Assembly (NCBI GenBank): GCA_030374765.1
Contig: JARGXX010000013.1
Location: 1,364,001-1,428,000, forward strand
Origin: Agarophyton chilense
Taxonomy: Eukaryota > Rhodophyta > Florideophyceae > Gracilariales > Gracilariaceae
Direction: 5' to 3'
Length of the DNA stretch: 64,000 nucleotides
Positions 1 through 64,000 of this stretch are shown here, piece after piece; the first letter of the stretch is position 1; each line of letters starts with the position of its first letter. Both the position numbers and the translations under genes were made by a program. The notes below the pieces were generated by a model. That model was not told where the DNA came from and ran no database searches. It saw only the letters and a list, made by a program, of their open reading frames with translations.

Positions 1-353
1 TCGGCTCATTATCATCCTTCTACGTTTCAGCAGGATCTATCCGCTTAATTCAGTCATTTTCTGTTGGAACGGTGATTTTGGGGACCGCTTCTTCGGACTC
101 ATCATCGTAATTGATGTTTTGGAGCTCGTTCTCGCGTGCCTCATCAAAAAGAGTTATAAACTGAACTTGATAGATAGTTAGCAGCTTGGGAGGCATTGCT
201 CTCCAGGTTTCCCTTAAGATCTTGGCTTTATCGCCGTCGATGTGTTATTTAGTCCATGTAGCATACCATACGAAATCGCCACAAGGCGCAGTCCTTCCAG
301 AGAAATGATGACGACGAGGTCAAACTCTTGTCTTCGCTAAATAGGGAACAAAT
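1..353 (-). other. Unrecognised decayed coding relic
   Basis: Read on the minus strand, about 1-330 gives stretches of protein-like sequence (for example REDKSLTSSS and an acidic run NINYDDESEEAVPK) broken by stops. The composition suggests an old transposon or gene remnant, but no family is recognised. It adjoins the dispersed tRNA-like repeat at 354. Confidence 0.25.
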
Positions 354-786
354 TGTGAAGGAGCTACGATAAAGGTTGAGCTCTGTAAGCCGCCGGGGTC
401 TGAGGTATCTTACAGACGCCACGTGGACTGGCCAACTTCAGGTGGACTCATGTATATGATTACTTCATTTTAACTAGTGTAATAGATTAGCATTGCAGTG
501 CCAGGGAGATCCCAGCGCCTCGCCATTGTTATTTACTCGGCTCGAGTAACGATTCTCCCCTAGAGTAAAGTAGGCACCGTTAAGATACTAAATTACCCCC
601 TTTGGTACATTTGTTCCACCAATCGGTCTTCAAGCCATCGTTTCCGAAGCTTTGACCTGTAAGACTACGCAGTAAACGCCAGCCCATTGCACAAAGTACT
701 TTGGGAGTGCCACCGTCCAGGATACGAACCTCAGGACCCGCTCTACCACGCTACCTCAGTTTGGGATCCGTACGCTGACCCAAAAG
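354..786 (-). repeat. Dispersed tRNA-like (SINE-like) repeat, copy A
   Basis: This ~430-bp block aligns over its whole length, at roughly 80% identity by eye, with 31373-31803 in the same orientation. Similarity begins abruptly at TGTGAAGGAG and stops near GTACGCTGAC in both copies. Read on the minus strand it starts with an A-box-like stretch (complement of 737-753) followed 6 nt later by a B-box-like GGTTCGTATCC (complement of 720-730), as in a tRNA head lacking the anticodon arm. The rest is A/T-richer body sequence. That architecture suggests a tRNA-derived SINE. No clear target-site duplication was found, so other kinds of dispersed repeat remain possible. Confidence 0.5.
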
Positions 787-1859
787 TCATTTTGTAGTAT
801 TCTACTATGTCGGGGAATCCGATAGAATGATTTTCGCAAAGTCGCGGTTGGAACTCATAAGTGAGTGATGTCATCGAACTTGTGATGTGAAACGGCACAC
901 CGCGTAAGATGCCAGGAGGCAGGGTACAGTGTTGGGAAACGTGGTATCACGAGTGGATTGGCTTGCAACGGCGCGTGTAGTGGCGATCCACGTGGCTGGT
1001 TTTATTACCCTTTGCAGATGTATGTCCATTAGGGACCGTACCCATACAGTGGTTTGGCTAAGTGGCTGACCACTGGGTATTATTTACGTATTATTGGGGC
1101 ACTCACCCTGGCACACAGTATATAGTGTACCAGAGGTGAGCGCCGACTCCAAGTAAAGGAGACAACATGGGCATCATGACTATTCTGTTGCTCGCTTAGG
1201 ATTCCTTAACCGGAGATCCGGACGAGCTATAATAGATACTCAGCCCCCAACAACTTCACGAGCCGTCTCGTACCTACGTTCCATCAACGTTTTACAGTTG
1301 CACTGTTCACCCTCGCTGGCGAATAGTGGCCTTACACCCCACTTCCAGCTCACTGGTGTTGTAGCTCTACCACCCCTTTTCCTTCGCCGCAAGCGACCCA
1401 TCGGCAGTTCAAACGCTGTCGCAGGTGTCTGCTCTCTCCGTTAGAGCGGATACTACACATTTATTTACACAAATATCCAGTCAATCTGGTCCAGGAAACT
1501 CACCAGATATTGAAATTCTTCGTGATTTGCATGTGATCTCGATTCTAGGGATCGATCGAGCTGTCATGCACGTTTTCAAGTCATTGAGCTCATGTACCGC
1601 AGACGACAGGTGTCATAAACACAAAAAAGGACCACCATGCTCATCTTCGCAATGAATTCACTGTAATAAACTACCAAATAACCGAAAAACGGATCATTTG
1701 TAAGGTGACGAAGTAGGTAAGCACTGGAATGTGTTTTACAGAACAACCACGAGGACTCTCGATTTCTTGCCAGGAACATAAAGTGAGAAGGTAGTGCCCG
1801 ATGCGTGAGCTCTACAAAAATCGGTCAATCTCCAGCATTTTGCAAGGGAAAAAGTATAT
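787..1859. other. Intergenic, no gene recognised
   Basis: Only short open frames without recognisable motifs occur here. I see no supported gene, repeat or RNA. Confidence 0.4.
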
Positions 1860-2458
1860 TCAATCGTGATCGACTACGCCTCTCCCATCGAGGTAGTTCT
1901 CAATAGAGATTATCGCGCTTGCGGAGATATGGAAACTCCGCTCGTACTTGAGAACTTTCCAAACAGAGATCAATGTTGGGTGCTCCACGTACGCCGCGCC
2001 GCGGATTGAAATCAAATTCCGCCAGGTTCTCGACAAACGATTAAGCTTCTCCGTTCGATCTGGCGATCCAGGTGTCGACGTTCCAATCTTCATTTAAGAA
2101 AACGACCCATATCACCCGTCGCATCTGCTGGTACACTGGTGGGGTCATCTTTTCGCGGGCGTCCTGCCACGCTTTCGGAGCCAAGGCGGCTTACTGCGTC
2201 GTCAGTAATCGCACAATGGGTGAGCCAGTCGCTAATGTACATCGTATACCACTGAGTACCGACAGGAAGTCGACGAATGACTACGTATTGACCAATGATA
2301 TCTTTTTCGTGGACAGCGGCTGCGGAAACCCAGAAAGCACGAGAAAAAAACGCAGTGTGCTGCATCGGGTTCCGCCCGACGAAGTCCGCATACTGCGAAA
2401 AGCTCTGGATCACAACCGATGAAGTTTGCCGAACGGCTGCTGTGGAATAGAGATGCAC
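1860..2458 (-). pseudogene. Hypothetical two-part ORF, unrecognised
   Basis: On the minus strand a 122-codon frame (2458-2090) is followed directly by a 77-codon frame starting at 2093 (stop and next ATG form TAAATG). The two could be one decayed gene or none. Overlapping plus-strand frames at 2072-2754 (116 and 111 codons) are comparably long, so the coding strand is undecided. No motif, signal peptide or membrane segment is recognised. Low confidence that this encodes a protein. Confidence 0.2.
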
Positions 2459-2754
2459 GGGGCTGGGACCTGAGGAAGAAGCCGGAAACGGCTCTGTTCG
2501 AGATACCCGAGCGGGACCATTCCAAGAAGCAGTTATTTGATGATTTTCTAGGTTATCCTAGTCGTCATATGGCGTTGGTGGGTTCACCACATAGGGAGTA
2601 TTTTTTATGGAGAGTGTCGCAGTGTAATAAAGAAGACTTGAGGAGCGGTCGTGTAGAGACGCAACGTTGGGAGTTTGTTGAAACCGAGAAGCCGGAGTGC
2701 AGCACGCTGTTGATAAGTTTTTACGCTCTTTCATTGCGCGTACTCCTTGCTTAA

Positions 2755-3882
2755 CGAGAGAATACGTAGCATTCGAGATGCACTTTGAATGGAATGATTG
2801 AAAAGTATCCAAGCCGATATACGGCATTCCAAATCCATTCTCGGTACTGTACTCAGTAACGATATATTACGAGAACAATAATTCATGGAAAGATCGGAAA
2901 TTAAGATTAATTTAGGAGCACTGTACAACTGTAATCTTGTACGATGGGAACACCAAATATTTTATTCGATAATTTTAGAATATTTATCTTCGGGCGCACC
3001 AGATTTTAAACATTACAGTACAGTAGCTTTTTTGCCTTCTGGTACAATAAAGAGCGATTGGCCTCGGGTAAGGAAGACAGAAGCAAAACCACAACCATCC
3101 TACCACCATCTTAGTGGTCGTTAGGATTCCTAAAGTCGCTATCGACTAACGAGCATCTATGGTCTCTGTGCTAATCGCCTGAGCTAAACTTCTTGTACTG
3201 AGGATATCCTCTACTATGAGCTGCTCATCTCTTTTTTGTTGTGTGTTCTTTGTGTTGTTTCTGTTTTTTTGTTGTTCTTTTGTGAGTGCATAAGGGTTGT
3301 CGAGCCGACCTCGTGTGTCCTTAGTACCGCTGAAACTGGAGTATTATTTCCTGTCTACACGTATTTTTCCCCTCATCAGGCTCCACTTCCCAGCCCTTTT
3401 CAAACGACTCCTTCGAAGGACAGTCGCTTGCAAGTCGACGCCCGCCTTACACGGTGTTTTCTGTGAACATCCACCGGCTATCGAGTAAGCTACAAACTCT
3501 AGTGCAATATCAAAATCGATAGGAACAAAGAACGTAGGAATGGAGTAAAAAGAAGATTCCAAGTTACCCTCTTCGTTTCAAAACAAAGCCAAAATAGGTC
3601 AGATGATCAGAAATAAACATGTCCAAAGAGATTCTGATTGCCATCCTCAAATTTTCTTCAATGCCCGTCGGGCAGTATGAAATTCTATATTAGTAGACCC
3701 AAAAGGTTCCATCCTTTGTTCTTCAGTCGTGCAGGGTACTGTTGCAGAGAAAAATGCTCTGTCGTTTGTAAACAAAATCGAGATACCGGCCTTAACCGGA
3801 TTTAATGAAAATTTCGTTTGCTTACATTTTGGCAGAACAACATGTTATTGGATGACATTAAGGCCCTAAGTGGTTGAAAAAC
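2755..3882. other. Intergenic, T-rich patch
   Basis: No supported gene. A low-complexity TG/T-rich tract lies around 3232-3290 and gives a short hydrophobic frame on the plus strand (3236-3466), probably fortuitous. Confidence 0.35.
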
Positions 3883-4788
3883 TCACTCCAGACTTCCCGA
3901 AAAACGGCATTCTGTCTTACAAGAAAAAGTGATGCCAAAAAACCTGCATACAAATAATGTAATACGAGCGTTATGGATATCTCGGCAAGGGCAACCGGAT
4001 TCAGCTCCCGGATAGCGCGCTTCAAGAAATCTGCAGGATCTGGTCCGAAAATATGGGCTAGTGCATGGGATAAAAGCTCCAGTAAGTTTACTTCCTGTGC
4101 AATTTTTTCGCAGTTTCCACACTAGATATCACGTGGTTAGACTGTTTGAGACGAAACTTGGAAGCTAGAGGTACCTCAGCGGACTAAACAGCATCGTATA
4201 TATCAAGAAATGTTCTGCGAAAGAGATCATTATAGTGGTAGAAGGAAAAACGGTTGGCAAAAAATCTATACTTGCATTCTTTTCATGAGCAGCTGGTGTA
4301 CCCTTTGCGGCTTCCAGGTTCGTAATGAAGCCTGCAGAGAACGCAATGAACGCTCTTCTTCTGTTATGTTTCGAGTAAGATATTGATCGGAATCGTTGGT
4401 TGATGTGCATAACTGTGATGGTTTCCGAGTCTACCGGTTCTATATACATATGAGTGAGTGTGGCCCTTCTCTGCTGGTAATCAATATGTTAATTAAGGAG
4501 TCGCATTAAAACTCGATTATTCATTGTCTCTATATCGATTATAGCATGTCGTGCGAAGCCTAAAATTTTGAGAAGAGCATGGCCATTTAGAATAATGTCG
4601 TACAAAACAAAATCGAGGCTCTCAGTTCCTTCTATACAGTTTCCATGGTTGATATGGACTCGCCAAATAAGTCTACTATATTCATGAACAAATTTTTGGC
4701 AACAATTATAGAAGGCACTTGCGTTGTCGTCCTCCGCACTGAATCCACGCCTATCCAACGTTACACCAGAGCAAGTCCATGGACGCAA
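3883..4788 (-). pseudogene. Decayed hypothetical ORF kept in one frame
   Basis: Three successive minus-strand open stretches (4788-4489, 4449-4165, 4122-3883) all lie in one reading frame and are separated only by in-frame stops, with no frameshift. Together they span about 300 codons. The middle part ends with a hydrophobic segment around IMISFAEHFLIYTMLF. The shared frame suggests the remains of one gene. No domain is recognised, and the true start is unclear: an ATG slightly upstream is out of frame. Chance alignment of three frames is possible. Confidence 0.3.
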
Positions 4789-4859
4789 AATATGGTGTGC
4801 TCGTTGTCTTCATACTTGTGCAGATTTCGGGTAACCCTTCCCGCCAGCGTACTTTGAGA

Positions 4860-6487
4860 ACCAATCTCTGCCTCAGAATGCAGGCTTTTCGCACAAAAAA
4901 ACGCGAAAAATAGCGAACCTCTAATACTCAAACAATTTCAAAAACAGTCTGTGACTTAGTTTGAGAAACTCTGGTAAACCTGACGCCACACTCGCCATCT
5001 TCATTCTCGGTTCCAAAGCGTGAAGAGCACCGACGCCGCTTTAACAGCAGCACTGTTATCTTTCCTTTTCGCACTTGAAGCACCGTTACGACGCCTTCAC
5101 AGTTGCATTAAGAGAATATCGTCATCATTGGGTGCACCGCCGTTTCTTTCTGCTCTAGCATTGTGAAGCAACCTTTCTCCCCGGCTAACCACCGCAACGG
5201 CTCTAGATTGCCTTGATCTTTTCTTTCTTCTTCGTTTGTTTGTTAAATTAGTCAATATATTTCGTTCGGTCAGCACTGCGACTGGCGCACCTCATGTTGT
5301 TTCGCCCTTCCTAACAACATCACGCAGCTGTGCTTCCAACGGTGTCGCGTTCCAGAAACTGCGATGGGCCTAGAGACTGCTGCGTAGAGCTTGCTACATG
5401 ACCGCTACACCAACGACGACACAATCCCTTTGGAAAGTATCTGTCTTATTATGGAGTATAACACAGTATCACTTGTGCGCTTCGTCATGCGCGGTGTATC
5501 TCCGTTCGCAACTTCATCACCATTGGACATTCTACCATTATTATCATGAAATGATCCATTCATCTCCATTCCTGGAACAGTACCCATCCAAAAAGAGAAG
5601 GACTGGCTTGTCCTGTTCGACAGTTTTCTTGCAATAAGAACTGATTTGCGATACCAATTGAGGCATCAGAGCCATAGTGTGATGAGATCCAAGTTGTCCT
5701 GCGGCGTAGCGGAACAAAACTCCAGAATCGACTCAATCAGGTCGTCTTGATCGCAAAGTCACGAGACTGGACCAGGGGAGTGCTCGGCCGGAGGCGAGTT
5801 CAGAGGGTAGGTCGTCCTGCTTGGTCTCCCCCCAAGTGGATGCCGCCTTTATTTTTGGGTCACCACTAAAAGCAGCCCGTGACCGGCGGGTCGACTGGCG
5901 GTCGTCTTACACGTAGAGTCGCTCTACGTTCCAGACGTATCACATGCGTCTCACACGTGGGCACCTGATTACGATCAGGTCGTCCTGACATCCGTCTCAG
6001 ATGAGCAGGATACATCAACCGCCCTTATCACACGGTAGAATGGCTCTAGCATTTTAGCTCTCACAAAGAGCGCTAGGTGCTATAAATGCTAGAAACCGCA
6101 TTTTTTATAGCCAGTTTTATAGAGATTAATTTTGACGGCAAATAGATTCACATGACGACGCAAAACCGCGGAAAGGGTGTTTAGATTCGCTTGCAGACGC
6201 AAAACGGGGGGGATGCTTTCGGTACCGGCTTAGGCCCTAGCAGAAGAGAGAGCGGAATACACGCACACAACTAGCTTTCTGTCTATGTAGGCACACAATT
6301 CGAAGAGACTACGACAGCCCAGGTCCTATTGGGGGAGGGTTTCGGGGTTATGGGGCTCACACGTCATAAACCTGTGGTATTTGGCAAGAGCCTTTATTTT
6401 GAGGTTCGTAATTTAAGTCCCGATCACGCCTGCGTTCACTCGTTATTAATGCCCAGTTAAGAACAAGGTCTGAAAGTTCACCGACTA
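4860..6487. other. Intergenic, no gene recognised
   Basis: There is no long ORF. Around 5730-6010 the phrase 'aggtcgtc(c/t)tg' recurs several times (near 5740, 5809 and 5980), hinting at an old repeat, but no element could be delimited. Confidence 0.35.
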
Positions 6488-6723
6488 CAGTGACCGAAAT
6501 TAGAATAGAACACACCCACGTTCTTTATGTTATTTGATTTCTTGTTGAGTGTTTTAATTGAAACGTAGCCTGCCTATAAACCAAATAAAACAAGCATCAA
6601 AATTGGGTCCTTCTTTTAAAACGCTCCTCTATTTTCAAGATAACAAGCGAAGGCTACTGTAGAGTGCGAAATTAGAATAGAACAACAAATCTTGTTTCAT
6701 TCATGGTACGCTATAATAACAGC

Positions 6724-7098
6724 TTAATAGCTCGTCTTCTTCACACCTTTTTCTAACACCTGTAAAAAACGTCTCTCCATGCTTTTTAGCAAATTATATC
6801 TCAGAGGTCGATCCAATGTTTCCCATTCTTCAATAATAGCGCTTTTAAGGGATTTTAAATCGGTAAATTTCCTTGAGTTTGCATAAAAGGCACGGGATAA
6901 AACCCCCCATACATTCTCGATAGGTTTGAAATCAGCACTACGTGCAGGCCACTTCATTACTTCAATATTTTTAGATCCAACCCACTCTTTTGTGTATTTT
7001 GAACAGTGTATAGCAGCATTGTCCTGCTAAAAAATCCAGATTCCACTATAAACATTTGAATATAGTAGAAGAAAATAATTTTCCAAAGTATTGCAATA
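6724..7098 (-). pseudogene. Tc1-type transposase, C-terminal part (broken)
   Basis: Beyond the LTR insertion the minus strand continues the transposase with QDNAAIH (second catalytic Asp), then WPARSADFKPIENVWG with the final Glu. There are 34 residues between Asp and Glu, i.e. a DD34E Tc1 signature. A TAG codon lies immediately before QDNA (reading WIF-stop-QDNA), so this half is also dead. The open part from 6957 to 6724 is 77 codons and ends at the natural C-terminus. Confidence 0.8.
7094..7098. repeat. 5-bp target-site duplication CAATA, left
   Basis: CAATA directly precedes the TG of the left LTR and is repeated at 18499-18503 directly after the right LTR. This proves integrase-mediated insertion into the transposase gene. 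Confidence 0.95.
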
Positions 7099-7961
7099 TG
7101 AAGAGCAACGTCCTCCAGGGAGGTTTTTGGGGACTTAAGTTTTTTCCGGAGCCTCCGGCGTGCAACCTCGTTATGAGTAGGAGTAATCCGTTTTCACGGC
7201 GATGGCCGGAACGCCGGTGATGCACCGGCGGGACCGGGTGCCATACACGTGGCCGCAGCGCCCGCGCGACACGTGGCCGCCAGATTGGCTCCTTTGTTAG
7301 ACGGACATTTAGCTATTTAGGATAGACTTATTTATTCTATTCTACGGTGACTACAGTACTTAGGCCGCCGGTCTCGTGGCCGCCGGTCCAGTAAATTCTC
7401 CCCAACAAGGGTGATCTTGGTCGTCCAGATCTTGGCTCTGGGTCGAACCGCCTGCGCGGATATACAACTCCTTACGGAGGGATTTCCCGTGGTGCACGGC
7501 TTCCCAACCCCCTTGGACTTTCAAGCAGCCTTCGTGTGTTGGGTATCTATTCCCACTTTCGTGGTTCCGCCCGTGTATACGGTTTGCTACACCCGGCAGT
7601 GCCGGCTATTCCCGAGTCCCCTCTCGCGACTCGTGGTCAACCTCGCCCTCTTGCCTCCGTTCCCATTTTCCTTCCCTTTTCCTCCCCTTCATTGGGCAAT
7701 TCCCGCTCTTGCGGCTCGCACTGGCACCTGTCGTGCTCGCCACTCTCGTGGGTTCTGCCTCCTCAGAGGATACGCAAGCACCGCTTCGGCGGATATTCTC
7801 GGCTTCTTTCAGCCTCCCTGCGCCCGTCGCGACGGTTCGGCTCCGGCTTACACCCGGCATTGCGCGCCGATCCCTGGGAGGGCTCTACCGCGCCGGTTAC
7901 CTCGTGAGAGGAAGATCCGGACGTCTTCGTAGGTTTTCCCCCTTGGGGGCATTGTCCTACA
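7099..7961 (+). repeat. 5' LTR of element 1
   Basis: Begins TGAAGAGCAACG and ends TCCTACA. It is the same length (863 bp) as the 3' LTR. Open frames of 173 codons occur in both LTRs but have no recognisable motif. Confidence 0.95.
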
Positions 7962-7964
7962 AAT

Positions 7965-7982
7965 TGGTCTCCCGACTTAGAA
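7965..7982 (+). other. Primer-binding site of element 1
   Basis: TGGTCTCCCGACTTAGAA starts 3 nt after the LTR, and the same 18 nt are found after the 5' LTR of element 2 (33086-33103). The complement ends in ACCA but does not look like a usual acceptor stem. It resembles a tRNA anticodon arm plus variable loop, possibly Arg-UCU, which would mean priming by an internal tRNA fragment. That last step is inference. Confidence 0.75.
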
Positions 7983-8105
7983 GTCAAGACCGCTTGTGTC
8001 CTCTCTGAGGTTCTTTTTCGTTGAACGGGTTTTCTCCGTTCTCACGGGTTTGCTTTCTATTCTTCCGTCGAGACGGTGTGGCCAATGCCAAGGAAACCGC
8101 CTAGC

Positions 8106-10196
8106 ATGGAGCGTCCTGCAACACGCAGCCGTTCCCGCCAAAGCGGTGATGCCAGGGGCACTGATGTTCCACAGGCCCTGGCTCCAACACCGGATTCCCG
8201 GGAGATACCGGTCACCGGCACTGAAGACCCGCAGCCTGATTCCGGGTTAACGACCGTCGCAACGGTGGTTTCTCCACCTCCGCGGTTGGTCGACCAAGCG
8301 CGGATTGTACGCTTGGGAGAGCAGCTCCGCTCCCTGCGGGCTGCTCACAATACCCTCTCGAGGGAGTTCACCTCTTTACGAGGAAGCCTCGCTAACCCCC
8401 CTCCAAGTGAGTTAGCCGAGGATATCCGCGTATTGCGGTCGGACGTCAATACACTACTCGAGTGTTTTGGCGCTCCGTCTTTCTTCGCAGAAGGTATGGA
8501 GAATCGCTTCGAGCGTCTCCGAAGCCGACTTGAGTCGGTCGAGAGGACGTTAACCTCGCCCGCGAACGCGGCTAGACCGGTTGTCTCTCATCGAGAGATC
8601 CAGTCGCGGAACCGGAAGAGCCGGAAGAACCGGGATTCTAACCGTAAGCACGGACACCCGTCCGACTCATCATCTGAGTCGGACGGTAAACCGAGTGACT
8701 CGGAGAGTTCCGATTCGTCGGTGAGCGATGACCCACAGGATCGTTATGGGCGCTCTTCCCGCTCAAAGCGGTCCTCTGCCACCGACGGGGCCATCCGGTC
8801 GCGTCCCAAGGGTCGGCGACATCCGGGCCTCAAACCCTTGAAGCCCACCAACCCTCTGTACAGGACACTCCTGTCCTACCGGTATTACCGGCTAGAAGAT
8901 TCCTCTTTAGGTCGGACACCGCGTGACACGGGTAAAGTGAAAGACTGCATCAAGCGGATGCAGCTTTCACTTCGTAACCAGTCGTTTACTGGGGATGATC
9001 CAATTCTGGTCCTGGATTTCCTACACCGCTTTGTAGCGGAAGCCAATATACTTGGAATGAACGAAGGACAAGCCTACGTGGCGCTACCCTACTTTCTACG
9101 GGGTGTCGCTGAAGATCAGTTTTTGTCGGTTCGGGGCTCGTCGCGAGCCTCCGAAGGAGGTGTGACCTGCTGGCCCGAGGCCGTGCAGTACCTCCTGCGT
9201 TCCTACGCAACCAACTCCGCGATACAAGCGGCGATACTCGCTTTGCGAGACACTCGACAACGCTCCGGCGAGCTCGAGACCGATTACTCGGTACGCCTGA
9301 ATAAGGCTTTCCACCGTTGTGGTAATGTATACCCCGCTGGGGAACGCTGTACGATGTTCATTGATGGCTTGGATCCAGCCATCAAGACTCTTGTCGCCCG
9401 TTACAGGGAACAAGAGCCGAAGGTGACCTACCTTGAACTCGTACAGTTTGCCCGCGCAGAGGGATATGCACTACGTGCACGCAATCCGGGAACCCGGTCG
9501 AAGGCCGCTAAGGCATTTCTGCTTGAGTCGGACTCTTCTTCATCGTCATTTGCGACAGATGGCATCCCCAAACAGGGTTTTGACAATACGAATGTCATCC
9601 ATCACGATGGTTTATCTATTCCAACAACGGAATTACTGTCTACGACGGATGGCTCGGTTGACTGAACCGCAAGGGACACGGAGAACGGGCAGGTCTTTTA
9701 TCTTAGTGACCGCCCCACTCCGGCCCTCCGTATGCCGTACTCGAACGGAATGACACGAAGTCAGCGCCCTGGATGGGTTGGAAACCGGGAGCCCGGAAGA
9801 TACACCGATGCTCGGAATGCCGTACCGCGAAACGCGGGAGTGACGTTGGTGTGCCACTTGTGCTACGAGCGCGGGCACACCTCCCCGCAATGCCTTTTAT
9901 CGCTACGCGATATGGCGCGAGTGGTGGATAATTACGAAGCCCTCTCCCCGCAGGAGAAGGGCTCCGTGCCACTCACGTCATATCTCCGCGCGAAGACGGA
10001 CTTCCCCAACGCATTGGCTCACACTCCGAATTCTCGGTACAAACCGGCTCAGCCGGCACGCGCCGCACCAGCGCCAACCCACGCTGGTGGATCTCAACCC
10101 GCTCCTGCGGTAGCTACCGTGCAACGGAATCATGCACTCGTTGCCGAGGAAGTCGGGCCTTCGCCCGACCAGGACCCTGTACAGGGAAAAGAATAG
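8106..10196 (+). pseudogene. Gag polyprotein of element 1 (one in-frame TGA)
   Basis: The ATG at 8106 is chosen because element 2 Gag also begins MERP. An upstream in-frame ATG exists at 8076. The N-terminal ~170 residues are basic and Ser/Asp-rich. A retrotransposon Gag core follows (around SFTGDDPILVLDFLHRF to CTMFIDGLDPAI, about 8985-9480). A TGA at 9663-9665 ends the first open stretch, but the same frame continues to a CX2CX4HX4C zinc knuckle (9852-9893, CHLCYERGHTSPQC) and stops with TAG at 10194. The knuckle in the same frame shows the TGA is a nonsense change or is read through. The product would package and assemble the element's RNA. Confidence 0.85.
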
Positions 10197-10218
10197 AGGG
10201 AGTCTCCCATTCGGGAGA
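10184..10218 (+). promoter_or_regulatory. Predicted -1 ribosomal frameshift signal, gag-pol
   Basis: The heptamer GGGAAAA (10184-10190) is in the correct register for a canonical X-XXY-YYZ slip (gag codons GGA AAA). The gag stop TAG follows at 10194. After a 12-nt spacer a hairpin can form: TCTCCC (10203-10208), loop ATTC, GGGAGA (10213-10218). A -1 slip enters the frame of pol, which is open upstream of and through this point. Pol has no good ATG until 10259, after the start of the open frame. The same GGGAAAA string occurs at the end of element 2 Gag (35413-35419), though out of register there. Confidence 0.75.
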
Positions 10219-13200
10219 GGCGTCCTCAGAGTTGAGGCTGACGACGCCCGAGGCGCCGATGCCTCGCTCCCCAGTGAAAATCCTGACAAGGAAGGACACC
10301 GCAGATGCGGACTCTAAACACCTCGGTGTTTTGCGTCGACCGTGGATACGGATTAGAAATAACCGGATCCCGGATAGAGTCTTGGTAATGGCCAAGCGTA
10401 ACTACAAGGTTTACGCTGACCTTGGTCTGCACACACAGTTTATGGTGAGACATCTCACTGTCCTGGATACAGGTGCTGGGCCGAACTTTATTGTGGAATC
10501 GGTTTTACCCCCGCCATTGCGGTCACTCATTCGTTCTGAAACGGTACCCGACGTCTCAGACGCCAATAGCAACCCGTTGAAAACGGTTGGTGTGATCGAC
10601 CTGGTCGTCAGGCTAGGGCGGATGGTGGTTAAACTAACTTTTCTTGTGTGCCGCTCGCTGGCCGCGCCAGTTATACTGGGATGTGACTACTGCGACAGGT
10701 TTGTCGACGCCATCCGCCCACGCCTTAAGCAGGTGGAACTTGAGGACGGATCGACCGTCCCCAATGTTCGTCAACCGCTGAAGCAGGCATCGAGGAAACA
10801 CGTTCCTCTACCTGCTGCGCAGGAACCCACACCGGCGAACCGGGATTCTACGAAGCTACGCGTTGCCTCGTCAGTAACCATACCCCCGGAGAGCCAGGTT
10901 ATGGTTTCAGTCAATTCCCGTCAACACGGTCTTCGGGTTGTTCAGCCCTTGCCCTCGTTGTACGAGAAATTTCAGTTAACCGTTGCGAACGGAATCGTGC
11001 AAGTCACGCCGAATTCCCCTTTCAGGGTGTTGGTTGCCAATCTGGGAAAGGCTCCCCAGACGCTGGCAAAGAACCAAGTCATTGGGTCTGTGACGCCGCA
11101 CCCGCTCGCGATGCTCCCTACAAAGGTGACGGCTGCTAAAGTACTCGGAATAACTCCCTCTACCGAGGATGGTCTCCCGGTATCCGGTGCAGAAACCTCC
11201 GGGGAGGCACAGCAGTTGGCGCTCGATAAAACCGTCAAGACGGATGCATTTCCGACCTCGTCGGTTCCCACACCTGACACCAGGGCACAGCCTACGAGCT
11301 ACGATAAGATAGACCCGATCAAGGCCCTCGAGGACCTGGACCTGAGTCATGTACCGGTCTCACACCGGGACCGCTTACGCGGAATGCTACGCGAGTTTAC
11401 CACAATGTGGGACGGCTCACTGGGTGAGATCAATACAACCGAACATCGGATAGACCTGCTACCGGACGCACGTCCGGTTGCACAACCCCCTTACAGGGCG
11501 GGACCGAAAGCTCGGGAGGAGGAAGAATTTCAGGTGGACAAGATGCTCCGTGCTGGAGTCATCGAGCCCGCCCAATCTCCTTGGGCTTCACCGGTTGTGT
11601 TGGCCCTCAAGGCTGACGGCACGTGGCGGTTTTGCGTTGACTACCGCCGCCTCAATGCCGTCACCGTGAGGGACACCTACCCGATCCCGCGCATGGACAA
11701 GTGTATAGACTCGCTCGGGGACGCTACCGTGTTTACGGCTCTGGATGCTAACTGGGGCTACTGGCAAGTCCCAGTCCGGGAAGAGGACCGAGACAAAACC
11801 GCGTTTGTTTGCCACTCGGGTTCCTACCGCTTCAAGCGGATGCCGTTTGGTTTAACCAATGCACCGGCCACCTTTAAAAGAGCAATAGACATACTGATGT
11901 CGCGTTTCAAGTGGCGCACGTGCCTTGTCTACTTGGACGACATCATTGTCTTTTCCAGAAACCTGGACGATCACCTGACCCAAGTGCTGGACGTGATGAC
12001 CGTACTGCGAGACGCAGGAATAACCCTCAAGTTGAGGAAGTGCGAGTTCTTCACCGACACGGTGAAGTATCTCGGGCACGTCATCCGTCCAGGACGGTTA
12101 ATGATCGAACAAGTTCGTATCAAGTCCCTCTGTGAGGCGAAGGAGCCCCGTATTCAAACGGAGCTCCGATCCTTTTTAGGTCTGGTCAACGTCTATCGAC
12201 GGTTTATACCGAGTTTCTCGGATATCGCCGCTCCGCTAAACGCGCTACTGCGGAAGGGCCAGCCACCAAAGCTTGCGCCATTTACCACCGATCAGTCGGA
12301 ATCTTTTCGCTCCTTGATTAAGGCAGTTACGACAGCTCCCAGCCTATCCTTGCCCAAACCTGGGCTTCCCTACTCCATCGATACCGACGCCAGCGACAAC
12401 CAGGTGGGCTGCGCACTGCTCCAAACCACCCCCGAGGGGGAACGCAAACCAACTGGCTATTGGTCCCGCACGCTGAACGTCCACGAGCGCAACTACTCGG
12501 TCTCCGAGAAGGAGTGCCTCGCAGTGGTCTGGGCGCTATCCACTCTGCGCCCATACCGAATGGGCGTTCATTTCACCGTGTACACGGACCATGCCTCGTT
12601 GAGGTGGCTGCTGAACATCGCAGATCCTTCTGGCCGCTTAATGCGGTGGCGCCTCCGCTTAGCGGAATTCGACTTCGAGGTCGTCTACAAAAAGGGTGTC
12701 CAGAACACCCAAGCAGACGCCCTCTCTCGATTACCTACGACAGGTGAAGCACTTGCCGACCCGGAGGTCGACGAGATCCCGTGCTTTACCTTGGAAGGGG
12801 AAACACCGACGGAGTCGGATTGGCCCGAAACCGGGGAAGACACCATGGAAATAAATGAGCTACTCGCAGCGCGCGAGAATGAAACACCCGTACCCGGGAC
12901 CTTTGTCCCCATCTCCACCGAGGAGATGATCCGAGAACAGTTCGGCGACCCGTTCTGCACGCGCATACGGGCCCGCCTAAACGGTGGAGAGGACCTCCCG
13001 TTCGAGGTAAACGACATCGGGTACCTCGTCCGGACGGTGGACCACCGATCCCAGAACGTGATCGCGCACACCCTGCAAACCAGGGTGCTCCACCTCTCAC
13101 ACTACCCGACCCTCGGGGGACACTCCGGTGGGAGAAAACTTTATCTAACCCTGCGAAGGGACTTTTATTGGCCCGCTATGGCGGTGGATTGCTACGCTAC

Positions 13201-14719
13201 GGTGCAGTTCTGTACCCAATGCTCAAAGAACCGGGTGAAACTCCGGAAGCACTCCAAACGGATGAAGCTTTTCCCCGCAAGGGCGCCCCTCGAGTTTGTT
13301 GCAATCGACATTCTCGGGCCTCTACTCAAGACGCGCAAGGGAAACAAGTTCCTCTTGGTTATCACGGACCGCTTTTCAAAGCTGGTGCGCACCGTACCTT
13401 TACGGAAGATCACCGCTTTCACGGTTGCGAACGCCTTCGTTACGCACTGGGCGTTCGTTTATGGCCCTCCGATAGAGGTTCTATCCGATAACGGTAAGCA
13501 GTTCGCCTCTAAGTTCTTTCAGGACGTCTGCGGCATCCTCGACGTCAAGAACCTGTTTACTACCACCTACCACCCGCAAACAAACGGGCAGGTGGAACGC
13601 TTCAACCGCACCCTACTCGCGTCGCTACGCTCCTACGTATCCGATCACCCAATGACGTGGGACATTTATTCTGATGCTATCACCTACGCCTACAACACGC
13701 AGGTTCACCGGACAACCGGTCTGACTCCCTTCGAGCTCGTGCTCTCCAGGACACCCCCGCCAGTGGCGGTCGAACCCCAACACAGGGTCAACTCTTTCCC
13801 ATCTGTGGGTCAATACCGCCTCAAGTGGAAGAACTGGCTTACCAAGCTCGTACCGGTCGCCCGGAAGTCCATGGAACGTGCCCAGGCCGCCTACAAGCGG
13901 GATTTTGATAACCGCTTACGCGGACCACTACCGGCACCGCCCAAGCCGGGAACCTACGTGTTCGTTCGCCGGGAGTACCACAATCCCCGGACCGACAAGC
14001 GTCACAAGCTCTCGCCTGTCGCCGAAGGTCCGTTCCGGGTCGTGTCCTCCCTCCCCAGCACCGTTGTGATGGACAAGAACGGCGACCACGAACGTCTTTC
14101 ACAAGACCGCATCGTAGCCGCCCCACCGCTGCAGGCGGAAAACGCATCAGCCCCCGTCGAAGCGGCCTCGGATACCACGGGTACAACGGTGGCACCACGC
14201 CCCGCCGTGGTACCGCATTCCTCACGGGGTCTCTCCGATATACCGACTTTATCGGAACCACCGGCAATGCCGGAAACACCTGGCCCTCGCAGCCAGCTAC
14301 CCTTACGGGCGCCGCGCAGCGGTATTTTTACCTGCCATGCGGTTAGCCCACCATCACCCGTCGCTCCGTCTAAGGAGGGGAAGGGGACCCGCTCAATCGC
14401 GGAAGCATCGCCGTCTCAACGGAAGTTTAACCGGACACCCCGGGCAAGGCCGCCGAGCGGGCAACCGGCATCGTCGCCGGACGCCAATCCGCTCCCGCGG
14501 GACGCGGCGGTCAACCCGACCGCCACGCAACCCCGCAAGGGGGACCAAGGCGCTCGAAGACCCGAAGCCGGGAAGCGAGACCCTACGGACGCTCCGCATC
14601 GCGTGGAAGCAACTAAGGGCTGGCTCCCCGCACATTCGCGGTGGCACACCGAGCGTTTCGGTCGATACCGGTACCCCGGCGGGCGCTGCGCAAGCAGGTC
14701 TAGCGAGCCACTCCGTTGA
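10191..14719 (+). CDS. pol: Pol polyprotein of element 1 (protease, RT, RNase H, integrase)
   Basis: Probably made as Gag-Pol by -1 frameshifting. The open frame extends upstream of the frameshift site and ends at 14719. Counting residues from 10232: aspartic protease motif DTGA near residue 79; reverse transcriptase with FCVDYRRLN and the catalytic YLDD (about 567); RNase H with YSIDTDAS and VYTDHASLRW (about 715-790); integrase with an HHCC zinc finger (about 955-1000) and catalytic D, D, 35 residues, E (DNGKQ to NGQVERFN, about 1025-1120). The gene order RT-RNase H-integrase is that of Ty3/gypsy. The C-terminal ~120 residues are proline/basic low complexity. The chromodomain is in another frame downstream. 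Confidence 0.93.
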
Positions 14720-15479
14720 GACCGGTACGAACCCCATGGGGGAAAAGGGGCGCAACGACAAGTCGAAAACCGCCTCCCTTGCCGAACAATCGGAGCCAAC
14801 CGTCCGCGACGGCCCGACCACCCGTCCTCAAGGTCACGTGACCCGGGCGGGAGATCGGACCAGTGGGCACCCGGCATCCCGGTCATTGGCTGACAGCCAC
14901 CCCGCGGAGGCGGATCGCCGGGACGGTGAACCACTCACCGCCCACGGCGCACCGCACAGCGGAAACTGGCCACCAATGAGAACGCCGCATGCCGCAAATC
15001 AAGCGGAGGCCTCCGGCGAACCGTCACCAAGACGGAAGGACCCCCGCAAACTCGCGGTAAGGGCGGACTTCAGGGAAGCCCCTACCGCCCAGCGGAAACA
15101 CAACACGGCCGCGCCGGCAACTTCCGCGAAGCGGTACGGCAGCCCCGGCAACCCGGCAACAACCGCAGAGCGGAATGACAATCCGGGTGACCGGGAACAG
15201 GCGACAACGAGCCCAGCACCACGCGGCGCTGAGGCTCGGGTCACCACCACCCGGCAAGGCCGGCAAGTTTACGTGCAGGAGTACGTCCTCGACCGAATCG
15301 TCGGACATAGCTACGATGAATACGGGGTGCTCCAGTACCGGACCCGCTGGTACGGATACGGGCCGGAGTGGGACACCCCGGAGCCCATCGAGCACCTCCC
15401 GCGCTCCGCGGTAATGCGATACCACCGCCTTGCGGGGACCGCACTCCCAGCCACGCTGGTAAATGCCCAAGAGGGATAA
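14337..15479 (+). CDS. Chromodomain tail of element 1 Pol (separate frame)
   Basis: This 380-codon frame overlaps the end of pol in the +1 register. About 300 residues are low-complexity linker rich in Pro, Arg, Ala and Thr. The last ~75 residues are a chromodomain: EYVLDRIVGH, then YRTRWYGYGPEWDTPEPIEHL, with the aromatic cage residues expected of the family. Chromodomains sit at the integrase C-terminus in chromoviruses and target insertion to modified chromatin. In element 2 the chromodomain lies in the same frame as the integrase C-terminal domain with a short linker, so here a frameshift in the repetitive linker is the likely explanation. Programmed frameshifting cannot be excluded. Confidence 0.8.
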   Translation: MRLAHHHPSLRLRRGRGPAQSRKHRRLNGSLTGHPGQGRRAGNRHRRRTPIRSRGTRRSTRPPRNPARGTKALEDPKPGSETLRTLRIAWKQLRAGSPHIRGGTPSVSVDTGTPAGAAQAGLASHSVETGTNPMGEKGRNDKSKTASLAEQSEPTVRDGPTTRPQGHVTRAGDRTSGHPASRSLADSHPAEADRRDGEPLTAHGAPHSGNWPPMRTPHAANQAEASGEPSPRRKDPRKLAVRADFREAPTAQRKHNTAAPATSAKRYGSPGNPATTAERNDNPGDREQATTSPAPRGAEARVTTTRQGRQVYVQEYVLDRIVGHSYDEYGVLQYRTRWYGYGPEWDTPEPIEHLPRSAVMRYHRLAGTALPATLVNAQEG

Positions 15480-15812
15480 ACCGTGAACACGGAATGGAAT
15501 GGCTGATGGCGCCACGCGCCATCTCCGTCCATGCCCCAACGCGGGGAAGGAAGCAACCGCTCACGCTATCCCAACGTCGTTGGTGGTCGTGCCAGTTACC
15601 TGGACCGCGCGCGAAGCGCCCACCGTTAAACGCGGAACTCCCAGCTAGGCTGGTTCCCTGCAACGCCGGAACCCCGGTTGAAGGCCGGTACCCCGGAAAG
15701 AAAGAAGTGGACTTGGGAAAGGGCGTCGGAAAGGCGACACTCTTCTTTTTATTTCTCACTACTGGCAAGGGCGCCCTAGTGGCGCCGCCCTACATTCTAC
15801 CGGAAGCTCCGG
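15480..15812. other. Gap between chromodomain ORF and antisense ORF end
   Basis: No conserved motif was found. It separates the convergent ends of the sense (pol) and antisense genes of element 1 and presumably holds 3' processing signals for both. Confidence 0.4.
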
Positions 15813-17588
15813 TCATTCCTCCGCACGAGGTGGACCCCCGCCCAGCCTGTTGGCTAAGGCATCCCGCATTGCGGCCACATCACCCGAGATCTCGGAAGGG
15901 CGAAGCCCCACCTCCCGAGGGAAGCGCGCGATGACCTCGCTTCGCTCCGCGCCGGCGGCGGTGGCGGGCCCGCCCGCCACCGATGGAGTCGGATAGGAAT
16001 CCGTTCGCACGGCATCAGCAGCCCCGGATGGAGCCGCACCACCGTATTCAACGGACTCCTCACCGGCCTCGCTGGACTCGTCACCCTCCATCGGAGCGTA
16101 ACCCGGATCCTCCGGTTCGTTGTCGACCATCGGGTCACCATCCGCATAGTCGTGGTAATAGTCGCTCGAGTCGACATACCCTCGCGGGTGGTCGGCCGGG
16201 ACTTCACGCGGCGCATGCCGGTTGGCTTCCGCTTCCTCGCGGCTGATCTCGTGGTAATCCCAGGGGTCGAAGTAGATGAAATCCCCCGCTAGCGCGGTAT
16301 TCCTCCCGAATCCGGGGCCAGACCCGCGACGCGGTTGAATGCGTTGGGAGTTCTCCAGCGGGGCCTCATCCCACTGGACCCCCTTCACAAAGTCGAGGAG
16401 GCCCAGCATCTCTTCTTCGTTCGCCTCGCCCCCGAGGGGGATGCGCATGTCCAAACGGCGGATCGCAGCCCGCACACGCGGTGGCACGTACCACAATCGG
16501 TATTGGTCGTACGCCTCAGCGAGGATAAAAGCCGCAGTGCGGACGGCCCATTCGCTTACCACGACGGACCACCACCCCGACTGGGGATCGTTCAAGAACG
16601 ACGACCCTACATAGGTGAAGACTGGGGGCAGCTCAATGAAGCAACCCTAGCACGCCTCCAAGGAGGACCACCAGTCTGGGAGACTGACGTACCGACCACG
16701 TCGGTGAGCAGGCGCGATGCGCTCAATCTCCGTGTTCTGGTACGGTACGAAATACCCGGTCCGGGCCCGCCAACGCCGCTCATCCCGGATGAAGTTCTGA
16801 AGGAAGTTCGAGCGCGACTGCCGCGGTTGGTAGCGGAGCTCTGCCCGAAGAATCGGTCGTACCCAGCAAAGGGCTTCTTGCCGAGAGATCGGTGTGCCCC
16901 TCCAAGCGAGGGTTTCCAATCCGTTGAGACGGTCGCAGTACGACATTTCCCCGCGAGTGCGGTAAAGGTGGACGTCGAATTCGACCTCTGGCGCTATCGG
17001 GAACTCGAAAGGCGCCCGATGGTGCCTGAGATAAGCGATCCGCACAAGCGCGGCCTGAGCCTCCGCAGAGGATTCACCGCGTCGGCGGAGTATGTGGTGT
17101 ACCGGGATGGCGATGCGATTACGCCAATCCCAGGACATGGTCACCACGCCGGGCAGGTCGCCCGGGAGCATCTCCGAATTATCGGTGTAGGGTTGGATCA
17201 AATCCTCGTCGCGGACAGCCAATGGGTGAAACCAAGGCGCATACCGCAACATCGCGGAGCCATGCCGAGTTCTCGGATTTGCACCCACAATGGCGTCGTA
17301 GGTCGGCCACTGCGGTGGGTCCGCCTGTCCGCTAAAGCGGGCGCCAATACGGCGGTCTTCGTACGCAAGGTTAGTAACATCCCCAGGGTGGGGCACGGAC
17401 CGAAAGCCGGTGGAACCGCCAAGGGCGGGAGTCGCGGATGTGTTATGACGGTCGGGGTTGGACATGGTGCGTGTTGGTGTGCTGTGGTTGGAATCGGATG
17501 CGAAGAGCTGGCGTGGGATCCTTGGTGAAGGTGTGTTGGTTTCCGGAGACCCGGTGTCGGAAGCGCTCTTATCATGACGAGCTGCCAT
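15813..17588 (-). CDS. Antisense ORF (aORF) of element 1, one internal TAG
   Basis: On the strand opposite gag-pol, a frame runs from the ATG at 17588 (34 nt inside the polypurine tract) to 15813: 591 codons, broken only by a TAG at 16647-16649. Upstream of the ATG the frame stays open to 17762 inside the LTR. Element 3 carries a homologous ORF at the same relative place. Shared blocks include MLPGDLPG, RIAYLRH, WVRPILRAELRY, GRYVSLPDWW, GCFIELPPV, YDQYRLWYVP, GDFIYFDPWD and GDPMVDNE. GCFIELPPV lies just after the TAG, showing that both halves are one protein. The C-terminal third is acidic, the N-terminus Ser/Thr/Pro-rich. No known domain is recognised. Transcription would have to start in the 3' LTR or nearby. 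Function unknown. Confidence 0.8.
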
Positions 17589-17622
17589 GCCGACTTCCTC
17601 TTCGAGGTGTTCGACCTGTCTT

Positions 17623-17633
17623 AAGGGGGGGGA
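17623..17633 (+). other. Polypurine tract of element 1
   Basis: AAGGGGGGGGA lies 2 nt before the TG of the 3' LTR, the expected site of plus-strand priming. Confidence 0.9.
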
Positions 17634-17635
17634 TA

Positions 17636-18498
17636 TGAAGAGCAACGCCCTCCAGGGAGGTTTTTGGGGACTTAAGTTTTTTCCGGAGCCTCCGGCGTGC
17701 AACCTCGTTATGAGTAGGAGTAATCCGTTTTCACGGCGATGGCCGGAACGCCGGTGATGCACCGGCGGGACCGGGTGCCATACACGTGGCCGCAGCGCCC
17801 GCGCGACACGTGGCCGCCAGATTGGCCCCTTTGTTAGACGGACATTTAGCTATTTAGGATAGACTTATTTATTCTATTCTACGGTGACTACAGTACTTAG
17901 GCCGCCGGTCTCGCGGCCGCCGGTCCAGTAAATTCTCCCCAACAAGGGTGATCTTGGTCGTCCAGATCTTGGCTCTGGGTCGAACCGCCTGCGCGGATAT
18001 ACAACTCCTTACGGAGGGATTTCCAGTGGTGCACGGCTTCCCAACCCCCTTGGACTTTCAAGCAGCCTTCGTGTGTTGGGTATCTATTCCCACTTTCGTG
18101 GTTCCGCCCGTGTATACGGTTTGCTACACCCGGCAGTGCCGGCTTTTCCCGAGTCCCCTCTCGCGACTCGTGGTCAACCTCGCCCTCTTGCCTCCGTTCC
18201 CATTTTCCTTCCCTTTTCCTCCCCTTCATTGGGCAATTCCCGCTCTTGCGGCTCGCACTGACACCTGTCGTGCTCGCCACTCTCGTGGGTTCTGCCTCCT
18301 CAGAGGATACGCAAGCACCGCTTCGGCGGATATTCTCGGCTTCTTTCAGCCTCCCTGCGCCCGTCGCGACGGTTCGGCTACGGCTTACAACCGACATTGC
18401 GCGCCGATTCCTGGGAGGGCTCTACCGCGCCGTTTACCTCGTGAGAGGAAGATCCGGACGTCTTCGTAGGTTTTCCCCCTTGGGGGCATTGTCCTACA
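17636..18498 (+). repeat. 3' LTR of element 1
   Basis: 863 bp, about 11 differences from the 5' LTR by eye. It is followed by CAATA at 18499-18503. As the only sequence upstream of the antisense ORF inside the element, it is the likely seat of an antisense promoter (inference). Confidence 0.95.
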
Positions 18499-18503
18499 CA
18501 ATA

Positions 18504-19109
18504 CTTTTTGGAATCTTGATTTACAATCAACAAAGCTAAGTTACTGTAACCATCTTTCCAAAAAGAACCCCAAACCATAACTCATACCCCACAAGCTTGT
18601 CGCCTAGACAAGACCTTTCCTTCCATTCACAGATCATGCCAGTAGTAGTTAAAACCATCCGGACCATCCAAGTTAAGTTTTTTATTAATCAGAAAAGATA
18701 ACATTTGACCATTGAGCAAGCGGAAACCCTTGAAATTTCCGGGCCGAGTATAGCCTTCCCTAAACATGTCTGGGCATCAATTCCGGTGTTTTTTTATCTT
18801 CATATACGTCATATTTGTAGATTCATTCAATTTCTGTTGCACATGTTGAGTTGTCACAGGTAAGTTAAGATTATTTTTTAGTTGTGATGCAGAATACCGT
18901 TCTTTTGCTGTTTTGAGGAGAAGAAGACGGTGAGATATTTCTAAGTATCTTTCAATTGTTCTCTGTGTTGTAGTTATTTTTGTATTCTTTTCTATTATTA
19001 AGATAAGCTGCGAAAAAATTTTGGCTTCGCTTTTTCTTCTTGGCGATTTTGCTGAAAGAAAAATTTTCCGTAAATAGAGCATAAATGGCTTTTTTCGGAA
19101 GTCTAGCAC
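18504..19109 (-). pseudogene. Tc1-type transposase, N-terminal part (broken)
   Basis: The 19109-18777 frame gives a helix-turn-helix-like N-terminus (RTIERYLEIS, SASQLKNNLNLPVTTQHVQQ). Further on, the frame shifts but the text KLNLDGPDGFNYYWHDL is readable, carrying the first catalytic Asp of the DDE triad, followed by MVWGSFWKDGY. The gene then stops at the LTR element inserted at 18498. Transposase family and motif order are typical of Tc1. It is inactive because of frameshifts, a stop after WHDL and the 11.4-kb insertion. Confidence 0.75.
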
Positions 19110-19409
19110 GGTTTTCTATCCGTTATAGGCTGCGTGGAGAACTAAAAGTTAAGAAGAAGATGCAAACTATGCTTTTTTTTCTCTTGATTATAACGGTCAT
19201 AAAAACTTCTTGTTCTATTCTAATTTCGTGGTCTGAGTTACCGTTTCTCATTCACTTGGGTTTGAAACCACTCGTTTGGTTTCTTTTTTTTTCCGTTTGT
19301 GTGTGATACAGTAGAGAAGCGTGTGGCTAAATATTTATGGATCAAGCTCCAAACTGACCGAGAAAATGGAAAAACATGGGGGTGTTCTATTCTCATTTCG
19401 GTCACTGTA

Positions 19410-20299
19410 TGCACGCGGCAGGGAACGCTCACTAGCTGTGTACAGCTGTGACAGCGCATACATGTGGATGCGTGTGTTTTCTAATCTATTAGTTATCCTT
19501 GCCATATAATAATACAATCTGCGTACGTGGGGCTACTGTGGCCGCTTTCATGGATGTAAGTCACGCGTTACGTCAACCACAACCAGGGGTCACAAGCGCT
19601 AGTAGATGTACTACACGCAGGTCTGGCCAAAAAATCGCTTTCTACAATGTAGAATCTACATGTGCACATTTTTGGGGGTCATCTTTCGCGTTCGATTTTC
19701 TGCCTGAAGCTTCCAAGATGGTGGCGCTGCTTCGAGGGAAAACATCTCTGTTCCACAACGACACGCATTGTTCTCTGGACAATCTGTACTGGCTACAAGT
19801 TTCGTACTGGGTAATTTGCAACATGTACGAATGTCGTATTTTACTTTCGTGAGCAGGTACCACGAAATCGGAGCGCCATCTCGGGTGTGTTTGTCCAACA
19901 AGTGTAGATAGCGTTGCGGATCTCGGGACAGTGGCCCAAGCCATATTTTGGGAGCAATGAAAAAACCCAAAAATGTGGCGAATGCTTTCTATTGACTTTA
20001 GTATAGGGCTTGCTATTAGCTGTCGGGAGAGGCGAATTGAGATTCCCGTGCAATCACACGGTCGTCACGAGACGATGTAAGCATGGAAGCTAGGCAGTGT
20101 GATCACGAAAGTTGCCGACGTGGTCGGTGAACATTGGCGACTTCACAGCCTATCAAACTCCACCCGAGATATCGGTTTTGCATTTCAATGACGACGTCGT
20201 CATTGGCTTTATTCCCGGTCTTCTGAGCTCTAAACCAGGAACAGCGGCCCCTGACCGGGACCAGACCCTTCCGCAAATCGCTAGACGCACGGCGGTTTC
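19410..20299. other. Intergenic upstream of the cysteine-rich gene
   Basis: No gene recognised. Overlapping frames of 60-117 codons occur on both strands without motifs. Confidence 0.4.
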
Positions 20300-20306
20300 T
20301 AGGTAG

Positions 20307-20313
20307 TATAAAA
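20307..20313 (+). promoter_or_regulatory. TATA box of the cysteine-rich gene
   Basis: TATAAAA about 100 bp before the ATG at 20414. The leader in between is pyrimidine-rich then A/C-rich and has no upstream ATG after the expected start site. Confidence 0.65.
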
Positions 20314-20413
20314 TGCTACTTCTCAAGGTTCTCACCGCTTCCTGCTTCCGTCTTCCATCTCAAACTTAAACGCTGACTTACCAATTACAAACAAACCGCA
20401 AACGAAGACAACG

Positions 20414-21553
20414 ATGCCCTTCTCCCCAGCCGTTGCTATTCTTGCTTGCCTTCTGGTTCTAGTCAACGGGAAACCAGTTGTAAAGGATTGCAAGCCTGGA
20501 TACTATTTCATCAACAAGACAATATGTGCGAAATGTCCTGCAGGCACCTATCAAGTGGAGCCAGGTCAAAAGGGCTGTATACCGTGTCCGGCGGGAACTA
20601 TAAGTGACAGCGGTGAGTCTATATCTTGCACAACGTGTCCTTTGTCTACTAAGCCCGATGCATCTCGCACGAAGTGTGTTTGTCCAGAAGGATTCCAACA
20701 AAACGATGGGGGGGACTGTTCAATATGCAAACCTGGAACATTCTACGTCAAGTTTGGGGATTTTGCTACTTGTCAGCCATGCCAAAGGGATACATATCAA
20801 CCATTACCGGGCAAGTCACAATGTATTGATTGCCCAAAAGACGCCTACTCGGGCGACGGTGCCCCGCAATGCACAGCATGTTCCCCCGGGCAGGTGCTCC
20901 TCGGTGGCGCAAAATGCGGGAAGTGTCCGGCTGGATCCACATACCTACTCGGTCCACGCGAATGCTCCCCCTGCAACCCCGGTTTTTTCAAAGCAAGCAT
21001 TGGCCAAGGGCCATGTATTAGATGCCCGCCGCGAGGGTTTTCTGGAAAAGGAGCATCGAGTTGTAAGATATGCCCCAAAGGAACAGCACTCAAGGCAAAC
21101 GGAAAGTGCAGTGATTGTCCAGCTGGGTCTTTTTACAACCCAGATTCCAAGACGTGCAGCGCATGCGAACTAGGTACATTTATCCGGGAGAGGAACGCAA
21201 TGACATCTTGCTTCGCATGCGCAGGCGACAGTTTTTCGTTCCAAGGGGCAACGGAATGCATCACCTGCCCCAAGAATACAGCCTTGATGAAGGACGGCAC
21301 GTGCAAAGCCTGTACAGAGGGTGAGTTTTATAACACCACCGATTTGAAGTGTGAGAAATGTCCCATCAATGCTGTTAGCGATGGTGGCACTATGAGCTTT
21401 TGTTTCCCGTGTGCGGGGGGAAGCTTTGCAAAACCAGGGTCCTCGATATGTTCTGAATGTCCCTCTAACAAAGTTCTGTTCGCTGGTACGATGCAATGCG
21501 AGACTTGTCCGACGGACACTTCGTACGATCAAAATAAGGGTACTTGCTCCTGA
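20414..21553 (+). CDS. Secreted cysteine-rich repeat protein (GCC2/GCC3, TNFR-like)
   Basis: 379 residues, single exon. A signal peptide (PFSPAVAILACLLVLVNG, residues 2-19) is followed directly by about seven tandem modules of roughly 45-50 residues, each with CxxC pairs (CPAGTY, CPPRGFSGKG, CPKGTALKANGKC, ECPSNKVL). This is the pattern of ephrin-receptor-like GCC2/GCC3 repeats. No membrane segment follows, so the protein is probably secreted or in the cell wall. A TATA box lies at 20307. Function is unknown. Such repeats usually bind protein or carbohydrate, but no ligand can be named. The ORF is complete and ends in a final Cys-Ser. Confidence 0.85.
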   Translation: MPFSPAVAILACLLVLVNGKPVVKDCKPGYYFINKTICAKCPAGTYQVEPGQKGCIPCPAGTISDSGESISCTTCPLSTKPDASRTKCVCPEGFQQNDGGDCSICKPGTFYVKFGDFATCQPCQRDTYQPLPGKSQCIDCPKDAYSGDGAPQCTACSPGQVLLGGAKCGKCPAGSTYLLGPRECSPCNPGFFKASIGQGPCIRCPPRGFSGKGASSCKICPKGTALKANGKCSDCPAGSFYNPDSKTCSACELGTFIRERNAMTSCFACAGDSFSFQGATECITCPKNTALMKDGTCKACTEGEFYNTTDLKCEKCPINAVSDGGTMSFCFPCAGGSFAKPGSSICSECPSNKVLFAGTMQCETCPTDTSYDQNKGTCS

Positions 21554-21809
21554 GTATATATCATATTACGGGAACCCTCTCAATGTTTCATGAAAAGTAT
21601 TCTGTAGCTCGGTGGATGTTGCGCTATTTTTTCGGGACTGTTTAAGCTACGCCATGAAGACATATGGGTTAAACATACCTTCGCTCTCATGAAAAAATTG
21701 CGTCGGACGCATTGGACGCTAAACCACGTAGCCTCGAGCCAGCTATACCTGCATCGCATTATCCGGTAGATGACCAGAGCTTAACTTGACATAAACACAA
21801 CCAGTCATC
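21554..21809. other. Intergenic
   Basis: 3' flank of the cysteine-rich gene. No motif recognised. Confidence 0.4.
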
Positions 21810-22460
21810 ATTAACGTGCATTACGATTGTTAGGAATCCCAAGCAAAGCGGAGTGACAAAAATAATATCCGTGTGCCCGTCATTGTAACAAACGCTGAGC
21901 GTAACGCCAGGCACTATCGGAGCCTCCTTAACATCGACAAAGTTGCCCTCGTTGTTAAGTAATTTTCAAAATGTATACCGTGCGCCCAAATGAGATCCCA
22001 CCGGACATAAAGATCGAAGTCGCCGTTGTTGTTCTCAGGTCCTGCGCAATTGCTACAACACCAAGGCGCTCATCCGAAACACATCCGCAGGTTATATATC
22101 AGCAAATCTGAAAGGAGCGATAACACTGTACGTCGTAGGTTCGTAATAGTGGAAGACAACTTCCATAAAGCGTTCAGTGCCAATGTCAACCGGTGATCCC
22201 TATCTAATTTTCATACTCAAAGCAAGGGCGCGAGCGCGACGTTTGGAAGCCACTGAGGTTTTTGTGCGCATAACAAGAAGGGCCGATGCGGTTGGGTTTG
22301 GCGTACATGAAGATGAGATCCGAAGAGGCGTGGTTGACTGTTGCGTCAGATATTAAAGACATCTATCGAAACACGGTCCCATTGTTGTAGTAAACTTCAG
22401 CAAAGGAATGGCTAGGGTGACAGAGAAGAAGGGTCAAGCCAGCCATCTCGATGAAGACCG
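21810..22460 (-). pseudogene. Relic of a third FG-GAP protein gene
   Basis: On the minus strand, out-of-frame pieces appear in the same order as in the intact genes at 24927 and 26652: LLLCHPSHSFAEVYYNNGT (as LLFCHHDSFDAEVFFNEG), a stretch like DLIFMYAKP (as DVLFMNAPP), GSPVDIGTERFMEVVFHYY (as GSPIDVDNDRIMEVVTHYY), NNNGDFDLYVR, and ENYLNNEGNFVDVKEA to NDGHTDIIFVT. Several frameshifts and stops and the missing C-terminal ASPIC/UnbV region show it is dead. It indicates a local family that expanded by duplication. Confidence 0.75.
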
Positions 22461-23451
22461 GTCAGACGGCCCACCACACTCTTCACGAGGATTTCGCGTT
22501 ATTAAATGAGCTGTTGTCGTCAAGTCATGACACAGGAATCATAGCAAGCCCCCCCCGTTCAGGGCGGTTACCAACGCAAGCACGCACTGCAGGTAGGCTG
22601 CCAAGGCGCAAAGTTGTTCAAAAGGCAGAGCGTGGCACTAACACTCAAGAGGGCGAGAGGGCAGGATGATTGTTCTTGGCTGGTCGTTTGTGGTGCTCGC
22701 CAGAAGTGCCCTTTTCATTCCAAACTTACCAACCTCTGGTGCCCCATGGTACCGTCGGCGTCTATTTCTTGGAGGCAAGAGCCGTTTCGTGGGGAGCAGG
22801 ATCTCTTATCCACTGATAAACAGAAATGAAGTGGCTTGTTCACGCTTTCCCTAGGTTTGGTTTGAAGCCAACTTTCGGGACACTACTATGCGGCAAGCTC
22901 CTTGCCAGGCGAGATGGCGTGGGCCATTTTTTTATTGTAAAGATGATAACCCTCTAAAAGGGAAAGTTAACCCCCTCGGTCGGAGGAAATTCAGATGACT
23001 CTTAGCAAGTTCTAGAGACCGCTGAGCGTGAGGAACTTTAGTCTTTGTGACGACATGCAGAAGCAGTCGAGATGGTGGATTGTTGGTGGCTCAGTTGTAG
23101 GTCCGACAGCATATTGTGCTGGCTGTATTGGTGTCCTGGGTTGCCAGTTTTCAGCACTCGCGCGGGGTCACGAGTTAGATTTCCACCTCCCTTAGGCCAA
23201 AATTACTGTTTGGATGGGAGTGGACGAGACGCCAATAATACGTAGAGGAGTGATATTATTGAAATCAGCACAACGACTAGATAAACAACTTCGTAAAACC
23301 TGGGGGAACAAAAATGCTTGCTTGTAGAACAAAGGCGCCGTTTAATGCATTATGAGAGGCTAGAGTGTGCTTAAAGTTGATGGTAGCAGCAGCTGTGAAC
23401 GCAACTCATGAAAAGTCCTAGGCCCTTGCGGATGATTCATAATATACCACA
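22461..23451. other. Intergenic, no gene recognised
   Basis: Short plus-strand frames (22451-22669, 22614-22854) have no motif. Nothing else is supported. Confidence 0.4.
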
Positions 23452-23922
23452 CTAGCGAATGCGGCACGGACGGCAACAACTTCCAAATGCAACACCAAAC
23501 GGGAAATATCTTCCATTTCTGAAGACGCCCGGCGGTCGTCGGGTACAGCGAGGGAACCGAGCTAATCGTCCGCTATTGACAACCTCTTCCGGTAAAAAAG
23601 GTTCTTCGGGAGGCGGGACGGCATCAGGTGGGATAGTCTGCACTGGAGAATCGCTAGGGTTAATGGCAAACATTAACGAAGATTCCGGCAGCGAAATTGA
23701 GTCAAGCACGATGTAGAAGTCATTGACAGAAATTGACTTCAGAACCCTGACGGTTGCGTTGGGGATGGGCTCAAATAAGGGACATGAGAGTTGCCAGCCG
23801 TCGTCAGTGGCGCAACCATCCTCACTGTTGCAAAAGATGGCGGTGATAGGGAGGTGTGCTGCAGCGCGGTGAACGAAAAGAAATAACGGAAGCAGCGTGG
23901 CGAAGGTGGTGGTAAAACGCAT
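23452..23922 (-). CDS. Small secreted cysteine-containing protein
   Basis: The ATG at 23922 is preferred over one 20 codons upstream because it starts a clean signal peptide (RFTTTFATLLPLFLFVHRAAA) and lies about 70 bp from a TATA box. The mature part of about 135 residues has cysteines in FCNSEDGCATDD, a Pro/Glu-rich linker (PPDAVPPPEEPFLPEE) and a basic C-terminus with RCTRRPPG and CCRPCRIR. No family recognised. Probably an extracellular or wall protein. It sits inside the island of secreted-protein genes. Confidence 0.7.
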   Translation of the reverse strand: MRFTTTFATLLPLFLFVHRAAAHLPITAIFCNSEDGCATDDGWQLSCPLFEPIPNATVRVLKSISVNDFYIVLDSISLPESSLMFAINPSDSPVQTIPPDAVPPPEEPFLPEEVVNSGRLARFPRCTRRPPGVFRNGRYFPFGVAFGSCCRPCRIR

Positions 23923-23990
23923 TTTTGACACTGCGATTGCGGTCCTGACCAGCTTATGGCATCTCGAGCTCCACAAGGACACAGTAGGGT

Positions 23991-23997
23991 TTTTATA
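23991..23997 (-). promoter_or_regulatory. TATA box of the small secreted protein gene
   Basis: The minus strand reads TATAAAA here, about 70 bp upstream of the chosen ATG. Confidence 0.65.
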
Positions 23998-24926
23998 CCG
24001 TTTGATGAGTGTCTATTAGATGACGACTCTCGTCGACAGCAAGGATACGCTATGGTCCTCAAATCACCAATCAACGAAACTAGCGATTTTCCCGAGGGAG
24101 CCTGCTGCGAAGGGTAGTTTCTTTGTTGTGGCCCAGCAGCAAGGCGAACCACGTCCTTGCTGAGTAGGACACACATTACAGCGACTCCCGGTTCCACGCG
24201 AAGAGCTGTGCTCTGTGTCACATTATGCCACTCAACGGTGCGTTCGCCATCATCATCAGCGAATCGGGGAGTCGTTTCCTCTAGTGTCTATAGGACCATT
24301 GGCCTCATATAAGGCCACAACTACAACATTAGAGAGTATGCGCAAACGTAAAAACGTTTCGTAGACATTCGGTTTTTGCCTCATAAGTTAGAAACGAAAT
24401 TTTCGAACGAAAAAAACTTCGTATTTACCCAACGTAGGTTGTGACAGTACTTCTGAGTATTATCTACATCAGACGCTGTCTTTGCCCAGTCATGCCGTTA
24501 TTAACAAGCGTGGACTCAACTTGATTCTACACATTAAAAGCAGAAGACAAATAATCCTACATTATGCTTACCCTCCAACAGCGAAGTACAGTACTCAAAA
24601 GCAATCCTGTATGAGGCGTACCGTACCAGTGTCGCGTGTGGCGCGTGCGTGCCACGCGTCGCCCCCTCAGAGAGCGCCACCAGTTTAATGCCATCATTCA
24701 CCCACTCTCCGATAACGGTTCTCGTTTGTCTGCTCACCGTCGCCATGTCATTGCGCGTGGAGTGCGTCACCGTGTGCGCTTCACAAATGTCTCCAACTGG
24801 CTCCGCCGCTCCTGGGCCATCTCATTAAACCGCTGTTAAGAGTCGTGCTCTTCATACCAGGCTGCACACTATCAGTGAAATTCATCATCGTACCACATTG
24901 TCTAGTGTGGAGCTCCTTGGATTAGC
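23998..24926. other. Intergenic between divergent genes
   Basis: Separates the small secreted gene (minus) from the FG-GAP gene (plus). No supported ORF or clear TATA for the right-hand gene. Confidence 0.4.
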
Positions 24927-26501
24927 ATGCGTCCGTTCCCACTAGCTTTGCGCGCTATTTCTGGGCTCATTGCCTTTTGTGGGCTTTCTTTTTCGCAGCG
25001 TATCAACTTTGATATTACAGTGCCGGTGGTACAGACTGTGGCTATCCCCACTGTGCCGTTCTTCCAAGACGTGACTGACCGCTCGGGAATCGACGCACGC
25101 CTCCGTTGGAAGAAGTACGGCAGTCCGGCTGTAGCTGACCTCGATCGGGATGGCTACCCTGACTTGTTGTTATGTCATCACGACTCTACTCGTGCCGAGT
25201 TGTATTTCAACAATCGTGATGGAACTTTTTCAAAGTCATCTTGGAAGCTTTGGTATGACAATCACGGCTTCTCTATTACTCCGATCACTGCTCGCGAACG
25301 CGGCCTGTACTTTACGCTTTCAGTTGGCGGAAACTACGGAAAGACATTCAATCACCCTCGCATGTTTGCCGTTGACCCTTACACACGAGCTGTAGAGGAT
25401 GTCTCTAAGAAAGCCGGTGTTCAGTACAGGGGCGGCCGTGGGCGCTCGGCTGTTTTTATGGATCTATCAATGGGTAAGCACACGTTCTGGCCGGATGTCA
25501 TCTTTTTGAACGCGAGAAATCCTTCCGGTAGTACTCAGTTTGCGTACGAGAACATCGGCGAAAAGAAATTCATGTTGCGCACTTTGAAAGGTGGTCTTGC
25601 CAATGATATAAACTGGTATGCAACGGTAACAGATCTCGAAAACGACGGTGTCATGGAAGTTATTACGTACTGGGATTTGAGGATGTGGCGCTTGGTGGCA
25701 CCGTTTAAATTTGAGGAAATCACCGGAGAAGTTTTCCCTGGTGGAATGAAACGAAAGGGTGTTGTTTCAGTCGCTGAAATTGACTTTGACAACGATGGTG
25801 ATTTTGATCTTTATGTTGCTCGCACGAAGTCAGGTGATCTTTCATGGCAGTCTGGCTCCGTCTTTGAGGATTATCTGCTGGAGAATCGAAATGGAGTCTA
25901 CTACGATGTATCAGATCTTGCCAATATTCCTCGTAAAACAACTCCAAGAGGGGTTACAGTGGGCGATTTTAACAACGATGGGTGGATGGATCTGTATGTA
26001 ACTCAATACAGGGAAGCAGACAATGTCCTGCTCAACAACGGAGATGGTACCTTCACCAGCGTTAGCGGACTGACATTCCGACCATCCAACGTTCGTGGTG
26101 ACCACGCGGTGGCGGTGGACTACGATTTGGATGGCAGAGTAGATGTGATATCCGGACAAGGCGACCAGATCAGAGAAAGTTTAGGAGGCTCCTTCCGTAT
26201 TTTTCAAAACTTGCTGCCCAGAAATACAGGAAACTATCTTCTCGTGCGTGTGGGGAATGCTTGGGATCGATCATGTACACCTTTGCATGCAGTAGTCGCA
26301 GTTGAGGCAGGATCATTTTTCTTGAAACGGCGCGTTGGTACAGCAGGCAGCGCAGTTTCGCAGTCTTATCTAGAGACTGTGCATTTTGGATTGGGGTCAG
26401 TTGCACGGATAGACGTGATATATGTGAAGTACACGAATGGTTATGTGGACGTCAGGCGCAATCTGAAGGCAAATCAACTTGTATTCATGGGCGTGGTGTG
26501 A
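24927..26501 (+). CDS. Secreted FG-GAP/VCBS repeat protein with ASPIC/UnbV domain, paralog 1
   Basis: 524 residues, single exon. An N-terminal signal peptide ends near LSFSQR. Calcium-binding FG-GAP/VCBS motifs follow: AVADLDRDGYPDLLLCHHD (about 74-92), VAEIDFDNDGDFDLYVAR, GVTVGDFNNDGWMDLYVTQ with LLNNGDGTF, and VAVDYDLDGRVDVISGQGD. These build a beta-propeller. The C-terminal ~95 residues (LLVRVGN, then RRVGTAGSAVSQSYLETVHFGLG) are an ASPIC/UnbV domain, as in CRTAC1-like proteins. It is likely an extracellular adhesion or matrix protein; no ligand can be named. It is convergent with its paralog, 150 bp away. Confidence 0.88.
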   Translation: MRPFPLALRAISGLIAFCGLSFSQRINFDITVPVVQTVAIPTVPFFQDVTDRSGIDARLRWKKYGSPAVADLDRDGYPDLLLCHHDSTRAELYFNNRDGTFSKSSWKLWYDNHGFSITPITARERGLYFTLSVGGNYGKTFNHPRMFAVDPYTRAVEDVSKKAGVQYRGGRGRSAVFMDLSMGKHTFWPDVIFLNARNPSGSTQFAYENIGEKKFMLRTLKGGLANDINWYATVTDLENDGVMEVITYWDLRMWRLVAPFKFEEITGEVFPGGMKRKGVVSVAEIDFDNDGDFDLYVARTKSGDLSWQSGSVFEDYLLENRNGVYYDVSDLANIPRKTTPRGVTVGDFNNDGWMDLYVTQYREADNVLLNNGDGTFTSVSGLTFRPSNVRGDHAVAVDYDLDGRVDVISGQGDQIRESLGGSFRIFQNLLPRNTGNYLLVRVGNAWDRSCTPLHAVVAVEAGSFFLKRRVGTAGSAVSQSYLETVHFGLGSVARIDVIYVKYTNGYVDVRRNLKANQLVFMGVV

Positions 26502-26651
26502 GATATTGTTTTTTTTTTGTAACCATGGAGTTGTATTAAACATATATGCAAGCACCCTGAGCAGTTGCAATGCAAATCTTATGATGCGATCTTTCGGGTT
26601 GCGTCAATGGGTCGATGGCATCTCATGCCGGGATGTAGCTAATTGAGAATT

Positions 26652-28154
26652 CTACAGCACAATCCCCATGACCACCGTGCTACTTGCTGCAACGCCAGTC
26701 TTTGTTATTGTGTATCCATTTGTGTAGGTGACAGACACCGAATCAGCCGACGAGAAGCCACCAAGTCCGAAGTGAAGGGTCTCGATATATGACCTGGAAA
26801 TGGCTGCACCTGGTGAACCCACTCTCTGGATCATTCTTCGATCACCACCCCCGGCTACAACAGTAACTACAGCGTGTAATGCAGTTGCCGCACCGTCAGG
26901 CGCGTTTCCTACTCGGACTTTGATGAAACGACGGTCGCTGTTGAGTGGTGTGACGTTTCGGAAAAGTACGTAATTTCCAGGTAAACCCTCTGTGTGATAG
27001 TCACCCTGACTTGATATGAGGTCCATGCGGCCATCATCATCATAATCAAACGCAACAGCATTGTCACCTCTGACATTTGAAGGGCGTGATATGAGACCAT
27101 CCACCCTCCTGAACGTTCCGTCTCCATTGTTTAGCAGCATGATATCTGGCTGAATGTATTGAGTAACAAACAAGTCCATCCAGCCATCGTTATTGAAATC
27201 ACCCGCAGTCACGCCTCGTGCCAGCGTTTCACGCGGTATACCGGCTTTGGCGGTGACATCTACGAAACGACCCCCCACATTCTCCAATAAGTAATCGTAA
27301 AATATATCACCATACACCCACTTAAGATCGCTGGACTTGGTTCTGGCGACATACAAGTCGAAATCGCCGTCATTGTCATAGTCGATTTCAGCAATGGCCA
27401 CTGTCCCCATGCGACCGATACCCGGTGGAAAGATTTCATTGGTGACGTCGCGAAACTTCCATGAACCGACAACTCTGTAGGCGGTGAGCATGTAATAATG
27501 CGTTACAACTTCCATGATGCGGTCATTATCCACGTCGATGGGAGATCCGTACGAGTTTCGGTCGTTCTGAAACCCTTCCGGAACTCGGAGTTTGTACTGT
27601 CCGAAGTAGTTTTCATAACCAAAATGCGATGGAGCGTTGCCTGTTGGTGGGGCGTTCATGAACAACACGTCCGGAAAGCCAGTATGAGTGAAGGAGAGGT
27701 CCATGAAAATGGCAGTTCTTCCTCTTCCACCTGCCTGCTGAACATTGTACGAAATATTGGAAACGCCTCGCTGTGGGTTAACCTCGTACATTTGTGGAGT
27801 TGAAGGGCTTGTACCAAAGTTTCCACCAGGCGAAATGGTGAACCTCATGTTCTTCGTATGGACTGAGACAGGAACCGGTACAATGCCATGATTGTCTCTC
27901 CTGGAACCCCATGGAGATTTCACGAAACGCCCGTTTCCTTCATTGAAGAATACCTCGGCGTCGAAACTGTCGTGATGGCAGAACAGAAGGTCAGGTAGTC
28001 CATCGCGATCAAGGTCGGCAATAGCCGGACCTGCGTACTTCTTTCTGGGGTTATTTGGTAATCCAGCTTGATGGGAAACATCGACAAATGATGGTGTATT
28101 CTGTGCCAGAGTAATAGGCAACAGGAGCAACATGAAACGAATTGAAGTGCTCAT
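26652..28154 (-). CDS. Secreted FG-GAP/VCBS repeat protein with ASPIC/UnbV domain, paralog 2
   Basis: The ATG at 28154 is preferred to the in-frame one at 28205 because it starts a signal peptide (STSIRFMLLLLPITLAQ). The protein is then 500 residues and aligns end to end with the neighbour at 24927 at about half identity: AIADLDRDGLPDLLFCHHD, AIAEIDYDNDGDFDLYVAR, GVTAGDFNNDGWMDLFVTQY, AVAFDYDDDGRMDLISSQGD, and a C-terminal ASPIC/UnbV block (RVGSPGAAISRSYIETLHFGLG). A TATA box lies about 100 bp upstream. The tail-to-tail pair plus the relic at 21810-22460 points to an inverted local duplication. Confidence 0.88.
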   Translation of the reverse strand: MSTSIRFMLLLLPITLAQNTPSFVDVSHQAGLPNNPRKKYAGPAIADLDRDGLPDLLFCHHDSFDAEVFFNEGNGRFVKSPWGSRRDNHGIVPVPVSVHTKNMRFTISPGGNFGTSPSTPQMYEVNPQRGVSNISYNVQQAGGRGRTAIFMDLSFTHTGFPDVLFMNAPPTGNAPSHFGYENYFGQYKLRVPEGFQNDRNSYGSPIDVDNDRIMEVVTHYYMLTAYRVVGSWKFRDVTNEIFPPGIGRMGTVAIAEIDYDNDGDFDLYVARTKSSDLKWVYGDIFYDYLLENVGGRFVDVTAKAGIPRETLARGVTAGDFNNDGWMDLFVTQYIQPDIMLLNNGDGTFRRVDGLISRPSNVRGDNAVAFDYDDDGRMDLISSQGDYHTEGLPGNYVLFRNVTPLNSDRRFIKVRVGNAPDGAATALHAVVTVVAGGGDRRMIQRVGSPGAAISRSYIETLHFGLGGFSSADSVSVTYTNGYTITKTGVAASSTVVMGIVL

Positions 28155-28253
28155 TGGATAGCAAATATGCAAAGTTCGTATCAGTTGTTGCTTTAGAAAG
28201 AGCAATACGCATTGTGGTGGCTGCCAAGCGCGAATGACAGGGTTTGAGGTGTT

Positions 28254-28262
28254 CTATATAGA
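28254..28262 (-). promoter_or_regulatory. TATA-like box of FG-GAP paralog 2
   Basis: The minus strand reads CTATATAGA about 100 bp upstream of the ATG at 28154, matching the spacing seen for the other genes in this island. Confidence 0.6.
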
Positions 28263-28655
28263 GCGAGGAGTCGGTGAGTGTGGGTGGTGAGAACAATGGA
28301 TATTTCTGTGCTTTTGTGTGTAGTAGCTTAGTTCTGAGAGCCCAGACAAAGTCGCGTGACGATGCCGAGGGCCAAAGCATACAGAATTTAATACTGGATG
28401 CCGGGAATGGAAGTGCCCTGAGTGAGCGTGAAACAAAAGCATGGAGGATATATGCTGTGGGTGGACGGAGATGAGCGGATGGGAGGAGATATAAAACTTG
28501 AGCTGAAATCTCGAGGGCGCTTTGCTTTGCTGCCTCATCGCGAGCAGCTTCTATACTGCGAAAGGTGGATGAAATGCAGGTACCGCTTACCCACCCTTCG
28601 TACAGTAGAATGCGAATGACGTTGTTGATGCCTTCGATGCGCTATCTCTTGTCTA
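28263..28655. other. Intergenic, upstream of paralog 2 and up to Tc1 copy 2
   Basis: No gene recognised; ends at the TA target of the transposon. Confidence 0.4.
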
Positions 28656-28741
28656 CAGTGACCGAAATGAGAATAGAGCACCCCCATGTTTCTCCATTTT
28701 CTCGGTCAGTTTGTAGCTTGATCCAGTCATATTTAGCCATA

Positions 28742-29054
28742 CATTACTGTTTTGTTGTGAGACGTGTGAAAATGATTTAGGGCAAACAGAAGTGCAAAGC
28801 TGCCTTCGCTGGGTAAAGACACCCAATTGAAACACGAACACTCCGCCGAGAGTGCCGAAGAACTGTCAGCTCCGCAGTGAGCACTAGGCTGTAAAAGGCA
28901 GCGATAACGATAAGTAAAAGAGAACCGTAGAGGGCAGAAAAAACCCAGAAGCGCAGGCACTATTGTCCTGATCTTGAATAGCCCTCCTCCACCGAACCAC
29001 AAAATAACCCTCGCACATCATCAGTCACGATACTTTGTCTGATTCCATTACTGT
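28742..29054. mobile_element. 295-bp non-autonomous insert with 9-bp duplication
   Basis: Compared with Tc1 copy 1, the sequence from 28751 to 29045 is extra, and CATTACTGT occurs on both sides (28742-28750 and 29046-29054). Restoring one copy of the 9-mer rejoins the Tc1 end sequence. Terminal inverted repeats are not obvious, so the type of element is unknown. Confidence 0.65.
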
Positions 29055-29259
29055 ATCACAAATAATCGACAACAAAAAGAAACCAAACGAGTAGTTCTTC
29101 CCCAAGTAAATAAGAAATGGTTTCTGAGACCACGAAATTAGAATAGAACAAAAAAATTATGACCGTTTTAATCACACTTTCTATCAAAATCTAAACAAAA
29201 TTACCTTAAGGCATACTTTGAATCCTCTTCTTACATTTCTAGGCCTGTAAGGAGCCTGA

Positions 29260-30090
29260 AATGTGTAGAAATTCGTGTCTGACCTCTGCAGAAAAAGGTG
29301 CCATTGATGCTGTTTTAATAGAAAAAGTTTTCAACAAAATCGCTAACAAAACACAGCGAAGCCAAGCAGTTCTCTTAGCTTATCTAAAAAAAGAAAAAAA
29401 TAACGAAAATGCTGTATAACAAAGAACAATTCTAAGATATCTAAAACGTTTCACCGTCTCATTCTCCGCGACGCAGAAAAAGGTTCTGCATCTCAATTAA
29501 AAACAAATCTCAATATACTTGTAACTATTCGGCGTTTGCAACGGTTATTAAATTATTCTACTATTCTGCAGTATATAAAGATAGAATTTTTTTTTAATTG
29601 ATTTGGAGAGATTTTCATGGAAGGCTAGAGTAAGCACGAACATTTCACGGTTTTTATGGCACAATGGTCTAAGGTTGTATTTTTGGAGAAAAAGTTTAAC
29701 CTGGATGGCCGGTATGGATATCACTATTACTAGCACGATCTTCGAAATGAAAAAAGGTTTTTGCAGAGAAGAAAAGCCCGTGAGGTGCATTTTACAAAGG
29801 CGGATGCATTAATTAAGCAAATTTGATTGGAAATAAAGATTTAAAAAAATATGGCAATACTTTGTTAAACCATTTGCTTTCACTATTTTGTAAAGTCTGA
29901 AGCGGAAGTTGAGTTTTTCAGCAAGATAACGCTGCTATATACTGTTTTAAATATACAAAGGAGTGGTTTGGATATAAAAATATTGGAGTAATGAAGTGGC
30001 CTGTAGGCAGTCCTGAGTTCAAGTTTACCAAGAATTTATGAGGGTTTCTATCTAGTGTCTTTTACGCAAATTCAGGGTAATGTTTTGATG
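29260..30090 (+). pseudogene. Tc1-type transposase, copy 2 (broken)
   Basis: Readable pieces in order: an N-terminal HTH region starting MCRNSCLTSAEKGAIDAVL near 29260, SASQLKTNLNILVT near 29490, EKKFNLDG with YYxHDL (first catalytic Asp region, near 29690), QQDNAAIYCFKYTKEW (second Asp, near 29928), then a decayed C-terminus ending NL-stop. Several frameshifts and stops. It is homologous to the split gene in copy 1. Confidence 0.75.
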
Positions 30091-30456
30091 TAAAATACCT
30101 TAAAAGAGCAATTATTGAAAAATAAGTATAATAGGGTCGAAGTGTGAGATACCATTTTCTGGAAATTATAAAGAGACACCGTTTTAATATGTTAGAAAGA
30201 GGTTAAAAGGACTCCAGCTATTGCAATGTTGGTACAGCGTACCATGAATAGAACAATGTTTCTGTTTCTATTCTCATTTTATTCATTAGAGTAGGTTTTG
30301 CTAATTATTTTGAAAAAACTGGAGCATTACCAAAAAAAACCAGTTTTGATGCATATGTTATTGGGTTTTTACGAAAACTACCCAAAAAAACACTCAACAA
30401 GAAGTCAAATTACATAAAGAATGTGGGGATGTTCTGTTCAAATTTCGGTCACTGTA

Positions 30457-30820
30457 GGTATTGTATGACTACTTTGTATTGAAATACCCTGCGCGGCGAA
30501 AAGACACTCAAGGTGTTCGAAGCTTTGCTCCCTTCTTAGGAGAACCCAGCGTAGATCCTTCCGTATCTCCCAGCTGTGGGCGTAACTCCACGGAAACTTC
30601 AGGATAAACCACGGAAATGGGGATAGAAACGAGTATGTATTGTACGATGACAATTACGATAACCCTTGGAACAGGGAAAGTAAAGGGATAACTAAAGGGG
30701 AAATCCAACGGAGTAGTAGAAATAATACGAAGCCAAGAAACAATCCAATACTGGGGCGGAGAAGAAATCTGTAACACACAGTAAAACATAGGAACAAAAG
30801 AAACAGGAAAACACACAAAT
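30457..30820. other. Short host segment between Tc1 copy 2 and element 3
   Basis: No gene recognised. Confidence 0.4.
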
Positions 30821-31254
30821 TGTAGTGAGAATCACTCCTTGAGAGATGCCGGTGGGATAGCTGAACCAATGGCAATGCGGATACCCTCCGAAGGAATTAT
30901 TAATTCTGCAAAGGCAGTCACAGTTAGAGCCGAACACACGGTACCCATTTACTTGAGGATAGCGACGGCGAGAGCTCCGGAGCCCAAGTACTGTTCTACT
31001 TTGGCCATTAGACTAATTAATTAAATTAAATAAACTAATCTAGTGCGACTTATTATATTACTACATTTCTAATTAATGTTCTTCTCATGTGGGGACCCAT
31101 TATAGCGGGGATCTCTGCCTTCTAAATATACCACGATACCATAGCACCAAAATCCTACAACCTTCCTCTCATAAGTATAACATCCCCCACTGGAGTATCA
31201 ATATTAACTTATGTGTATCCGACACCGGAATATTGCCGAGGGCGTTGCACTACA
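30821..31254 (-). repeat. 3' LTR of element 3
   Basis: Bounded by the inverted ends TGTAGTG (30821) and CACTACA (ending 31254). Its first bases on the minus strand (TGTAGTGCAACGCCC) resemble those of the element 1 LTR (TGAAGAGCAACGCCC), and it directly follows the polypurine tract. 434 bp. The left boundary rests on the inverted ends alone. Confidence 0.7.
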
Positions 31255-31267
31255 TCCCCCCCTCCTT
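31255..31267 (-). other. Polypurine tract of element 3
   Basis: The minus strand reads AAGGAGGGGGGGA directly before the LTR, nearly the same as in element 1. Confidence 0.8.
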
Positions 31268-31372
31268 AACGCTCGGAAACGCCGTGTTCACGTGCACGAT
31301 AATGCTAAGTAGGTTACCGTAAATACGCGCGCCAAGATGGCGTCTCAAACCGTGACAGAGGGTCCTCGCAAA

Positions 31373-31803
31373 TGTGAAGGAGGGATAATAACGGTTGAGC
31401 CCGGTGAGCCGCCGGGCTCTGAAGGATCTTGCAGGTGACACGTGTACGGTTCGACCTCAGGTGTACTCATGTAGATTATTATTTTAATTCAATTAGTGTA
31501 ATAGATTAACGCTACAGTGTAAGTGAGATCTCAGCGCCTCGCCAGTACTATTTACTTGCCTCGAGTGACGCTTCTCCCTTAGAGTACGATAGGCTCCGTA
31601 AGGATATTAAATAACCCTCTTTGGTATATTAGTTCCACCCTTTGGTCTTCAAGCCATCGTTTCCGTAGCTCCAACCTGTTGGACTACGCAGTAAACGCCA
31701 GCCCATTGCACCAAGTACTCTGGGAGTGCCGCCGTCAAGGATTCAAACCTTTGGACCCGCTCTAACACGCTACCACTGGTCGAGACCCGTACGCTGACTT
31801 AAC
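31373..31803 (-). repeat. Dispersed tRNA-like (SINE-like) repeat, copy B
   Basis: Aligns with 354-786. On the minus strand the B-box-like GGTTTGAATCC (31739-31749) follows an A-box-like stretch (31756-31772). It interrupts the N-terminal part of the element 3 antisense ORF, which shows that it moved as a unit. Ends are sharp on the left (TGTGAAGGAG) and less certain on the right. Confidence 0.55.
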
Positions 31804-32448
31804 CCGCCATCGCGTTACAACAAAGTTGAGTTTCCTCAAGTAGAATCCGACGACAGCGCTTTCCGCGATTCGAACTTCTCCGTCCTTTCCAACTACCATC
31901 CAGCGATGCCGCCGTTCGACGATCACAACCGCATCCCGTGGGCCCTGAATTCCTCGGGAAACAACAACCCGAGTGGAACGGGGGCTTTCACTGGCTCCAA
32001 TACTGCACCGCATCCCCAATCGTCTGGGTCGAATCTCTCCGCGTGGAACTCTTCAGGCCCTTCCCCTTGGGAGTCTATCAGTCCGAGTGGTTGGGTTTCC
32101 CGCGAGCTCGTCACGGCGAGGGATCCTGTTCAGGATGCAGACATATAAGCCAGGGCTCCGTGGTCCCATCCTGCGGCGGTTAACAACTCCACGTTGATCA
32201 ACTTCTATTCGGAGGGTGGTATGCTACCCGGGGACCTTCCCGTTGCCGTCGTATTATCCTTCGAGTGGAGAGCGCACATTGCGGTGGACCCTCACTATCT
32301 ACTCCGAAGGAGAAAAGAAACAATGGACGATGCGCGCGCCGTCTTGGCGAGGATCGCTTATCAGCGTCACAACCGATCCCCCAATGAGTTACCGGTCGAA
32401 CCGGAAGGCACTCTCGACGTGACCTTTTTCCGTACTTACGGCAAAGCT

Positions 32449-33082
32449 TGTCGTATAGTGGCAGAAGGTCTGACCTTTGACGTTGTCAATGTACTAAACT
32501 GACCCTGTAGGTGATGGGTGCGAGGGATCTTCGGCCATGCAGCTCCGGCCGAGCTGCCATCTATGTGTTGTCAGCCACGTGTAGTGTTGACATGTACCTT
32601 CTGGTTGAGTAATTGTTAGTTCTTGTAATTGTAATTATTTTTATTTTAGCACAGTAGTAGAGTGGCCACCTGGCACTGTAGCCAGTGCTGGCCAAGTCTC
32701 TGACACTAGGTCAGAGACCGTGCCTGGCTGGCACCTCCCGGGTGATCTGGAGAGTGCAGTCCACTGCATATAGGGAACTGCACCTCCCCCATCCTAATCC
32801 GATAAAGACAGACACCACTTGGGTCACGACTATACCTTTTGGTTCATCGTTGTTCAACTACCACACAGGCTTTCCCGCGCGTCGACGCCTACCATCGTTC
32901 ACCTCCACGGTATAGGCTACTGGCCCCGCCGTTTGTCTCTGCGGGTTTTCACGGTGCCCTGTTACCATCGAGGTTTACTACTTTCACCTTCTAAGGTTGA
33001 GCGTCAACACGCTCCCTACGTTTGAGCGTCACTACGCTCCCGAGACAAGACAGTAGCATACCCCACAGGTGATTGTACGACA
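32449..33082 (+). repeat. 5' LTR of element 2
   Basis: Begins TGTCGTATAGTGGCAG, ends GATTGTACGACA. Clearly less similar to its partner than the LTRs of element 1 are, so the insertion is older. Confidence 0.9.
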
Positions 33083-33085
33083 TTT

Positions 33086-33103
33086 TGGTCTCCCGACTTA
33101 GAA
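33086..33103 (+). other. Primer-binding site of element 2
   Basis: Identical over 18 nt to that of element 1, 3 nt after the LTR. Confidence 0.75.
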
Positions 33104-33229
33104 AGTATTTTTAGGTTTCGTCGTACCTTCACGGTTCACACGAGATTCCGAGAAGGATTGGACGCTCGTACACCTATTTGGTTTCGGGAAATCCCGCAAA
33201 GTAATACAGGATACCACTATTGGTCACAA

Positions 33230-35438
33230 ATGGAACGACCTAAAAGGAATACGCGTGGTGCGAGCGCCCCGCCAAGCCACAAAGGCCCTAAAAGAGCCCC
33301 ATCGGCTCAACCGATTCTGGAAAACCCCGAGGAGCTGCTCCGGCACCCTCGGGACAAAACCGTAAAGGTACATGGTCCGCCGCCTATGGCAACGGAACCT
33401 CAAAGGGAATCACCAATTGAGATTGCAGCGGAGGAGCTATGGCCTCAGCTCGAAGAGCGAGCGAAAGCGCTCGTCACCCTCGCGGTCGAGGATGCATTAA
33501 CCTTAAAGGAGAAGTCGGATACCCGGATGGTTCCGCCCTCAATGGACGTCGATGCATTTACCCGTATTGTGTTTGACCGAGCAGCTCAAGAGCTATCGGA
33601 CATGATACCTGAAATGGTGAAACAGTATATCTTCACAGATGCTAGGGAGCATGTTTACCGTGCTGTGCAGGACCTTTGGGTTTCCGAGAGATTCGCAGAA
33701 TCCCGACCTACACAGGTGAACATCGCGAAGCGCATACCACAAGGGTTCCAAATGGGTCATTCCACGCATTCCAAACACTTACCTACTGATAGTGAGTACC
33801 TACAAGGTCCAAGGCAGAGTCAAGAGGTCCCGGGGAAGGTAGATCCTCAAGACATCTATCTGCCACCAATTACTGGTTTCGTTCAAAAGGATACCCATGA
33901 AGGTGGTCCCAAGGACGATTTGTCTGACTCGTTGGATGAGCGACGAAGAAACCGATTAGGGAAGAAGCGGAGGACTAAGAGGGGAAAGAATCGAGAGGAT
34001 GATACAGACCCCGACTCGTCAGACTCCAGTTCCGATACGAGTTCATCGTCGGATGATGACTGTAAAGGTAAGAAGAAGAAGAAACCGAACAGGGCGACGA
34101 AGAAGTGTCCGAAAAAGAACCGAAAGGGTCAAAAGCGATACAATGAGTGGCTCGACTCTGCATCGGACACCGAAATGGACCTGGAGGTGCACCAAACGTT
34201 GAACGATATGTTTACCAAAGCGGTTGATTACAGGACTTATCGGTTGATCAACAATCTTCTGAATACAACCAAGAGGTTGCTCAGAAGATTAATAAGCACC
34301 ACAAGAAGCTCAGCTTCCAAATGGGTGACACAACCTTCACAGGTACGGATCCTATTGCGGTGATTGAGTTTCTACAAAAGTTTAAGATTGCATGTGACCA
34401 AAATGGGTTTTCCGAGGGTGCTACTATATGGCTATTTCAGTTTTACCTGAAAGGGTAAGCATATTACTTGCTGCAGGGTTGGCTCCGCGGCAATACCTTA
34501 GCGATGGATGAGGATGCTACAGATATGTTGGAGTCATTCCCAGATGTGTTTAATTTCCTTTTGGAAACATACGCCAAAAATGAGATTATCCAAGAGTCTC
34601 ATTCGGAAATCCTCGCCTACCATCAAGGTCTGGGCAAACCGAATCAGATTTTTCGCTCGCGCTGTGGAATCTGTCAACCCGCTGTGGTAATTTCTTCACT
34701 ACCTCTAGGATAAAGTCACTATTTGCCGACAATGTCGACAAAGCGATCCGTTCCCAGGTACGCCACTACCTGGCCACTAACCGGAAGGTAGACTACAATG
34801 GGCTGGCTCTATACTCCCAGGGCTTTGGGGATACCCTTCGGCTGGGAAAGAGACCAGCCGTGCCTCCAACCTCGAAGGATAAACCGAAAAGGTCGGTCTT
34901 GGAAATTGAAGACACCACAACCTCAGGGGGTAGCTCGCACCTTGAAGTACCTACAGGGACCGCTATCCACTTGGTAGCGACCCAGGGGCGGTTCTGGAAA
35001 CCTTCGACGGTAGGAAATTAGTCGTCAACGCGTACACCAAACTCGGTACAATTGCCGCCAAGTTCGGTGAGCTCGCATAGGGTGCCGGGAGCGAGCTCCC
35101 ATAACTCGCCACCCACATCCTACGCCACTGCTCCTACCAACCAGGTTTCGAAGCCTCCCTCAATGGTATCGCGAGACCCCCCAACTGGAGGCCTCGTTTG
35201 CTGGTTTTGTCACTCGCCGGACCATTTGGCAAACAATTGCGCTAACTTACCTCCAGGGATGAGAGACCAGTCGACTCAGGCTCGCATGCAGAATCACCAA
35301 CGCCTCTATGGGTCTTCAGCGCAAGCACCAAATAGGTTCCAACCCCGTACACCGGCACAGGTGAATACCATCGAGGAAACACCAAACTTGGACTCCACCC
35401 CTCCCGTACAGGGGGAAAACACCGAATGGTTGGCGTAA
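33230..35438 (+). pseudogene. Gag of element 2 (frameshifts and stops)
   Basis: Starts MERPKRNTRG like element 1 Gag. The first open part (to 34363) holds a Pro-rich N-terminus and an acidic/basic low-complexity stretch. After a frameshift near 34220-34310 the Gag core is readable (FTGTDPIAVIEFLQKF, then stop at 34456, then LRGNTLAMDEDA). A zinc knuckle CX2CX4HX4C (CWFCHSPDHLANNC, about 35197-35240) is in the last open part, which ends at 35438. The string GGGGGAAAAC just before this end corresponds to the frameshift site of element 1 with two extra G. Confidence 0.8.
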
Positions 35439-38400
35439 TGGCCGAACCCAACCTGCAAGTGGAAGGCCAATCGATACCCAGAACCGTGAAGGTGGAAGAG
35501 AACACGTCACAACCAGTTCCGGTTTGTCATATGAAGTACAATAACTATAAAGTACGGGCTTCAATGTGTTTCTCCGATCGCCTTGCGGTTCCGGTCACCT
35601 GCGTGTTGGATACGGGGGCCGACTAAAACGTCCTGAACTCCCGCGTCATACCTGAGGCGGTACTTCGGGACTTGAGCCGACCTCCCGACAACAACCCGCT
35701 TGTGGATGCAAATGAGCGCCCACTAAACCTTCGATTTATGCTCACCACTGTGGTGCAGCTCGGACACCTCAAAATAAGACTGCAATTCTTTGCTGTCGAC
35801 CGTTTACCAACAGACTGCCTACTAGGTACGAATTTCATCGACACACATGTCAAAGCAATCCTTCCTGGTTCCCATACCGTCGCCCTACGTCAGGGGGAAC
35901 GAATTTCCAAGTTAGGTAATACGGAAACCAAACGAGGATGGTTCGTCAAACCGAAGAAGTCGATATCCACCGAAACGGTCTCCAACAAAGTGCGCAGTAC
36001 CAAACAGGTTGTTATCTCTCCAATGCTCCAAATATTGGTACCGGTGTCGTGTGCGACCCCCCGGCTGGTCGTACTACAAAACCATCCGAGGTTAGCACAT
36101 CGAAACCTCACCTTGATGGCGAACGGGATTGTCGACAACATCCCAAAGAAACCCTTTAAGGTGTGTCTCAGTAACTTCAGCAGTCACGAAGTGAACTTGC
36201 CGAAAAATAACAATGTAGACAATGCACTACCGGCACCACAAGGGTTATTCACCGTAGCTCACACTGATCTCGGCGAGGTCGCCTTCGATAAGGAAGGGGG
36301 TGCGCAAATGCTTCCACAACCACAAAGGTATCGATAAATACCAACTTGGAAGCAAAGCTAACCGATAAGGCATCGGTAGACAAAGAAAAGGAACCTGACC
36401 CTGAGAGGCAATGGCAAGATACAGTCCAGATCGGTGAAGATAACGGCGAACTGCGGGGCCGTATTCTCGACCTTCCGGAGGAGTTTGAAACTATATGGTC
36501 AAGCCTTCTGGGCCAAATTAAGGCCACACAGCATCGCATCGAGCTCCTACCTGACTCGATCTCGATTTATCAGCAACCATACCGTGCCGGTCCGAAGTCG
36601 AGAGAAGTAGAACTCAAAGAAGTGGAGCGAATGCTCCAAGAAGGTGTAATTGAACCAGCCAACTCAGATTGGGCTAGTCCCGTGGTTCTGGTTCAGAAGA
36701 AAAGGGATAACCGTATGAGGTTTTGTGTGGACTACAGGAGGCTCAATAGCGTGATCGTCAGGGATTCGTACCCGATACCTAGAATGGATGAGTGCATGGA
36801 CTCCTTGGGAGATGCACAGATATTTACCACGTTGGTTGCCAAGTGTGGTTATTGGAAGGTACCTGTAGGTGAGGAAGATCGAGACAAAACAACCTTCACG
36901 TGCCATTCAGGTCTGTTTCGCTTCACGCGGATGCCATTCGGTTTGCGCAATGCTCCATCCACCTTTCAAAGGGCGCTGGACATCATCCTTTCGAAGGTTA
37001 AATGAACAACCGCCTTGGTATACATCGATGATGTAATCATCTACTACAGATCGGTAGAAGAGCATTTTGCACACGTACGCCCCGTACTAACCGTCCTAGC
37101 TGAGGCGGGGGTGAAGCTGAAGCTAAGCAAATGCGTCTTATTTACCAGAACGGTTGAATACCTGGGCCACATCATAGGCCCTTGTGCCCTAGAGGTTGCG
37201 CCGAGCAACATTAGAGCCGTACAGGAGGTCAAGTTTCCACGATCCCAGACAGACGTACGATCCTTTATAGGTTTATGTAACGTCTATCGTCGCTTCGTGA
37301 AAGGATTCGCGAAAATAGCGGCTCCCCTGAACAAGAAGATCCAGAAGGGTGAACCTGAACGGTTTGAGAATCTATCCAACGACGAAATGGATACCTTTGA
37401 GGAATTGAAACGAGCGCTGTTGTCGCCGCCAATCTTAGATTTACCGAAAACAGGTCTACCGTACACGCTGGATACAGATGCATCCCATGCCCAAATTGGT
37501 AGTTGTCTCATGCAGGAGTAGCACAACAGAGACAAATTACCTATAGGGTACTGGAGCCGCGGTATGAATGAGGCGGAGCAGAACTACACGGTAACCGAGA
37601 AGGAATGTCTAGCAGTAGTGTGGAGCATGTTGATGCTCCTTCCATAACTTTATGGTGAGCGCTTTACGTTGCGCACGGACAACGACGCCTTAAGGTGGAT
37701 CCTCGGACTCGCAGATGCGTCTGGTAGAGTTGCCCGTTGGAGTTTGAGACTTTTGGAGTTTGAATACGACGTACAGTACCGTCCAGATATCAAGCACTAC
37801 ATAGCTGACGCTATGACACGCTTAAACACCTCAGGGTTAGAGACAGAACCTGTGGACGATGACATCCCTTGCTTTTTGGTGTCATCAAAACAAAATGGTA
37901 CCGGCGAACACCTAGAAGGATGTTGGGACTTCCTGGAAGAAGGTGCCTTGCGGAACACCGACATAGCCACGCAGATAATGACCCTAGAGGAAACGAACGT
38001 CATGCCCGTAACCCGAGAGGAATTTCTACGAGAACAGGCGCAGGATGCGTACTGCAGAACCCTGCCTGACCAAATTGGTTTCAAAGGATCACCATTGGAT
38101 GTGGACCACAATGGGTACATCGTGAAAAGGTCAACCTTGGATGGCACCCTTCAAAAGGTGGTTCCGAAGGCGCTGCTCCCGAGAGTCTTGTATCGCGCGC
38201 ACTACCCGCGACTATCGGGACACCCCGGTGCCGCCAGGATGTATTACATCTTGAGGCAACAGTTGTATTGGCCTTATATGGCCCATTATGTATATACCTT
38301 TGTAGGTCAATGCGAATCTTGTGTTCGTACCCGCGGTGGTATTCGAAAGCATTGAAAGAATCTCAAGCTGTTTCCAGCAGCCGGTCCACTGGATTTTGTT

Positions 38401-39725
38401 GCGATAGACCTTCTAGGACCACTTCCCAAGACCAAGAATGGGTATAAGCACATTCTAGTGATCACCGACAGGTTCTCGAAGCTCATTAGAGCGATACCTT
38501 TAAAGGAGACGAAGTCAACAATGCTGGCGATCGCGTTCCTCAACAATTGGGTCTACTCGTATGGTGCACCACTATACCTACTTACCGATAATGATTCAAA
38601 CCTGGCATCGAAGTTCTTCGAAGCAGTCTGTAACCTCTTGGGTATCAAGCACTATTTCACTACTGCCTACCACCCGCAGACGAACGGACAGGTCGAGCGC
38701 TTTAACCATACATTGGTATCAATGCTAGGACACTATACAGAAGAGCGCCAAACTGGGTGGGATGAGCTTGTGCAACCGCTCATCTACTTCTATAACCTTC
38801 ACGTACACCGGTTAACGCAGACCACTCCCTTTGATTTGGTTCTTTCGCGACACCCCCCAGGTATTGTAGTGCAGGGAAATCATACCACCAGCACTGCAGC
38901 TGGCGCACTGACCCCTGCCCAAGTTAAGCTGAATACCCTTGTGAGTTTGAGGAGGGCTTTCAAACATGCAGAGAGCCGCCTCACTGCAGCCCAGAAGCGG
39001 TACAAGGCCGAATATGGCCGTAGGGTAACCAAAGTGGTCTCTGTATTTTAGGGACAATATGTCTACATAGATAACCCACCTCCAGGTAAAAGACCACGAC
39101 CGATTGATGAAGCGGACGATGACGCTATTAATAGAGATATCAATCCAAGCTTCTATCCAAATCAGTGGGACCTTATAAGGTATTGAACGCATCAGACCAC
39201 ACCGTTACGGTTGACCAAGATGGAATACCGAATACAATATCAATTGACCGTATTACGGTAGCACCTGAAACGGTTCAACATCGCGTAGAGGCGGGCACCT
39301 CAGCCCGAGAGCCGAGAGCGGTAGCTCTGCGCACTCGACCCTCGGAGGAACCCACCCCAATTGAGATGAATGATGAACTACAACGGGATGATCCGGATTA
39401 CAACCCTCTAACAGGGACGGAAATGGAACCTCACACGGTAACAGCAGGAGCTCCTGACCCGGCTCCCACAAACGAAGCTCACAACTCGGAACATATGAAC
39501 CCTGGAGGTGGCGTTCCCCCGAAAGATCAGGACCAAACCTCAGAGGAATTTCCCGTTGACCGTCTGGTGGGCCACACGAGAACCTACAATGGTCTGAAGT
39601 ACACCGTCAGGTGGCACGTCTGGGGCCCAGAAGGGGACACCCTCGAACCCCCAGACGCAATACCCCCACACTTCCGGATCAGGTATTGGCCCCGTCGCAA
39701 GGAGCCGATGCCTGCAGACGGCTAA
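35426..39725 (+). pseudogene. pol: Pol of element 2 with chromodomain (broken)
   Basis: Protease motif VLDTGAD is followed at once by a TAA (35624). RT: FCVDYRRLNSVIVRDSYPIP, and the catalytic YIDD near 37019 just after a TGA that replaces the Trp of FKWRT in element 1. RNase H: YTLDTDASHAQIG and LRTDNDALRW with stops at 37519 and 37646. Integrase: HHCC region near 38200-38330, DNDSNLASKFF and NGQVERFN. After a stop (39049) and a frameshift near 39165, GPYKVLNASD is followed by a short linker and a chromodomain (FPVDRLVGH to WHVWGPEGDTLEPPDAIPPH, about 39548-39700) in the same frame. Inactive. Confidence 0.88.
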
Positions 39726-40885
39726 CCTTAGACCTTCGTGGAACTCAGGCCTAAGGAAGGGGGAGAAAAGACGTCGTTTTCCGCAGAAGGTGGACGCATA
39801 TACGTGTCAGATTACCTACAAGGGAGGACACGAAAGAAAAACCAAATGTAACAATAGAGGAGACAAGAAGAGACAACAATTTACTTTAAGAAGGACCTGT
39901 CTGTTTAGGAGCAAACGAATTAGAAATACCCGTGTTACTGAGTACCCACGGAGGAAAACCTGCGGAAATGCTAGGAGCCGTCGACCTAAGAGGTAGCGAA
40001 GGAGCGGTAGCCCCGCCACTGGGGAGTGGAGTCGAAACCAAAAGAGGATGAACGAAAGGAACCGCCGTAGTAGGTTGCAAAACGGCAGGGTTCAAGTTTG
40101 CACCTAAAAGGGGATCTGTCAAAGGATCAGATGGCGCAGTAGAAGAGACGGTTGCCAGATTGGCAACCTGACGGGTGGCCAGCTGGTACATATCCAACTG
40201 GAACTGATTCCGGAACTCACCAAGTTGGTTCAGCGCCTTCATGTATTGCGCATGACGCAGCAGCAAACCATCGAGGAGCGTTAATGCAGCAACTACGGAC
40301 GAAGGCCAACACCACAATGGTTGTATCGACACAGGCTCAGGCCTCACCGACGCCACGAGTCATTCCTTGCAAGGTAGACGAAACCTGAAAGGTCGAGAAG
40401 CCAGGAAGCCTTCAGGGAAAGACGGACAGCAAGTTCACGGTCGCGACGCCGCAAATTAAGGGCAGCAATACCTGAGGGGTTGTCGTGCCGGGGGAACGAC
40501 CAGAAGGGACGGCGCGCGCAGGGACCTAGGAGGGAAATGAAGTTTGAATAACCGGGAAAGGTGCGATACCAACTTGGTTAAACAGTGGGCAATGCGGAAG
40601 CAGAATCGCAAGCAAGCAGAGCCACCACCGAAAAGATGTCCGCGAGCGCGCTAGTTACATTGCATCGCCCTCAAGACAGTCCCTACCTGAATGGTTGTCG
40701 CTCAAATCGGGCGCAGACGTCGTCGCGCGCCCTCCCAAACCGACACTGGCGCCGAGTTCTGAACGTCAAGGGATCGCGCGTCGCGCAAAGACACCACTCC
40801 GATGCCCACGCCGCTGTCGCTCGCTACAACTCTATGGTTTGATGGAAGGAGACACGGGGCGTGCCTCAAGGGTAGGAAGGGAGTC
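39726..40885 (-). other. Element 2 region after pol, possible antisense ORF
   Basis: On the minus strand 40356-39886 is open for 156 codons. Its first half is helical (LLRHAQYMKALNQLGEFRNQ), its second half Pro/Ser/Thr-rich. The place and orientation match the antisense ORFs of elements 1 and 3, but I see no sequence similarity to them. A purine-rich tract (40871-40883) precedes the 3' LTR. Confidence 0.35.
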
Positions 40886-41517
40886 TGTCGTAAAGAGGCA
40901 GAAGGGCTGACTTTTGATGTTGTCGGTATACTATACTGGCCTTGTAGGTGATGGATGCGAGGGATCATCGGCCATGCAGCTCCAAGCGAGCTACCATCTA
41001 GGTGTTGTCAGCTACGTGTAGTGCTGACATGTACCTTCTGGTTGAGTAATTGTTAGTTCTTGTCATTGTAGTTATTCTTTTTTGCACAGTAGTAGAGTGG
41101 CCACCTGGCACTGTAGCCAGTGCTGGCCGGGTCTCTGACACTAGGTCAGAGACCGTGCCTGGCTGGCACCTCCCGGGTGATCTGGAGAGTGCAGTCCACT
41201 GCATATAGGGAACTGCACCTCCCCCATCCTAATCTGATAAAGACAGACACCACTTGGGTCACGACTATACCTTTTGGTTCATCGTTGTTCAACTACCACA
41301 CAGGCTTTACCGCGCGTCGACGCCTACCATCGTTCATCTACACGGTATGGGCTACTGGCCCCGCCGTTTGCCCCTGCGGGTTTTCACGGTGCCCTGTTAC
41401 CATCGAGGTTTACTACTTTCACCTTCTCAGGTTGAGCGTCAACACGCTCCCTACGTTTGAGCGTCACTACGCTCCCGAGACAAGTCAGTAGCATACCCTA
41501 CAGGTGATTGTACGACA
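40886..41517 (+). repeat. 3' LTR of element 2
   Basis: Begins TGTCGTAAAGAGGCAG, ends GATTGTACGACA, then AAGCT as target duplication. Confidence 0.9.
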
Positions 41518-42617
41518 AAGCTCTGTATGGAGAGAACTTGTTGGAGTAATTCAGTGCTCTCTCCCAGGGTCCCACTTCAGGCGTTTCAACCAGATACCTC
41601 CGTTGGGTTCGTACAATCCTCCGTTCGGAGTTGCGCTACTTGAGGCGGGTCTCAGAACAGGATTGCCATCGCATGATTCGATTCGAGCGGCGAGCACGCT
41701 CCCGATTCGGGTACCTGATTCCTTATCATAGTCTCGAAGTTGAACGGATGCATCCGAGATTTCTTACAGGACGCTACATCCAGCTCCCCGCTTGGTGGAG
41801 TCAAGTTGAGGTCCCTCGAGGGTGTTTTGTGGAGCTTCCGCCTGTGGCGACATATTCTTTCTCGCTCCTGACGAGTTCCTCGAATACCGAGATTTGGTCC
41901 ATCTTCGCCTCAGAATGAACTGTCCGTGTTGCCGCGTTTCTCCTCTCGGATGCTTACGACCAATGTCGGATCTGGTATCTACCGCAGCGACTGCGATCCT
42001 GGATGAGACAGATTGATATGTCCGTCCCATTGGGGTCCCAACTTCACGTTGATGAGGTTACTCACATCCTCGACATTATCGAAAACGTCAATTGGGACGA
42101 GGTTCCGCAGAATCAACATGCTAGCAGTCGACCTTCCTCGTCCGACAGGTCTCCTGACCGTCGAAACCCACGAGCTGGGGACTTCGTCTTCTTTGACCCC
42201 TGGGAGGTTGTGCTCACAAGCGCAGCTCACGCTGAAGCTCTTCGAGAGTTGTATCGCTAAATATCAGCTGGGAATCCCATCGGGTTTGTCATTTCCGACG
42301 ACTTCGTCCAACGGTATAGTGCGGGTGATCCAATGGTGGATAATGAAGGTGGGGAGATCGCTCCCGTTGAACCGGGTTACCCATTGATGGCTGACGATAA
42401 GGCGCCCGATATCGCGAAGACTAATGCGGATGCTGCTACAGCGGAGGTCAGCGTTGACATAGGTGAGATTACTTCCCAAGTCGCAGCTTTGCGCGCTCAA
42501 GTCCAGTCCATGGGTGTTATGGTTCCGGATACGACTGATGTCGGGGAATTGATCGGCGCTGCCGCTCGTTACTTCCAGGATACTCCAAGCGGAGCTGGTT
42601 CTTCCGCAGTAGCTTGA

Positions 42618-44219
42618 GTAACCCGACACGGGATAACAAGGGACTTTGTTACTCATGACCATCTTTGGATGGGAGCTAGTGGTTTAGAGTAACTTGCGGA
42701 AAAGTAAACACTTGAGTCCCTTTTGATTCCTCTTGCCTCCTTCATTTTGAAACTGATTGATCGGATACCTGTGTAGCTACAGAATATTCTTTTCCTTCTC
42801 CTTCGAGGTCTCCTCTCTCGAGGTTGCCGTTAACCTACATGGGCGCGCTCCATACCTGGAGGTAGTGCGCTTCATTTCCTGCGCTGATGTACAGTTAAAT
42901 TCGAGCGGGGTAACTGCTCTAGGGGTTCCCAGATGTCTTCCTCGACGGATTATCCGTACCATCGTACGCGGTAAAGAATCTCTCTATTGGAGTCATGACT
43001 GCAGTCGATAAGTCGATCAACCATGAACTCTTGTGTGTAGACTTCTCTTTCTCCCGCTATCCTTGGCGTTCTCGTCTGTAGCTGTCCCCTTCTTGGTCTT
43101 CTCCTTTTCGTTAGAGCGTTGAACCGAGCTTCATTGGAGAGTTTCCACGGATTATGGGGGTTGCAGTTCGTCGTGAAAACGCGAATCCAACTTTGGATTT
43201 TGCGTAGCCCGCGGAGAAATTCCGGTACTTTTTAAAGGGTCTGCGAAATTCACACGAATGGAGAATAGGTCCCCCAAGATTCGTTAGGTAACATCGGCGA
43301 GACGACGGGTTGAACACGAGGTTGACTAGGCTCACGTTTCGGGTGACTGTTCTGGCGGTGAAGCTCGACGTACGGCATGTGCCGTGTTGGGGCGGCGGTT
43401 CTGCTCACTTGTGTACTTGTGCAAACGAATCCTATTCGGTCAACCTCAAACGTGTACGTGTGCAAATGAATCCTATTGGGTTAATTTTACACGTGTACGT
43501 TGCACGGGCGTTTGTCTGGCTGAGAATCGTTGTGCACTAAGGTGTCATGTTTTCCTGCGCGCGCAGTATAGTTGTGAGATGTTGGAATCTGCATTTAAAG
43601 GGAATGGAAGCAAATGCGCCATGATGTCAACAGAGATGACAAACTGACAAAAGCTAATGCAGGCGCAAGGAAAAAGTGACGATGGAATACCATACTGAGT
43701 GCAAAGAAGAGCAGGAAGGAGCGAGGAGAGAAAAGAGAGGGGACGGGCGAAGAGGAGGGTACAACTTGAGGAACAAGGACAGCAGAGTAGCGCACGGACT
43801 AGCGAGAGGACAATGGGAGTTCAACACTTCGGGATGCGTGCGCAGAGAATAGAGACCGCAGGAGGCAGGGGTGATAGAGAGACCAGATAATGAGTATAAA
43901 CGAAGAAAGAGAGAGAGAGAAAAGAGGGGGTGCGAGAAGAGGCGAATAAAAAGATCGAGAAGACAGTGATCTTCCGGCTTGTGCCGACACTGTTCCACGT
44001 AGTAGATACATCATGGCATTGACTTCTGCAGATACCAGAACAGTACGGTACCGTACGACTTATCGAGAGTTCTACGGTGCCGTACCGTTTTCCCGCGCAT
44101 ATACGGTTGTGCTTCTTCTCACTGCACCGTGTTCGTCACCCTTTAAGGTGTTTCTGAGGTAGGTTCTCTTCTTTTCTCCACTTTTGTGTGTTCCTCTGTT
44201 CGCCAGAATCCTTTCCTGT
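42618..44219. other. Non-coding part of element 3 between antisense ORF and pol
   Basis: Holds two imperfect direct repeats (about 43411-43500, each with a 'cgtgtac.tgtgcaaa.gaatcctatt' phrase), a GA-rich tract (about 43690-43950) and a perfect 14-bp palindrome (44043-44056) facing a near-complementary arm 30 nt on. No chromodomain was found here, unlike elements 1 and 2. Confidence 0.5.
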
Positions 44220-47200
44220 TCATCCGTACTCTTCAGGGTTTTCAGCGTCCGTAGTAGTAGACATCCCCACTTCCGGATTCTCCTTGTCCAGTCCTATAGT
44301 TGTCCTAGTTGTGGGGTCAGCTGTAGCTGGACGTTCCAGGTTCACTGATATGGCGTGAGCTCGTCGCTCTCTATCCTTCCCAGGAGAAACTACCACTTTG
44401 GTCTCCGTAATATCGCTGATCGAACGACGCGTACCACCATCAATCGGTGTCGTCTCCGGAGCCGAACTGGTACTTGACACTTGACCATCCTCCTCCCCCT
44501 CCTTAGGTGAGGAAACGGGGTTAGAGTTAGTCGATACCCTAGCATCAGGGATAACTCTCGAAAGAGAATCCAGTGGTGTACGAATACCTGGTTTCCCAGT
44601 GACAGTAGGTGACGTGTCTAACTCCAACGGAAGATCCGATAGACCACGATTCATTTGTGGGAGGACCGCTGGGTGGGATTGATTGTTATCCGTCGTTGAC
44701 GTTCCCTTCGGCGATTGCGCCTCCGATTGAGGTTTCCCTGTTAACTCCGTATGCGGATTCAATGCTCATACAACGCGATCGTGCGATATTCTTCCATGGC
44801 GTTCACCTACTTCCAACACCACAGTCTTGTTATCCGCGGAGATAACGCGGTAGGGTCCTTCTGCAATCGGCGATAGCTTATGCCGGCGCTCCTGTTCAGG
44901 ATTATAGTACTCCTTTCTCAGGAAGACGTAGTCACCAGCGCTAACCTTTGGCAAGGGGTGTCTGACCTTCGCATCGAAGTTATGCTTATAGGCGGCCTGT
45001 GCTTTCTCCATTGACTTCCAAGCCACCGGTAAGAGCTGTTTCAAACCCTCTTGCCAGGTATTCCGATAGTTTTTCTGGGAAGGAAACGTTCCCACAGTGG
45101 GTCGTAGTTCCAATGCCACTGCAGGCAGGATTCTCGAAAGCACCAACTCGAACGACGGGATATTCGTTATGCGATGAACCTGCGTATTGTACGCGTAGGT
45201 GACAGCATCCATAAAGGGATCCCGGGTTTTTGTGTTATCCGCGACATAAGATCTCAGCGCATTTAGTAGCGTACGATTGAATCGTTCAACTTGCCCATTA
45301 CACTGGGGGTGATATGTTGTAACAAAAAAGTTCCTTATGTCCAGGATTCCGCACACGTTCTGAAAGAACTTCGCGGCGAATTGTGAGCCGTTGTCCCAGA
45401 GGAGTTATATCGGTGGGCCATACACGAACATGCAATGGGTTACGAAAGCTTGCGCAACTGCACTGGCGGTGATCCTCTTCAGAGGTACGGTACGAACTAA
45501 CTTCGAAAAGCGGTCTGTAATGACCAGAAGAAACCGATTACCTTGGGCGGTATGTAAAAGAGGACCCAATATATCGATGGCGACAAACTCTAAAGGCGCC
45601 CGTGCCGGAAACAGATTAAGTTTCTTCGAATAATTTCGTAACTTCACGCTGTTCTTAGCGCAACCCGTTCATCCTCGGCAAACTGCATAGCAGTCAATGC
45701 CATCGCTGGCTAGTAGAAATCTCTACAAAGAGTTAGATATAACTTCCTTCCACCTGGGTGGCCATCTATTTTCACGTAGTGAGATATATGTAAACCCCGT
45801 TGTTGCAGGGAGTGAGATACCACAACCTGGGGGTTAGATTCCACCACCCTAATTAGGTATCCCTGGTCGTTGGCCTGAAAAGGTAATTAATGTCCTCCGT
45901 TCAACTGGGATCGGGTACGGGTAAAGAACGGGTCCGTCTGTTGTTCCCTTATCATCTCCTCAGGAGTTATCGGGATAAAGGAACCCGAAAGGCGCTCCGA
46001 CGGTTCGGTAGCCAGTACATCGTCACAGACGTCATCCGAAATTGACTTGGTTTCCCTCTGTGTAGGATTCACCGTAAACCATGGTATCTCCAGATCATCC
46101 AATGGTTCCGCTTCGGCGTTTGTTACCAGCCGGGAGATAGCATCGGCCTGGCAGTTCAGGATGCCTTTTTTGGACTCGACGTCAAAGTAGAAATCCGCGA
46201 GGCGGAGACACCAACGCATAAGGCGACCGGAAGGTTCCGTAATCTCCATCAGCCATCGGAGCGTGGAATGGTCCGTATGCGCTATAAAGTAAATGCCAAT
46301 CAGATAGGGGCGTAGTGTTGCTAACGACCAGACAGCGGCGAGGCATTCCTTTTCAGGTACTGAGTAATTGCGCTCATGCACATTCAATATACGTGACCAG
46401 TAGCCTATCGCCTTTCCGTCTCCACCCGGCATGTTTTGGAACAACGCACACCCAATCTTCTCGGAGCTCGCATCGGTATCGGTAGAATACGGGAGTCCCA
46501 GAGTGGGTAACGCCAGGATTGGCGGAGACATTACAGCGTCTACAAGCACTTGAAATGCTGTAGCCTGTGCTTCATCAAGAGCTTCCATCTTCACTGGCTG
46601 CCTTTTACGCATGAACTCGTTAAGGGGAGCCGATATATCCGCGTACTTCGGTACAAAGCGGCGGTAGACATTACACAATCTTAAGAAAGATCTTAATTCT
46701 GTCTGTGTCGTCAGATTAAGGGCCTCCTTGAGAGATCTGACTCGATCGGTGTCCACCGATAACTTTCCGGGGCGAATGATATGTCCTAAGTATTTCACCG
46801 AATCAGTGAAAAACTTACACTTCTCAGGCTTCACGGTGATACCTGCATTACGCAGTACTGTCATTACTTCTGACACATGCCTCATGTGTTCGTCGAAGTT
46901 ATTCGAGAATACTATTATATCATCGAGATAGACGAGAAAAGTCCTCCATTTGAAGCTAGCAAGTAAGATATCAACGGCACGTTGGAACGGCGCTGGTGCG
47001 TTAGTCAAGCCAAATGGCATCCGATTGAATCGGTAAAGTCCCTGATGACGAACAAACGCGGTCTAATCGCGGGCTTCCTTTTTCACAGCGACTTGCCGAT
47101 ATCCCCAATTGGCATCCAGGGTAGTAAATATGTTTGCCCCCTTCCCGAGGGATTCTATGCACTCATCCGTCCTTGGAATAGGGTATACGTCCATGAATGT

Positions 47201-47886
47201 AGTGGCATTTAAACGACGGTAGTTTACACAGAATCTCCATGTTCCATCTGATTTCGGAGCTAACACCACTGGTGAAGCCCAAAGAGATTGTGTAGGTTCG
47301 ATTACTCCTGCATCTAGCAACATCTTAATCTGAGTTTTTTTTATTCCTCCAGAGCAGTCGGACCAGCCCTGTATGGGTGCTGTGCCATCGGCCGTGTACC
47401 GGATATCAGATCAATTCTGTGTTCTTTAATCGCAATCTTGCCAAGAGAGCCGTCCCACATGAGTGTAAGTTCGCGCAGCATCTTGCGTAAACTCTCAAGA
47501 TAAGTAACGGGAACATGACCTAGGTCTAGAATCTTCAACTCTTCAAGAGGATTCCTTATTACACCGCTCGGTGTTGTACCATAGACTTCTTTCTCGACTT
47601 CTGAGGTTTTCGGACGCTCGACGTCCGGTATCGTGGCAACGACGTTCTTCTCCTCCTTCTCAGTATGAGGGATATCGAGAATATCGGAAGCGCTCATCGG
47701 CGTCGGTACCCTTGTTGTGGGGTGAGGTAGAACTGTCCCAAAGATTTGATGTTTCACTAACCACTGTGTGGACTTCACAAAATTGGCGACCAACACCTTG
47801 CAGGGGTGATGGAGACTAATAAGGGATATCCCATTCGCCAAAGCTACTTGGCGAGTCTCATACAATGAATTTAACGGTTGAACTAC
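44220..47886 (-). pseudogene. pol: Pol of element 3 (5'-truncated, broken)
   Basis: The frame begins at the junction (VVQPLNSLYET, matching VVQPLPSLYEK of element 1), so the protease is missing. RT is split: WRFCVNYRRLNATTF (about 47250) and MPFGLTNAPAPFQRAVDILL with the catalytic YLDD (46935-46910). RNase H: YSTDTDAS and IAHTDHSTLRW. Integrase: FVAIDILGPLL, a stop after FVYGPPI, WDNGSQFAAKFF, NGQVERFN, and a C-terminal domain to RISHDRVV (stop at 44766). The same frame continues to 44220 as Ser/Thr/Pro-rich linker containing RGLSDLP, shared with element 1. Several stops; inactive. Confidence 0.88.
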
Positions 47887-49475
47887 CTATATATATTACA
47901 GGTTGTAAGTGTGGGCTGGCGCTTGGTAAAACACGGTTGTCAGTAGCGCTTGGTAATTACATACACCAAGCGCCACGCGCTGCATTCGACGTATGTGCGA
48001 TTTTGACGCCCTGGATGGAAAACGTTGTGCTGGAGAGCGCGTATGACACATTGGCACGCTCAAAAAATCGTGGCTCATTGTGCTCAGGCCCTTCGTTCGG
48101 GTAACGTAGCGCGCGACTTGCCAGATGTTGGGGCGCAGCACCCATTTTCGCAATTTTTGCATTTGAAAAAATCATAAATTTTACGCGCGCTTGGCTTTCT
48201 CCCAAATCCTGCGTTTGCACATGTTTTATTGTAACATTTTTGCTGCACAACGTGGAGACGTGCGTCGAGTGTGGCACTCAAGGGCGCTTGGTTTCAGCCA
48301 CATCTCCGCTGCACAGTTGAGCTGTGTTGTAAGCTGGATAATGTGCGAAAATTTTATCAAAAGAAAGGGTTAGGGTATGCGTTTGCGCTTGGTTCTGTGG
48401 CGATTTCGTGGAGGCAGTTGGCACATTGTCAGGCGTTTTGTATGTGCGTTTTTGGGGTCATGTACGCGGCTAAAAAAGGTGCGTTTGCGCTTGGTTCTAG
48501 GATGGTTTTCATATCCGGGAACACTGGGGGTCGATATTCGTTGGTATTGTCAAGTTCAATGTAGGTTGAGTGTGGTGAGTAGTAGGTCAGGCGAGTGCTG
48601 GCGCCACACTCTCAGCTAAAGAAGACGCGTGCAGTGCGTTTAGTGAGGTAGGGATGACGTATGCTTAACGATGCCAGGTAGGGTCTTATGACGTTAAGGT
48701 TTGTCCAACAGTGCCATCGCCACAAAGTAGCTATTGGTCAGGGCCTACGGGAGTTTACGTTTTCGTACAGGAAACCATTGTGTACGGGCTTTTACAGGTT
48801 TCAGGGGTTTAGGAGTTTAGGGGTTTTAGGGGAAGCTTTACCTTTATGGGATTTTGAATTTACGGAGAGGAAAACATTGTGTAGGGGTTTTAGGGGTTTT
48901 ACAGGTTCAGGGGTTCATGGGTTCAGGGGGTTTAGGGGAAACTTTACCTTTATGGGATTTTCTATTTACGGAGAGGAAAACATTGTTTAGGGGCTGGAGG
49001 GCTTTAGGGGTTTTAGGGGAAGCTTTGCGTTTATTGGATTTTAGGGGTTTTAGGGGTCTAGAGTCGAGACGTCAAGTTCCAGTATAGTACGAATGCGTGG
49101 TGAACAGATTGTTTGAGGGTGTACTCGATATCTGCGGTGGTTGGATAAAGTTCTGTGTTGAGCGACCTGCATTCGATAACTGTACTAAGCTTTATGTGTA
49201 GGACTGATATAGAGTGTAGGTTGTTTCGTTACACTGTATTTTTGAGGCGGAGTTGGGGTATTTATGGGCTGAGGTTGAGCTGGAGATAGAGTCGTTTGAA
49301 TAACGCTTGTTGCTGGATTGAGTGTAATGTAACGGTCGAATATGGGGTGTTTGGCGTTATACTTAAGTAGAAAGAGGAGGAAATGTGGTTTTCTGTGGCA
49401 AGGAAGAGAGTTGAAAGCAAAATGGAGAAAGAAGAATGGGTGTTTATTGTACCGGGTTGGAATCTAAAATCGTGC
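47887..49475. other. Non-coding part of unit 1
   Basis: Lies downstream of the helicase ORF. It holds the inverted repeat at 47946-47973 (GCGCTTGGT, 10-nt loop, ACCAAGCGC), several further GCGCTTGG phrases and the telomere-like tract. No gene is supported here; the short frames on both strands are recurrent but motif-free. Confidence 0.5.
48800..49060 (+). repeat. Telomere-like G-rich tract, unit 1
   Basis: Degenerate TTTAGGGG / TTTTAGGGG repeats, with GGTTCAGG variants, interspersed with longer copies of 'ggaaactttacctttatgggatttt...acggagaggaaaacattgt'. The G-rich strand is the plus strand, as expected if the chromosome end lies to the right. Confidence 0.7.
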
Positions 49476-52400
49476 TTAAATGAGTGTTGTGGTTGACTTC
49501 CACCAAGCTGCAAGGCGTAGAATGTTGGGTACGGCAAAGTGGTTGTTGTGTGTTAACCAATCATGAAACATGGCGTCTATTTCAAGGTGGAGGGGTGAGG
49601 AATCTTGGGAGGATTGGGAAATGGAGTTGAACTTGGATTGCATGCGGCCGTCAAAGAGGTGGAGTGCAATTTCGGAGCGAGTTTTGGAGCATGTTCGCGA
49701 CAAGACCCATGCCAGTTGATAGAGCGAAATGAAGATGCAGTGTCTTGTTACAAAAGTGTGCGGTTGAGAATGAGTTTTGAGTCCCTTGCAGAATCCGAGA
49801 TGGCAACGGTAGCAGGTTCCTTGAGGTGATTTATCGAACCTGCAGTTGCGCGATATATGGTGCGGCGAAAAGCATCTGAAGCATCGTTGACGGGAATGGG
49901 GGCATGCATGAGTGTCCGTCAAGTGCACTTGCGTTTTTTCGTGCAGCAAGCATGGCACACAGAGAGGGGCAAGTCGGCGGGAGAGCTCCTCGAAGTGTGA
50001 CACGATTTGTTGCGGTGTTTTTTGTTCCAAGGTGTAAAAGAAGGTGGCAGAGTGCGACTGAGATTGAGAAGGAGCGACAGTGGGCGATTGGGTCGCAGCG
50101 GATGGATGCGTGGTTGTCAGCAGCGGCGATGGAGTGGAGGTGGGGGGTCGTGGTGGACGACTGGCGTGGGGTTTGGGGCTTTGTGTTGGGCCGCCGTTGG
50201 TGTTGGTGTTTTGGTTGTTTAAGGATGTTCTGTTTGATTGATTGGGACGGTTTTTTGGCGGCGTGGGCGTTTGTGGGGAAGCGCTGGGTGACGGTGAAAT
50301 GGATTGGGCGTGCTGAGAGGCAGAAGGGGTAGCGGAAACGGAGCTTCGTTCCGGGGTGGGAGAGGGGGAGACAGCTGCGATGCTATTGCAAATATCGCAA
50401 TTAAGAACTGAAGGAGAGAAGAGACAGATGCCTGGTTCTTTTCCGTCCATGTGGAAATAGAGGGCGTTCCTTCGACAAACAGATTTGCATTCGACCCAAT
50501 GCTGCGCTTCCAACCAACGCTCCGTGGAAAGTGCTTGGTTGTATATGCGATTGGGCTCCTCAAACGCATTTGTGTTGGATGAGGACGAAGAAAGAGTTTC
50601 CGTGACGAGTTTGAAGTAGGGCTGGAAATAAATGGTGACGCAAGTGGATGGGTTTCCATCGCGGCCGGCCCTGCCGGCCTGTTGCGCGAGGTCGCAAAGA
50701 CTCGCTACTCCACCAAAGTTGAAAACCAGGCGAACGTTGGGAACGTGGATGCCCGTACCAAAAGAAGAGGTGCAAACCATGAAGAGAATGTGGTTGGTTG
50801 TGGGTGCGCTGGAAGAAGGCGGAGAGTTCCAAAGGGTGTGAGCCCGGCGTTTACGAACATCGGAGAGACCAGAATGGTACAGGAGAACCGTGACAGTAGT
50901 GGATTGTTTAACGGCACCAAAAGAAGAACGCGAAGCGGAGAGAGCTTCATGGACAGCTTCGGCAGCCGGGCGTGTCAACGAGAATATAAGAACGCGAGCT
51001 AGGGTTGTGTCAGCCGACGAGTGAAGTAATCGAGCCACATGCTCTTGCATGATTGAGACGCCCAGCTGAAGCAGGTATCCAAACACATCCTGAAAATGGC
51101 CATGAGCGGCGCGCAAGCGTGTGGCACGCGAAGTGCTGGGGGCTGAGCTCAGGTGATACACGACAAAAGAAATGTTGTTTCTTGCAGTCGAAGAAGCGTA
51201 CACATGCGCGTTCGGGATGTGCAGCTGCGACAGAAGAAGGGGGCGGTCGCGCGGCGGCACTGTCGCGCTTAAAAGCACGCGAGGGATCTTTGTGGGAATA
51301 TGGCCGAAGCAGTTGTGGAGGTTGGCCAAGCACGGGCGAAAGTGTTGCCATAAAAGAAACAAGTGACATTCATCGATGGCAATGCGGGCGAGGCGGTCGG
51401 CGGCGATCAGTCGCGTGGTGAATTCTGTAAAAGAAGGAAGAGAAAGTCTTTCAGCGGAAAAGATGTAAATGTCGGCAAAGGAGTGCGATCCGGGAGGGGT
51501 GGGTGTACGAGAAGCACGAAGGCCGAAGAGCTGAGCGCGCAGTTCGTATTCACTGAGCAAGGCTGTGAGAGGGGTGATGAGAACGGTGAAGTATTTGCCC
51601 TTTTCCATGAAGACGGGGAGCAGAAGAGATAGTGTTTTTCCAGATCCAGTCGGCTGGAGTAGTAGCATGTTGGAAAGCCTGTTGTACACGGCCGCTGTGT
51701 TCACAAATTGTTGGTGGGACTTGAATAAAGCGGAGTCGTTGGAAAGTGCCTGTCTTAGTGCTCGGAGCATTTCTGATGTAATATGTTCGTAGGTCACAAG
51801 CGGTTGTTGTAAGAGAGAAGCTCCACCGCGCGGTATGGCGGCTGCCATAAAAGCAGGCGGATGTGGATTGAAAGGATGAGAGGCGGCCAGGTTTAGGTTG
51901 ATTTGAGAATGGGGGATCGCAGAGCGGTCAGTGGGAGGGGACGGGGTTGGCTGCGATATATGGATGGAGCGCTTTGGTTCAGGTGTAGGTAGAACTGTGT
52001 CAGAAACCGGACGTTTTCTGTGGTGTTGTTGTTGTTGTTTGGTGAGGGGAGCATTAAGAAGAAGACCGAGATACTGGTGCCATTTGCTGGACCACTCGCG
52101 ATATTTGGAAAGTTGAGAGTGCTGCAAACCGGATATGTCATGTGGTGTACGAGCGTAAAGAAAAGCGGCGGTGTGCGCAGAGTGGCCCGCCTGGCCATGG
52201 GCAGTGGTCAATAGCTCTTCCAAGATGTGATCGGCTACAGAAGATGCGGTGACATTGGAAACTGTGTTGGTCATTCCCACGGTGAAGTTTCTATAGTCGT
52301 TGAAGGATATCGGGAAACCGCGTTTGCTCAAGTGAGAGCTGAGTATCGAGCGGATGGTGTTTGCGGCATAAGGAATTCCGCAGTTGGCGAACAGCATTTT

Positions 52401-55013
52401 CCAATGCATCTGGAAACAGTTTTCCCCGTGTAGGCGGCGAACGATATATGCTTCAAAAGGACGTATCAGAGTCAAGTACATGAGCAGAAGACGGGATGTT
52501 TGGGCATCGGGAAAGCGAGCAATCGGAGTGGCGGCCCCTTTGCTGTTTCGCGTTTTCATGTAACGGCAAATGAGGACAGGCGATTTGTCGATGAGCATGA
52601 GACAACGTTGAAAGTGTTGGTCGTTGTGGATACGGTATGTCTCAATCTCTGTGCCGCGCGCAGGAGAGCCCGACGAAAGGTGTAGCGCAACCAACAGGCG
52701 TTCTTGGATTTTCTGTGCACATGAGAGCCACCTCGACAACGCATGCGTGAACATATCGGTGCCCAAAATGTCGGTTGTGGGCAGTTGTGTGCGGGGAAAG
52801 GTACCGTTTTGCTTGCGTTGCGGAAGAAACGGAGTGTGGTCGGTGTTGGAGTTGTGGGGCATGGAAGACGTGAGACAAGTGAAAACGAAAGCCATGTTTT
52901 GTTCGATAAATGGGCGGTTGTTGAGGTTGGTAAGGAAAGAAAAGCCTGGGCTTTTGTTGAAGGAGTCGTCCTGAAGTGAGTGTAGCGCGTTTGTGAAACC
53001 GGTTGGCAGAGCGTGGCCAAGAAGCAGGTCGTTGTGAAGAGTATGTTGTATTTCTTTGTGTAGAGTTAAAACCAAAGAGCCGACTTCTGAGAGGGCGAGG
53101 TGAATGTCACGCACTATGCCGCAGGACGGGTGAACATCACAATTGTGGAAAGAAACGAACATTTCCTCGCGAGAGGATATGGACATTGCAAGCGTGAGTG
53201 TCTTTCTGACAAACGAAAGGGCGTTGTTGGAATCAGTGTCGATTGCCGCGTCGATGGTACGCATGCGTTCTTGAACGTGAACTGTGCGTTCGGAAGCAGG
53301 GGTGGCAGGTTGCAACAGGGGAGAAGATTTGGAGAGCACGTGCAGTTCGTGTATGGCGCAGGCACAGATGCCATATTGAAGAGCGGCGAGGAGGTGCGTC
53401 ACATCTGAGGCGGCTGCAAAACGAAAGGAGGTATTGTTGGGGTCGTGAGAAATGACCGTGTCGTAAGGCTCAGGCTTGCGGTCAGACGGCAAGGGGGCAG
53501 CGATAGGCGGGTTGGGGTCGGTGCTTATCACGCTTGCGCAAGCAATGAAGTTGCGAACGGAGAGGAGATCTAAAGACTGGTATGGCGCTAAAGATTGAAG
53601 CAAGAAGGGCTTGAGCGCGCTATGGACCGCTGGGCCATGTTGGGTTGGAGGAAACGGGGCGGGGAGCTCACCAGAGGAAGACATGCGAATGGCATCCAAC
53701 ACGGAAGTAGTGTAGCAGTACATGAGGTCTGAGTCGGGTACGAGATGAGGGAGGTTTGCCCTTGTCCTGTGAGTAAACACAAGCAAACGGGAAATGTGTG
53801 AAGCGTAACGCTTGAGGGTTTCAGTGGAGACAGTTTTAAAAGCTGTGTCGGTGCGCTTGTTGAGGCGGTCCAAGAAAGCCAGGGAGGTCTTACTAACCAA
53901 AATGTTCACCTGAGAGAGGTAGTCGAAGATGTGGTGGGTGATGGTGCTTTCAGCGGATGTGGGCGTTGTGCCAGTTCTGGATAGTTGAGCCGCCACATCC
54001 AGATGAACATGAAGCGAGTGAAGAACGATGTCAAACTTGGAAAAGGTGATGAAAGAATTCTTCTCCGAGTGGTGACGAAGCAAAGGGTCTGAGTGCGAAC
54101 AAGGAGCGCCGGTGGTGAACTTTTGTAAAAAGTGGTTAATGTGTTGAAGCGGGGGCTCGATGCCTTTGGCAGTCGTTGCCACTGGACGATGGGGTGGTTG
54201 GAGACAAACAGGCTGCGCCGGGGGGGTCTCAGGCCGTGCCGCAGGCGCCTGCGGAACCTGGAAAGTTTTGGACAAGCAGCCTATGGGTTGAGCATTGGTA
54301 ACGGGGAATAAACGGCGACGAACGCCGCCGTACACTGTCTGCAAGGCAATACGGCCCGACGAGACGGTACGGTCAAGGTGCGGCTGGGCAACCGCAGGCG
54401 ACATGTTGTGGCATTCGATCAGATGCGCTTGCAAACGAACGGGGTCGAGGTAGCAGAATTTGCAGAGCGGGCACTGATAGCCATTGTGAATGGCAATGTG
54501 TGCCAGGGGCGTGAGGAACGTAGGGGGCCCGGACACAAATTGAGCGTTGTGTTGGGGGCGATACTTTTGCCACACGGGGGCAACAGTAGAGTTGTTGCGC
54601 AAGGTGTGCACCTCGTGCAGGATTGCCATTGACATGGGACGTGCAATTTCCAAAGGGATGGAGTGCTGTTTGCGCAAGTGATGTTGGATTGCGCGGGCAG
54701 ACGGCAGCCCACACTGGCAGTTGACGCACAACGGAAAGAACCCAATAGAATGAATACCCATATTCACAATGGTACCGAGTGCCATGATAAAAGAGGAAGA
54801 ATCGTCGGCTGCATTTGCGTCGGTAACGGGTAAGTCGGAATGGGGTTGAGCATGGGCGTCACGCGCCACGGGCGGAGGCGGTGGGGGGAGCAGGGGATTA
54901 GGGGGAGTGGGCGGTGAGATGTTCACCGCAGCCCTCGGTGGGCTGTGCACCGAAGAGGGGATGAACACGGGCAAGCCATGTTCGCCGGCGGAGGATAAGC
55001 TGTTTTGCGACAT
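49476..55013 (-). CDS. Telomere-linked RecQ-like helicase with C2H2, recombinase-like and CCHC domains, copy 1
   Basis: The ATG at 55013 is favoured; an in-frame ATG at 55097 would add 28 hydrophobic/basic residues. Numbering here is from 55097 (1,873 residues). Two C2H2 fingers of OrsD type (C124-C127, C209-C212 with H225/H230). A tyrosine-recombinase-like region about 805-985: SPARGTEIETYRI (box I), a Lys/Arg strand, NDYRNF, then GHSAHTAAFLYAR with the candidate Tyr. RecQ-type helicase about 1120-1480: QPTGSGKT, IAIDECH, LLSATVPP, QQAGRAGRDG. A Cys cluster like the RecQ zinc domain follows (about 1535-1568), then Ser/Pro-rich linker and a CX2CX4HX4C knuckle (about 1742). Motif V reads FGTGIH, lacking the usual Asp. 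No stops. Related proteins are known from fungal subtelomeres. Confidence 0.85.
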   Translation of the reverse strand: MSQNSLSSAGEHGLPVFIPSSVHSPPRAAVNISPPTPPNPLLPPPPPPVARDAHAQPHSDLPVTDANAADDSSSFIMALGTIVNMGIHSIGFFPLCVNCQCGLPSARAIQHHLRKQHSIPLEIARPMSMAILHEVHTLRNNSTVAPVWQKYRPQHNAQFVSGPPTFLTPLAHIAIHNGYQCPLCKFCYLDPVRLQAHLIECHNMSPAVAQPHLDRTVSSGRIALQTVYGGVRRRLFPVTNAQPIGCLSKTFQVPQAPAARPETPPAQPVCLQPPHRPVATTAKGIEPPLQHINHFLQKFTTGAPCSHSDPLLRHHSEKNSFITFSKFDIVLHSLHVHLDVAAQLSRTGTTPTSAESTITHHIFDYLSQVNILVSKTSLAFLDRLNKRTDTAFKTVSTETLKRYASHISRLLVFTHRTRANLPHLVPDSDLMYCYTTSVLDAIRMSSSGELPAPFPPTQHGPAVHSALKPFLLQSLAPYQSLDLLSVRNFIACASVISTDPNPPIAAPLPSDRKPEPYDTVISHDPNNTSFRFAAASDVTHLLAALQYGICACAIHELHVLSKSSPLLQPATPASERTVHVQERMRTIDAAIDTDSNNALSFVRKTLTLAMSISSREEMFVSFHNCDVHPSCGIVRDIHLALSEVGSLVLTLHKEIQHTLHNDLLLGHALPTGFTNALHSLQDDSFNKSPGFSFLTNLNNRPFIEQNMAFVFTCLTSSMPHNSNTDHTPFLPQRKQNGTFPRTQLPTTDILGTDMFTHALSRWLSCAQKIQERLLVALHLSSGSPARGTEIETYRIHNDQHFQRCLMLIDKSPVLICRYMKTRNSKGAATPIARFPDAQTSRLLLMYLTLIRPFEAYIVRRLHGENCFQMHWKMLFANCGIPYAANTIRSILSSHLSKRGFPISFNDYRNFTVGMTNTVSNVTASSVADHILEELLTTAHGQAGHSAHTAAFLYARTPHDISGLQHSQLSKYREWSSKWHQYLGLLLNAPLTKQQQQHHRKRPVSDTVLPTPEPKRSIHISQPTPSPPTDRSAIPHSQINLNLAASHPFNPHPPAFMAAAIPRGGASLLQQPLVTYEHITSEMLRALRQALSNDSALFKSHQQFVNTAAVYNRLSNMLLLQPTGSGKTLSLLLPVFMEKGKYFTVLITPLTALLSEYELRAQLFGLRASRTPTPPGSHSFADIYIFSAERLSLPSFTEFTTRLIAADRLARIAIDECHLFLLWQHFRPCLANLHNCFGHIPTKIPRVLLSATVPPRDRPLLLSQLHIPNAHVYASSTARNNISFVVYHLSSAPSTSRATRLRAAHGHFQDVFGYLLQLGVSIMQEHVARLLHSSADTTLARVLIFSLTRPAAEAVHEALSASRSSFGAVKQSTTVTVLLYHSGLSDVRKRRAHTLWNSPPSSSAPTTNHILFMVCTSSFGTGIHVPNVRLVFNFGGVASLCDLAQQAGRAGRDGNPSTCVTIYFQPYFKLVTETLSSSSSNTNAFEEPNRIYNQALSTERWLEAQHWVECKSVCRRNALYFHMDGKEPGICLFSPSVLNCDICNSIAAVSPSPTPERSSVSATPSASQHAQSISPSPSASPQTPTPPKNRPNQSNRTSLNNQNTNTNGGPTQSPKPHASRPPRPPTSTPSPLLTTTHPSAATQSPTVAPSQSQSHSATFFYTLEQKTPQQIVSHFEELSRRLAPLCVPCLLHEKTQVHLTDTHACPHSRQRCFRCFSPHHISRNCRFDKSPQGTCYRCHLGFCKGLKTHSQPHTFVTRHCIFISLYQLAWVLSRTCSKTRSEIALHLFDGRMQSKFNSISQSSQDSSPLHLEIDAMFHDWLTHNNHFAVPNILRLAAWWKSTTTLI

Positions 55014-56009
55014 AACTGAACGTGTAAGAGAGAGAAGAAGACGCTTGGGAGGATTGTTTTTGAAGACGCAAAGAAAGACACACACAAACAAACACAATCG
55101 AGTTTGGGAGCATCAACGAAATGGACGGGTTCACTGCCGATATAGCAGTATAAGTAGTAAATAGGTGGGGCGAGGGTAATTGGAGAAAGGCGGTTTGGTG
55201 TTTTGGGGGAGGGCGCGTGTGGCTGGCTTTAGCAAACGGCATACTGTAAAAGGGAACCATCAGGATACTATTTGATATTGCAGGTCATTCATTCCCGGTG
55301 TATGACTGTGGGTTTGTGGGGAGGAGTGTGTCACAATAAAGCTCATTGGCCTCCGCCCCATTGAGGAGAGTGATTTTGTGTAAGGGGCGTGGTTTCCGTG
55401 CAACGGGGGAGCGGGAAGGGGAAAAAGGGCAGCGCAGAGAAGAGATGGGGCTGCGCGGTGGTGGAGTCGGGTTGGGGGAGGGCAGAAGTTTTCAGGGTGG
55501 GTTCGTATTTGTGTGTAAATGGACGGAGGTTTAGAACGAGCTGGCGCGCGATCGGGTGCGCCAGCGGATGTTGTGCGGCAATGTGGCAACTTGTTGTGAA
55601 GCATGACGTTTTCGGAACGGCTAACTAGTGACGGTGGTGGCGTATCGTACACACGTATTAGTTTGAGCACAAGCGGTGCTGCACCGCGGTTGAGCTCATA
55701 TATGCATATGCGACATGTTTGACCGTTGATTTTGGAAAAATGGTGCTACATGTGACGTGGGTAGGAGGGGTGCTATGTGTTACAGTATGCGCACTGTGTA
55801 ACGTTATGATGGTGTTTGGCAAAAGAAGTGAGATGTTGCGGGGCGTGGCAGTGGGGGCCAAAGAAGAAGGTTATAGGTTTTCTGTTTTTAAAACGAATGA
55901 AGGAAGAGAGTTTGCGCGTGGTTGTTCTTAGGAGAGAAGGTTTAGTTTTTAGTTGTGTTTTACTGAGAAAGAAAAGAAACAACTAATCTACAAGATTCCC
56001 GTGAAAGGT
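55014..56009. other. Upstream region of helicase copy 1
   Basis: Contains the presumed minus-strand promoter; an A/T-rich, TATA-like patch lies near 55138-55165. A 136-codon minus-strand frame at 55670-55260 recurs in unit 2 (63815-63405) but has no motif. Confidence 0.45.
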
Positions 56010-57614
56010 CTATATATATTACAGGTTGTAAGTGTGGGCTGGCGCTTGGTAAAACGCAGTTGTCAGTAGCGCTTGGTAATTACATACACCAAGCGCCACG
56101 CGCTGCATTCGACGTATGTGCGATTTTGACCCCCTGGATGGAAAACGTTGTGCTGGAGAGCGCGTATGACACATTGGCACGCTTAAAAAATCGTGGCTAA
56201 TTGCGCTCAGGCGCTTCGTTCGGGTAACGTAGCGCGCGAATTGCCAGATGTTGGCGCGCAGCACCCATTTTCGCAATATTTGCATTTGAAAAAATCATAA
56301 ATTTTAGGCGCGCTGGGCTTTCTGCCAAATCCTGCGTTTGCACATGTTTTATTGTAACATTTTTGCTGCACAACGTGGAGGCGTGCGTCGAGTGTGGCAC
56401 TCAAAGGCGCTTGGTTTCAGCCACATCTCCGCTGCACAGTCGAGCTGTGTTGTAAGCTGGATAATGTGCGAAATTTTTATCAAAAGAAAGGGTTGTGTTA
56501 TGCGTTTGCGCTTGGTTCTGTGGCTATTTCGTGGAGGCAGATGGCACATTGTCAGGCGTTTTGTATGTGCGTTTTTGGGGTCGTGTACGCGGCTGAAAAA
56601 GGTGCGTTTGCGCTTGGTTCTAGGATGGTTTTCATATCCGGCAACACTGGGGGTCGATATTCGATGGTATTGCCAAGTTCAATGTAGGTTGAGTGTGGTG
56701 AGTAGTAGGTCACGCGAGTGCTGGCGCCACACTCTCAGCTAAAGAAGACGCGTGCAGTGCGTTTAGTGAGGTAGGGATGACGTATGCTTAACGATGACAG
56801 GTAGATTCTTATGACGTTAAGGTTTGTCCAACAGTGGCATCGCCACTAAGTAGCTATCGGTCAGGGCCTACGGGAGTTTACGTTTTCGTAGAGGAAACCA
56901 TTGTGTACGGGCTTTTACAGGTTTCAGGGGTTTAGGGGTTTAGGGGTTTAGGGGTTTAGGGGTTTTAGGAGAAGCTTTACCTTTATGGGATTTTGAAGTT
57001 ACGGAGAGGAAAACATTGTGTAGGGGTTTTAGGGGTTTTAGAGGTTCAGGGGTTCAGGGGTTCAGGGGGTTTAGGGGAAACTTTACCTTTATGGGATTTT
57101 TTATTTACGGAGAGGAAAACATTGTTTAGGGGCTGGAGGGCTTTAGGGGTTTTAGGGGAAGCTTTGCGTTTATTGGATTTTAGGGGTTTTAGGAGTCTAG
57201 AGTCGAGACGTCAAGTTCCATTATAGTACGAATGCGTGGTGAAAAGATTGTTTGAGGGTGTACTCGATATCTGCGGTGGTTGGATAAAGTTCTGTGTTGA
57301 GCGACCTGCATTCGATAAGTGTACTGGGCTTTATGTGTAGGACTGATATAGAGTGTAGGTTGTTTCGTTACACTGTATTTTTGAGGCGGAGTTGGGGTAT
57401 TTAGGGGCTGAGGTTGAGCTGGAGATAGAGTCGTTTGAATAACGCTTGTTGCTGGGTTGGGTGTAATGTAACGGTCGAATATGGGGTGTTTGGCGTTATA
57501 CTTAAGTATAAAGAGTAGGAAATGTGGTTTTCTGTGGCAAGGAAGAGAGTTGAAAGCAAAATGGAGAAAGAAGAATGGGTGTTTATTGTACCGGGTTGGA
57601 ATCTAAAATCGTGC
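56010..57614. other. Non-coding part of unit 2
   Basis: As in unit 1: the inverted repeat is at 56069-56096 and the telomere-like tract follows. Confidence 0.5.
56923..57195 (+). repeat. Telomere-like G-rich tract, unit 2
   Basis: Contains four consecutive TTTAGGGG repeats (about 56930-56961) where unit 1 has a shorter, partly mutated run. The tract is 16 bp (two repeats) longer than in unit 1. Confidence 0.75.
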
Positions 57615-60600
57615 TTAAATGAGTGTTGTGGTTGACTTCCACCAAGCTGCAAGGCGTAGAATGTTGGGTACGGCAAAGTGGTTGTTGTGTGTTAACCAAT
57701 CATGAAACATGGCGTCTATTTCAAGGTGGAGGGGTGAGGAATCTTGGGAGGATTGGGAAATGGAGTTGAACTTGGATTGCATGCGGCCGTCAAAGAGGTG
57801 GAGTGCAATTTCGGAGCGAGTTTTGGAGCATGTTCGCCACAAGACCCATGCCAGTTGATAGAGCGAAATGAAGATGCAGTGTCTTGTTCCAAAAGTGTGC
57901 GGTTGAGAATGAGTTTTGAGTCCCTTGCAGAATCCGAGATGGCAACGGTAGCAGGTTCCTTGAGGTGATTTATCGAACCTGCAGTTGCGCGATATATGGT
58001 GCGGCGAAAAGCATCTGAAGCATCGTTGACGGGAATGGGGGCATGCATGAGTGTCCGTCAAGTGCACTTGCGTTTTTTCGTGCAGCAAGCATGGCACACA
58101 GAGAGGGGCAAGTCGGCGGGAGAGCTCCTCGAAGTGTGACACGATTTGTTGCGGTGTTTTTTGTTCCAAGGTGTAAAAGAAGGTGGCAGAGTGCGACTGA
58201 GATTGAGAATGAGCGACAGTGGGCGATTGGGTCGCTGCGGATGGATGCGTGGTTGTCAGCAGCGGCGATGGAGTGGAGGTGGGGGGTCGTGGTGGACGAC
58301 TGGCGTGGGGTTTGGGGCTTTGTGTTGGGCCGCCGTTGGTGTTGGTGTTTTGGTTGTTTAAGGATGTTCTGTTTGATTGATTGGGACGGTTTTTTGGCGG
58401 CGTGGGCGTTTGTGGGGAAGCGCTGGGTGACGGTGAAATGGATTGGGCGTGCTGAGAGGCAGAAGGGGTAGCGGAAACGGAGCTTCGTTCCGGGGTGGGA
58501 GAGGGGGAGACAGCTGCGATGCTATTGCAAATATCGCAATTAAGAACCGAAGGAGAGAAGAGACAGATGCCTGGTTCTTTTCCGTCCATGTGGAAATAGA
58601 GGGCGTTCCTTCGACAAACAGATTTGCATTCGACCCAATGCTGCGCTTCCAACCAACGCTCCGTGGAAAGTGCTTGGTTGTATATGCGATTGGGCTCCTC
58701 AAACGCATTTGTGTTGGATGAGGACGAAGAAAGAGTTTCCGTAACGAGTTTGAAGTAGGGCTGGAAATAAATGGTGACGCAAGTGGATGGGTTTCCATCG
58801 CGGCCGGCCCTGCCGGCCTGTTGCGCGAGGTCGCAAAGACTCGCTACTCCACCAAAGTTGAAAACCAGGCGAACGTTGGGAACGTCGATGCCCGTACCAA
58901 AAGAAGAGGTGCAAACAATGAAGAGAATGTGGTTGGTTGTGGGTGCGCTGGAAGAAGGCGGAGAGTTCCAAAGGGTGTGAGCCCGGCGTTTACGAACATC
59001 GGAGAGACCAGAATGGTACAGGAGAACCGTGACAGTAGTGGATTGTTTAAGGGCACCAAAAGAAGAACGCGAAGCGGCGAGAGCTTCATGGACAGCTTCG
59101 GCAGCCGGGCGTGTTAACGAGAATATAAGAACGCGAGCTAGGGTTGTGTCAGCCGACGAGTGAAGCAATCGAGCCACATGCTCTTGCATGATTGAGACGC
59201 CCAGCTGAAGCAGGTATCCAAACACATCCTGAAAGTGGCCATGAGCGGCGCGAAAGCGTGTGGCACGCGAAGTGCTGGGGGCTGAGCTTAGGTGATACAC
59301 GACAAAAGAAATGTTGTTTCTTGCAGTCGAAGAAGCGTACACATGCGCGTTCGGGATGTGCAGCTGCGACAGAAGAAGGGGGCGGTCGCGCGGCGGCACT
59401 GTCGCGCTTAAAAGCACGCGAGGGATCTTTGTGGGAATATGGCCGAAGCAGTTGTGGAGGTTGGCCAAGCACGGGCGAAAGTGTTGCCATAAAAGAAATA
59501 AGTGACATTCATCGATGGCAATGCGGGCGAGGCGGTCGGCGGCGATCAGTCGCGTGGTGAACTCTGTAAAAGAAGGAAGAGAAAGTCTTTCAGCGGAAAA
59601 GATGTAAATGTCGGCAAAGGAGTGCGATCCGGGAGGGGTGGGTGTACGAGAAGCACGAAGGCCGAAGAGCTGAGCGCGCAGTTCGTATTCACTGAGCAAG
59701 GCTGTGAGAGGGGTGATGAGAACGGTGGAGTATTTGCCCTTTTCCATGAAGACGGGGAGCAGAAGAGATAGTGTTTTTCCAGATCCAGTCGGCTGGAGTA
59801 GTAGCATGTTGGAAAGCCTGTTGTACACGGCCGCTGTGTTCACAAATTGTTGGTGGGACTTGAATAAAGCGGAGTCGTTGGAAAGTGCCTGTCTTAGTGC
59901 TCGGAGCATTTCTGATGTAATATGTTCGTAGGTCACAAGCGGTTGTTGTAAGAGAGAAGCTCCACCGCGCGGTATGGCGGCTGCCATAAAAGCAGGCGGA
60001 TGTGGATTGAAAGGATGAGAGGCGGCCAGGTTTAGGTTGATTTGAGAATGGGGGATCGCAGAGCGGTCAGTGGGAGGGGACGGGGTTGGCTGCGATGTAT
60101 GGATGGAGCGCTTTGGTTCAGGTGTAGGTAGAACTGTGTCAGTAACCGGACGTTTTCTGTGGTGTTGTTGTTGTTGTTGTTGTTTGGTGAGGGGAGCATT
60201 AAGAAGAAGACCGAGATACTGGTGCCATTTGCTGGACCACTCGCGATATTTGGAAAGTTGAGAGTGCTGCAAACCGGATATGTCATGTGGTGTACGAGCG
60301 TAAAGAAAAGCGGCGGTGTGCGCAGAGTGGCCCGCCTGGCCATGGGCAGTGGTCAATAGCTCTTCCAAGATGTGATCGGCTACAGAAGATGCGGTGACAT
60401 TGGAAACTGTGTTGGTCATTCCCACGGTGAAGTTTCTATAGTCGTTGAAGGATATCGGGAAACCGCGTTTGCTCAAGTGAGAGCTGATTATCGAGCGGAT
60501 GGTGTTTGCGGCATACGGAATTCCGCAGTTGGCGAACAGCATTTTCCAATGCATCTGGAAACAGTTTTCCCCGTGTAGGCAGCGGACGATATATGCTTCA

Positions 60601-63158
60601 AAAGGACGTATCAGAGTCAAGTACATGAGCAGAAGACGGGATGTTTGGGCATCGGGAAAGCGAGCAATCGGAGTGGCGGCCCCTTTGCTGTTTCGCGTTT
60701 TCATGTAACGGCAAATGAGGACAGGCGATTTGTCGATGAGCATGAGACAACGTTGAAAGTGTTGGTCGTTGTGGATACGGTATGTCTCAATCTCTGTGCC
60801 GCGCGCAGGAGAGCCCGACGAAAGGTGTAGCGCAACCAACAGGCGTTCTTGGATTTTCTGTGCACATGAGAGCCACCTCGACAACGCATGCGTGAACATA
60901 TCGGTGCCCAAAATGTCGGTTGTGGGCAGTTGTGTGCGGGGAAAGGTACCGTTTTGCTTGCGTTGCGGAAGAAACGGAGTGTGGTCGGTGTTGGAGTTGT
61001 GGGGCATGGAAGACGTGAGACAAGTGAAAACGAAAGCCATGTTTTGTTCGATAAATGGGCGGTTGTTGAGGTTGGTAAGGAAAGAAAAGCCTGGGCTTTT
61101 GTTGAAGGAGTCGTCCTGAAGTGAGTGTAGCGCGTTTGTGAAACCGGTTGGCAGAGCGTGGCCAAGAAGCAGGTCGTTGTGAAGAGTATGTTGTATTTCT
61201 TTGTGTAGAGTTAAAACCAAAGAGCCGACTTCTGAGAGGGCGAGGTGAGTGTCACGCACTATGCCGCAGGACGGGTGAACATCACAATTGTGGAAAGAAA
61301 CGAACATTTCCTCGCGAGAGGATATGGACATTGCAAGCGTGAGTGTCTTTCTGACAAACGAAAGGGCGTTGTTGGAATCAGCGTCGATTGCCGCGTCGAT
61401 GGTACGCATGCGTTCTTGAACGTGAACTGGGCGTTCGGAAGCAGGGGTGGCAGGTTGCAACAGGGGAGAAGATTTGGAGAGCACGTGCAGTTCGTGTATG
61501 GCGCAGGCACAGATGCCATATTGAAGAGCGGCGAGGAGGTGCGTCACATCTGAGGCGGCTGCAAAACGAAAGGAGGTATTGTTGGGGTCGTGAGAAATGA
61601 CCGTGTCGTAAGGCTCAGGCGTGCGGTCAGACGGCAAGGGGGCAGCGATAGGCGGGTTGGGGTCGGTGCTTATCACGCTTGCGCAAGCAATGAAGTTGCG
61701 AACGGAGAGGAGATCCAAAGAGTGGTATGGCGCTAAAGATTGAAGCAAGAAGGGCTTGAGCGCGCTATGGACCGCTGGGCCATGTTGGGTTGGAGGAAAG
61801 GGAGCGGGGAGCTCACCAGAGGAAGACATGCGAATGGCATCCAACACGGAAGTAGTGTAGCAGTACATGAGGTCTGAGTCGGGTACGAGATGAGGGAGGT
61901 TTGCCCTTGTCCTGTGAGTAAACACAAGCAAACGGGAAATGTGTGAAGCGTAACGCTTGAGGGTTTCAGTGGAGACAGTTTTAAAAGCTGTGTCGGTGCG
62001 CTTGTTGAGGCGGTCCAAGAAAGCCAGGGAGGTCTTACTAACCAAAATGTTCACCTGAGAGAGGTAGTCGAAGATGTGGTGGGTGATGGTGCTTTCAGCG
62101 GATGTGGGCGTTGTGCCAGTTCTGGATAGTTGAGCCGCCACATCCAGATGAACATGAAGCGAGTGAAGAACGATGTCAAACTTGGAAAAGGTGATGAAAG
62201 AATTCTTCTCCGAGTGGTGACGAAGCAAAGGGTCTGATTGCGAACAAGGAGCGCCGGTGTTGAACTTTTGTAAAAAGTGGTTAATGTGTTGAAGCGGGGG
62301 CTCGATGCCTTTGGCAGTCGTTGCCACTGGACGATGGGGTGGTTGGAGACAAACAGGCTGCGCCGGGGGGGTATCAGGCCGTGCCGCAGGCGCCTGCGGA
62401 ACCTGGAAAGTTTTGGACAAGCAGCCTATGGGTTGAGCATTGGTAACGGGGAATAAACGGCGACGAACGCCGCCGTACACTGTCTGCAAGGCAATACGGC
62501 CCGACGAGACGGTACGGTCAAGGTGTGGCTGGGCAACCGCAGGCGACATATTGTGGCATTCGATCAGATGCGCTTGCAAACGAACGGGGTCGAGGTAGCA
62601 GAATTTGCAGAGCGGGCACTGATAGCCATTGTGAATGGCAATGTGTGCCAGGGGCGTGAGGAACGTAGAGGGCCCGGACACAAATTGAGCGTTGTGTTGG
62701 GGGCGATACTTTTGCCACACGGGGGCAACGTTAGAGTTGTTGCGCAAGGTGTGCACCTCGTGCAGGATTGCCATTGACATGGGACTTGCAATTTCCAAAG
62801 GGATGGAGTGCTGTTTGCGCAAGTGATGTTGGATTGCGCGGGCAGACGGCAGCCCACACTGGCAGTTGACGCACAACGGAAAGAACCCAATAGAATGAAT
62901 ACCCATATTCACAATGGTACCGAGTGCCATGATAAAAGAGGAAGAATCGTCGGCTGCATTTGCGTCGGTAACGGGTAAGTCGGAATGGGGTTGAGCATGG
63001 GCGTCACGCGCCACGGGCGGAGGCGGTGGGGGGAGCAGGGGATTAGGGGGAGTGGGCGGTGAGATGTTCACCGCAGCCCTCGGTGGGCTGTGCACCGAAG
63101 AGGGGATGAACACGGGCAAGCCATGTTCGCCGGCGGAGGATAAGCTGTTTTGCGACAT
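57615..63158 (-). CDS. Telomere-linked RecQ-like helicase with C2H2, recombinase-like and CCHC domains, copy 2
   Basis: 1,875 residues from the ATG at 63242, or 1,847 from the favoured ATG at 63158. Same domain order as copy 1. By eye about two dozen substitutions and two extra Gln in a Gln run (about residue 1025) separate the copies. Helicase motif V reads FGTGID, the usual RecQ form, so this copy has the full motif set: Walker A GSGKT, DECH, SAT, QQAGRAGRDG. The lack of any stop over 5.6 kb in both copies implies recent amplification or selection. The protein presumably acts in the nucleus on telomeric DNA. The recombinase-like part suggests a former or present mobile role (inference). Confidence 0.87.
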   Translation of the reverse strand: MSQNSLSSAGEHGLPVFIPSSVHSPPRAAVNISPPTPPNPLLPPPPPPVARDAHAQPHSDLPVTDANAADDSSSFIMALGTIVNMGIHSIGFFPLCVNCQCGLPSARAIQHHLRKQHSIPLEIASPMSMAILHEVHTLRNNSNVAPVWQKYRPQHNAQFVSGPSTFLTPLAHIAIHNGYQCPLCKFCYLDPVRLQAHLIECHNMSPAVAQPHLDRTVSSGRIALQTVYGGVRRRLFPVTNAQPIGCLSKTFQVPQAPAARPDTPPAQPVCLQPPHRPVATTAKGIEPPLQHINHFLQKFNTGAPCSQSDPLLRHHSEKNSFITFSKFDIVLHSLHVHLDVAAQLSRTGTTPTSAESTITHHIFDYLSQVNILVSKTSLAFLDRLNKRTDTAFKTVSTETLKRYASHISRLLVFTHRTRANLPHLVPDSDLMYCYTTSVLDAIRMSSSGELPAPFPPTQHGPAVHSALKPFLLQSLAPYHSLDLLSVRNFIACASVISTDPNPPIAAPLPSDRTPEPYDTVISHDPNNTSFRFAAASDVTHLLAALQYGICACAIHELHVLSKSSPLLQPATPASERPVHVQERMRTIDAAIDADSNNALSFVRKTLTLAMSISSREEMFVSFHNCDVHPSCGIVRDTHLALSEVGSLVLTLHKEIQHTLHNDLLLGHALPTGFTNALHSLQDDSFNKSPGFSFLTNLNNRPFIEQNMAFVFTCLTSSMPHNSNTDHTPFLPQRKQNGTFPRTQLPTTDILGTDMFTHALSRWLSCAQKIQERLLVALHLSSGSPARGTEIETYRIHNDQHFQRCLMLIDKSPVLICRYMKTRNSKGAATPIARFPDAQTSRLLLMYLTLIRPFEAYIVRCLHGENCFQMHWKMLFANCGIPYAANTIRSIISSHLSKRGFPISFNDYRNFTVGMTNTVSNVTASSVADHILEELLTTAHGQAGHSAHTAAFLYARTPHDISGLQHSQLSKYREWSSKWHQYLGLLLNAPLTKQQQQQQHHRKRPVTDTVLPTPEPKRSIHTSQPTPSPPTDRSAIPHSQINLNLAASHPFNPHPPAFMAAAIPRGGASLLQQPLVTYEHITSEMLRALRQALSNDSALFKSHQQFVNTAAVYNRLSNMLLLQPTGSGKTLSLLLPVFMEKGKYSTVLITPLTALLSEYELRAQLFGLRASRTPTPPGSHSFADIYIFSAERLSLPSFTEFTTRLIAADRLARIAIDECHLFLLWQHFRPCLANLHNCFGHIPTKIPRVLLSATVPPRDRPLLLSQLHIPNAHVYASSTARNNISFVVYHLSSAPSTSRATRFRAAHGHFQDVFGYLLQLGVSIMQEHVARLLHSSADTTLARVLIFSLTRPAAEAVHEALAASRSSFGALKQSTTVTVLLYHSGLSDVRKRRAHTLWNSPPSSSAPTTNHILFIVCTSSFGTGIDVPNVRLVFNFGGVASLCDLAQQAGRAGRDGNPSTCVTIYFQPYFKLVTETLSSSSSNTNAFEEPNRIYNQALSTERWLEAQHWVECKSVCRRNALYFHMDGKEPGICLFSPSVLNCDICNSIAAVSPSPTPERSSVSATPSASQHAQSISPSPSASPQTPTPPKNRPNQSNRTSLNNQNTNTNGGPTQSPKPHASRPPRPPTSTPSPLLTTTHPSAATQSPTVAHSQSQSHSATFFYTLEQKTPQQIVSHFEELSRRLAPLCVPCLLHEKTQVHLTDTHACPHSRQRCFRCFSPHHISRNCRFDKSPQGTCYRCHLGFCKGLKTHSQPHTFGTRHCIFISLYQLAWVLWRTCSKTRSEIALHLFDGRMQSKFNSISQSSQDSSPLHLEIDAMFHDWLTHNNHFAVPNILRLAAWWKSTTTLI

Positions 63159-64000
63159 AACTGAACGTGTAAGAGAGAGAAGAAGACGCTTGGGAGGATT
63201 GTTTTTGAAGACGCAAAGAAAGACACACACAAACAAACACAATCGAGTTTGGGAGCATCAGCGAAATGGACGGGTTCACTGCCGATATAGCAGTATAAGT
63301 AGTAAATAGGTGGGGCGAGGGTAATTGGAGAAAGGCGGTTTGGTGTTTTGGGGGAGGGCGCGTGTGGCTGGCTTGAGCAAATGGCATACTGTACAAGGGA
63401 ACCTTCACGATACTATTTGGTATTGCAGGTCATTCATTCCCGGTGTATGACTGTGGGGTTGTGGGGAGGAGTGTGTCACAATAAAGCTCATTGGCCTCCG
63501 CCCCATTGAGGAGAGTGATTTTGTGTAAGGGGCGTGGTTTCCGTGCAGGGGGGGAGCGGGAAGGGGAAAAAGGGCAGCACAGAGAAGAGATGGGGCTGCG
63601 CGGTGGTGGAGTCGGGTTGGGGGAGGGCAGAAGTTTTCAGGGTGGGTTCGGACTTGTGTGTAAATGGACGGAGGTTTAGAACGAGCTGGCGCGCGATCGG
63701 GTGCGCCAGCGGATGTTGTGCGGCAATGTGGCAACTTGTTGTGAAGCATGACGTTTTCAGAACGGCTAACTAGTGGCGGTGGTGGCGTATCGTACACACG
63801 TATTAGTTTGAGCACAAGCGGTGCTGCACCGCGGTTGAGCTCATATATGCATATGCGACATGTTTGACCGTTGATTTTGGAAAAATGGTTCTACATGTGA
63901 CGTGGGTAGGAGGGGTGCTATGTGTTACAGTATGCGCACTGTGTAACGTTATGATGGTGTTTGGCAAAAGAAGTGAGATGTTGCGGGGCGTGGCAGTGGG
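63159..64000. other. Upstream region of helicase copy 2
   Basis: Equivalent to 55014-55855. Contains the presumed promoter; nothing further is recognised before the window ends. Confidence 0.4.

Follow-up and report, generated by a model that had tools for sequence, protein, structure and literature searches.

Between pol and the 3' LTR of a retrotransposon in the red alga Agarophyton chilense (element 1), a long reading frame runs on the opposite strand, which raises the question of whether this frame is a gene and what its product might do for the element. Element 1 lies in a stretch of DNA of 64,000 nucleotides (C13:1364001-1428000), referred to here as the window, and searches were extended to the genome (79.76 Mb in 135 contigs), one place of which matches a 211-residue A. 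chilense protein (P0009) at 100% identity. The first-pass annotation had proposed a conserved antisense gene in the pol/3' LTR interval that codes for a protein of no recognisable family, and this proposal is supported by our analysis. We consider it virtually certain that the gene on the opposite strand is real. An antisense accessory gene is the best explanation at the sequence level because of its layout, the retention of one reading frame through saturation and a start hard by the 3' LTR in four families. We give an even chance to the fuller reading, in which a conserved antisense gene, likely transcribed from the 3' LTR, codes for a predicted nucleic-acid-binding protein that would regulate the expression or replication of the element itself.

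The features of element 1, whose LTRs share 98.73% identity across an 866-base match, are compiled in Table 1. The antisense frame had been placed at positions 15813-17588 of the minus strand with about 590 codons, which we can confirm as 591 codons plus a stop. In the ORF listing the frame of the window copy is split into two ORFs by a single TAG. Between the antisense stop and the end of the frame at 14337-15479 there is a gap of 333 nt.

Table 1. Coordinates of retrotransposon features in the window.
Feature	Position	Strand	Basis or remark
Target-site duplication CAATA, element 1	7094..7098; second copy 18499-18503	+	sequence
5' LTR of element 1	7099..7961	+	TG...CA ends; LTR-pair match and edge reading
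gag-position ORF of element 1	8076..9665	+	ORF listing, Pfam scan
pol of element 1 (RT, RNase H, integrase)	10232..14719	+	domain scan
Frame overlapping pol end of element 1, with terminal chromodomain-like stretch	14337..15479	+	22.2 bits vs Pfam cut-off 25.1
AATAAA, candidate poly(A) signal of the antisense gene of element 1	15748..15753	-	60 nt past stop
Antisense accessory gene of element 1	15813..17588	-	591 codons plus stop
In-frame TAG in the antisense gene of element 1 (codon 314)	16647..16649	-	ORF read
Polypurine tract, G-rich, adjoining 3' LTR of element 1	17623..17633	+	read from sequence
3' LTR of element 1	17636..18498	+	TG...CA ends; LTR-pair match and edge reading
Remnant of the same gene, broken, much older	~1468..2557	-	alignment, profile scan
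Antisense pseudogene of element 3, piece 1	32149..32448	+	element 3 on minus strand; alignment, profile scan
Element 2, nested in the element-3 antisense gene	32449..41517	+	LTRs 32449-33082 and 40886-41517
Antisense pseudogene of element 3, piece 2	41550..42614	+	in-frame stops 41916-41918 and 42258-42260

A search of the genome with the first 313 residues of the element 1 antisense protein gave 1389 candidates, the best 127 of which, including the window's own, were scored; these are ranked by similarity and are not a random sample, and 98 of them are stop-free over the 313 residues. Within the family of element 1, termed F1, we compared 31 loci (L008-L038), 27 of which are ungapped and full-length and 24 distinct, the window's own included. 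None of the 24 has lost the start or the final stop, and 18 of them (window copy counted) are without an internal stop. The stop at codon 314 is private to the window copy and is absent from the other 23. Some copies with equal scores are evenly spaced at C68:3138009-3157514 and C77:295889-306077 (three 9197 bases apart and two 9249 apart), which suggests tandem element arrays or duplications.

Together with F1, three further families, B, C and D, have open versions of 591-622 codons at the same site (618 codons in B, L069; 608 in C, L080; 622 in D, L084). Family B, assigned by identity and position, occupies at least 77 places (query P0007), family C at least 24, counted as the rows at 37-39% identity among 107 matches listed, and family D at least 150. 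In the copies read from B, C and D (L069; L070; L083 with L084), pol and the antisense gene converge tail to tail from opposite strands. The name chromovirus, used in the first-pass annotation, may apply: in families C and D the chromodomain at the end of pol scores above the Pfam cut-off (26.5 and 28.8 bits, respectively), but the corresponding stretch of element 1 stays below it and no chromodomain was found in the one B frame scanned with Pfam.

Because families B, C and D were found via the protein itself, they do not provide a test of its presence. A census independent of the gene was based on the element 1 integrase (best 131 of 3940 candidates) and split into 95 places at 91-100% identity, termed F1-type, and 36 at 78-80%. 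The antisense gene is found downstream on the opposite strand in at least 67 of the 95 F1-type places, 3-6 kb and mostly 3.62-3.67 kb from the integrase, and upstream in none of the 95 among the matches listed. The other 28 places are without the gene among the protein matches listed, and two of these (C135:1288151 and C113:410860) have a DNA match. In the 78-80% family, a short match to the element-3 antisense gene was seen at the expected site in 10 of 36 places (control 1 of 36), which hints that this family carries an antisense gene of its own. One place of this family is C22:1514397-1532655, and most of its places are stop-free over the matched stretch.

Relatives of the protein are also present in other algae, namely in Gracilariopsis chorda (P0002; 61% identity, 87% of the query covered) and Gracilaria domingensis (P0003; 46% identity, 75% of the query covered). 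The relatives by sequence, BWQ96_03215, BWQ96_10156 and BWQ96_05177 of G. chorda and FGB62_50g12 of G. domingensis, are annotated only as hypothetical, and several hypothetical proteins of the Gracilariales are probably retroelement genes. Among 19 homologues, all nine that are named come from Gracilariales (G. chorda, G. domingensis and A. chilense), and the other ten are from ena or lgn contigs. A clean congruence of integrase and antisense-protein trees was not obtained, as the placement of B conflicts: an integrase tree of six pieces groups B with the element-3 family (support 0.974), whereas a tree of eleven antisense proteins over 170 columns does not.

The same ORF had been reported for elements 1 and 3 of the window. 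A related gene is indeed present in both, and the six motif blocks described for the pair are all seen in order in the alignment, with 122/287 and 49/98 identical positions in its two pieces; however, the element 1 copy contains the TAG and the element 3 gene is a pseudogene, a decayed relative interrupted by the nested element 2, at whose insertion there is an AAGCT target duplication. The element-3 family is old: counting fragments and the copy in the window, 14 of 41 matches listed are substantial, and a full open frame is absent from all seven loci read (L039-L045). Element 2 is a more distant relative with an integrase identity of 39.0-45.6%. As to whether other full-length relatives lack the gene, a point raised in the first-pass annotation, most F1-type places have it, but no homologue is detectable in element 2 by profile scan. 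Element 2 has an antisense ORF of 156 residues (39886-40356, minus strand) between pol and its own 3' LTR, which is rich in L, P and S and has no detectable likeness to the element 1 antisense protein. By eye, the end of its pol appears chromodomain-like, and Pfam gives no match. In addition, positions 6485-7098 match 29849-30457 in inverted orientation (74%), and element 1 starts exactly where the former segment ends; this segment may be an LTR of the element-3 family.

Other parts of the window hold features of a different kind. Positions 47887-64000 (minus strand) contain an 8.1-kb unit repeated in tandem (two copies, 98% identical), with an ORF of 1873 residues in one copy and of 1875 in the other, telomere-like GGTTTAGG repeats between the two ORFs and a strong GC skew. 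The first of these ORFs was scanned and contains DEAD/Helicase_C and OrsD domains, and the contig ends about 3 kb past the window, beyond the tandem units, which resemble subtelomeric telomere-linked helicase genes. Two facing ORFs at 24927-26501 (plus) and 26652-28205 (minus), of 524 and 517 residues, form an inverted pair, both with FG-GAP and UnbV_ASPIC domains. A 379-residue ORF at 20414-21553 (plus) codes for three ephrin-receptor-like/TNFR-like cysteine-rich repeats, which, as an impression, seem unusual for an alga.

To return to the antisense gene, its reading frame is free of stops in the single copies taken from F1, B, C and D, whereas the other five frames contain 3-30 each. Amino-acid identity among the four families is 31.6-48.4% in this frame, and the first, second and third codon positions differ in 0.37-0.53, 0.35-0.47 and 0.645-0.724 of codons, respectively. 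The next-best frame, with an identity of 25.4-38.7%, is broken by 20-30 stops, and its constrained codon positions coincide with those of the antisense frame, so we read its likeness as a shadow of that frame. In three family comparisons, the summed tblastx bits are 395, 322 and 330 for the antisense frame versus 157, 160 and 93 for the next frame. Between F1, B and C, pS is saturated at 0.73-0.78 and pN is 0.45-0.51. The first-pass annotation had singled out a dN/dS near 1 as evidence against a conserved gene; between F1, B and C, with some pairs without an estimable dS, the ratio is 0.186-0.266 where dS is finite, as obtained with a simple method near saturation, but among open copies within families it is 0.41-0.86. 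Among the 24 F1 copies, N/S is 1.79 for singletons, 1.95 for changes in 2-3 copies and 1.36 for those in at least 4 copies, and a polymorphism test gave no significant contrast (p=0.46). Selection among young copies is thus not visible; most copies had been picked by similarity ranking, and a copy is expected to decay neutrally once inserted. The recent copies look like mostly neutral decay.

The gene begins close to the LTR, with 47, 81, 24 and 35 nt from the antisense ATG to the 3' LTR edge in F1, B, C and D, respectively (one copy measured each). With these 47 nt between ATG and LTR in element 1, an antisense transcript would need to begin in the LTR or within this short interval, and because the ATG is 24-81 nt from the LTR edge in the four families, we infer a transcription start in the U3 of the 3' LTR. 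Judged by these distances, it is very probable that the antisense gene is transcribed from the 3' LTR. Past the stop, AATAAA is found at +60 in 21 of 23 F1 copies, the window's own included, and at +53 in all four family C copies, the background in 70-nt stretches being 1.7-2.4% for the window and 0.6-2.7% for element 1. None of six B copies contains AATAAA over 150-250 nt past the stop, and it is absent from one D copy as well; common to B (+41) and D (+60) is AATAGTAAA. We infer that AATAAA acts as a poly(A) signal in F1 and C, and AATAGTAAA is perhaps the transcript end in B and D.

The proteins of seven members consist of a disordered-looking N-terminal tail of 45-153 residues, a core of 323-330 residues, the borders of which were set by two conserved motifs, and an acidic tail. 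The core contains 28-40 R, 0-8 K and 10-15 W, and the C-terminal part has a pI of 4.1-5.1. Conserved blocks include RPILRAEFRY, RxERRxRSRxG, VPYQNxE and GCxVELPPxxTYxGS. AlphaFold models are poor (mean pLDDT 41.9 and 54.8) except for the first 100 or so residues of the core and a pair of helices close to the C-terminal end. In agreement with the earlier statement that the protein belongs to no recognisable family, profile and structure checks in Pfam, NCBIfam, PDB, viral and fold searches gave no family match, and no fold match stands out, the fold model being poor. No clear nuclear signal was found; runs of at least three K/R occur in four of the seven proteins at unrelated places. From composition alone, a nuclear, RNA- or DNA-binding role is predicted.

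Based on this composition and on the analogy with Grande gene23 and HBZ, we favour a regulator, and place the odds that the protein acts on the LTR or RNA of the element slightly below even. An antisense promoter in the U3 of the 3' LTR would drive transcription, and the transcript would stop short of pol, at AATAAA in F1 and C and possibly at AATAGTAAA in B and D. The product, whose R- and W-rich core is flanked by the disordered-looking N-terminal tail and by an acidic tail that closes with the pair of helices, would be nuclear, bind RNA or DNA and feed back on the LTR or on the element RNA. More tentatively still, red-algal chromodomain retrotransposons could be called complex, in the sense that an ancient protein family, distinct from every known family and named only from Gracilariales, would be expressed from the 3' LTR, counter to the direction of the genome, and control the element.

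Alternatively, the protein could be a structural or particle component, for instance an additional Gag-like protein or a packaging protein, translated from an antisense mRNA of its own. The many open copies and the large, well conserved core would fit such a role, and the gag-position ORF of element 1 has no match in a Pfam scan, so that the particle proteins of this group are poorly known. However, the family-C element read already has, alongside the antisense gene, an ordinary Retrotrans_gag (PF03732, 34.8 bits), and a capsid-like fold match is absent, although the model is poor. It would also be unusual for a structural protein to be made from an antisense promoter, and we regard this role as unlikely.

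It is also conceivable, with a still lower probability, that the antisense RNA itself is the functional product, which would pair with the sense RNA and tune copy number via small RNAs, with the protein being secondary. The sense transcript would include the complement of the entire gene in its 3' part, and copy-number tuning by antisense RNA is discussed for plant elements in the accessible text of PMC7264820. Nonetheless, the amino acids are kept while synonymous sites are saturated, and this conservation speaks against an RNA-only function, since RNA pairing favours no single reading frame.

An env- or movement-type protein, which would help the element to pass between cells, appears very unlikely. 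An env gene would occupy the same site, between pol and the 3' LTR, and red seaweeds have cell connections; yet, compared with an env-like third ORF, the gene has the opposite orientation, and its product lacks a clear transmembrane segment in the seven proteins, in which the highest 19-residue hydropathy mean is 0.88-1.45, in stretches holding charged residues. A viral relative was absent from the collections searched, and the movement-type role considered in the first-pass annotation is disfavoured. Lastly, it is of negligible probability that the frame is open by chance, owing to its nucleotide composition or to a sense gene opposite it; this reading is refuted as far as sequence allows by the between-family dN/dS, tblastx and the frame and Markov analyses. 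The GC of 0.61-0.66 in this stretch, a 397-residue sense ORF in element 1 and N/S values without constraint in young copies would be compatible with it. However, sense stretches reach 411 codons in F1 but no more than 180 in B, 271 in C and 256 in D, where that frame holds 8-10 stops; a first-order Markov simulation, with 2000 trials for each of the four families, never produced a fully open frame; and the protein is conserved between genera.

Several abundant element families of a single farmed seaweed thus retain open copies of one protein family, which also occurs in other genera; this offers many natural replicates for tests of expression and function. A prior description of such a gene in red algae was not found in the literature searched, which was mostly without subscription papers. 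Plant, fungal and retroviral elements are known to carry antisense genes in this interval (accessible text of PMC7264820), few of them with an established role; in that text the fungal Ty3/gypsy element Boty is named as a case of this arrangement outside plants. Maize Grande gene23, rice RIRE2 and Retand of Silene and other plants (TRP28) share the antisense site with the gene described here, and plant antisense ORFs are likewise kept in many copies and several families, with a separate antisense mRNA being likely. The layout of the plant aORF-3R class is found in element 1 as well as in the single copies checked from B, C and D, and the F1 census shows the presence in most copies that is also part of its definition. 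For Grande gene23, a nuclear location and an antisense promoter of its own are given in the same partial source (PMC7264820), and plant antisense ORFs of this kind have been proposed to act as regulators (accessible parts of PMC7264820; PMC11963269). Retand is a non-chromovirus lineage in the portion of PMC11963269 available, whereas pol of families C and D ends in a chromodomain. PF04195 (TRP28, Transposase_28) was found in none of 19 family members at E<=10, and the whole genome holds one sub-threshold match (20.2 bits vs 26.2) and none over the cut-off.

In HTLV-1, HBZ acts back on the LTR or on the element RNA. Our gene shares with HBZ a predicted start in the 3' LTR, an orientation antisense to gag-pol and an additional protein with an acidic part, but it codes for a protein of about 600 residues, and no env was identified in the elements read. 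A bZIP domain is absent among the Pfam matches of the 19 members at E<=10, and we have set aside membership in the Retand/Grande or HBZ families, as neither TRP28 nor bZIP domains were found. The 3' LTR of HTLV holds an antisense promoter (accessible text of PMC7264820), as we predict for the red-algal elements. If our reading is correct, antisense accessory regulators would have arisen independently in retroviruses, in plant Grande/Retand and in red-algal elements, and would represent a repeated solution to the self-control of such elements.
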